Source: a virus. From it: a stretch of 29,013 nucleotides of DNA. The notes beneath the pieces were generated by a model, which had not been told where the DNA came from, ran no database searches, and saw only the letters and a program-made list of their open reading frames with translations. The position numbers and the translations under genes are program-made. This document shows positions 1 to 29,013 of this stretch, in pieces. The stretch is taken from positions 1 to 29,013 of the IMG/VR virus record IMGVR_UViG_3300032224_000217. One strand, 5' to 3'. Every line of letters begins with the position of its first letter. Positions within the stretch are counted from its first letter, which is position 1.

Positions 1-123
1 TAATAGGGAACTTAAAGTAATTGTTTAACTAACCGATGATAAAGCAGTGATATTCAAGGATATAGAAATGCATACTACAAATGTCGCAGAATTGAGTTAT
101 TAAGATATGACTAATGATCTCAA
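1..123. repeat. Terminal direct repeat, left copy
   Basis: Bases 1-123 are identical to bases 28891-29013. The copy begins with the stop codon of the terminase large subunit gene and ends just inside the 53-aa gene that starts at 107. Reading across the junction gives ordinary gene spacing, so the simplest view is a circular or circularly permuted genome whose assembly kept an end overlap. A true short direct terminal repeat on the packaged DNA is the alternative and cannot be excluded from sequence alone. Confidence 0.95.
93..100 (+). promoter_or_regulatory. TGAGTTAT element upstream of the 53-aa gene
   Basis: TGAGTTAT followed by TAAGAT lies 7 bases before the ATG at 107. It is a variant (TGAGTTATTA rather than TGAGTTATAT) of the word found before the tape measure, scaffold and portal operons. 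It may be a late promoter core for the tail operon. This is inference from recurrence and position, and this copy is the weakest of the four. Confidence 0.35.
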
Positions 124-268
124 TGAAATGATAACGGTAGTGCAGGCATATATCCTGGAGAAAACAGGTAAGAAGGTGCGTATTGAATTTAATAATGTAA
201 GGAGATTCAGTGAGCACTTTGAGATGTTGAGAGCTGCCTACCATCATGTAATGAATGAAAGAAAATGA
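107..268 (+). CDS. Small hypothetical protein after terL (53 aa)
   Basis: This is an open frame of 53 codons from ATG 107 whose TGA overlaps the ATG of the next gene (ATGA at 265-268), which is the coupling style used throughout this genome. The product begins MTNDLNEMITVVQAYILEK and is a basic, mostly helical-looking protein with no signal peptide or membrane segment. I do not recognise a family. Its place between terL and the tail chaperone gene, and its tight overlap with the latter, suggest a role in tail or head assembly, but that is context only. It is complete at the left end of the window and truncated in the right-hand repeat. Confidence 0.6.
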   Translation: MTNDLNEMITVVQAYILEKTGKKVRIEFNNVRRFSEHFEMLRAAYHHVMNERK

Positions 269-1026
269 AACTAGATTTAACCGTACCTGAGAGCATAGCA
301 GAGATACCATTAGTGAACTATCAGAAATTCCTAAAGGTACAGCAGAATAGTAATGATGAGGAGTTCATAGCTCAAAAGATGATTGAGATATTCTGTGGCA
401 TTGAATTAAAGGATGTGGCTACCATTAAGATTAAGGATATGAATAATCTGGTAGAACACTTCAATAAGATATTCTCAGTTAAGCCTAAATTTTATCAGAC
501 GTTCAAATTAAAGGAGATGGAGTTCGGATTCATTCCTAACCTAGAGGAGATATCATGGGGTGAGTATATAGATTTAGAGCATCACCTCAATGACTGGGAA
601 GGATTCCACAAAGCAATGGCAGTTATGTACCGGCCCATTACAAAGAAACATAAGGATAAGTATGAGATAGCTCCATACACTGCAGGGGAGGAATTCCATG
701 AGCTCATGAAGTATATGCCTATGGAGATAGCTATTTCTGCAAGGGTTTTTTTTTATCATTTAGGGAACGAGTTATTAAACTCTACCCTGTCCTATTTGGA
801 GAGCCTGATGAACAAGAAGCCGAGCAGAAGGCAGAGGAGGACTTCTCAGAAAGGGGACAATTTGCTAAGCAATGGGGTTGGTATACTTCAATATATGCAG
901 TCGCTAAAGGAGATATCACAAAGTTTGATGAAGTTACCGGATACGGACTACATCAATGTCTCACCTATCTCACCTTCGAAAAGCAGAAAACAGAAATTGA
1001 ACAAAGAGAATTTAATAATAGAATGA
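265..1026 (+). CDS. Tail assembly chaperone-like protein, zero-frame product (253 aa)
   Basis: The first ~175 residues look like a conserved protein of Bacteroidota phages: an N-terminal helical region, a segment around SWGEYIDLEHHL, then MAVMYRPI and a hydrophobic FFYHLGNELL stretch. Its size, its place among tail genes and the frameshift signal make a lambda gpG-like tail assembly chaperone the best guess; such proteins bind the tape measure before tube polymerisation. At 746-754 there is a run of nine T. After it, the zero frame stays open to 1026 but its tail is rich in Lys, Ser and Arg and looks poorly folded, whereas the -1 frame gives a much more protein-like sequence to 1034. The functional long form is therefore probably made by frameshifting. 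ATG 265 is fixed by the ATGA overlap with the previous gene. The chaperone assignment is moderate; existence of the gene is near certain. Confidence 0.72.
   Translation: MKLDLTVPESIAEIPLVNYQKFLKVQQNSNDEEFIAQKMIEIFCGIELKDVATIKIKDMNNLVEHFNKIFSVKPKFYQTFKLKEMEFGFIPNLEEISWGEYIDLEHHLNDWEGFHKAMAVMYRPITKKHKDKYEIAPYTAGEEFHELMKYMPMEIAISARVFFYHLGNELLNSTLSYLESLMNKKPSRRQRRTSQKGDNLLSNGVGILQYMQSLKEISQSLMKLPDTDYINVSPISPSKSRKQKLNKENLIIE
747..753 (+). promoter_or_regulatory. Candidate -1 ribosomal slippery heptamer T TTT TTT
   Basis: In the frame of the gene starting at 265 the codons are GTT TTT TTT TAT, so bases 747-753 form T TTT TTT, a canonical X XXY YYZ heptamer for -1 slippage. Shifting here joins 163 zero-frame codons to 93 codons of the -1 frame, which ends at the TGA at 1032-1034 overlapping the next ATG. 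I did not identify a convincing downstream stem-loop by eye. An assembly error in the T9 run would give the same appearance. Confidence 0.6.
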
Positions 1027-1034
1027 AAAAATGA
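753..1034 (+). CDS. -1 frame extension of the tail assembly chaperone (gpGT-like C-terminal part)
   Basis: Read in the -1 frame, bases 753-1031 encode 93 residues, including an acidic DEQEAEQKAEEDF linker followed by QWGWYTSIYAVAKGDITKF, then LHQCLTYLTFEKQK. This compact, Trp-rich domain resembles the C-terminal part of homologous phage proteins as I remember them. Its stop codon overlaps the ATG of the next gene as ATGA at 1031-1034, matching the coupling used across the genome. Both points argue that this frame is the expressed one. It lacks its own convincing start, so it should be made as a fusion of about 256 aa after -1 slippage at 747-753. The zero-frame and frameshift products would be almost equal in length (253 and 256 aa), which is unusual for a G/GT pair. 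Confidence 0.65.
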   Translation, partial: LSFRERVIKLYPVLFGEPDEQEAEQKAEEDFSERGQFAKQWGWYTSIYAVAKGDITKFDEVTGYGLHQCLTYLTFEKQKTEIEQREFNNRMKK

Positions 1035-1486
1035 CCGGATACTACACACTAATAAAAGCACTAAAGGATCACTTTGATAATGATGTGCTAGTTAATACAG
1101 TTACTAATGGGGATATCTTTGATATAGATATAGCTAAGCAAACTATCTTCCCATTGGTACACACTATGGTAACACAAGCTCAATTCGAGAGTAACATCCA
1201 AAGATTCACACTGACATTATTCTGCATGGATATAGTGGATGCTGTAAAGGTGGAGGATGATACTAAATGGGAGACAAAGGATAACACTAATGATGCATTG
1301 AATTCTACACTGCAGATTCTAAATAGAGCCTATCAGATGCTACTGCATGGAACACTGCATGACCTTAACTTCCATGTAGACAATGTACCTACCTGTGAGC
1401 CATTCACTGAGAGATTTGAGAATAACCTAGTAGGATGGGCTATGACCTTAGATATCATTTGTCCTAATGACATGACTATCTGCTAG
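1031..1486 (+). CDS. Probable tail terminator / tail completion protein (151 aa)
   Basis: The product is 151 aa of mixed alpha/beta character with segments VTNGDIFDIDIAKQTIFPL and ERFENNLVGWAMTLDI. It resembles a conserved small tail protein of Bacteroidota phages; size and position before an HK97 gp10-like gene fit a tail terminator, which caps the tail tube and joins it to the neck. ATG 1031 overlaps the TGA of the -1 frame of the preceding gene, and its own TAG abuts the next ATG with no gap. No catalytic motif is seen. The family role is inferred from neighbourhood and size, not from a decisive motif. Confidence 0.6.
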   Translation: MTGYYTLIKALKDHFDNDVLVNTVTNGDIFDIDIAKQTIFPLVHTMVTQAQFESNIQRFTLTLFCMDIVDAVKVEDDTKWETKDNTNDALNSTLQILNRAYQMLLHGTLHDLNFHVDNVPTCEPFTERFENNLVGWAMTLDIICPNDMTIC

Positions 1487-2005
1487 ATGGACCAACAGGA
1501 AACATACAAAGCATTAAAGGCATTTAGGGACCATGTAGTCAAGCAGGCTAGAAGTAACTTAACAAGGCAGGGAAAGAAGAGCTCAGGCAAGCTATATGAT
1601 TCCATTGATGGTGAGGTGAAGGCCATGCCTAACAGCATAGGTATCTACTTTGAGATGGAGCAGTATGGTGCATTTCAGGATAAAGGGGTAAATGGTGCTC
1701 AAAGGTCATGGGGTGCTCCCTACTCATTTAAGAGTAAGATGCCACCAATGAGTAAGCTAGATAAATGGATAGTCAGAAAGGGCATAGCTCCCAAAGATGA
1801 GAATGGTAGATTCATTAAAAGAAAGAGCTTGCAATTCCTGATCGCTAGGAGTATCTTCAGGAAGGGTATTAAGCCTAGCCTATTCTTTACTAAGGCATTT
1901 GAATCGGCATACAAAAAGCTACCAGGTGAGTTAATTAATAAGTACGGATTAGATGTTGAGGAGCTAGTAGCACAGGCATTAAAAGAAATAAGTAAAAAGA
2001 AATGA
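1487..2005 (+). CDS. HK97 gp10-like neck / head-tail joining protein (172 aa)
   Basis: The 172-aa product is basic, with an N-terminal helix of ~35 residues, a central beta segment containing YGAFQDKGVNG and APYSFKSKMPP, then LDKWIVRKGIAPKD and a C-terminal FLIARSIFRKGIKPSLFF. The x-YGxFxDxGV-x motif and the later IARSI..KGI..S.FF pattern are typical of HK97 gp10-like proteins, which join head and tail at the neck. It overlaps the next gene by four bases (ATGA at 2002-2005). The assignment is by motif memory without a search. Confidence 0.72.
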   Translation: MDQQETYKALKAFRDHVVKQARSNLTRQGKKSSGKLYDSIDGEVKAMPNSIGIYFEMEQYGAFQDKGVNGAQRSWGAPYSFKSKMPPMSKLDKWIVRKGIAPKDENGRFIKRKSLQFLIARSIFRKGIKPSLFFTKAFESAYKKLPGELINKYGLDVEELVAQALKEISKKK

Positions 2006-3093
2006 TAAGGATATTTGCACGTTCACCATATATTGTATCAATAAATGATGCATCTCAGACTGGGAGTAAATTAGAACTTTATATCTATGATGGGAGCAGC
2101 ACTCCTCCAGGTACTCCAACGTATACACTAAGCAAGCTGATACCAGGTACAGGAGTAACTGAGAATCTATATAATATCAGCCCATATTTAAGGGAGTATA
2201 TGACACATAGATATAATGGGTTAAACTATAATACAGTCAATGATTTAACTGAGTATGATGAGTATACCTATGTCCAATACAAAACATATAACCTAATCAG
2301 TGGAGTATATGTGCTAGATAGTACAATTACTGCTAGATGTTATGATGGATTCGGATACTATGAGGACCTGATGAATGTGGATAGAGGGGATGTATTACTA
2401 GGTAATGGTACAAAGCACTACTACTGGTATGATTCAACTAATACTCCTGCATCTACTGGCTCACAAAGAGCAGGTATAGTTACTGCCTACATGGGTAGAG
2501 ATTGGTCCGTATATCGTCAGAATCTATTGAATGGCTCACTCACTCAGATAGATACATACAATACTGCAGGGGTATATGATTTATACCGGGTATTCCCTAC
2601 ATGGTATGGAGCAGGTAACCTGATGCAGATATATGATGATTCAAACGTGCTGCAGTGGGAAGCTACATTCATCCCTAAGATAGAGTGCAGATATACTCCT
2701 ATGACTATTGATTTCATTAACAAGTTCGGTGGATGGCAGAGAGAGTTTTTCTTTAAGGCATCTCAGGAGATACTAGATGTGAACAGCACTACCTATAATC
2801 TCATGATGAGTGATATCCTACCTATGACATTGAGTGAGGGGCAGAGAGCAGTGTTTAATAATAACGGCATACGTAAGTATGTAATTAATACCGGATGGGT
2901 AGATGAGAGCTATGGCGAAACTATGCAGGAGCTTCTACTTAGTGAGAGAGTAATATGGCAGGATAGCAATAAGAGGGTGCCTGTAAAAGTGAATACTAAG
3001 AGTATCAATAAGCAGAAAAATATCAATAATAAGACTATCAATTATTCTATAGAGATAGAGCTAGCATTTGATGTTATTAACTCAGTGATCTAA
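2002..3093 (+). CDS. Tail structural protein, baseplate/distal-tail-like (363 aa)
   Basis: The protein is beta-rich and Tyr/Asn-rich, without membrane segments. Its first ~100 residues look like a beta domain (IRIFARSPYIV, LELYIYDG), the middle contains YYWYDSTNTPASTG, and the end carries PVKVNTKSINKQKNINN followed by a strand ending AFDVINSVI. This C-terminal signature recurs in structural tail proteins of flavobacterial phages. It starts on an ATGA overlap and shares one base with the next gene, a 694-aa tail protein, and the tape measure follows after that. A tail-tip or baseplate hub role is likely; the precise Dit or Tal identity cannot be fixed. Confidence 0.6.
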   Translation: MIRIFARSPYIVSINDASQTGSKLELYIYDGSSTPPGTPTYTLSKLIPGTGVTENLYNISPYLREYMTHRYNGLNYNTVNDLTEYDEYTYVQYKTYNLISGVYVLDSTITARCYDGFGYYEDLMNVDRGDVLLGNGTKHYYWYDSTNTPASTGSQRAGIVTAYMGRDWSVYRQNLLNGSLTQIDTYNTAGVYDLYRVFPTWYGAGNLMQIYDDSNVLQWEATFIPKIECRYTPMTIDFINKFGGWQREFFFKASQEILDVNSTTYNLMMSDILPMTLSEGQRAVFNNNGIRKYVINTGWVDESYGETMQELLLSERVIWQDSNKRVPVKVNTKSINKQKNINNKTINYSIEIELAFDVINSVI

Positions 3094-5177
3094 TGAAGAG
3101 ACAAGTAAGAGTATTCATAGAAGGTCAGCAGCTCGACCTATTTAATGATGAGCAGATTCAGGTATCCTCCAGTGTACAGAATGTATACGATATCAGCAAG
3201 AGCCATACAGATATAAGTCAGTCATTTACTGTACCAGGTAGTGCTAAGAATAATAGGATATTTCAACACTTCTATGAGAATGCTGTAGATGGCTCACTAG
3301 ATTATGGGCTCAGAAGGGATGGATATATAGAGATAGATTTAACTACATTTAGAAAGGGCAGGATATCATTAGAGAAAGCTACCCTAACCAATGGTAAGAT
3401 AGAAAATTATACTATCACATTCTATGGTAAATTAGTTAGCTTAAAGGATATCTTTGGTGATGATAAACTCAGTGATTTAGACTATTCTTCCATTAGCCAT
3501 CTATTCACATGGACTGAGGTATATGGTAGAGTTAGAGGCACGATTAGTGATGATGTAGCATATCCATTGATTACGTCTAATAGGTTATGGGAGTACGTAG
3601 CTGTACCTGCTAATTTTAACTTCCCTAACTGGCTAACATCTACATTAACTAATAATAATATAAACATAAGTTCAGGAGCCATTAACGTACTCAATGAGTT
3701 ATTCCCTGCAGTTAGGGTGAGCACTATTTTTACCCTGATCATGGCTAAATATGGGTTAAACTTTTCTAGCAACTTCTCAGGCACTGAACAATTTTATCAG
3801 GCATTCCTTTGGTTTAAGAATAGGGATGTAGTGAAGGCTAATACATTGGCTAACTATATAGATTTTGATACACTAACATCCAACACTATAGTAGATATAG
3901 ATACTAGCCAATATGTAGATACTGGATTGAATAGTATTAACGTAGTATATCAGCCTGCATTTGCTACTTACCATAGAATCACATTAGATGTAATATCAGT
4001 GAGCAGTACTACCGTTAACTATTGGGTGGATATATATGTTAATGGAGTGCTGTTAAGTACATATGGGGGTAATAATGGTACGCTAAATGGGGTATCAGGA
4101 TATACTACAGTATATGGTAACACAAATGTATCAGGATTAAATGATACTGTACTCATGAAGGTTAGAGCAGATGGAGCTCTGACTATTGATTTTAACATGA
4201 AATACCGAATCAATGATGGTGGTATAGTTAATGAGAGTACTTACTCATGTGTAGCTCAGAACTTAGTACAGTTCATTGACCTATCCATATGTGCTCCTGA
4301 CATGAAGATAACGGATTTTTTTAGTGGAGTGTTAAAGCAATTTAACATGATAGTGGAGAATACAGGTGAGAATGACTACAGGATAGAGCCATTACTAGAA
4401 TGGTATGCATCAGGGAATGTATATGATATCACCAGGTATACAGATGCTACTACTATTGAGATAGCTAAGGTGCCATTATACAAGCAGATATCATTTAGGT
4501 ATCAGCCATCTGAGAGTGCTCTAAATAAGAAGTATCTGCAGTTATCTCAGAAGGAATATGGGAATACTGACTACCAATATCCATATGAGGGTGCAAACTA
4601 TGAAATTCAGTTACCATTCGAGAATTTAATGTTCAGCCAATATGATCTTTCAGGTAGTCCTACTGGATTACAGGTAGGATTCTCAGTGAATAGTTCATTG
4701 GCTCCATACGTACCTAAGCCTGTGATACTATATAAGTATGGTACGGTTACAGGGCTACCACATAACATATATTTTAAGGATGGTGCTGGGAATACAGGGA
4801 ATACTCCGCAGTATGTAATGTTCGGACAGGACATAACCGATAGTCATACAGGTATAGATTACTCTTTGAACTTTGCACCTGAGACATCTACCTATCATAG
4901 ATATGCAATTCAGCAGGGATTATTCGCTGCTTACTACTACCAATATCTATATAATTTATATAACATAAAGAATAGGCTAAGTACTTATAAAGCTATTCTA
5001 CCTATATCTTTACTCACTGGATTAAAGCTAAATGATAGGGTGATCATTAGAGATAAGAGATATATCATTAACGACATGAATTGTAACCTAACTACAGGTG
5101 AGGTAACATTAAGATTATTAAATGACTTCATGCCAGTTAGCCCATCCGATATTATACCACCATTACCAGAAGAATGA
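3093..5177 (+). CDS. Large tail-tip / baseplate protein (694 aa)
   Basis: The 694-aa product opens with a beta domain (QVRVFIEGQQLDLF) followed by a conserved-looking DISKSHTDISQSFTVPGS segment typical of a Bacteroidota phage tail protein. The central part (roughly residues 180-400) is Ser/Thr/Asn-rich beta sequence, and the C-terminal third holds DMKITDFFSGVLKQF and ends with a beta hairpin and a Pro-rich tail. It has no signal peptide, membrane helix or visible hydrolase motif. Position between a tail protein and the tape measure fits a tail-associated hub. Its stop overlaps the ATG of the 58-aa gene that follows. Confidence 0.62.
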   Translation: MKRQVRVFIEGQQLDLFNDEQIQVSSSVQNVYDISKSHTDISQSFTVPGSAKNNRIFQHFYENAVDGSLDYGLRRDGYIEIDLTTFRKGRISLEKATLTNGKIENYTITFYGKLVSLKDIFGDDKLSDLDYSSISHLFTWTEVYGRVRGTISDDVAYPLITSNRLWEYVAVPANFNFPNWLTSTLTNNNINISSGAINVLNELFPAVRVSTIFTLIMAKYGLNFSSNFSGTEQFYQAFLWFKNRDVVKANTLANYIDFDTLTSNTIVDIDTSQYVDTGLNSINVVYQPAFATYHRITLDVISVSSTTVNYWVDIYVNGVLLSTYGGNNGTLNGVSGYTTVYGNTNVSGLNDTVLMKVRADGALTIDFNMKYRINDGGIVNESTYSCVAQNLVQFIDLSICAPDMKITDFFSGVLKQFNMIVENTGENDYRIEPLLEWYASGNVYDITRYTDATTIEIAKVPLYKQISFRYQPSESALNKKYLQLSQKEYGNTDYQYPYEGANYEIQLPFENLMFSQYDLSGSPTGLQVGFSVNSSLAPYVPKPVILYKYGTVTGLPHNIYFKDGAGNTGNTPQYVMFGQDITDSHTGIDYSLNFAPETSTYHRYAIQQGLFAAYYYQYLYNLYNIKNRLSTYKAILPISLLTGLKLNDRVIIRDKRYIINDMNCNLTTGEVTLRLLNDFMPVSPSDIIPPLPEE

Positions 5178-5350
5178 TACATCACATAATACAGATGCTA
5201 AGCATCACAGAACACTATGGCCAGAGTGAGCTCATAGAAATTGCTAAGGGAAAGTATGCCATTGAAACTAAAGTAAAGAGGGTATACAAACAAGCCATGC
5301 GTGAGTTATATATGAAAGGACTAAGGAATGGCACAAACGGTAACAGTTAA
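5174..5350 (+). CDS. Small hypothetical protein before the tape measure gene (58 aa)
   Basis: ATG 5174 overlaps the stop of the preceding gene as ATGA, and the frame runs 58 codons to TAA 5350, overlapping the tape measure gene by 23 bases. The peptide is helical and basic at its C-terminal half (KVKRVYKQAMRELYMKGLRNG). I do not recognise it. The double overlap supports translation. The same DNA (5302-5311) holds the TGAGTTATAT word, so it may carry both coding and promoter information. Confidence 0.6.
   Translation: MIHHIIQMLSITEHYGQSELIEIAKGKYAIETKVKRVYKQAMRELYMKGLRNGTNGNS
5302..5311 (+). promoter_or_regulatory. TGAGTTATAT element upstream of the tape measure gene
   Basis: TGAGTTATAT lies inside the 58-aa gene, ending 16 bases before the tape measure ATG at 5328. 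The identical word precedes the scaffold gene (8792) and the portal operon (11118). Recurrence just ahead of three late genes suggests a late promoter or other late regulatory element; no constant second box was found at a fixed distance upstream. Confidence 0.45.
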
Positions 5351-7682
5351 TTTAGAGGTTAAGGATAACACTAAGAGCTTAAAGGCACAGCTAAAAGAGG
5401 CACAGGCTGAGGTAGCTGCATTGGCTGATAAGTATGGTGCTGCATCTGCACAGGCTACTCAGGCTGCGAGGAAAGCTGCTGAACTTAAAGATAGGATAGG
5501 TGATGCTAAGGCATTAACTGATGCATTTAATCCGGATGCTAAATTCAAGTCATTCACTGCTACATTGAGTGGAGTAGCAGGTGGATTCTCTGCAGTGCAG
5601 GGTGCTATGGGATTAGTAGGAGCTGAGGGTGAAGAGGTGCAGAAGATGATGCTAAAGGTGCAGAGTGCTATGGCTATCTCACAGGGATTGCAGGCATTAG
5701 GTGAGGCACAGGATTCATTCAAACAATTAACTTCTGTAGTAGGTGAATTCGTTACCAACCTATTCAAAAAGAATGCTGTAGAGGGAACTGGAGTAGCTAT
5801 TACTGAGGCTAGTGTAGTAGCAACTGAGGCAGAAATAATAGCAACGGAAGCAGAGGCTGTAGCTACTACTGAGGCCGCAGTAGCACAGGAGGGATTGAAT
5901 GCTGCTATGGCTATGAATCCCGTAGGTGCTCTAGTGTTAGCAATAACTGCATTAACTGCAGGATTAGTATATTACTTCTCATCTGCTGATAAGGCTACCA
6001 GTGCTAGTGAGAAAATGGCTAAGCAGAAAAAAGAAGCAGAAGAGGCATCAAAGAAACAGAGCCAGGCAATAGCTAAAGAATCTACTGAGTTCGTAGGATT
6101 GATATATCAATTAAAAGCTACCAATGCAGGTAGTAAAGAAAGAGCTGATTTAATCAAAAAGATAAATGGTACATATAATACTACCTTAAAGAATCTATCT
6201 GATGAGGCAGCATTCCAGCAACAACTAAATGCTGAGGTAGCTAGTTACATAGCATATCAAAAGGCTAAGTATGAACTAGCAAAAAATGAAGATAAGATCA
6301 CTACTAACCTGGAGAAACAGGATGAAATTAGAAAGAAACTAAATATCAGTCAAAAGGAACTAGATAGATTAAACGAAAAGAAAAAGAATCTACCTGCTGA
6401 TTATTTAGGGATAGGCCAATTAAACCAACAGATAGAAGATCAGACTAAAAAATTAAATACTTATCAGGAGCAGTTAGATGCAGCTAATGAGAGATTAGAA
6501 AACTATGGTAAGGTAGCACTGGATACTAATGGAGTCATAGCTGAGATAGAAGGTACTAATGGTAAATTCAATACTTCGTTAAAGAAAACTGGAGATACTG
6601 CAGGAGATACTGCAGGAGAGATTAAAGATTATGCAGTAGATCTAAATAACTACTTAGATGCTATTGAGGCAGATAGGCAGGGTAGATTATCTGATGCAAG
6701 AGCAAGAGAAGAGCAAGAGGTATCTAACCGGTATGAGAAATTATATGAACTAGCAGATAAGGCAGGAATAGATACTGCAGATTTGCAGAAAAAACAGGGT
6801 ATTGAATTAGGAGAGATTCGTAAAAAATATCAGAAGTTAGCAGATGATGAGAATCTTAAGCTAATGCAGGCGATGGATGATAAGGATACTCAAATGTTCC
6901 TTAAATCTGAGCAGATTAAAATAGATGCTATGAAGGATGGTATTGATAAGCAGGCCGCCATCCGCAAACTAGCATATGATAGGGGACAAATAGAACTGCA
7001 GAATCAGTTAGATGCTGAATTAATTACATATGAGGATTTTCAAACTGCATCTATAAATAATTTCAAAGCCTATCAGAATGCATTATCTGCAACTAATAAG
7101 GATGCTAATAAGGAAAGAAAGGAAGATGATCAGGCAGTATATGAGCAAAAGTTAGCACTGCAGAATAAGTATGCAGATATAGCTATACAAGCTGCCAATT
7201 TATTAAAGGATACACTGGGTAAAAGTAAGGCAGCTCAAAAAACTGCAGTTATTATAGAGAGTGCTGCAGGTATTGCTAAGATGATTATAGCTAATAAGCT
7301 AGCAAACATGGGAGCATTGGCTACTCCGCAGGCTATTGCTTCATCAGGGGTATCTGCTGCCCCTGTTATTGCAGCTAATAACATATCATTAGGATTAGGT
7401 ATAGCTGCCAACATAGCTGCAACTGTTAAGGCATTGAAAGAGATAGGAGGAGGAGGTAGTGTACCTAGTGGTGGAGGTACAGGTGGAGGTGGAATGGCTG
7501 CCGGTGGAGGAACAGGTACAGGTACAGGAGTAAATGCACCCAATTTCAACGTGGTAGGTAATAATGGTATTAATCAGTTAGCACAGTTACAACAGCAACC
7601 TGTTAAGGCATACGTGGTAGGCTCAGAAGTATCTACTCAACAGGCATTAGATAGAAATAGAATAACAAACGGAACACTATAA
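5328..7682 (+). CDS. Tail tape measure protein (784 aa)
   Basis: The 784-aa product has the build of a tape measure: an Ala/Lys/Glu-rich N-terminal coiled-coil region (about 1-60), a hydrophobic stretch near 192-217 (PVGALVLAITALTAGLVYYF), long charged coiled coils through roughly 225-400 and 470-650, and a Gly-rich low-complexity segment near 707-732 before a short C-terminal end. Tape measures set tail length and enter the cell with the DNA; at about 1.5 angstrom per residue this one would suit a tail of roughly 110-120 nm. There is no obvious peptidase or lytic transglycosylase domain. It overlaps the 58-aa gene upstream, and its TAA (7680-7682) shares one base with the next ATG. Confidence 0.88.
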   Translation: MAQTVTVNLEVKDNTKSLKAQLKEAQAEVAALADKYGAASAQATQAARKAAELKDRIGDAKALTDAFNPDAKFKSFTATLSGVAGGFSAVQGAMGLVGAEGEEVQKMMLKVQSAMAISQGLQALGEAQDSFKQLTSVVGEFVTNLFKKNAVEGTGVAITEASVVATEAEIIATEAEAVATTEAAVAQEGLNAAMAMNPVGALVLAITALTAGLVYYFSSADKATSASEKMAKQKKEAEEASKKQSQAIAKESTEFVGLIYQLKATNAGSKERADLIKKINGTYNTTLKNLSDEAAFQQQLNAEVASYIAYQKAKYELAKNEDKITTNLEKQDEIRKKLNISQKELDRLNEKKKNLPADYLGIGQLNQQIEDQTKKLNTYQEQLDAANERLENYGKVALDTNGVIAEIEGTNGKFNTSLKKTGDTAGDTAGEIKDYAVDLNNYLDAIEADRQGRLSDARAREEQEVSNRYEKLYELADKAGIDTADLQKKQGIELGEIRKKYQKLADDENLKLMQAMDDKDTQMFLKSEQIKIDAMKDGIDKQAAIRKLAYDRGQIELQNQLDAELITYEDFQTASINNFKAYQNALSATNKDANKERKEDDQAVYEQKLALQNKYADIAIQAANLLKDTLGKSKAAQKTAVIIESAAGIAKMIIANKLANMGALATPQAIASSGVSAAPVIAANNISLGLGIAANIAATVKALKEIGGGGSVPSGGGTGGGGMAAGGGTGTGTGVNAPNFNVVGNNGINQLAQLQQQPVKAYVVGSEVSTQQALDRNRITNGTL

Positions 7683-8593
7683 TGAAAATAATTGAATTAA
7701 TTTTAGATGAGAAGGATACCGAGATGGGAGTATATGCGGTATCTGTAGTAGATGAGCCTGCCATAGAAGAGAATTTCATAGCACTAAGCAAGCAAAGCAT
7801 AGAACTGGCTACCATTGATAAGGAAAAAAAGCTACTCATGGGGCCTGCATTGATACCTAATAAGCAGATTTATAGAAACAATGAGAAGCATGGGGAGTTC
7901 TATATCTACTTTAGTGAGGATACAGTACGCAAAGCCAGTGAGATGTTCTTTATCAATAGCAACCAGAGTGCTGCTACCTATGAGCATGATCATAAAATAG
8001 ATGGCATGACTGTGGTAGAATCATGGATAATAGATAATCCTGAGAAAGATAAGAGTGCAGCCTATGGATTCTCACTACCTAAAGGTACGTGGATGATTAG
8101 CATGAAGGTGAATAATCCGGATGTATGGAAAAAAGTTAAGGATGGAGATGTAAAGGGATTCTCTATTGAGGGATATTTCGCAGATAAGTATGAGATGAGC
8201 ATGGAGATGGCTATGCGTAAAGCTATGGATGAGGAGAAAGAATATCTCATAGAGCAGATTAAGAAGGTCCTCAAAGGTCAAGACCTGGAAGAGGTAAGCT
8301 ATAATGACTATCCATCCGTAGTGAGAAGGAATGCACAGAGAGGTATATTACTTAATGAGAGAAATGGCAATAAATGTGCTACTCAGGTGGGCAAAATTAG
8401 AGCTCAGCAGTTAGCCAATGGTGAGAAGGTGAGCATGGAAACCATTAAGAGAATGTACTCCTACCTATCCAGAGCTGAGGTATATTATAATCAGGGAGAT
8501 AGTAATGATTGCGGATATATATCATACCTATTATGGGGAGGGAAGGCAGCATTATCATGGGCAGAATCTAAAATAAAACAAGCAGAACAATGA
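7682..8593 (+). CDS. XkdF-like prohead protease with C-terminal extra domain (303 aa)
   Basis: Residues ~1-170 match the putative phage serine protease XkdF pattern: an N-terminal DTEMGVYAVSVVDEPAI, a TYEHDH motif with His102/His104, and DVKGFSIEGYF with Ser161, the likely nucleophile. After a charged linker (175-205), residues 207-300 form a second compact domain with YPSVVRRNAQRGI, NGNKCATQVGKIRAQQLANG and SYLLWGGKAALSWA. That second domain is one I associate with phage head proteins as a movable C-terminal module of unknown role. The gene lies just before scaffold and capsid genes, the usual place for a prohead maturation protease, which cuts scaffold and capsid during head assembly. Confidence 0.78.
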   Translation: MKIIELILDEKDTEMGVYAVSVVDEPAIEENFIALSKQSIELATIDKEKKLLMGPALIPNKQIYRNNEKHGEFYIYFSEDTVRKASEMFFINSNQSAATYEHDHKIDGMTVVESWIIDNPEKDKSAAYGFSLPKGTWMISMKVNNPDVWKKVKDGDVKGFSIEGYFADKYEMSMEMAMRKAMDEEKEYLIEQIKKVLKGQDLEEVSYNDYPSVVRRNAQRGILLNERNGNKCATQVGKIRAQQLANGEKVSMETIKRMYSYLSRAEVYYNQGDSNDCGYISYLLWGGKAALSWAESKIKQAEQ

Positions 8594-8769
8594 AACGTAA
8601 AGAATCAAAGAGCTCACCTAAGGGTGGGAAGAGAGGATGCCTATGCAAGGATGGCACCTACAATGTTAAATGCTGTGATGGCACACTACCTGCACAGGGA
8701 ATAGGTGATATCAACACTGAGAATCCGGGTAACATTACTCAGATAATACAGGTGAGGCAGATTAACTAA
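8590..8769 (+). CDS. Small Cys-rich phage protein (59 aa)
   Basis: The frame starts at ATG 8590 (ATGA overlap with the protease gene) and runs 59 codons. It has a Lys/Ser/Gly-rich start and then two cysteine pairs, GCLCKDGTY (Cys17, Cys19) and VKCCDG (Cys28, Cys29), followed by LPAQGIGDINTENPGNIT. The spacing C-x-C ... C-C ... AQGIG looks like a small conserved protein of Bacteroidota phages. The cysteines could bind metal or form disulfides. Position between protease and scaffold suggests a minor head component, but its role is unknown. Confidence 0.7.
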   Translation: MKRKESKSSPKGGKRGCLCKDGTYNVKCCDGTLPAQGIGDINTENPGNITQIIQVRQIN

Positions 8770-8791
8770 AATGGAACAAGTAATTTATTAA

Positions 8792-8801
8792 TGAGTTATA
8801 T
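8792..8801 (+). promoter_or_regulatory. TGAGTTATAT element upstream of the scaffold/capsid operon
   Basis: TGAGTTATAT sits in the 42-base gap between the Cys-rich gene and the scaffold gene, ending 10 bases before the A-rich leader and ATG 8812. It is the only one of the TGAGTTATAT copies in a clean gap directly ahead of the highly expressed capsid genes, which makes it the strongest candidate late promoter element. Confidence 0.5.
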
Positions 8802-8811
8802 ATAAAAAAAT

Positions 8812-9426
8812 ATGAAAGAATCTATTTTATCACGTATCTCTGCACTTCTCGGGATGGAGAAGGTAGAACTAGCATCCATGAAGTTAATGGATGGAGTAAC
8901 TGTACTAGAGGCTGATGCATTTGAGCCGGGTATGGAAGTATTTATTGTTACTGAGGATGAGCAACGTATTGCTTTGCCGGTAGGTGAGTATGAGTTAGAG
9001 GATGGGAATATGTTAGAAGTAACTACTGAGGGAGTTATTGCTGAGATTAAAGCTCCAACTGCTGAAGAGGAAGCTCCAACTGCACCAGGTGAATCTACTG
9101 AGCCTACTACTGAGCCTATGGCACCAATGATGGAGGAGCAAATGGCTGAGGAAGGCACTCCTTCTCAACCAAAGAAAGTAATTAAATCTCAAATTGAAGA
9201 GATGTTATTCTCTAAAATTGAAGAATTAAAAGCAGAGAATGAGAGCTTGAAAGCACAACTATCTGAGCAGCCTGTAGTAGAAGAGGCTCCTGTAGTAGAG
9301 GCTGAGGCTGCTGCTAAACCTATCTCTCATAACCCTGAAAAACAAACTGCTGTACCACAGTTTACATTTGGTGCAAATAGAAAGGAGACTACTATGGATA
9401 GAATCCTAAATAAATTGGCTAACTAA
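8812..9426 (+). CDS. Probable capsid scaffold protein (204 aa)
   Basis: The product is very acidic. Residues ~1-85 form a small beta domain (FEPGMEVFIVTEDEQRIALP, then GEYELEDGNMLEV), residues ~85-125 are a Glu/Pro/Thr-rich linker, residues ~125-150 form a predicted coiled coil (MLFSKIEELKAENESLKAQL), and the basic C-terminal end (NRKETTMDRILNKLAN) could contact the capsid protein. It lies directly upstream of the major capsid gene and next to the protease. These are the features of a head scaffold, removed during maturation. The leader TATAAAAAAATATG is A-rich, as is usual for strong starts in Bacteroidota. No search was possible, so a capsid-decorating role is an alternative. Confidence 0.65.
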   Translation: MKESILSRISALLGMEKVELASMKLMDGVTVLEADAFEPGMEVFIVTEDEQRIALPVGEYELEDGNMLEVTTEGVIAEIKAPTAEEEAPTAPGESTEPTTEPMAPMMEEQMAEEGTPSQPKKVIKSQIEEMLFSKIEELKAENESLKAQLSEQPVVEEAPVVEAEAAAKPISHNPEKQTAVPQFTFGANRKETTMDRILNKLAN

Positions 9427-9446
9427 AATTAAAATAAAAAAAACAA

Positions 9447-10412
9447 ATGGCAACTTCAATTACAACTACTTATGCTGGAGAGTTCGCAGGGAAATATGTA
9501 TCTGCTGCTCTTCTTTCTGCTCCTACCATTGAGAATGGTGGAGTAACTGTACTTCCTAATGTACACTACAAACAAGTTATTCAAAAAGTATCTACAGATG
9601 CTATCTTGAAAAACTCTACTTGTTCATTCTCTGATGTATCTACTGTTACATTAACTGAGAAAGTATTAATTACTAAAGATTTACAAGTAAATTTAGAACT
9701 TTGTAAAAAAGATTTCTTCTCTACATGGCAAGCTGCTGAGATGGGATTCAGCTCATTCAAAACTTTACCTAAATCTTTTGCTGATTATTTAATCGCTTAT
9801 GCATCTAATAAAGTAGCTGCTAACGTTGAGACAGCATTCTGGACAGGTGCTACAGGTACTTCTGGTAGCTTTGATGGTATTTCTACATTGGTAGCTTTAG
9901 ATGCTGCTTTACCTCCTGCACAAGAGGTAGCTGGTACTTCTGTAACTGCTTTGAACGTAGTTACTGAGTTAGGTAAAATTGTAGATGGAATTCCTGCTTC
10001 TCTTTATGGTAATCCTGATTTACGTATCTATGTATCTACTAACATCGCTAAGGCATATGTACGTGCATTGGGTGGATTCTCTACAGTATCAGGTGCTTCT
10101 GCAGCAGTTACTCCAGGAACAGGTGTTAACAACCAATCTACTACATGGTACTCTAATGGATCATTGAGCATTGATGGAGTAGAGATATTCTGGGCTCCAG
10201 GATTAGCTAACAACACAGCTATCGCAACTCTTTCTACTAACTTATTCTTCGGTACTTCTGTACTTTCGGATTTGAATGAAGTTAAAGTTATTGATATGTC
10301 TGATGTTGATGGATCACAAAATGTACGTGTTATCATGCGTATGGCTGGTGGTGCTCAGTATGGTGCTGTAGAAGATATCGTTACTTACGGTATTGTTAAC
10401 TCTGCTAACTAA
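9447..10412 (+). CDS. Major capsid protein, HK97-fold-like (321 aa)
   Basis: The 321-aa product has the order expected of an HK97-type capsid protein: a flexible start, a long helix-containing middle (KKDFFSTWQAAEMGFSSF), and a C-terminal beta-rich part ending GGAQYGAVEDIVTYGIVN. It follows protease and scaffold genes. Codon choice differs from most of the genome: TCT, ACT, GCT and CTT dominate here where TCA, AGC and CTA are common elsewhere, as expected for a very highly expressed gene. The leader AAATAAAAAAAACAAATGG is strongly A-rich with no Shine-Dalgarno, as in Bacteroidota. A hairpin follows the gene at 10427-10448. Confidence 0.86.
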   Translation: MATSITTTYAGEFAGKYVSAALLSAPTIENGGVTVLPNVHYKQVIQKVSTDAILKNSTCSFSDVSTVTLTEKVLITKDLQVNLELCKKDFFSTWQAAEMGFSSFKTLPKSFADYLIAYASNKVAANVETAFWTGATGTSGSFDGISTLVALDAALPPAQEVAGTSVTALNVVTELGKIVDGIPASLYGNPDLRIYVSTNIAKAYVRALGGFSTVSGASAAVTPGTGVNNQSTTWYSNGSLSIDGVEIFWAPGLANNTAIATLSTNLFFGTSVLSDLNEVKVIDMSDVDGSQNVRVIMRMAGGAQYGAVEDIVTYGIVNSAN

Positions 10413-10426
10413 TAATTAATAATCAT

Positions 10427-10452
10427 GGGGAGTGGGTAACTGCTCCCCTTTA
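10427..10452 (+). terminator. Weak terminator-like hairpin after the capsid gene
   Basis: GGGGAG (10427-10432) pairs with CTCCCC (10443-10448) across a 10-base loop and is followed by TTTAATA. The six-base GC stem is stable, but the T run is short, so this may attenuate rather than end transcription, or protect the capsid mRNA. It lies in the 53-base gap before the next gene. Confidence 0.55.
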
Positions 10453-10465
10453 ATACATTAAAGAT

Positions 10466-11041
10466 ATGCCTTGTTTTATTACACACGGAAGAACTGAACA
10501 ATGTAAGGATAGTATCTCTGGAATACAGGCACTATACCTTGTAAACTTCGGTGACTTCGATCCGGATCCATCTACATTAGGTGGTGATGTAACCTATGAT
10601 ACTACTGTAGGTTTTGAGGATCAAATTATTACCATTGGTGGTACTATTGCTTCTCTTTACAAATATGAGTTAAAAGGTAATAATGGATTCAATACTACCG
10701 TTAACACATCACGTGAGAATGGTACTACTTTCTTTACTCAGACTATTACTTGTGAGTTAAAGAGACAAGATCCAGTATTCCATAAACAATTTAAGATTTT
10801 AGCTTATGGTAGACCTCACGTAATTGTACGTACTAATGGAAACCAATTTTTCTTAGCTGGTCTTTACAGAGGATGTGATGCAACTTCTGGAAGCATTGAG
10901 AGTGGAGTAGCTTATGGTGATTTCAATGGTTACAAAATTACTTTTGAAGCTATGGAAGAGAAGCCTGCTAACTTCCTTGACTGTGGATCTGAAGCTGATT
11001 TACTTACTTTGCTAGGATCACCTACATTAGTTACTGCTTAA
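10466..11041 (+). CDS. Probable major tail tube protein (191 aa)
   Basis: The 191-aa product starts MPCFITHGRTEQCKDSISGI and contains ENGTTFFTQTITCELK, FKILAYGRPHVIVRTNGNQFF and GDFNGYKITFEAMEEKPANF. This layout of two beta sheets with a long extended loop fits siphovirus tail tube proteins, and the sequence resembles small structural proteins of Bacteroidota phages placed after the capsid gene. It shares the capsid gene's TCT/ACT/CTT codon bias and is closed by a strong terminator, both signs of high expression. No other protein in the window is a better tail tube candidate. A head decoration protein is the main alternative. Confidence 0.62.
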   Translation: MPCFITHGRTEQCKDSISGIQALYLVNFGDFDPDPSTLGGDVTYDTTVGFEDQIITIGGTIASLYKYELKGNNGFNTTVNTSRENGTTFFTQTITCELKRQDPVFHKQFKILAYGRPHVIVRTNGNQFFLAGLYRGCDATSGSIESGVAYGDFNGYKITFEAMEEKPANFLDCGSEADLLTLLGSPTLVTA

Positions 11042-11065
11042 TAACTAATCCTACATAGCGTGAAG

Positions 11066-11097
11066 AGCCCTGCCTTAATGGTGGGGCTTTTCTTTTT
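11066..11097 (+). terminator. Strong intrinsic terminator after the capsid/tube operon
   Basis: AGCCCTGCC (11066-11074) pairs with GGTGGGGCT (11080-11088) through nine base pairs including two G-T wobbles, with loop TTAAT, followed by TTTCTTTTT starting in the 3' arm. This is a textbook factor-independent terminator. It separates the capsid/tube transcript from the portal operon, which then needs its own promoter. Confidence 0.88.
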
Positions 11098-11117
11098 AGA
11101 AACATATTTTAATAATG

Positions 11118-11127
11118 TGAGTTATAT
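11118..11127 (+). promoter_or_regulatory. TGAGTTATAT element upstream of the portal operon
   Basis: TGAGTTATAT lies between the strong terminator and the ATG at 11132, ending 5 bases before that ATG. Since the terminator should stop reading from upstream, a promoter is expected in this short gap, and this repeated word is the obvious candidate. If the start site lies close downstream, the leader would be very short. Confidence 0.5.
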
Positions 11128-11131
11128 CTAT

Positions 11132-11467
11132 ATGATAGTAGTAACTACCGATAATAATAACAATCAATTCATTAAGTTCATTCCTAGAGATAGCTCAGTG
11201 GATACCATGTGGCTAACTGATGAGAGCTCTAATGTGGAAGTACAAGAGACCATTATTAACTATACTCCAGGTGATTATGCTGATGAGATAGAGGCATTAT
11301 TCTCATTACAGGAGGGACATTACTACAGATTAGTATTGAAAGATAATGCAGGAGAAGAGATATATAGAGATAGGATATTTTGCACTGATCAGGTGCCAGG
11401 TGATTATACTACAAATAATCAGGCATATACTTCCAATACTACAACTAATGACTTTTTAATGTACTAA
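11132..11467 (+). CDS. Conserved small phage structural-region protein (111 aa)
   Basis: I place the start at ATG 11132, not at the GTG at 11060, because the longer version would have to be read through the terminator hairpin. The 111-aa product is acidic and mainly beta, with DNAGEEIYRDRIFCTDQ near its end and an Asn/Thr-rich C-terminal tail. It resembles a small unassigned protein often seen beside portal genes in flavobacterial phages. It sits one base before the portal gene, so the two are probably coupled. No function can be stated. Confidence 0.72.
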   Translation: MIVVTTDNNNNQFIKFIPRDSSVDTMWLTDESSNVEVQETIINYTPGDYADEIEALFSLQEGHYYRLVLKDNAGEEIYRDRIFCTDQVPGDYTTNNQAYTSNTTTNDFLMY

Positions 11468-11468
11468 T

Positions 11469-13331
11469 ATGGATAACATTCATGTAATTAACCTAGCAGC
11501 CTATGAGGCTCCTGTAATTAAGGAGAGCAAAAAGAATGACTGGGTAGAATATGGTGAGGATAATATGCACTTTCAGTGGTTACTGGATAGGTATATAAAC
11601 AGCACAACCAATTCAGCAGTAATTAATAACATCTCCCGGTTAATTTATGGCAAAGGGCTCAGAGCATTAGATGCTAAGAATAAGCCGAATGAGTATGCCC
11701 AAATGATGTCAATGCTAAATAAGGATGATATCCGGAAGATGGCACTTGACTTTAAGATGTTAGGGCAGTTCGCTATCCAGGTACTATACACAAAGGACCA
11801 CAAAAAGATAGCTAAGGCAATGCATATACCAGTGCATTTATTACGAGCTGAGAAATGTAATGAGGATGGAGAGATAATGGGATACTACTACTCAGATAAT
11901 TGGGCAGAAGTTAAGAAGTATACTCCTGAGAGATATTCTGCATTCGGTACATCTAATGATGAGATAGAAATCATATTTGTTAAGCCCTATTCTGTGGGGA
12001 TGAAGTATTATGCATATCCTGATTATCAGGGGGCTCTACCATATACAGTACTAGAGGAACAGACGAGTGATTATATGATTAACCTGGTGAAGAGTAATTT
12101 TTCACCATCTACTATACTGAACTTCAATAATGGGGTACCATCTGAGGAGCAGCAGCAGATGATTAAGAGTGATATCATGAATAAGCTAACAGGCCCACAG
12201 GGTGATAAGTTAGTGGTATCATTCAACACATCAAAAGAAACTGCAGCAACCATAGAGAATATGCCTGTAGAGCAGGCTCCTGAACTGTATAAATACCTAT
12301 CTGAGGAGTGCGTTAGAAAGATTCTAATAGGACATAACGTAACATCTCCGCTATTATTCGGGATAGCTACAACTACAGGCTTCTCTGCTAATGCAGATGA
12401 GCTAAAAAATAGTGCTATATTATTCAATAATATGGTAATTACTCCGCTACAGGAGGTAATGCTAGATGCATTTGATAAATTATTAGCCTATAATGGCATA
12501 GCATTAAAGCTATATTTTGAGACATTAAATCCATTAGATGCACAGGGTGATCTAACTACCACAGATGAGGCTACAAAAGTTACGGATGCTATCAATATGA
12601 TGAGCCCATTAGTAGCTAATAGAGTATTAGAATCCATGACTGCAGATGAGATTAGAGCATTAGTAGGATTAAAACCTGCACCCATAGCTCTAAAGAAAGA
12701 GGATGTATCTGATGAGGTATTGAATGAGGTACTAGATATCCTGGAAGGAGAGCAGAATAATGATGATGAATGGGAGCTAGTAGATGAGAGAGAGTATTCA
12801 GATAAGAATGATACTACAGAAGAATGGGCTACTCGAATGATTAAGCCTAAGGAAACTATGCTAGAGAAATTAAGTTCATTCATTAAGAGCAACCCAAACG
12901 GATTTAGCTACCTAGATAAGAGTGTATACAAAGTAAGATATAGATACTCTGAAAGATACAACAAAGATAATAGTCGGGACTTCTGTAAGCAGATGATGAG
13001 ACGTACTGCTAATGGAGTAGTTTACAGATTAGAGGATATAGATGCTGCTAGCCGGGCAGGAGTAAATGAGGAGCTAGGCTATAAAGGACAGCCATATGAT
13101 TTATTCAAGTTCAAAGGTGGAGTTAACTGTGGCCATTTCTGGACTGAGCAGCTGTATAGATTAAAGAAGAATACCGATGGTACATATCGGCCTGATAAGG
13201 CATTGAGTTCATCTGAGCAGGTAGCATCTATACCTAAGAGCTATATGCCAAATCCAACAGGCTCAGGAGATGCTAATACTCCGCCTATTGATATGCCGAA
13301 TAATGGACATCACCCAAACTATAAAGGATAA
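11469..13331 (+). CDS. Portal protein with C-terminal fused domain (620 aa)
   Basis: Residues ~1-400 follow the phage portal plan: an N-terminal WVEYGEDNMHFQWLLDRY, the INNISRLIYGKGLRA segment, a hydrophobic/mixed core, the stem/wing region with SDYMINLVKSNFSPSTIL, and the clip-to-crown part with VTSPLLFGIATTTGFSANAD. An acidic linker (about 420-465) leads to a separate domain (about 468-560) with YKVRYRYSERY, NSRDFCKQMMRR, YRLEDID and FKGGVNCGHFWTEQLY. That domain recurs as a tail on several types of phage head proteins in my recollection; its Cys/His pattern could bind metal. The portal forms the dodecameric DNA gateway where terminase docks and the neck attaches. It overlaps the next gene by one base. 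Confidence 0.82.
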   Translation: MDNIHVINLAAYEAPVIKESKKNDWVEYGEDNMHFQWLLDRYINSTTNSAVINNISRLIYGKGLRALDAKNKPNEYAQMMSMLNKDDIRKMALDFKMLGQFAIQVLYTKDHKKIAKAMHIPVHLLRAEKCNEDGEIMGYYYSDNWAEVKKYTPERYSAFGTSNDEIEIIFVKPYSVGMKYYAYPDYQGALPYTVLEEQTSDYMINLVKSNFSPSTILNFNNGVPSEEQQQMIKSDIMNKLTGPQGDKLVVSFNTSKETAATIENMPVEQAPELYKYLSEECVRKILIGHNVTSPLLFGIATTTGFSANADELKNSAILFNNMVITPLQEVMLDAFDKLLAYNGIALKLYFETLNPLDAQGDLTTTDEATKVTDAINMMSPLVANRVLESMTADEIRALVGLKPAPIALKKEDVSDEVLNEVLDILEGEQNNDDEWELVDEREYSDKNDTTEEWATRMIKPKETMLEKLSSFIKSNPNGFSYLDKSVYKVRYRYSERYNKDNSRDFCKQMMRRTANGVVYRLEDIDAASRAGVNEELGYKGQPYDLFKFKGGVNCGHFWTEQLYRLKKNTDGTYRPDKALSSSEQVASIPKSYMPNPTGSGDANTPPIDMPNNGHHPNYKG

Positions 13332-14071
13332 TGGAAGCTATATTCATAACAAGACAAGACCTAGTTAAGTTCACTGCTACCAATGGTAATGTAGATACTG
13401 ATAACTTCATCCAGTGGATTAAGGTAGCACAGGATATCCATATGCAAAATTACTTAGGTACTCAGCTATTCAATAAATTAAAGGCAGATATAGTTAATAC
13501 AATTAGTGGTACAGGAGTACCTACTACTACTACATTAACTGCACCTGGTACAGGATATACTAACCTAACAGGAATAGCTTGTACAGGAGGTACCGGTAGT
13601 GGATTTGGAGTAGATATAGTTACAGCAGGGAATGCAGTAGTATCATATACAATTAGCACAGCAGGTACAGGATATACTGTTGGGGATGTTTTGACTATAG
13701 CAACAGGAAATAATGATGCTACTATTACGATCAATGCCATAGATGAGATTCAGGTACCATATAGCACACTACTTAATACCTATGTTAAACCATGTTTGAT
13801 TCATTGGGCTATGGTAGAATACCTGCCATTCTCAGCATATACAATAGCTAACAAGGGTATATTTAAGCATAGCTCAGAGAATGCTACTAACATTGATAAA
13901 GCTGAGCTAGATATGCTAATAGATAAGCAGAGACAAATAGCACAGCACTATACTGAAAGGATGATAGATTATCTGTGCTTTAATAATAACCTATTCCCAG
14001 AGTATAATCAGAATAACAACGGGGATATGTATCCGGATACTAATAATTATAACATAGGATGGGTGCTGTAA
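13331..14071 (+). CDS. Head-tail connector (DUF6712-like) with inserted beta-rich domain (246 aa)
   Basis: The outer parts match a Bacteroidota-phage head-tail connector: residues 1-59 (FITRQDLVKFTATNGNVD, then MQNYLGTQLFNKL) and 140-246 (LLNTYVKPCLIHWAMVEYLP, FKHSSENAT, YTERMIDYLC, FPEY, MYPDTNNYNIGW). Such proteins sit under the portal and are normally about 160 aa. Between the two halves, residues ~60-136 are a Gly/Thr-rich beta insertion with two related units, APGTGYTNLTGIACTGGTGS and AGTGYTVGDVLTIATGNNDA, of the kind found in surface-exposed phage decoration or tail domains. Removing it would leave a helical connector of usual size. The gene follows the portal, as expected for a neck protein. 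Confidence 0.74.
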   Translation: MEAIFITRQDLVKFTATNGNVDTDNFIQWIKVAQDIHMQNYLGTQLFNKLKADIVNTISGTGVPTTTTLTAPGTGYTNLTGIACTGGTGSGFGVDIVTAGNAVVSYTISTAGTGYTVGDVLTIATGNNDATITINAIDEIQVPYSTLLNTYVKPCLIHWAMVEYLPFSAYTIANKGIFKHSSENATNIDKAELDMLIDKQRQIAQHYTERMIDYLCFNNNLFPEYNQNNNGDMYPDTNNYNIGWVL

Positions 14072-14136
14072 GAAAGCCAAAGCAAACAAATATAAAGAAA
14101 TTACTAACCTATTTAACTAAGAATAATGGGAAATGA
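14059..14136 (+). CDS. Possible very small basic protein (25 aa)
   Basis: ATG 14059 overlaps the end of the connector gene and the frame runs 25 codons to TGA 14136, overlapping the next gene by 11 bases. The peptide MGAVRKPKQTNIKKLLTYL... is strongly basic with an amphipathic helix. The double overlap fits the packing of this genome, and the alternative is that 14072-14125 is plain spacer. The short length keeps confidence low. Confidence 0.4.
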   Translation: MGAVRKPKQTNIKKLLTYLTKNNGK

Positions 14137-14548
14137 GATAGGATGGGGACAACCGTATAATGTTGAAACTGGATATGGAATGGCTGCAGTTAATGGAGCT
14201 GATAGTGGATATGGTACTGTAGTAATTAATAGCTATTCGGGTGAGACTAATATCTCATCTATAGATGCAGATAATGAAGTGAAAGGTACATTAATCGATT
14301 TACCATTATTATATGTAGATGGGGATAATATGTATGTATACTTCAGATTAAATCCTGAAATTACTCCTGCATCTATGTCATATATTTTGTATTATGCGGA
14401 TTCATTCTATGCTGATGGACCATTATATTTTGATGGCATTCAATGGGTAGCAGAATTCCCTGATACAGGTGATTATTATTTAGAGCTAACTATAGTTATT
14501 GATTCAGAGAATACATCTGTATTCACATCAAATACATTGACTGTATGA
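14126..14548 (+). CDS. Small tail-region protein with GxGxG-type N-terminus (140 aa)
   Basis: The product opens with GNEIGWGQPYNVETGYGMAA, a Gly-Trp/Gly-Tyr repeat pattern that I associate with short tail or appendage proteins in Bacteroidota phages, then SYSGETNIS and a beta-sandwich-like C-terminal part (YYLELTIVIDSENTSVFTSN). No catalytic or membrane features are seen. It lies between the connector and the fibre gene and overlaps the fibre start by four bases (ATGA at 14545-14548), so it may be a fibre-associated or baseplate-attachment protein. Confidence 0.65.
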   Translation: MGNEIGWGQPYNVETGYGMAAVNGADSGYGTVVINSYSGETNISSIDADNEVKGTLIDLPLLYVDGDNMYVYFRLNPEITPASMSYILYYADSFYADGPLYFDGIQWVAEFPDTGDYYLELTIVIDSENTSVFTSNTLTV

Positions 14549-16062
14549 TAAATCCTAGATATCCATATAATCCTGAGGAGTTTTCTGATTTCTTTGATCA
14601 GGCTGTTGAGGGCAAACAGGATACATTGGTATCAGGTGAAAATATCAAGACAATTAATGGAGAGAGTATTCTAGGTAGTGGAGATTTAACTATAGAAGGT
14701 GGTGGTGGAACTCCTACAGGATACTATGGTCAGTATCAGGATGGCATAACTCAGACCGCAGCAGTTGCAAATACAGGATATCCTATTAAATTCAGAACAT
14801 CAGACTACTCAAATGGGGTAAGTGTAGTATCTAATAGCAGAATAACTATAGCTAACACTGGTATATATAACCTACAATTCTCAGTTCAATTAGAAAACAG
14901 TTCAAATCAAGAGCATGATGCTACCATTTGGCTCAGAAAAAATGGCACAGATGTACCAGGTAGTGCAGGATTTATATCTGTAGTTTCATCACATGGAGGT
15001 GTTAATGGTCATTGTATAGTATCATGGAACTATTTACTAGATGCAGTAGGTAGAGATTATTACGAGCTGGTATGGAGTGTTACTAATACTGCTGTAACTA
15101 TGCCATATTATGCAGGTGCAAATCCCCCCCCATCGGCAGCATCTGCTATATTTACTGTAACTCAGCAGGCAGGAATCATGGCAGGTACAGGAATGACTGC
15201 ATTAAATGGGTTGACTAATGCAGTGCAAACCATTAGCACAGGTACTACGGGTAGTGACTTCAACGTGGCATCCAGTGGCACTATTCATACGTTTAATTTA
15301 CCAACTGCATCAGCTACTAAAAGAGGTGCATTGAGCACTACCGATTGGAGTACATTCAATAGCAAAGAATCTAGCATCACAGCAGGAACAACTGCTCAAT
15401 ATTATAGGGGAGATAAGACCTTTCAAACATTAGATAAAAGTGCTGTAGGATTAGGTAATGTAGATAATACATCTGATGCTAATAAACCAGTGAGTACAGC
15501 AACTTCTACTGCATTAGGATTAAAACAAGATACTTTGGTATCAGGCACATCCATTAAGACAGTCAACTCAACATCTTTGCTAGGTAGTGGAGATATAACT
15601 ACTAATCCTAGAACATTAGCTAGTGTTAATGGTAGCAATTTAATAGGTTTAACAAATCAAATAAGTGCATCAGTATTGATACCCGCTAATACTATATCTA
15701 CAAACAATACCATCTATATAAAAGCACTTTTAACCAAAACAGCAGGCTCAAGTACTTCTACACCTAGAGTATATATCAATACTACAAATAGTTTGACAGG
15801 TGCAACCCTATTAGCTTCAGGTATATTAATGAATACAACTATTTATTTTCAAAGATTTGAAAGGAATATATTTTTTGATGGCACAAACTTAAATGGATAC
15901 AATTCGGCACTTTCAACAGGTAATGATTATGCATCAAGTGCAATAACTTTGACTGCATTTAACCCTGCCACTCCTTACTATTTAATTTTTGCAGTTCAAA
16001 ATTCATCTACCACACCTGATAACTTAGGGTGGAAACGCGTAATAGTTCAAATATATGATTAA
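14545..16062 (+). CDS. Tail fibre / receptor-binding protein with C1q-like domain (505 aa)
   Basis: The 505-aa product is modular. Residues ~24-49 carry a KQDTLVSG...LLGSGDLT-type fibre repeat. Residues ~58-215 form a jelly-roll resembling the C1q/TNF fold (VSNSRITIANTGIYNLQFSV, TIWLRKNGTDVPGS), used by some phages for receptor or sugar binding. Residues ~215-325 are Ser/Thr-rich shaft sequence with YYRGDKTFQTLDKSAVGLGN, a common tail-fibre segment. A second KQDTLVSG repeat at 327-352 leads to a C-terminal beta domain that is likely to recognise the host surface. A C8 tract at 15124-15131 encodes the PPP near residue 195 and could cause frameshifts. It is the last gene of the appendage module before the lysis genes. 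Confidence 0.82.
   Translation: MINPRYPYNPEEFSDFFDQAVEGKQDTLVSGENIKTINGESILGSGDLTIEGGGGTPTGYYGQYQDGITQTAAVANTGYPIKFRTSDYSNGVSVVSNSRITIANTGIYNLQFSVQLENSSNQEHDATIWLRKNGTDVPGSAGFISVVSSHGGVNGHCIVSWNYLLDAVGRDYYELVWSVTNTAVTMPYYAGANPPPSAASAIFTVTQQAGIMAGTGMTALNGLTNAVQTISTGTTGSDFNVASSGTIHTFNLPTASATKRGALSTTDWSTFNSKESSITAGTTAQYYRGDKTFQTLDKSAVGLGNVDNTSDANKPVSTATSTALGLKQDTLVSGTSIKTVNSTSLLGSGDITTNPRTLASVNGSNLIGLTNQISASVLIPANTISTNNTIYIKALLTKTAGSSTSTPRVYINTTNSLTGATLLASGILMNTTIYFQRFERNIFFDGTNLNGYNSALSTGNDYASSAITLTAFNPATPYYLIFAVQNSSTTPDNLGWKRVIVQIYD
14614..14691 (+). repeat. Fibre-repeat unit 1 (26 codons)
   Basis: This stretch encodes KQDTLVSGENIKTINGESIL followed by GSGDLT, and is the first of two related 26-codon units in the fibre gene. 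Unit 2 is at 15523-15600. The two are alike in protein and partly in DNA (CAGGATACATTGGTATCAGG against CAAGATACTTTGGTATCAGG), so duplication or recombination between modules is likely. Confidence 0.85.
15523..15600 (+). repeat. Fibre-repeat unit 2 (26 codons)
   Basis: This stretch encodes KQDTLVSGTSIKTVNSTSLL followed by GSGDIT, matching unit 1 at 14614-14691. The units flank the C1q-like domain and shaft, so recombination between them would delete or swap the receptor-binding cassette. Confidence 0.85.
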
Positions 16063-16071
16063 TACATTTAT

Positions 16072-16251
16072 ATGATGCACTTCATTAACATACTAGCCAT
16101 ATTCTACCATCTATGCATCTACTCCTGCTCTATTAGCATGATGATGAGTGATACACATTATATAATGATGGGAGGAGTAGCACTATTCACATTCGTAACC
16201 TACCAATTAGCAGTAACATTCTATGAAAACACAACTAACAATCCTAATTAA
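16072..16251 (+). CDS. Small membrane protein of the lysis cassette (59 aa)
   Basis: From ATG 16072 (an alternative ATG is the next codon) there are 59 codons. The product has two hydrophobic stretches, FINILAIFYHLCIYSC near the start and GGVALFTFVTYQLAVTF near residues 34-50, separated by a Met-rich turn. It lies directly before the holin gene and overlaps it by 29 bases. A second small holin, an antiholin or a pinholin partner are all possible. The gene is too short for family assignment. Confidence 0.55.
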   Translation: MMHFINILAIFYHLCIYSCSISMMMSDTHYIMMGGVALFTFVTYQLAVTFYENTTNNPN

Positions 16252-16714
16252 AACCATGCAGGCTAACTGGGTGAAGCTAATAGCTATGCTATGGGCATTC
16301 CTTATGCCTATCTCAGGATTGTTATTTTTGGTAGGCTTTGTGATCGTACTTGATACTATCACAGGAGTATGGAAGAGCTATAAACACAAGGTTAAAATAA
16401 CTAGCAGAGGCCTATCTGCTATCATTAGTAAGATGCTATTATATGAGGTAACTGTTGTATTATTCTACATGATAGATACATTCATACTCAATAACATTAT
16501 TCTGCAGTTTTTTTCTGTAGATTTACTGCTCACTAAGGTACTTGCACTCATCCTGGTATCTATTGAGGTGATGAGTATTAATGAAAACTATAAAGCAGTG
16601 AAAGGATTAGACCTATGGCAGGCTATGAAAAACTTATTTTCAAGAGCTAAGGAAATTAAAAAAGAGGTAGATGAAATTAGACATAACGAAGATATTACAG
16701 GTACGCCTATCTGA
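16223..16714 (+). CDS. Phage holin, Phage_holin_4-like (163 aa)
   Basis: The 163-aa membrane protein has about three to four hydrophobic segments: WVKLIAMLWAFLMP and ISGLLFLVGFVIVLDTITGV near the start, then KMLLYEVTVVLFYMIDTFIL and VLALILVSIEVMSI. The DTITGVWKSYK and ITSRGLSAIISKM motifs are typical of the toxin-secretion/phage-lysis holin family. The tail end is charged and cytoplasmic. It would open the inner membrane so the amidase can reach the cell wall. It overlaps the amidase gene by 44 bases. Confidence 0.82.
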   Translation: MKTQLTILIKTMQANWVKLIAMLWAFLMPISGLLFLVGFVIVLDTITGVWKSYKHKVKITSRGLSAIISKMLLYEVTVVLFYMIDTFILNNIILQFFSVDLLLTKVLALILVSIEVMSINENYKAVKGLDLWQAMKNLFSRAKEIKKEVDEIRHNEDITGTPI

Positions 16715-17318
16715 TAATCAGTACTTTCAGGAGGATAGCAAAAAAACACAAATTTACCTGCACCATACAGCAGGTGGAGGAGATGCTGCTGCAGTTAGCA
16801 AATTTTGGAACAGTAATGAGACCAGGATAGCTACTGCATTTGTAATAGGTGAAAGAGGTACAATAGTACAGTGCTTCTCTTCTAGGCATTGGGCATGGCA
16901 TTTAGGTATTGATAGTGAGGATTTCATTAAGGTAGGTGCAAAGTATCAGAATCTGAACAAGCTATCTGTAGGTATTGAGGTATGTAATTGGGGACCATTA
17001 AAGCTAAAGGATGGTAAGTATTATAATTATGTGAATAGAGCTGTAGATCCTTCTATGGTTACTACCTTAGATGCACCATACAAAGGACACATTTATTGGT
17101 ATAAGTATACAGATGCACAGATTGAATCTTTAAGGCAGCTTGTAGAGTATCTATGCGAGACCTATGATATTCCTAAGACTTACCGATCAGAGATATTCAG
17201 CATAGATGCGGAGGCATTCAAAGGTACTCCTGGAATCTATACACATAACTCAGTTAGAAAGGATAAGAGTGATATTTACCCATGCCCCCGAATGATATCA
17301 ATGCTTCAAAACCTATAG
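16671..17318 (+). CDS. Endolysin: N-acetylmuramoyl-L-alanine amidase (215 aa)
   Basis: This 215-aa protein is a zinc amidase of the Amidase_2/PGRP fold, which cuts the bond between MurNAc and L-alanine in peptidoglycan. Likely zinc ligands are His31 or His32 in YLHHTAGG, His192 in GIYTHNSVRKDKSD and Cys205 in YPCPRM, the arrangement seen in T7-type lysozymes. Other family marks are ATAFVIGERGTIVQ and LSVGIEVCNWG. It has no signal peptide, so export must rely on the holin. The start codon lies inside the holin gene. No binding domain follows the catalytic domain. Confidence 0.86.
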   Translation: MKLDITKILQVRLSDNQYFQEDSKKTQIYLHHTAGGGDAAAVSKFWNSNETRIATAFVIGERGTIVQCFSSRHWAWHLGIDSEDFIKVGAKYQNLNKLSVGIEVCNWGPLKLKDGKYYNYVNRAVDPSMVTTLDAPYKGHIYWYKYTDAQIESLRQLVEYLCETYDIPKTYRSEIFSIDAEAFKGTPGIYTHNSVRKDKSDIYPCPRMISMLQNL

Positions 17319-17321
17319 CAC

Positions 17322-17786
17322 ATGAAACTTTCAATAATTATTTTGTCGCTAATTTCTACTATATTTGTGACATCCTGCTCAGCTCCTAAGAGAGCACAAT
17401 GGCACTATAAGAAAGCATTAAAGAATGGACTGCAGTTAGTCCAGGATAGTGACACCATCCGCATAACTACATTAGATAGCTTTGCAGTGATACACAATGA
17501 TACGATTAGATACGAAAAATTCTACACCACTAAGGATACGGTTATTAAATTCAACAATATCTACGTACCTAAGACTAGATGGCAGACTAAGATAGAGTAT
17601 AAGGAAAGGGTAAAAACTCTAAAGATTAAAGGAGAAACTAAATGGAAAACTGCCAAAGCTCAGCAGATAGTTAAGTATAGATGGGCATGGTGGCCTATTG
17701 TTATATCATTTATTTTAGGTATATTGCTCCGTTTTTTAATTCAAAAGGGGCTGCTAGATAGGATTGCCCTGCTATTTAAGCTATGA
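17322..17786 (+). CDS. Probable unimolecular spanin (154 aa)
   Basis: The protein begins with a lipoprotein signal, LSLISTIFVTSC, with the lipobox Cys at residue 19, and ends with a hydrophobic segment WWPIVISFILGILLRFLI (about 123-140). The middle is a charged, helix/beta periplasmic region. An outer-membrane lipid anchor plus an inner-membrane helix in one chain is the design of a u-spanin, which fuses the two membranes in the last step of lysis. Position right after holin and amidase genes supports this. Nothing resembling a separate Rz/Rz1 pair is visible. It overlaps the exonuclease gene by four bases. Confidence 0.72.
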   Translation: MKLSIIILSLISTIFVTSCSAPKRAQWHYKKALKNGLQLVQDSDTIRITTLDSFAVIHNDTIRYEKFYTTKDTVIKFNNIYVPKTRWQTKIEYKERVKTLKIKGETKWKTAKAQQIVKYRWAWWPIVISFILGILLRFLIQKGLLDRIALLFKL

Positions 17787-18556
17787 GAAAACGTTTATTT
17801 TATGACATTGAGACCTCTTTCAATGTCGGTGTGTTCTGGAGGACAGGATACAACCTAACAATCAACCCTGGAGATATCATTCATGAACGTGCAATCATCT
17901 GCATCTGCTACAAATGGGAGAGTGAGGATGAAATACACAGCCTAACATGGTCCAAAACTCAGAGTGATAAGCAAATGCTTGAGAAGTTTGTCAAGATCCT
18001 ATCTCAAGCGGATGAGATTGTGGCTCACAATGGGGATAGATTTGACCTCAAATGGATACGCACAAGAGCTTTATTCCATGGCATACAGTTTATGCCATCA
18101 CCCAAGACTATAGACACTCTTAAATGGGCTAAAAGGTACTTCAATTTTAACTCAAATAAATTAGACTACATAGCTAAGTTACTCAAGGTAGGTGCTAAGA
18201 TGGAAACAGGAGGCCTTGACCTGTGGAAAGATATAGTTTTTCGCAAGGACCAGGAGGCACTTGATAAGATGGTGGCCTATTGTAAGATGGATGTGGAGGT
18301 ACTTGAGGCAGTATTTGAGAAACTCAACAGCTATGCCATTGCCAACCATAACTATGCCATCCAATACGGAGGTGAAAAATATGAATGTCCTGAATGTGCA
18401 GGAATAAACGTAATACACAATAAAAAAGTAGTCACAGCTGCAGGAACTATACACCATTGGATACTATGCAAGGACTGCAAAAAACACTACAAAATAAATC
18501 ACCTGGTATTCACTAAATATCAGGAATATCTCTACAAGCGTAAGTCTATAGCCTGA
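17783..18556 (+). CDS. DnaQ-like 3'-5' exonuclease with C-terminal zinc ribbon (257 aa)
   Basis: Residues 1-180 form an RNase H-like DEDDy exonuclease: ExoI FYDIET (Asp8, Glu10), ExoII AHNGDRFDLKWI (Asp88) and ExoIII AYCKMDVEVL (Tyr166, Asp170). This matches the predicted 3'-5' exonuclease family related to DNA polymerase B proofreading domains. Residues 202-232 add a zinc ribbon, CPEC ... CKDC. No polymerase domain is attached and none is seen elsewhere in the window, so this may trim DNA ends or act with a host polymerase. It closes the run of overlapping genes that begins with the holin gene, although its function is in DNA metabolism. The gap after it holds the early promoter. Confidence 0.8.
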   Translation: MRKRLFYDIETSFNVGVFWRTGYNLTINPGDIIHERAIICICYKWESEDEIHSLTWSKTQSDKQMLEKFVKILSQADEIVAHNGDRFDLKWIRTRALFHGIQFMPSPKTIDTLKWAKRYFNFNSNKLDYIAKLLKVGAKMETGGLDLWKDIVFRKDQEALDKMVAYCKMDVEVLEAVFEKLNSYAIANHNYAIQYGGEKYECPECAGINVIHNKKVVTAAGTIHHWILCKDCKKHYKINHLVFTKYQEYLYKRKSIA

Positions 18557-18628
18557 TTTTTGCGGAGATTATTTCAGCTTATCGCCTTAAAATTAAGCAA
18601 ATTTCACCAACATTATGTGATATTCCTT

Positions 18629-18647
18629 ATTTAGAATGATTCTAAAT
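18629..18647. promoter_or_regulatory. Perfect 19-base palindrome, candidate operator
   Basis: ATTTAGAATGATTCTAAAT is a perfect inverted repeat with 9-base arms and one central base. It lies 46 bases upstream of the TATCTTTG box of the early promoter in the only gap between the exonuclease gene and the early operon. It could bind a dimeric regulator such as one of the HTH proteins of this operon. I found no second copy in the other gaps. It has no T run and is unlikely to be a terminator. Confidence 0.6.
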
Positions 18648-18670
18648 TTGTGGAAAATTATGCAAAATTG

Positions 18671-18700
18671 TTTGCATATATGAAACCTTTTGTATCTTTG
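18671..18700 (+). promoter_or_regulatory. Bacteroidota-type early promoter
   Basis: TTTG (18671-18674) and TATCTTTG (18693-18700) are separated by 18 bases and match the -33 TTTG and -7 TAnnTTTG elements of the main Bacteroidota sigma factor. The start of transcription should fall near 18704-18706, leaving about a 20-base leader before ATG 18724. It would drive the early operon up to the terminator at 20633-20658. Confidence 0.8.
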
Positions 18701-18723
18701 TCAGGTATTAACAAACAAAAATT

Positions 18724-18894
18724 ATGGAAACACAAGAAATCATTAACGAAATCTTAGCTTATCATCAAGAGCTGAATGATAACTATGTAGAGTGCAGAGA
18801 TGCATTTGGACATTTAGATCCGGATACACAAAGAGCATTCAAGGAACTAATCACTATTGAGGAATTATTAAACCGTTTAAACTTAAAAAAATGA
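18724..18894 (+). CDS. Small acidic early protein (56 aa)
   Basis: This 56-aa frame starts at the first ATG after the early promoter with leader ACAAACAAAAATT, an A-rich Bacteroidota start. The product (METQEIINEILAYHQ..., ending LLNRLNLKK) is helical and acidic. Its stop overlaps the ATG of the next gene as ATGA. As the first gene of the early transcript it may act on the host, but I recognise no family. Confidence 0.7.
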   Translation: METQEIINEILAYHQELNDNYVECRDAFGHLDPDTQRAFKELITIEELLNRLNLKK

Positions 18895-18986
18895 AAAAAG
18901 AACTATTCAAAGCAGTAGGAGGTATGGCTATAGTCGTGGGTACTATGGTATTAATGTATAACATCTTAATCTTAATGATATGCTAG
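18891..18986 (+). CDS. Small membrane peptide (31 aa)
   Basis: ATG 18891 overlaps the stop of the preceding gene, and the frame gives 31 residues. After a basic start (MKKELFK) the remainder is one hydrophobic segment, GGMAIVVGTMVLMYNILILM. A single-pass inner membrane peptide is likely. It overlaps the next start by seven bases. No function can be assigned. Confidence 0.6.
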   Translation: MKKELFKAVGGMAIVVGTMVLMYNILILMIC

Positions 18987-19267
18987 TAACAGAAATAACA
19001 CAAGATAAAGCCTACTTTGAGAGAGCATTCGTGGAAGGAAGTTGCAGTTATGTGATTAGAGATATCTTCGGTGATTGGTATATTGAGGTATCTGATTTCA
19101 ATGCTATAGAATTTCCTGCAGAGGTAGAGCTAGAGTATCGGCTCACTGATGAGGAGAAGGCAGAGGTGCAGTATCAGATACAATTAGATATCAGTGAGAA
19201 TAATGTCATAGAAGAGCTAAGAGAAGCAGCTCACTGGGATGATGAAGATGAATGGAGGTACCAATGA
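18980..19267 (+). CDS. Acidic hypothetical early protein (95 aa)
   Basis: The 95-aa product is highly acidic, especially at its C-terminal end (EELREAAHWDDEDEWRYQ), with a beta-like core (SCSYVIRDIFGDWYIEVSDF). It may be a DNA mimic or a host-protein inhibitor, judging only by charge and early position. No known family is recognised. It overlaps both flanking genes, which supports translation. Confidence 0.62.
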   Translation: MLVTEITQDKAYFERAFVEGSCSYVIRDIFGDWYIEVSDFNAIEFPAEVELEYRLTDEEKAEVQYQIQLDISENNVIEELREAAHWDDEDEWRYQ

Positions 19268-19518
19268 TAATAGGTAGAGACCTTTATTCAATGGCTGAAT
19301 GGTGGATCAGGCAGTCAATGGCAGGAGATAAGGGGGGCTCCTTTAATATCCCCCTATATATTGAATACTTAAAAGCTAGAAACTCATGTTTAGATTATGC
19401 TACTATTATGAAGATAGGCTCAGCGAAAGTTATGACTATCACACAAGAGCCCTGTGCCTATGGAAAAAATCACAGCTCAGGGCAGCAGGTACTCATGTTT
19501 ACGGAAAATTTAAAATAA
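19264..19518 (+). CDS. Hypothetical early protein (84 aa)
   Basis: I start this gene at ATG 19264, which overlaps the preceding stop as ATGA, rather than at the in-frame ATG twelve bases earlier. The 84-aa product has an N-terminal amphipathic part (YSMAEWWIRQSMAG) and a C-terminal Gly/Ser/Gln stretch. No domain, membrane segment or catalytic motif is evident. It is followed after seven A-rich bases by the next gene. Confidence 0.58.
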   Translation: MIIGRDLYSMAEWWIRQSMAGDKGGSFNIPLYIEYLKARNSCLDYATIMKIGSAKVMTITQEPCAYGKNHSSGQQVLMFTENLK

Positions 19519-19525
19519 AAAAAAT

Positions 19526-19783
19526 ATGAAATTACCACAACTAAAGAGATGCTACATTATTGTAGAGATGCTAAATGATATGAAGATTCATAGCCATAAA
19601 GAGATCAGAGAGAAGGTAAATGATAAGATGGGGCAGATTTACTGCAAAAGCCAAATAGAGAAGGACCTGAGCTGGATTAAATGGAATTTAGATTTAGATG
19701 ATTATTACTCCTCCGGGCATGGCATTAGATTATACGAGCCTCTTGATTTTTGGAAAGCATTAAAAAACTATTTAGATATATGA
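19526..19783 (+). CDS. Winged-helix-like small protein (85 aa)
   Basis: The product has the flow of a winged helix: IIVEMLNDMKIHSHKEIREK, then SQIEKDLSWIKWNLDLD and a wing-like YYSSGHGIRLY. It recalls the DNA-binding N-terminal part of WYL-type regulators without the ligand domain. Its 85-aa length fits a stand-alone domain. It is preceded by an AAAAAAATATG leader. Together with the next HTH gene it may regulate the early promoter. Homology is tentative. Confidence 0.6.
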   Translation: MKLPQLKRCYIIVEMLNDMKIHSHKEIREKVNDKMGQIYCKSQIEKDLSWIKWNLDLDDYYSSGHGIRLYEPLDFWKALKNYLDI

Positions 19784-19974
19784 ATCAGCATAAAATATAC
19801 AGGGTGCTAAGACTCCTGCAGCTCCTACAGGAAAAACCGAGAACAGTGATGTCAATATCCAGGTACTTAGGTACCAGTGAGAGAACAGTCTACAGATATT
19901 TTAAGCTATTTGAAAAGCTAGAATACAACGTGAAAAGAGATAACTATTATAAATACTATATCGAGAAAAAATGA
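19780..19974 (+). CDS. Small HTH DNA-binding protein (64 aa)
   Basis: I choose ATG 19780 (ATGA overlap with the previous gene) rather than the upstream TTG. The 64-aa product carries a clear helix-turn-helix: VLRLLQLLQEKPRTVMSISR followed by LGTSERTVYRYFKLFEKL. The pattern fits the HTH_11/DeoR-type helix-turn-helix, and a short wing-like end (NVKRDNYYKYYIEKK) follows. It is a plausible early repressor or transcription switch. It overlaps the next start by four bases. Confidence 0.72.
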   Translation: MNQHKIYRVLRLLQLLQEKPRTVMSISRYLGTSERTVYRYFKLFEKLEYNVKRDNYYKYYIEKK

Positions 19975-20159
19975 AATACGTAAAATACTACAGAATGTGG
20001 CTTGAGGATAAAGTAGAGCCAGAAGGTGGCACATGGTGCTACATGGGAGCTGATGAGAAAAACTTTTTATGGCAGCTCAACTTCCAATACAAAGAGAATG
20101 AACAACCTGAGACTTTAGAGCAGTACCTGCGATGGGGCTACAAAATACAAGAGCTATGA
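19971..20159 (+). CDS. Small Trp-rich hypothetical protein (62 aa)
   Basis: The 62-aa product has five Trp and many Tyr residues (YYRMWLEDKVEPEGGTWCYM, FLWQLNFQYKENEQ). It looks like a compact alpha/beta protein with no known signature. Its start overlaps the HTH gene and its stop overlaps the DnaA-like gene, so it is translated with them. No function is assigned. Confidence 0.62.
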   Translation: MKYVKYYRMWLEDKVEPEGGTWCYMGADEKNFLWQLNFQYKENEQPETLEQYLRWGYKIQEL

Positions 20160-20608
20160 ATGAGGAGCTATTTGAACTAAGCAAAGTAATTAATCAGGAT
20201 ATAGTGGATATCATTAAGATATATCAGCTAGATACTCCCAGTAGAAAGCAGGACCTAGTAAGTAAAAGATACTACCTGTATAACTATATGAGTGAGCACA
20301 GGAACATGACTACCACCATGATAGGCAGATACTTCAACAGAGACCACAGCAGCGTAGTGCATGGCATCTATGAGCATAAGTACTGGTACAAAAAGAAGGA
20401 TACTAACTATCTTAAATTAATTCATCCGGTACCTGATATGATTAGAGCTAAGAGAGCTGATATAAATATCTTTGATGTGGATGTCATGCCACTGGATGAT
20501 GAGGAGGCTAAGGTAACCATCACCGGTAACTTCTCACCTAAGTTATTAAGAAGTTTTCAAGAGCAAATGACTTGTAAAGAATTATGCACTACATTTGAGC
20601 TATCATAA
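20156..20608 (+). CDS. DnaA domain IV-like DNA-binding protein (150 aa)
   Basis: I start at ATG 20156 (ATGA overlap) rather than 20132. Residues ~30-80 match the DnaA C-terminal DNA-binding domain: a helix RKQDLVSKRYYLYNYM, then MIGRYFNRDHSSVVHGIYEH, which mirrors the DnaA signature GxxFxxRDHTTVLHA that reads the DnaA box. The AAA+ ATPase domain of DnaA is absent. The remaining C-terminal part (90-150) is acidic and unfamiliar. It ends the early operon next to a repeat-rich gap and the primase-helicase gene, so it may mark a phage origin, recruit or block host DnaA, or regulate transcription. Confidence 0.8.
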   Translation: MNEELFELSKVINQDIVDIIKIYQLDTPSRKQDLVSKRYYLYNYMSEHRNMTTTMIGRYFNRDHSSVVHGIYEHKYWYKKKDTNYLKLIHPVPDMIRAKRADINIFDVDVMPLDDEEAKVTITGNFSPKLLRSFQEQMTCKELCTTFELS

Positions 20609-20632
20609 TTTTTTAAGGAGTAATACAGAGAG

Positions 20633-20658
20633 AGAGGGGCATTAGCTCCTCTTTTTTT
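20633..20658 (+). terminator. Strong intrinsic terminator of the early operon
   Basis: AGAGGGGC (20633-20640) pairs with GCTCCTCT (20645-20652) in an eight-pair stem with one G-T wobble and an ATTA loop, followed directly by seven T (20652-20658). It closes the early operon 24 bases after the DnaA-like gene. Confidence 0.9.
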
Positions 20659-20659
20659 G

Positions 20660-20863
20660 CCCATTATATGACGCTGTGCCGATTCTCTATATATACTACT
20701 CTATAAATTACTACTATGCACACATTAAAATTTTTGTTTTTTTATCGTCACATCGTCACGCAAAGGCTAAAACCTAATGCAGTATTGACTTGTAGACATG
20801 ACGCAAAATTATTTTTTCCGTCTTTTATTGTCTTATCATTGTCTTTTATTATATTTGTCCGCT
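20660..20863. other. Repeat-bearing AT-rich gap, candidate replication origin / control region
   Basis: This is the longest gap in the window that I leave without a gene (the full gap from 20609 is 255 bases). It holds CTATGCACA at 20714-20722 (one mismatch to the DnaA box TTATNCACA), two tandem ATCGTCAC units (20744-20759), two related CACGCAAAG/GACGCAAAA words near 20757 and 20799, and a direct repeat GTCTTTTATT at 20820-20829 and 20841-20850 spaced 21 bases, two helical turns, overlapping the promoter. It sits between a DnaA-like gene and the primase-helicase gene. Origin function is inferred; single DnaA-box matches are expected by chance in AT-rich DNA. Confidence 0.45.
20828..20857 (+). 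promoter_or_regulatory. Bacteroidota-type promoter for the primase-helicase gene
   Basis: TATATTTG (20850-20857) is an exact TAnnTTTG -7 box with TTG (20828-20830) 19 bases upstream. Transcription should start about 20861-20863, immediately before ATG 20864, which would make the message nearly leaderless. The GTCTTTTATT direct repeat overlaps both boxes, so a bound regulator could control it. Confidence 0.68.
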
Positions 20864-23230
20864 ATGTATAACCCAAAAATATCCGTATTCAGGTCTCTTT
20901 ACAATTCTAAAGAAACCCCATTCAAGCTAACAGCTATAGAAGTATTCAACAGGATTAAGAATGGTAACCCTGATTTAATTAACAAAATAAACCTAATCAG
21001 AGATGGGGAGAGTGAGCATAAGAATAAGCTCATGGCCATCATGTTTAATGGTACCTTCAATGAGAGGAAGGATGATGGATTAATAGAGCACAGTGGGCTC
21101 TGTATTCTAGATTTTGATAAGTATCCGGATGCTAAGACCTTGAAAGCTGAACGGAAAAGGCTCAAGGAATGCCCATATGTTTATATGATGTTCACATCTC
21201 CTAGTGGAAATGGACTTAAGGCAGTTATACGTACACCTGCATCAGATAAATATGAACACAAAAGAAGATTTGGAGCATTCCAGGAATATTTCCAGAGTGA
21301 TTACTTCGATCAGGCTAACTGCAATATCAGCCGGGTATGTTTTGAGAGCTATGATCCTGATGCATATATGAACGAATTTTGTGATGTGTTCACCGATATA
21401 TTGGAAGATAAGGGATACTCAGTGAGTGAAAGGGTGCCTGTGCTCCCATTAACCAATGAGGATAAGATAATAGAGCTCATCATGCGATTTAATCATGGTG
21501 ATTTTAATGGAGGTAGGAATAACTGGATATACAGGGTAGCTATCTGTATGTGCGAGTATGGTATAGATGAGAGGGTAACTAAGCAGTTACTCCTGCAGTA
21601 TAAGCAGCCTGATTTCTCAGCATATGAGATTAATACAGCAGTGAGCTCAGCATATAGGAGGGGAGCATTCGGTACTAAGTACTTTGAAGATAAGACTACT
21701 GTGGACCGAGTAAAGTTAAAGCTAAAGGATGGCATTAATAAGGATGATATTAAGAAGCAGTTAGGAGTAGATGATGATATAATAGAATCAGTACAGAAGG
21801 ATGTGCAGAATATGGATGATATATTCTGGGAAGGTGAAGTTACTAAGATGAGAATCATCCCTATGGATTTCTCTAAATTCCTGCATAAACATGGATTCGC
21901 TAAGTACTATCCTGAGAGCTCTAAGAAACCTACATTTGTATACATTCAGGAGAATAAGGTAAATGAGAGCAGTACGGAGCTGATTAAGGATTTTGTACTT
22001 AACTACCTTAAAGCACAGGGTGAGCTGGATGTATATAATCACTGTGCTAAGTCAACAAATTTGTTTACTGAGAATTATCTTAATATGCTAGATAGCATAG
22101 ATATGAAGATTCTGCAGGATGATAGATACATCAGTTACATCCCATATAATAATGGAGTAGTAAGAATCACAAAGAATAGCGTTGACCTATTGAGCTACAT
22201 AGATATAGATGGTTACATATGGTCCGGTCAAATTATAAATAGGAATTATACCCGAATCGCGATTCATGATAATAATTTCAAAGATTTTATACATAAGGTA
22301 TCAGCTCAGGATGATCATAGAATAGAGGCTATGGAAACTACACTGGGATACTTACTGCATACATTTAAGGATAAAACAGATCAGAAGGCTATCATATTTA
22401 ATGATCAGGAGATAGATGATAATCCGAATGGAGGTAGTGGTAAGAGCTTAGTACTTACTGCCCTATCAAATATCCGCAAGGTAATTAAGATAGATGGTAA
22501 AGCATTTAATCCTGGCAAGAGTGATTTCGTATATCAGAGGGTTAATCTAGATACTCAGGTGCTAGCATTTGATGATGTTAAAAAGAACTTTGATTTTGAG
22601 CAGTTATTCTCACTGATCACTGAGGGGATACCTGTGAACAGAAAGAATAAGGATGAGATATACATCCCATTTGAAAGGAGCCCTAAGATAGTTATCACTA
22701 CCAATTATGTAATAGCAGGAGCAGGTACCTCACATGACCGTAGAAGGCATGAGATAGAATTCTTCCAGTACTTCAATTCTCAACGTAACCCAGTGCAGGA
22801 ATATGGCCGGTTATTATTTGATGAATGGACAGCAGATGAATGGAGTGCATTCGATAACTATATGCTGAATAATCTACAGATGTACCTGCAGATAGGATTA
22901 ATTAAGAGTAAGAGTATAAATGCAGATGCTAAGCGTTTCATACAAGCTACTTGTAAGGATTTCTATGAATTCGCTAGAGAGGGTAATATACCTACTGATA
23001 TCCGTAACTACAATAAGAGCAGCCTAGAAGCATTCCAAAATGATACCAATGGATATAAGGATCTAGATTCTAAAAAGTATCTCAGATGGGTAGCATCATG
23101 GGCCCTGTACAAAGGATACAGCATGATAAAAGAGAAGGATCATCATGGTAGATATTTTGAGCTGGTTACTCCTAATGCAAATAGTACTGATTTTAATAAC
23201 TTAAAGCCTAATGATGAGGCACCATTCTAA
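20864..23230 (+). CDS. Replicative primase (VirE_N) - SF3 helicase (788 aa)
   Basis: The N-terminal part (about 1-200) is a VirE_N/BT4734-like primase-type domain: ILDFD at 81-85, TSPSGNGLKAVI at 111-122 and RVCFESYDPD at 157-166. A linker region (200-330) has RNNWIYRVAICMCEYGI, a helical primase C-terminal-like unit. The C-terminal half is an SF3 helicase with Walker A NPNGGSGKS (about 520-528), Walker B VLAFDDVKKN (near 566), and IVITTNY, the motif C asparagine. It would melt the origin and prime synthesis for a host polymerase. I use ATG 20864 because the extra 22 residues from ATG 20798 are hydrophobic, unlike any primase start, and lie upstream of the -7 box. It shares one base with the next gene. 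Confidence 0.85.
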   Translation: MYNPKISVFRSLYNSKETPFKLTAIEVFNRIKNGNPDLINKINLIRDGESEHKNKLMAIMFNGTFNERKDDGLIEHSGLCILDFDKYPDAKTLKAERKRLKECPYVYMMFTSPSGNGLKAVIRTPASDKYEHKRRFGAFQEYFQSDYFDQANCNISRVCFESYDPDAYMNEFCDVFTDILEDKGYSVSERVPVLPLTNEDKIIELIMRFNHGDFNGGRNNWIYRVAICMCEYGIDERVTKQLLLQYKQPDFSAYEINTAVSSAYRRGAFGTKYFEDKTTVDRVKLKLKDGINKDDIKKQLGVDDDIIESVQKDVQNMDDIFWEGEVTKMRIIPMDFSKFLHKHGFAKYYPESSKKPTFVYIQENKVNESSTELIKDFVLNYLKAQGELDVYNHCAKSTNLFTENYLNMLDSIDMKILQDDRYISYIPYNNGVVRITKNSVDLLSYIDIDGYIWSGQIINRNYTRIAIHDNNFKDFIHKVSAQDDHRIEAMETTLGYLLHTFKDKTDQKAIIFNDQEIDDNPNGGSGKSLVLTALSNIRKVIKIDGKAFNPGKSDFVYQRVNLDTQVLAFDDVKKNFDFEQLFSLITEGIPVNRKNKDEIYIPFERSPKIVITTNYVIAGAGTSHDRRRHEIEFFQYFNSQRNPVQEYGRLLFDEWTADEWSAFDNYMLNNLQMYLQIGLIKSKSINADAKRFIQATCKDFYEFAREGNIPTDIRNYNKSSLEAFQNDTNGYKDLDSKKYLRWVASWALYKGYSMIKEKDHHGRYFELVTPNANSTDFNNLKPNDEAPF

Positions 23231-23688
23231 TGAAAAAAGAATATAAGGCACTGCTGCATGAGCTAAAAGTAAAGAGATATGCAGAAACTCACCCCAATTA
23301 TCCACCTGATTATATACCTAAAACCATGTACAAAGATTCAACAGCTAACGGATTAACAAGAGCCATCTGTGATTATATTAACTATCATGGATATCAGGCA
23401 GAACGTATCAATACAATGGGAACTGCTAGAGAAAAAAAGACTACAGCCGGTAAGGTGATCGGAGTAACCTGGACAAAGGGCACATCTACATCAGGAAGTG
23501 CCGATATATCTGCTACCATTAAGGGCCGTTCAGTTAAGATAGAGGTGAAGATAGGCAAAGATAGGCAGTCTGATGCTCAGAAGAGGTACCAGGAGAACAT
23601 TGAAAAGGCAGGAGGTACATACTACATCGCTAGAAACTTTGATGATTTTGTAGATTTTTTTAATGATTTTGTAAATAAGTGCAATTAA
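23230..23688 (+). CDS. VRR-NUC-type nuclease (152 aa)
   Basis: The C-terminal half holds a PD-(D/E)XK core of the VRR-NUC kind: GSADISATIKGRSVKIEVKI with Asp92, Glu105 and Lys107, then QSDAQKRYQENIEKAGGTYY. The N-terminal 90 residues include a helical stretch, TANGLTRAICDYINYHGYQAER, and a basic loop. VRR-NUC proteins act in DNA repair, junction or restriction-like cleavage; here it follows the primase-helicase directly (TAATG overlap), pointing to replication-fork or recombination processing. The protein is of normal size for a phage stand-alone VRR-NUC. Confidence 0.8.
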   Translation: MKKEYKALLHELKVKRYAETHPNYPPDYIPKTMYKDSTANGLTRAICDYINYHGYQAERINTMGTAREKKTTAGKVIGVTWTKGTSTSGSADISATIKGRSVKIEVKIGKDRQSDAQKRYQENIEKAGGTYYIARNFDDFVDFFNDFVNKCN

Positions 23689-23700
23689 TTTGTATATTTG
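23668..23700 (+). promoter_or_regulatory. Bacteroidota-type promoter for the recombination operon
   Basis: TTTG (23668-23671) and TATATTTG (23693-23700), spaced 21 bases, match the -33 and -7 elements. Initiation near 23704-23706 would give about a 20-base leader before ATG 23724. The -33 box lies in the end of the nuclease gene. No terminator separates this from downstream genes, so the transcript may continue to the sigma factor and terminase genes. Confidence 0.7.
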
Positions 23701-23723
23701 TAGAAATTTAATACCTTAAAATT

Positions 23724-24260
23724 ATGGCAACAGTAAGAAAAACAACTCCAGCTGAGGAGCCTAAAACAGCACTAAACATCTATCAAAAACTGCATCTAGC
23801 TAAGCAGTCAATGGGTAAGGTCATTAAGAATGCGACCAACCCACACCTCAAGCGTAACTATGCAGATATTAACAGCATCATTGATACGGTTGAGCCTATC
23901 CTATTAGACTGTGGATTGCTACTCATACAGCCCATTAAGGATGATAAGGTGTATACTATCATCATTGATATCGAGAATGAGGATACACTGGAGAGTTTCA
24001 TGCCTTTACCAATGATCACTGATGCACAAAAACTAGGTGGAGCTATTACTTACTTTCGTAGGTATACATTAGTTAGCTTACTATCCCTGCAGGCAGTGGA
24101 TGATGATGGAGAGACTGCAAGCAGAGCACCCAAGGCAAAGCCTACGTTGGATGGGGATAGATGGACCAAGGCACTTGCAGCAGTTAAGAATGGTAAATTC
24201 ACTCCTGAGCAAATCAAAGAGATGTACAACCTAACCAAAGAACAGGAGGCACAGCTATGA
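23724..24260 (+). CDS. ERF-family single-strand annealing protein (178 aa)
   Basis: The product carries the ERF signature: RNYADINSIIDTVEPILLDC near 45-64 and GGAITYFRRYTLVSLLSL at 105-122, followed by the acidic AVDDDGE. ERF proteins form rings that anneal complementary single strands in phage recombination. The last ~45 residues are a flexible, charged tail with a short helical motif. It is followed with a four-base overlap by a lambda-exonuclease-like gene, making a two-part recombination pair analogous to Red alpha/beta. It is the first gene after a promoter. Confidence 0.85.
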   Translation: MATVRKTTPAEEPKTALNIYQKLHLAKQSMGKVIKNATNPHLKRNYADINSIIDTVEPILLDCGLLLIQPIKDDKVYTIIIDIENEDTLESFMPLPMITDAQKLGGAITYFRRYTLVSLLSLQAVDDDGETASRAPKAKPTLDGDRWTKALAAVKNGKFTPEQIKEMYNLTKEQEAQL

Positions 24261-24880
24261 AGTTCAGAGCATCACAATTAGGCAAATTAATGACCTCCTC
24301 CCGTACTAAGGGGGAGGCATTAAGCCAAACAGCTAAGAGCTACATTATTCAGAAAGCGAAAGAGGATTTCTTTGACTACAGGAGTGAGCTGAACAGCAAG
24401 TATATCACCAAAGGATTAGCACAGGAGCAGGACAGTATTAACCTACTTAACCTGGTAAGATTAGAGGATTACATAAAGAGCTCGGAGAGGGTAGAGAATG
24501 AATGGCTAACCGGATGCTGTGATATCATCACTGAGACAAGCATCATAGATATTAAGACCTCATGGTCCTTAGATACGTTCCCTGCTACTACCTATGAGCT
24601 CAAGGACCTATCTGACTACGAATGGCAGGGACGTGCTTACATGTGGTTATATGACATGCCATCATTTGAGCTGTGCTATGTCATGGTATCTACTGCACCT
24701 GAGCTATTAGGTGAGTATGAGAATGGAGCTCTGCACTATGTGGAGCACATTGCACCTGAGAAGAGAATCACATCCATCACCTTTGAAAGAGATAAAGAGA
24801 TTGAGATACAAATGGCTGAGAGGCTTATCTTGGCCACTGAATTTTATAACGAAGTACTAACCCAATTAAAGAATAAATAA
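24257..24880 (+). CDS. Lambda exonuclease / YqaJ-like recombination nuclease (207 aa)
   Basis: This is a PD-(D/E)XK exonuclease: KGLAQEQDSI with Glu57, WLTGCCDIITETSIIDIKTS with Asp89 and the Asp98-x-Lys100 core, and YEWQGRAYMWL with Gln124, the order found in YqaJ/lambda-exo nucleases. It would chew 5' ends to give the strands that the upstream ERF protein anneals. The size, 207 aa, is close to lambda Exo (226 aa). It overlaps ERF by four bases and the next gene by one. Confidence 0.82.
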   Translation: MKFRASQLGKLMTSSRTKGEALSQTAKSYIIQKAKEDFFDYRSELNSKYITKGLAQEQDSINLLNLVRLEDYIKSSERVENEWLTGCCDIITETSIIDIKTSWSLDTFPATTYELKDLSDYEWQGRAYMWLYDMPSFELCYVMVSTAPELLGEYENGALHYVEHIAPEKRITSITFERDKEIEIQMAERLILATEFYNEVLTQLKNK

Positions 24881-25092
24881 TGAAAACAAGAGATGAATTT
24901 TTTGAGGCAGCAGTATTAGCTGCCATGCAGGGCCTACTGGCTGCATCAGGACACTACAGGGATGAGTTGATTAAAAACCCATGTGAGTATGTAGCCAGTG
25001 CTGCAAGAGAATATGCTGCAGAATTAACTGACCAAGTATATGGTCCGCCTATTGATTTTCCTAATGAACGTATATTCGGTAAGCAGTCATGA
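24880..25092 (+). CDS. Small conserved hypothetical protein (70 aa)
   Basis: The 70-aa product is helical, with AAVLAAMQGLLAASGHYRDE and YVASAAREYAAELTDQVYG. It resembles short phage proteins of unknown function found beside recombination genes. It begins one base inside the exonuclease gene and overlaps the next by four, so it belongs to the same operon. Confidence 0.62.
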   Translation: MKTRDEFFEAAVLAAMQGLLAASGHYRDELIKNPCEYVASAAREYAAELTDQVYGPPIDFPNERIFGKQS

Positions 25093-25310
25093 AAGCAACA
25101 CTTGAATTTCTACTCCCTGACGAGCAGGCAGAACACTACTGTGCAATCAAAGGTGCTGATATGCTTAATGTACTATGGGACCTCAAAGCAGAGCTCCGTA
25201 GTATGCTTAAGTATGGAGAGCTACCTGAGCAGCAGTATGGGATAGTTGAGAAAATACAGGACTTCCTAATCAGTAGCCTTAATGATCACGAAATAAACCT
25301 AGACAAATGA
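25089..25310 (+). CDS. Small conserved phage protein (73 aa)
   Basis: The product starts MKATLEFLLPDEQAEHYCAI and continues with LWDLKAELRSMLKYG and an acidic helical end. The start 'MKATLEFxLPxxxxEH..A..G..M...LW.L...LR...KY' is a recurrent small-protein pattern in phage genomes (my recollection). Function is unknown. Its stop overlaps the ATG of the next membrane peptide. Confidence 0.7.
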   Translation: MKATLEFLLPDEQAEHYCAIKGADMLNVLWDLKAELRSMLKYGELPEQQYGIVEKIQDFLISSLNDHEINLDK

Positions 25311-25402
25311 TTATCTTAGCATCAATTTTACTAGCTCCTGCAATAGTGTGGGGGTGGATAAGCACAATTAATTACATCAAATACATAAACAACCATGAGT
25401 AA
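25307..25402 (+). CDS. Small membrane peptide (31 aa)
   Basis: ATG 25307 overlaps the preceding stop (ATGA) and TAA 25402 overlaps the next gene by eight bases. The 31-residue product is a single hydrophobic helix (IILASILLAPAIVWGWIS) with a Tyr/Asn/Lys tail. It fills the gap that would otherwise be empty. The small size limits confidence. Confidence 0.55.
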   Translation: MIILASILLAPAIVWGWISTINYIKYINNHE

Positions 25403-25751
25403 ATTCAAAGGAGAGGTGGTATTCGTTACCCCTACAACGTCAGTGTCTGACAAATTTAAGAAAAGAGAGATAACCCTGAAAAGTCAGGATGAATACCCTC
25501 AATACGTTACGTTTCAATTAACCCAGGACAAATGCGATCTAGCAAACAACCTTAAAACAGGTGAAGTGGTAGAGGTGCAATACAACCTAAGAGGTCGCAG
25601 ATGGGAGGCACAGGATGGTACAATCAAGTATTTTAACTCTATTGAGGCATGGACTATGAGCCTGAGCTCAAAGGTAGAGAATAGTGCTGTTGATAAATTG
25701 CGGAAAACTTTTGATACCACCGATGAGAGCAGTGACGATTTACCTTTCTGA
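25395..25751 (+). CDS. SSB-like DUF3127 protein with acidic tail (118 aa)
   Basis: The product follows the DUF3127 pattern seen in Bacteroidota: VFVTPTTSVSDKFKKREITL, then QYVTFQLTQDKCDLANNL, EVVEVQYNLRGRRWEAQDG and YFNSIEAWTM, an OB-fold-like beta protein of about 95 residues. It ends ESSDDLPF, matching the acidic C-terminal tip (DDxPF) by which single-stranded DNA-binding proteins recruit partners. Its place among ERF, exonuclease and primase genes fits a phage SSB that coats exposed strands. Confidence 0.8.
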   Translation: MSKFKGEVVFVTPTTSVSDKFKKREITLKSQDEYPQYVTFQLTQDKCDLANNLKTGEVVEVQYNLRGRRWEAQDGTIKYFNSIEAWTMSLSSKVENSAVDKLRKTFDTTDESSDDLPF

Positions 25752-25956
25752 TGATCAGCAGATATCTGACTGGATGCGAAAAGAGATACGTAATAAGCTA
25801 TCTAAGAGGTACAAGCTCACACATCTATCTGAGGATATGAACGTAAATTATGCTAAGCTATATAGATTCATGCAAGGTAGGAATGTAACTACTGAGATAT
25901 ACGATAGCTTTTTTAGAGTATATTTACGTCAAAACTATGGCACACTGGGTAACTAA
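25723..25956 (+). CDS. Small HTH protein (77 aa)
   Basis: From ATG 25723, inside the SSB-like gene, there are 77 codons; ATG 25774 is a possible later start. The C-terminal 50 residues contain LSKRYKLTHLSEDMNVNYAK followed by LYRFMQGRNVT, a helix-turn-helix resembling Cro/XRE-like phage regulators. The first 15 residues (MRAVTIYLSDDQQI) may be a leader from the overlap. It ends 20 bases inside the sigma factor gene and may control it or the early genes. Confidence 0.65.
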   Translation: MRAVTIYLSDDQQISDWMRKEIRNKLSKRYKLTHLSEDMNVNYAKLYRFMQGRNVTTEIYDSFFRVYLRQNYGTLGN

Positions 25957-26470
25957 AGTAGTCAAGCATCATGATGAATGGGTGAAGATTGTTAACTCAT
26001 TCGGTGAGGAATTCTATGCAGAGGATATAGTGCAGGAGGTATACCTTCGCATTATGTCCTATTGCAGTGAATCACAGCTCATAGTGAATGACCAGGTGAA
26101 TAAACCATATATGTACTTCGTGCTCAGGAATACATTTCTAATCATGCATAGGGGATATAAGCCTACCATGACATCCATAGACCAGGCATATAACATTAGA
26201 GCCCATGAGGATATAACAGCTATGACTGAGGCATATCTTAAGATACAGGATAAGATAGATAAGGAGGTGAATTCATGGCACTGGTATGATCAGAAAGTAT
26301 GGCACATTTATAGAGATACCGGCATGAGTATCCGGAAGCTAGCCAAAGAGACTACCATTAGCCCTAAGAGCTTATTTGTTACATTAAAGCACTGTAAGAA
26401 TAGAATACATAACTCACTGAATGAGGATTACCAGGATTACATTAATAAAGAATATGAATTAATAGATTGA
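25937..26470 (+). CDS. Sigma-70-like RNA polymerase factor (177 aa)
   Basis: The product has a region-2-like N-terminal half (EEFYAEDIVQEVYLRIM, then YMYFVLRNTFLIMHR, residues 24-71) and a region-4-like HTH near 118-160 (WHIYRDTGMSIRKLAKET, then ISPKSLFVTLKHCKNRI). This is the layout of a compact ECF-style sigma factor, as found in Bacteroidota phages. It would direct host RNA polymerase to late promoters. It lies at the end of the replication module just before packaging genes, a natural place for a late switch. Region 2 is short and some key promoter-melting residues cannot be confirmed by eye. Confidence 0.76.
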   Translation: MAHWVTKVVKHHDEWVKIVNSFGEEFYAEDIVQEVYLRIMSYCSESQLIVNDQVNKPYMYFVLRNTFLIMHRGYKPTMTSIDQAYNIRAHEDITAMTEAYLKIQDKIDKEVNSWHWYDQKVWHIYRDTGMSIRKLAKETTISPKSLFVTLKHCKNRIHNSLNEDYQDYINKEYELID

Positions 26471-26471
26471 T

Positions 26472-26897
26472 ATGGCAAAGAAAAAACAAGCAGCTCCCAT
26501 TGAGGAGTCAGTAGTAGAATGGCAGTTAGGGGATGCTGTGGAGGCAGTAACTACTGCTACAGGTATTAAGGCTATAGTTAAGCACATGGTTGGGGAAGAT
26601 TGCGGATGTGATGAACGTAAGGAGAAACTGAATGAATGGGGTAATAAAATACAGGATAAGATAGCTACTTTCTTCCGTAGAAATAACGTTAAGACATTAA
26701 CTCCAGATGAGTATGAATACTTAGATGAATTTTTTAGCCGGCCTAGATTAACTATGAAACCATCTGAGCAGTACAGAATGTTAGAGATTAACAATAGAGT
26801 ATTCTCACAGAAGATAGAGTATTCTACCTGTGGCTCATGCGTTCAATCAATGGTAAACCAATTAAAACACGTATACGATGCCTATATCACAGCCTAA
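26472..26897 (+). CDS. Conserved phage protein with two Cys pairs (141 aa)
   Basis: The product has GEDCGCDERKEKLNEWGNKI (Cys44, Cys46), an LTPDEYEYLDEFF segment and STCGSCVQSMVNQL (Cys120, Cys123) near its end. The two pairs could bind one zinc ion. The CGCDxRKEKLN pattern is one I associate with proteins encoded next to packaging genes in flavobacterial phages, of unknown role. It is preceded by a basic, flexible N-terminus (MAKKKQAAP). It begins one base after the sigma gene and overlaps the next by 20 bases. Confidence 0.7.
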   Translation: MAKKKQAAPIEESVVEWQLGDAVEAVTTATGIKAIVKHMVGEDCGCDERKEKLNEWGNKIQDKIATFFRRNNVKTLTPDEYEYLDEFFSRPRLTMKPSEQYRMLEINNRVFSQKIEYSTCGSCVQSMVNQLKHVYDAYITA

Positions 26898-27309
26898 ACA
26901 GTCAGAATCTGAAAATGAATTCATGCAAAGATGTATGAGTGATGAAAAGATGATTAAAGAATATCCTACTGAGCAGAGAGCTGCAGTATGTCGGAGTACA
27001 TTTGATGAGCAATTAGCTGCTGCTAAAGTATCATTTGATTATGATGGCACCTTGACTAAGGCATCAGCCATCCGTAAAGCTATGGAGCTAGTGGAGAAGG
27101 GAATCACTGTCTATATCATTTCTGCTAGAGATAGTAAGGAAGGGATGCTAAAGATAGCTAGGAGAGTAGGGATACCTGAGAGCCGAGTATATGCTACTGG
27201 GAGTAATGAGGCAAAGGTGGAAAAGGTAAGGGAGTTAGGCATATCTACTCATTACGATAACAATGCAGACGTAATTAAAGAATTAGGAAACATAGGTAAA
27301 TTAATATGA
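26878..27309 (+). CDS. HAD-like phosphatase fused to a phage 'RCMSD' motif (143 aa)
   Basis: Residues 5-42 carry a short module with EFMQRCMSDEKMIKEYPTEQ then RAAVCRSTF, a motif often found on or beside phage head-maturation proteins. Residues ~49-140 form a HAD fold: motif I FDYDGTLT (Asp54, Asp56), motif II IISAR (Ser82), a Lys near 113 for motif III and HYDNNADV (Asp127) for motif IV. It lacks a large cap domain. Likely activity is on nucleotides or 3'/5' DNA or RNA phosphates. The join of the two parts in one small protein is unusual. It lies in the packaging module. Confidence 0.74.
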   Translation: MPISQPKQSESENEFMQRCMSDEKMIKEYPTEQRAAVCRSTFDEQLAAAKVSFDYDGTLTKASAIRKAMELVEKGITVYIISARDSKEGMLKIARRVGIPESRVYATGSNEAKVEKVRELGISTHYDNNADVIKELGNIGKLI

Positions 27310-27353
27310 AAGCAGAAAACGATAAAGATAAGTAACACCGAAATTACACCGAT

Positions 27354-27710
27354 ATGAACAAAGAAGATAATTTAAGGCCTGCTTGGGGTAAAGGCGAAAG
27401 TGGAAACCCCGCAGGCAGACCAAAAGGAAGTAAGAACCGAAGTACAATCGCACGCCGTTGGTTGGAAGTAAATCAATCATTAAAGAATCCAATTACAGGC
27501 GAGAACGAAACAATGAGCCAAGAAGACTTAATGACTTTAGCGTTAATTAAAAAAGCGCGTGAAGGCGATGTAAACGCATACAAAGCGTTAATGGATAGCG
27601 GTTATGGTGCTCCCGTTCAACATGTGGAGCAGGAGACTAAGGTAGATATAAATAGTTTTAGAATTCAGGATGTGATAGAATTTAATGATACGCCTAAGCT
27701 CGAAGTATAA
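27354..27710 (+). CDS. DUF5681 protein, probable small terminase subunit (118 aa)
   Basis: The N-terminal WGKGESGNPAGRPKGSKNRS followed by TIARRWLEV is the DUF5681 signature, seen in small terminase-like DNA-binding proteins. The middle has MSQEDLMTLALIKKAREGDV and NAYKALMDSGYGAP, helical units as in TerS. It lies immediately upstream of terL and overlaps it by 26 bases, which favours a small terminase role that recognises the packaging site. Codons up to about 27615 (GCG, CGC/CGT, GGC, GAA) differ sharply from the GAG/AGA/AGG-rich neighbours, so that stretch looks acquired. A tiny frame MKAENDKDK (27306-27335) precedes it and is not called. Confidence 0.76.
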   Translation: MNKEDNLRPAWGKGESGNPAGRPKGSKNRSTIARRWLEVNQSLKNPITGENETMSQEDLMTLALIKKAREGDVNAYKALMDSGYGAPVQHVEQETKVDINSFRIQDVIEFNDTPKLEV

Positions 27711-28893
27711 TAGATTATTTGCATCAAACTGTAGATACAATGTAATCACAGGAGGGAGGGGTAGTTCTAAATCATTTAGTGTGGCAGCATGGGTGTGCCT
27801 GCTATCATTTGAGCATGGGCATAAGATTCTATTCACCCGGCAAACTATGACCTCAGCCCACATATCCATTATTCCTGAATTCAAAGAGAAGATAGAGCTC
27901 ATGGGATTAGAGGCCCATTTCGAGATCACAAAGAGTGAGATAGTTAATAAGACCTCAGGCAGTGAGATAATCTTTAGAGGTATCAAGACCTCATCAGGAG
28001 ACCAAACAGCTAACCTAAAATCACTACAGGGAATAACTACCTGGATAGTGGATGAGGCAGAAGAGCTCATAGAAGAGAATACCTTTGATAAGATTAACTT
28101 ATCCATTCGAAGCAGTAAGCAGGATAACAGGGTAGTGCTCATCCTGAATCCATCCACAAAGGAGCACTGGATATACAGGAGATTCTTTGAAGATAGAGGA
28201 GTGCAACCTGGAACGAATGGGGAGCATGGGGATACCTGCTATGTCCATACAACGTACCAGGATAACATAGAGAATCTTCCGCAGTCATTTCTAGATGAGG
28301 TGAATATCATGAGAGAGAGGAGGCCTGATAAGTATCAGCACTCTATTCTCGGTGGATGGTTAGATAAGGCAGAAGGAGTGATATTCTCTAACTGGTCTAT
28401 AGGTCTCTTCCAGAACATGGGCTCTGTTGTGTTCGGTCAGGATTACGGATTCTCTCAGGATCCTACTACCTTAGTAGAGACATCCATAGATAGAGGCAAT
28501 AAGAAGATATACCTGAGATTGCACCTGTATGAGAATGGATTAACTACCTCCATGATAGCTGATATCAATAAGAGCAAAGCAGGAGCTAACCTAATCATAG
28601 GTGATAGTGCTGAGCCACGTCTAATCACTGAGCTGAATGCTATGGGGTGCAACGTGGTGCCTGCAATTAAGGGACCGGATAGTGTGAGCTATGGTATCAG
28701 CCTGATGCAGGATTATGACCTGATTATAGATGAGGGTAGCATAGAGCTCATTAAAGAATTGAATAACTACTGCTGGCTATCTCAAAAGAGTAAGACTCCA
28801 ATAGATAAATGGAATCATGCACTGGATGCTATTAGATACGCTATTTCTTATCAGCTCGAAAATCCAAACAAAGGAAAATACTATATAATATAA
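27685..28893 (+). CDS. terL: Terminase large subunit (402 aa)
   Basis: The 402-aa product is a complete TerL of the Terminase_3 kind. The ATPase half has Walker A GGRGSSKS (23-30), Walker B IVDEAEE (121-127) and a coupling motif region LILNPST (152-158). The nuclease half has FGQDYGFSQDP (Asp253), IIGDSAEP (Asp307) and DKWNHALDAIRYA (Asp381), the three acidic positions of the RNase H-like headful or cos cleavage domain. It drives DNA into the procapsid through the portal and cuts the concatemer. It overlaps the small terminase gene by 26 bases and its stop codon is the first triplet of the terminal repeat. Confidence 0.93.
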   Translation: MIRLSSKYNRLFASNCRYNVITGGRGSSKSFSVAAWVCLLSFEHGHKILFTRQTMTSAHISIIPEFKEKIELMGLEAHFEITKSEIVNKTSGSEIIFRGIKTSSGDQTANLKSLQGITTWIVDEAEELIEENTFDKINLSIRSSKQDNRVVLILNPSTKEHWIYRRFFEDRGVQPGTNGEHGDTCYVHTTYQDNIENLPQSFLDEVNIMRERRPDKYQHSILGGWLDKAEGVIFSNWSIGLFQNMGSVVFGQDYGFSQDPTTLVETSIDRGNKKIYLRLHLYENGLTTSMIADINKSKAGANLIIGDSAEPRLITELNAMGCNVVPAIKGPDSVSYGISLMQDYDLIIDEGSIELIKELNNYCWLSQKSKTPIDKWNHALDAIRYAISYQLENPNKGKYYII

Positions 28894-29013
28894 TAGGGAA
28901 CTTAAAGTAATTGTTTAACTAACCGATGATAAAGCAGTGATATTCAAGGATATAGAAATGCATACTACAAATGTCGCAGAATTGAGTTATTAAGATATGA
29001 CTAATGATCTCAA
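28891..29013. repeat. Terminal direct repeat, right copy
   Basis: This is the exact second copy of bases 1-123. It contains the last codon (TAA) of terL, a short non-coding stretch, the TGAGTTATT element and the first 17 bases of the 53-aa gene. That small gene is therefore cut off at this end and complete only at the left end. Confidence 0.95.

What the first reader, a model, noticed from the sequence alone, without database searches (positions are those of the whole stretch)
93..11127. Repeated word TGAGTTATAT upstream of late genes: candidate phage late promoter
Seen directly: TGAGTTATAT at 5302-5311, 8792-8801 and 11118-11127, each 5-16 bases before the ATG of the tape measure, scaffold and portal-operon genes, and a variant TGAGTTATTA at 93-102 before the first gene after terL. 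The copy at 11118 lies between a strong terminator and a gene start, where a promoter is required. The only other TGAGTTAT I noticed is inside the large tail-tip gene (near 3694). The window lacks TAnnTTTG boxes before these late genes, while it encodes its own sigma-70-like factor (25937-26470). The inference is that this factor reads the motif. I could not find a fixed second box.
Basis: partly seen in the sequence, partly recalled or inferred. Interest (0 to 1): 0.7.

Follow-up and report, generated by a model that had tools for sequence, protein, structure and literature searches.

The report
Phage ECF-sigma late promoter, two-box
A small phage of Bacteroidota-type bacteria carries a repeated two-part start signal in front of its late (structural) gene blocks; relatives that carry the same sigma-factor gene have matching signals, so the phage probably makes its own key for switching on its late genes.

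Summary
The motif is real and is more than a 10-mer. All four reported copies have a second box exactly 16 nt upstream: ACA-N16-GTTAT, always with TGA before GTTAT. The window has four such sites on the coding strand, none on the other; the four other TGAGTTAT copies lack the upstream box. Over 24 representatives (window included), 48 of 92 upstream regions of five late-gene loci have ACA-N16-GTT[AT] or ATTG; 1 of 92 shifted controls and 0 of 69 regions before neighbouring genes do. The -10 box differs between clades but changes in concert at different loci of one genome. The window's sigma-like protein (25937-26470) is ECF-like; its profile matches 27 of 36 relative records, the nine misses being contigs of 22.2 kb or less. 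The cultured Nonlabens phage P12024S has a homologue before terL and seven AACA-N15/16-CGTTA sites, 7 of 7 just before gene starts. Early genes have host-type TTTG/TAnnTTTG promoters. The gap from -10 tetramer to ATG is exactly 7 nt in 26 of 48 sites, so many late mRNAs should be leaderless. No transcript has been mapped; sigma recognition is inferred.

The parts
74..79 (+). -35-like box ACTACA of late promoter P1 (ACA 77-79)
   Evidence: ACA-N16-GTTAT at 77; ACA also at this place in relatives L084 and L087
93..100 (+). -10-like box TGAGTTAT of P1, 7 nt from GTTA to the ATG at 107 (ORF 107-268, first gene after terL)
5283..5288 (+). -35-like box TATACA of late promoter P2, inside the coding ORF 5174-5350
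   Evidence: synonymous codons nearly frozen
5302..5309 (+). -10-like box TGAGTTAT of P2, before the tape measure gene (ATG 5328)
5174..5350 (+). conserved small ORF (58 aa) that overlaps the tape measure start and contains P2
8773..8778 (+). -35-like box GGAACA of late promoter P3
8792..8799 (+). -10-like box TGAGTTAT of P3, before the scaffold-like gene (ATG 8812) and capsid gene
11062..11092 (+). intrinsic terminator (13-pair stem) before P4
   Evidence: hairpin plus T run also seen in relatives
11099..11104 (+). -35-like box GAAACA of late promoter P4
11118..11125 (+). -10-like box TGAGTTAT of P4, 7 nt from GTTA to the ATG at 11132 (first gene before portal)
25937..26470 (+). ECF-like sigma factor gene (177 aa), proposed reader of P1-P4
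18671..18700 (+). host-type (Bacteroidota sigma-A) early promoter TTTG-N18-TATCTTTG
20828..20857 (+). host-type early promoter TTG...TATATTTG before the primase-like gene (likely start ATG 20864)
23668..23700 (+). host-type early promoter TTTG-N21-TATATTTG, upstream of the gene block that contains the sigma gene
27685..28893 (+). terminase large subunit, end of the block that contains the sigma gene

Best explanation
The four sites are late promoters of the ECF type, read by the phage's own ECF-like sigma factor on host RNA polymerase. Proposed course: (1) host sigma-A, through TTTG/TAnnTTTG promoters, transcribes early genes and the block with the sigma gene; (2) the phage sigma binds host core polymerase; (3) it opens promoters (A/T)ACA-N16-GTTAT at the heads of the tail (107), tape measure (5328), scaffold/capsid (8812) and portal (11132) blocks. 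At two of the four sites the GTTA box is 7 nt from the start codon, so those mRNAs should start at or within about 3 nt of the AUG. Shown: both boxes, spacing, conservation, concerted change, the sigma gene and its spread, the 7-nt gap. Inferred: that these are promoters in vivo, that this sigma reads them, timing, leaderlessness.
For: ACA-N16-GTTAT: 4 forward, 0 reverse in the window; shuffle mean 0.77, 10 of 1000 shuffles reach 4. All four are ACA-N13-TGAGTTAT, whereas the other TGAGTTAT copies (1 forward, 3 reverse) are not. Orthologous upstream regions keep both boxes while the spacer varies. In 24 representatives the ACA-GTTA spacing is 16 nt in 36 cases, next commonest 7. ACA-N16-(GTT[AT]|ATTG): 48 of 92 late regions, 1 of 92 shifted controls, 0 of 69 control-gene regions; spacings 12, 14, 18, 20 with GTT[AT] give 7, 2, 0, 0 of 92. 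Within-genome likeness of upstream regions exceeds between-genome likeness at 8 of 10 locus pairs. The site inside ORF 5174-5350 has the commonest codon in 133 of 139 motif-codon cases against 403 of 642 elsewhere. Sigma: NCBIfam ECF models match along its length; ranks 1-7 of Foldseek are ECF sigmas; profile found in 27 of 36 relative records, or 21 of 30 without the six tied to the sigma query. P12024S: sigma homologue E 8.7e-10, 7 of 7 forward AACA-N15/16-CGTTA sites 6-7 nt before annotated genes, 0 of 2 reverse. RAP44: no sigma match, 0 of 3 motif hits near a gene start.
Against: No transcript 5' end or binding assay. The -10 alternatives counted were chosen after reading the sequences. 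One of ten shifted-control pairs was also below 0.05 (scaf-g11132, p 0.012). In 8 of 24 representatives no locus has GTT[AT]/ATTG at 16 nt; two of them (L060, L076) have not even [AG]TT there. Several sigma-bearing records (e.g. G012, G014, G020) show no clear site with these patterns. The protein scores below the NCBIfam cut-offs, the AlphaFold model is moderate (pLDDT 72.9) and no Foldseek hit reaches E 0.001. Co-occurrence within one phage family could reflect shared descent. A per-genome EM failed to recover the motif.
Confidence: 0.85

Rival explanations
1. The element is a late promoter, but it is read by a host ECF sigma factor, or by host sigma-A with a phage activator, and the phage sigma serves other sites.
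For: Flavobacteria have several ECF sigmas; Flavobacterium psychrophilum has seven, and one motif (SM6) with a CGT -10 box (passages of PMC9723704).
Against: Clade-specific -10 boxes change together at different loci of one phage genome, which fits a reader that travels with the phage; the sigma is in all 25 relative records searched that are longer than 22.3 kb; RAP44 shows neither.
Confidence: 0.1
2. The element is a translation-initiation signal in the mRNA (Bacteroidota lack Shine-Dalgarno), not a promoter.
For: It lies close to start codons, often at exactly 7 nt.
Against: A second box at a fixed 16 nt with a variable spacer is promoter geometry; the distance to the ATG varies (7-24 nt) while the box spacing does not; it is absent before mcp, g10466 and portal starts (0 of 69).
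Confidence: 0.04
3. Chance recurrence of an AT-rich word, helped by codon usage.
For: With 2 mismatches the 10-mer is at chance level; the 5302 copy lies in a coding ORF.
Against: Shuffles, spacing, controls and conservation and 7 of 7 placements in P12024S.
Confidence: 0.01

Closest known systems
Phage-encoded sigma factors for late or middle genes (T4 gp55, SPO1 gp28 and gp33/gp34; recalled, not from a call)
   Same: A phage gene makes a sigma factor that redirects host RNA polymerase to phage-specific promoters.
   Different: Here the factor is ECF-like (two domains) with a two-box ECF-like promoter; T4 late promoters have a -10 box only and need a sliding clamp (recalled).
ECF sigma factors of Bacteroidota (TIGR02985, NF058625) and flavobacterial motif SM6 with a CGT -10 box (passages of PMC9723704)
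   Same: Sequence and fold likeness along the chain; short -10 box at fixed spacing from an AAC/ACA-type -35 box.
   Different: Below the NCBIfam cut-offs; carried by a phage a few genes before terminase; -10 boxes differ between clades. An anti-sigma partner was not looked for.
Nonlabens phages P12024S and P12024L (genus Inhavirus)
   Same: Homologous terL (57% identity), capsid protein (31.5%), a Sigma-70 region 2 protein shortly before terL, and (P12024S) bipartite sites before gene starts.
   Different: Box is AACA-N15/16-CGTTA; the spacer is one base longer in most sites. The GenBank record of P12024S calls the sigma a hypothetical protein containing Sigma-70 region 2 and lists no promoters.

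Membership tests
ECF (group 4) sigma factor | sigma-2 plus sigma-4 domains only, about 160-200 aa | tested here: met
   177 aa; NCBIfam ECF models aligned over residues 8-167 and 23-160; model residues 1-169 aligned to ECF sigmas, sigma-4 part at rmsd 2.6 over 68 residues to E. coli sigma-E
ECF (group 4) sigma factor | score over the curated cut-off of an ECF model (a naming threshold rather than a biological definition) | tested here: not met
   26.7 bits against 126.4 (TIGR02985), 21.7 against 42.9 (TIGR02937); therefore called ECF-like, not filed under a named subfamily
ECF (group 4) sigma factor | directs core RNA polymerase to a two-box promoter with AAC-type -35 and short -10 | not testable with these tools
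   Promoter geometry fits; the enzyme activity was not measured
Phage late sigma regulon | same motif at the heads of several late operons | tested here: met
   Four sites in the window, seven in P12024S
Phage late sigma regulon | sigma gene placed under early (host) promoters | tested here: inconclusive
   TTTG-N21-TATATTTG at 23668-23700 heads the block with the sigma gene at 25937; only one weak + strand terminator-like site (24813) between; in P12024S one lies before gene 19644, upstream of the sigma. Transcription itself not tested
Phage late sigma regulon | loss of sigma abolishes late transcription | not testable with these tools
Bacteroidota sigma-A promoter (TTTG / TAnnTTTG) | TAnnTTTG -7 box with TTTG about 20 nt upstream before the late genes | tested here: not met
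   Only the three early places have it on the coding strand

The most novel reading that the evidence does not exclude
A widespread family of small Bacteroidota phages carries an ECF-like sigma whose late promoters are fused to the start codon: -35, -10 and ATG at fixed distances (ACA-N16-GTTA-N7-ATG), so that most late operons begin with leaderless mRNA, in hosts whose own mRNAs are almost all leadered; and sigma and -10 box have diverged together from clade to clade, giving a natural set of mutually distinct sigma-promoter pairs.
Probability: 0.5. Interest if true: 0.72.

Novelty: new variant of a known kind. Interest (0 to 1): 0.62.

Why it matters
To my knowledge late gene control in phages of Bacteroidota is hardly studied. 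If true, a whole phage family can have its late operons and transcript starts read off the sequence; a cultured pair (P12024S/L with its Persicivirga/Nonlabens host) makes the claim directly testable; the clade-specific sigma and -10 boxes offer a natural series for working out ECF promoter specificity and orthogonal promoters for Bacteroidota; and leaderless late mRNAs would be a clear departure from hosts in which leaderless mRNAs are 5.5% (F. psychrophilum, passage of PMC9723704) or in which 87% of predicted leaders exceed 10 nt (F. johnsoniae, passage of PMC6847099).

Tried and rejected
Per-genome EM for a bipartite motif drifted to AT-rich or codon-like words in the window and relatives (the printed part; the output was cut) and was dropped; few true sites per genome. 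The unbiased dyad count recovered AACA/ACAA/TACA with TTAT, TATT, ATTG or GTTA among the top dyads in some genomes (e.g. G004, G003, G007, G010, G017, G031), but only weakly in the window itself (ACAA-16-TTAT, fifth) and not in many others; it is used only as weak support. In one search the patterns ACA-N14-TGAGTTAT and ACA-N14-NGAGTTA were written with the wrong gap and gave 0; one search corrected the first (N13: 4 forward, 0 reverse). DNA search of window 1-8000 in cultured phages found nothing, nor did tblastn of the window's sigma. Rfam found nothing. Sigma-70 TTGACA/TATAAT sites are at or below chance. A host was sought by the capsid protein in genome contigs: only a Bacteroidia MAG contig and a contig labelled Woesearchaeota, so the host phylum rests on TAnnTTTG and on P12024S. 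A TIGR02985 search of the relatives' records gave 22 of 36, none over the cut-off, and that family matched in 14 of 14 control genomes, so it is not specific. Literature: searches listed no paper on an ECF sigma or late promoter of Bacteroidota phages that I could recognise from title and abstract; the library lacks most subscription papers, and the P12024S/L genome paper (J Virol 2012, seen only as a reference) was not read. PMC8776804, PMC7198788 and PMC4615864 were only searched for words. The 24 representatives (window included) were picked by hand out of 69 loci with at least three of the five late genes, to spread over clades; many of the 69 are near-duplicates.
Full report
The window is a complete circular phage genome of 28,890 bp: bases 1-123 recur at 28891-29013. 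Longest-ORF calls put 99% of coding length on the + strand. Terminase, portal, tape measure, a protease and a primase-like protein were identified. The host is probably a member of Bacteroidota: early genes have TTTG/TAnnTTTG promoters, and the nearest cultured relatives by capsid and terminase are the Nonlabens phages P12024S/L.

Observation. The important addition is a second box. All four sites, including the variant at 93, read ACA-N16-GTTAT with TGA directly before GTTAT. Written as ACA-N13-TGAGTTAT, the window has exactly four forward and no reverse matches. The remaining TGAGTTAT copies (3695 on +; 26409, 17245, 14746 on -) have no ACA there. The -35-like hexamers are ACTACA, TATACA, GGAACA and GAAACA.

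Comparison. Upstream of the scaffold-like gene and of the gene before portal, close and many distant relatives keep both boxes while the spacer changes. Among 24 representatives (window included), chosen by hand from 69 loci, and five late-gene positions, the distance from ACA to GTTA is 16 nt in 36 cases; the next commonest distance occurs 7 times. ACA-N16-(GTT[AT]|ATTG) is found in 48 of 92 regions, against 1 of 92 in stretches 60 nt further upstream and 0 of 69 before mcp, g10466 and portal. The -10 alternatives were chosen after reading the alignments, so this is a description with controls, not a blind test.

Concerted change. If one trans-acting factor reads all sites of a genome, sites at different loci of one genome should resemble each other more than sites of different genomes do. 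Best ungapped likeness was higher within genomes at 8 of 10 locus pairs (permutation p < 0.05). For regions shifted upstream this was so in 1 of 10 pairs (scaf-g11132, p 0.012), and for pairs that include mcp, g10466 or portal in 0 of 9. Examples read: TGAGTTAT in the window's clade, AGTTAAT in L042, TTATTGTA in L065/L066. Genome counts agree: in G010 and G016 ACA-N16-ATTG lies near a gene start in 7 of 8 and 6 of 7 cases, and GTTA in 1 of 4 and 0 of 3; in the window GTTA does so in 4 of 5. Many other genomes show no clear site with these patterns.

The site at 5302. It lies inside a conserved small ORF (5174-5350) that overlaps the tape measure start. Over 31 distinct relatives with at least 50% identity, the commonest codon makes up 133 of 139 cases at the six codons under the two boxes and 403 of 642 at other conserved codons (per-codon table). 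This points to constraint on the DNA beyond the protein, so the site is probably real although it is coding.

The sigma factor. The 177-aa protein at 25937-26470 matches phrog_1740 weakly and NCBIfam ECF models along most of its length, below their cut-offs. The AlphaFold model is moderate (pLDDT 72.9). Its first seven Foldseek matches are ECF sigmas (SigL, sigma-E, AlgU) at E 0.0015 to 0.007, and VIA-align places both domains on ECF sigmas, Z up to 7.1, with the sigma-4 part at 2.6 A over 68 residues of E. coli sigma-E. A profile of ten members finds a relative in 27 of 36 relative records; the nine misses are all contigs of 22,224 bases or fewer. Six of the 27 (G020-G025) were fetched by, or share a contig with, the sigma query and match by construction; without them the count is 21 of 30.

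A cultured test bed. P12024S encodes a protein annotated as containing Sigma-70 region 2 shortly before the terminase gene; the profile matches it at E 8.7e-10. AACA-N15/16-CGTTA occurs 7 times forward and 2 times reverse (shuffle mean 0.58, maximum 4, forward strand). All seven forward sites, and neither reverse one, end 6-7 nt before an annotated start. This pattern was fitted to P12024S after reading its upstream regions. In Riemerella phage RAP44, with a related terminase, the profile finds nothing and none of three motif hits is near a gene start.

Start codon geometry. Among 48 sites the gap from the -10 tetramer to the ATG is exactly 7 nt in 26 and 8 nt in 2. It is 7 in 15 of 16 before g11132, 5 of 5 before g265 and 5 of 6 before the protease, but longer before tape measure and mostly longer before scaffold. 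In the window it is 7 at 107 and 11132, 13 at 8812 and 19 at 5328. Since ECF promoters start about 7 nt after the -10 box (recalled), such transcripts would begin at or next to the AUG. Host flavobacteria rarely do this: 5.5% of mRNAs in F. psychrophilum (passage of PMC9723704); in F. johnsoniae 87% of predicted leaders exceed 10 nt (passage of PMC6847099).

Model. Host sigma-A reads the three early promoters (18671, 20828, 23668). The third heads the block that contains the sigma gene. The sigma then directs host polymerase to P1-P4, which head the tail, tape measure, scaffold/capsid and portal blocks; P4 follows a strong terminator (11062-11092). Promoter identity is strongly supported, recognition by this sigma is indirect, leaderlessness is a prediction.

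Novelty. Phage sigma factors for late genes are long known (T4, SPO1; recalled). An ECF-like one with a family-wide two-box late promoter in Bacteroidota phages was not found in the searches, which cover only an open-licence library. I rate it a new variant of a known kind.

Noticed in passing
window 10427-10448 and the same place in relatives: A G+C-rich hairpin followed by T lies between the capsid gene and the next gene (GGGGAGTGGGTAACTGCTCCCC TTTAA) and recurs in distant relatives; possibly a partial terminator that sets capsid excess.
   Followed up: no
window 20850-20866: The TAnnTTTG box of the primase-like gene ends 6 nt before ATG 20864; gaps of 3-5 nt appear in several relatives and 4 nt in P12024S gene 19644, so some early mRNAs may be nearly leaderless as well, and the longest ORF start (20798) is probably wrong.
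   Followed up: partly
window 5174-5350: Small conserved ORF (58 aa) with a promoter embedded in its coding sequence and overlapping the tape measure start; 49 related loci by tblastn.
   Followed up: yes
window 8590-8769: Small conserved gene with a Lys-rich, Cys-bearing start (KRKESKSSPKGGKRGCLCKDG), 90 related loci by tblastn, function unknown.
   Followed up: no
window 8791-8805: The -10 box of P3 together with ATG 8791 forms a four-codon mini-ORF (ATGAGTTATATATAA) directly before the scaffold-like gene.
   Followed up: no
L134 (CP070803.1): A capsid relative (45% identity) lies in a chromosome labelled Candidatus Woesearchaeota; either a misassembly or mis-binned contig, or an unexpected host.
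   Followed up: no
OQ791282.1: A record named Shigella phage Henu10 carries a terminase at the same coordinates and identity as Riemerella phage vB_RanS_PT15; its host label looks doubtful.
   Followed up: no

Follow-up and report, generated by a model that had tools for sequence, protein, structure and literature searches.

A conserved run of at least nine T's where two maintained reading frames part in a putative tail-chaperone gene of Bacteroidota viruses

Gene layout around the recoded gene

The window analysed in this work is a whole stretch of 29,013 nucleotides, an IMG/VR virus record (IMGVR_UViG_3300032224_000217). It carries a direct terminal repeat of 123 bp (1-123 and 28891-29013), and the contig is complete or circular with an effective length of around 28.9 kb (about 28,890 bp). 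Because of this repeat, terL and the recoded gene that is the subject of this report adjoin across the contig junction (Table 1). The gap from the end of terL to the start of the recoded gene is 261 nt when counted across the junction. Among 301 relatives of the recoded gene, terL is found upstream and in the same orientation in 289. A first-pass annotation, made from the letters of the window, had placed the gene right after terL and about 4.3 kb away from the tape measure gene. Both placements hold, the first across the junction and the second for a candidate ORF 4.3 kb downstream. The downstream neighbours also include a weak neck or tail-completion match (phrog_5, E=0.014).

Table 1. Positions of the features of the recoded locus and its neighbours in the window
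Feature	Positions	Strand	Evidence or remark
terL (Terminase_3)	27685..28893	+	Pfam E=3e-36; directly upstream across the circular junction
Small ORF, 53 aa	107..268	+	Between terL and the recoded gene; read from the sequence
Zero-frame product, 253 aa, G-like	265..1026	+	ORF; shared N-terminal domain plus a 90-aa tail after FF
Shared N-terminal domain, 161 codons, single-frame coding	265..747	+	Pairwise synonymous difference 0.36-0.56 throughout
Slip site T9, codons GTT TTT TTT TAT, heptamer T_TTT_TTT at 747-753	746..754	+	
TAG stop in the third (+1) frame	761..763	+	Four codons past the run
-1 frame tail, 95 codons + TGA, FFLSFRERVIKLYP...QFAKQWGWYTSIYAVAKGDITKFDEVTGYGLHQCLTYLTFEKQKTEIEQ...	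747..1034	+	Relatives in 335 IMG/VR stretches
Zero-frame stop TGA	1024..1026	+	
Next gene	1031..1486	+	ATG overlaps the -1 stop TGA (1032-1034) as ATGA, 1031-1034
Tape measure protein candidate	5328..7682	+	phrog_28, phrog_9959, phrog_339 (tail length tape measure), E 2e-6 to 2e-3

The T run is preceded by a G and followed by an A. The first-pass annotation had read a T_TTT_TTT heptamer in the frame of the ATG at 265, followed by about 270 nt in which the zero frame and the -1 frame are both open, with a -1 stop that overlaps the next ATG as ATGA. The codons, the ORFs and the overlap are all confirmed. The fusion joins residues 1-161 to the 95-aa -1 tail and has 256 aa. With the +1 frame closed by its early stop, only two of the three frames give a long product in the window. 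The run is the sole T run of nine in the 29 kb, and shuffled windows contain one in 3% of cases. When 25 genes of the window were scanned for an in-frame X_XXY_YYZ heptamer followed by a -1 frame open for at least 40 codons, the recoded gene was the only one found.

Two further observations concern the neighbourhood. The 53-aa ORF overlaps the start codon of the recoded gene as ATGA. Further downstream, PHROG 24921 (349 positions) is matched in its N-terminal part by the gene at 7682-8593 and in its C-terminal part by the gene at 8812-9426, and the end of the former matches phrog_2859; a head protease gene is apparently split here by another domain.

Conservation of the run and of both frames

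A search with the zero-frame protein found relatives in 397 IMG/VR stretches, and profile searches with the N-terminal domain found more than 500. The loci were gathered by protein similarity and not by the presence of a T run. The site is kept in 306 loci from IMG/VR and MAG contigs, which offer 249 distinct contexts and reach down to about 25% identity. In all 306 the run is T9, T10 or T12, and in none is it shorter than nine. The close loci number 155, counting the window and the Nonlabens phages P12024L and P12024S, and all of them share a run of exactly T9 and its phase, while the distant sets have T9, T10 or T12, with a single case of T12. A further scan gave agreement in run length for 78 of 78 readable loci.

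The -1 tail also matches three MAG contigs, whose labels are Bacteroidetes, Winogradskyella and Flavobacterium, which points to Bacteroidota as the hosts. The gene is present in hundreds of aquatic viruses of Bacteroidota. Among named phages, a protein search matched the gene only in Nonlabens P12024L/S, and the -1 tail used alone as a query matched none. Phages of Riemerella, Olleya and Bacteroides with a related terL were considered as relatives and rejected; in these the portal gene comes next, not the recoded gene.

Homopolymers are error-prone, and it is conceivable that a gene with truly one frame has been broken by an assembly or sequencing error, or that its run varies in phase at the DNA level. 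One locus, L185, has T9 where the near-identical L184 and L187 have T10. This explanation is, however, very improbable, since the same arrangement recurs in the 249 contexts and in two isolated phage genomes, and since constraint acts on the zero frame as far as the run and on the -1 frame past it. The relatives refute an artefact of this kind. The first-pass annotation had proposed a comparison of T tracts and -1 frame conservation among homologues, and had named homologues with one continuous frame as evidence against recoding. That comparison gave a run that is never below nine and a collapse of synonymous change at the run, and no relative has a continuous single frame. The missing T of L185 would break the scheme in that locus, and is either an assembly error or a rare indel. 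A practical warning follows, against 'correcting' the homopolymer runs of phage genes in assemblies.

The substitution pattern changes at the run. In the zero frame, pairwise synonymous differences of 0.36-0.56 along the N-terminal part, still 0.54 in the final full block ahead of the run, give way to zero at the run and then to values that are mostly 0.04-0.34, so that the overlap has about one third of the N-terminal level. Because the step down falls exactly at the run, we judge from these alignments that strong purifying selection acts on the -1 tail. The ATGA overlap with the next gene lies at the -1 stop in 212 of 292 loci and at the zero-frame stop in 8 of 299, and the next gene is coupled to the -1 frame rather than to the zero frame.

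The zero frame is also kept open. When the -1 protein was held fixed and its codons were resampled, the zero frame reached its observed open length in 0-0.2% of trials for each of the 45 dereplicated relatives, with a median open length that was mostly 0-21 nt. The reverse test gave 0-0.2% for the 12 relatives tested. We also examined wobble changes in the -1 frame at four-fold Ala, Gly, Pro and Thr sites that are unable to create zero-frame stops. In codons 1-24 past the run these changes amount to 0.00-0.03, against 0.22-0.68 in the N-terminal control; they are reduced in codons 25-60 and less reduced in codons 61-86. Zero-frame openness and the first 24 or so residues of this tail are thus clearly selected. 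Beyond that point, selection on the amino-acid sequence of the zero-frame tail is suggested, and the suggestion is weakened by a distant clade in which the zero-frame stop comes about 57 codons past the run. There the -1 wobble change past this stop is 0.22-0.35, as low as inside the overlap, with an N-terminal value of about 0.45; the -1 codons beside the stop are themselves constrained (0.11). In distant relatives such as L161, L176, L183, L204 and L226 the zero-frame stop falls at this conserved place, after a tail ending LKISLN, and the -1 codons at the stop are more constrained than their neighbours.

The two frames overlap by a median of 192 nt over 117 dereplicated relatives, by 170-270 nt in most and by about 275 nt in the window. 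Of 231 relatives, 198 have a +1 frame that closes four codons past the run, and 230 have one that closes within five. In the family the zero-frame tail varies from 27 to 101 aa and the -1 tail from 83 to 95 aa, so the near-equal size of the two products, which the first-pass annotation had singled out, is true of the window (253 and 256 aa) and is a feature of its clade rather than a general trait. The accompanying proposal that the C-terminus is swapped rather than simply extended agrees with the maintenance of both overlapping frames. For studies of overlapping genes, the locus offers a natural stretch of 170-270 nt read in two frames, with hundreds of relatives.

The slipping machinery

The recoded gene is genuine and belongs to the tail module of siphophage-like viruses of Bacteroidota. 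The site is real, both frames are maintained and the run length is strict. A ribosomal -1 shift needs T_TTT_TTN, that is at most seven T's, with no T required at the flanking positions (p-1 and p+7) and with C acceptable as the last base. What is new here is that every relative has a T9, T10 or T12 run and none has fewer than nine T's, though this heptamer needs no more than seven. The programmed -1 switch of the first-pass annotation is supported, with both frames maintained, but what is conserved is a run of at least nine T's, which exceeds the needs of ribosomal slippage and matches slippage by RNA polymerase.

The last base of the heptamer (p+6) is the third base of the second Phe codon, where a change from T to C is silent in both frames at T9 sites (Phe TTT/TTC; Leu TTR/CTR). 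All 119 dereplicated relatives have T here. On the same tree, third bases in conserved two-fold columns of this gene change at least 18-41 times, and 37% of Phe codons are TTC. Relative to the codons the run is found as NTT TTT TTT Tnn, TTT TTT TTT CTG, NTT TTT TTT TTn (TTG), TTT TTT TTT TAY and AGT TTT TTT TTT. Its class changes at least 11 times on a tree of the 119 dereplicated proteins, and the flanking T's compensate: where an upstream T is lost there are extra downstream T's, and vice versa.

Could ribosomal -1 frameshifting on U_UUU_UUU alone, as in lambda G/GT or P2 E/E', account for the site, with the extra T's supplied by conserved Val, Ile, Leu, Trp and Tyr codons? A perfect T_TTT_TTT heptamer is in the right phase in all close relatives and in the distant sets, and tail chaperones as a rule use -1 frameshifting (PMC5009743; lambda and P2 records). 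Against this stand the run that is never below nine in 249 contexts, the invariant p+6 at a position where C would be tolerated, and the shifts in phase that compensate each other. A stimulatory stem-loop or pseudoknot, or an upstream Shine-Dalgarno-like site, is common though not obligatory at ribosomal sites, and the folding and synonymous tests gave no sign of a stem-loop or of an upstream site. Folding z-scores are near zero for 60 relatives in all eleven windows from -140 to +200, in a search that covered structures other than pseudoknots, which rules against RNA structure as a stimulator. The synonymous tests found no constrained upstream element, as there is no drop in synonymous change before the run. 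Lambda-type frameshifts also work without known stimulators. We regard ribosomal frameshifting alone as possible but rather unlikely.

Long runs are scarcer elsewhere in these loci than expected. Over 507 kb of dereplicated whole loci, A runs of at least nine were seen 5 times against 48 expected, a depletion of about tenfold, and T runs of at least nine 8 times against 20 expected, a 2.5-fold depletion; the expected numbers come from dinucleotide shuffles and not from codon-preserving ones. The A runs fall sharply in number from length 8 to length 9, while the T runs are depleted below nine too. This pattern is as expected if host polymerases slip on such runs, but it can also reflect replication slippage.

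According to reviews, nine A's or T's form an efficient slip site for RNA polymerase, which is used in Thermus dnaX (PMC5009743, PMC1088944). Transcriptome-wide data show an exponential increase of insertions with the length of an A/T run, most of them of a single base (PMC5574713). The polarity of a single-base insertion matches the -1 direction at the T9 site.

The switch that we consider best supported, and probable, is RNA polymerase slippage that adds one U. We prefer it because the run is always at least nine, its phase compensates and p+6 is invariant; because there is neither a folding signal nor an upstream element, and long A/T runs are depleted elsewhere; and because polymerases are known to slip on nine A's or T's, where one inserted U leads into the -1 frame. 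From these data we infer slippage by the polymerase, a chaperone function and a ratio between the products. One start codon would then yield two proteins that share the N-terminal domain of 161 residues and carry alternative tails from overlapping frames. The host RNA polymerase would slip on the run of at least nine T's, so that a fraction of the mRNAs gains one U (U10). On these the ribosome would enter the -1 frame and make the fusion, while the unslipped mRNA would give the zero-frame protein, and any other slippage product would end no more than about four codons on. The ribosome may add to the fusion by -1 slippage on the U_UUU_UUU within the run. By analogy with lambda G/GT, both proteins would most likely be tail assembly chaperones, with the -1 tail as the conserved T-like part.

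Several points count against polymerase slippage. The T9 run contains a perfect ribosomal heptamer, and conserved V/I/L and W/Y codons also account for several of the flanking T's. Slippage may come more easily on UUU than on UUC, which would likewise favour T at p+6. The depletion of A/T runs can come from replication slippage, and that of T runs extends below nine. It is also conceivable that both machines act, with the polymerase giving most of the fusion, the ribosome adding to it and T9 serving both. The sequence meets both sets of requirements at once, but none of the data require a ribosomal part, and we hold such a combination to be improbable.

Frameshifting in tail chaperones is textbook ribosomal recoding. 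We see roughly even chances for the wider proposal, in which slippage of the host RNA polymerase on T9-T10, and not a shift by the ribosome, sets the ratio between two tail-chaperone isoforms in a large group of Bacteroidota phages, and in which these phages have overprinted a second, alternative C-terminal tail on the conserved -1 frame. If a phage group of this size does use polymerase slippage in this way, then the product ratio would be what is conserved and not the mechanism, as for dnaX in E. coli and Thermus.

Protein identity and comparison with known systems

The AF2 model has a confident alpha/beta N-terminal domain (pLDDT of about 85-90 up to around residue 165) and a long helix at 153-183 that spans the slip point. 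The -1 tail is modelled as all-helical with low confidence (pLDDT 65). No match was found in the PDB, either by sequence or by fold. Among the predicted viral structures of BFVD there are 34 matches at E <= 0.001, including Nonlabens P12024S and gp10 of Flavobacterium phage 6H (E=7e-4), and a weak match to an annotated chaperone (E=0.41). The Pfam and PHROG profiles of known chaperone families gave no match above threshold; below it, Phage_TAC_7 was hit by 1 of 35 relatives (E=0.098) and phrog_166, a 'tail protein', by 2 of 35 (E=9e-4).

The tail chaperone named in the first-pass annotation fits the location in a tail module, while firm sequence or PDB fold matches to chaperone families did not appear. 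The gene most likely is a tail chaperone, judging by its two-product logic and the nearby tail genes rather than by homology. It would work like G/GT, and is a candidate rather than an established member of a known chaperone family. One could instead suppose that the recoding is real and that the gene encodes some other morphogenesis or packaging protein beside terL, whichever machine slips. The missing PDB and profile matches favour this, as does the position, which adjoins terL instead of preceding the tape measure gene. However, a common N-terminal part with two alternative tails is characteristic of tail chaperones, and the structural matches to 6H gp10 and, weakly, to an annotated chaperone point the same way, together with the neck or tail-completion match and the tape measure candidate downstream. 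We therefore think a function other than that of a chaperone unlikely.

The locus can be compared with several known systems. Like lambda G/GT and other siphophage chaperones, it appears from its sequence to have one start, a common N-terminal domain, a second product in the -1 frame and a place in the tail module. It differs in its slip site, a homopolymer of at least nine T's, and in its place after terL, whereas genes of the lambda G/GT type lie between the major tail protein and the tape measure gene. In lambda the zero frame stops 22 nt past the slip site, and here at a median of about 190 nt; in annotated sets the average is 26-36 nt (PMC10885494). The P2 tail proteins gpE and gpE+E' also comprise a short form and a long form made by a -1 frameshift, with a stop only 20 nt past the annotated shift, unlike the long overlap seen here.

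Programmed transcriptional realignment, as in Thermus thermophilus dnaX, Shigella mxiE and spa13 and IS elements, similarly involves a long coding A/T run and two products. Its marks are an unbroken A/T run, about 8-9 or longer, that is conserved together with the overlapping frames at the point where they part, and the avoidance of long runs elsewhere in the same genomes. Both are seen here, with runs of 9-12 in 249 contexts. In Thermus dnaX a run of nine is followed by nearby stops in the other frames (PMC5009743, PMC1088944) and slippage gives a truncated product, whereas here both frames have long maintained tails. Potyvirus P3N-PIPO resembles the present proposal in that polymerase slippage on a homopolymer reaches an overlapping conserved frame. 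There it takes place in an RNA virus, on GAAAAAA and at about 2% (PMC5009743), and the proteins are unrelated to those described here. In the openly readable literature that we searched, we found no description of polymerase slippage for phage tail chaperones.

Phage 6H gp10, a fold relative of the N-terminal domain, offered no clear additional slip site. The protein ends CFFYSTR at a T6 run, and the -1 frame stops almost at once after it. A long overlapping -1 ORF begins just past the -1 stop near the end of gp10 (L317, 10352-10927, minus strand). This could be a tail-chaperone gene recoded at a different slip site, or the effect of a sequence error.

The isolated Nonlabens phages P12024L and P12024S have about 23% identity to the window in the N-terminal part of the protein. 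Their homologue sits after terL and has T9, and it matches the window without a difference over 25 nt counted from the first T of the run. The zero-frame tail has just 27 aa. As a cultured phage, P12024L makes the mechanism directly testable. Both genome annotations give the end of the -1 tail a short gene of its own, P12024L_41 (L002 3522-3689) and P12024S_39 (L003 3528-3695), which is most likely the unrecognised 3' part of a fusion with the preceding gene.
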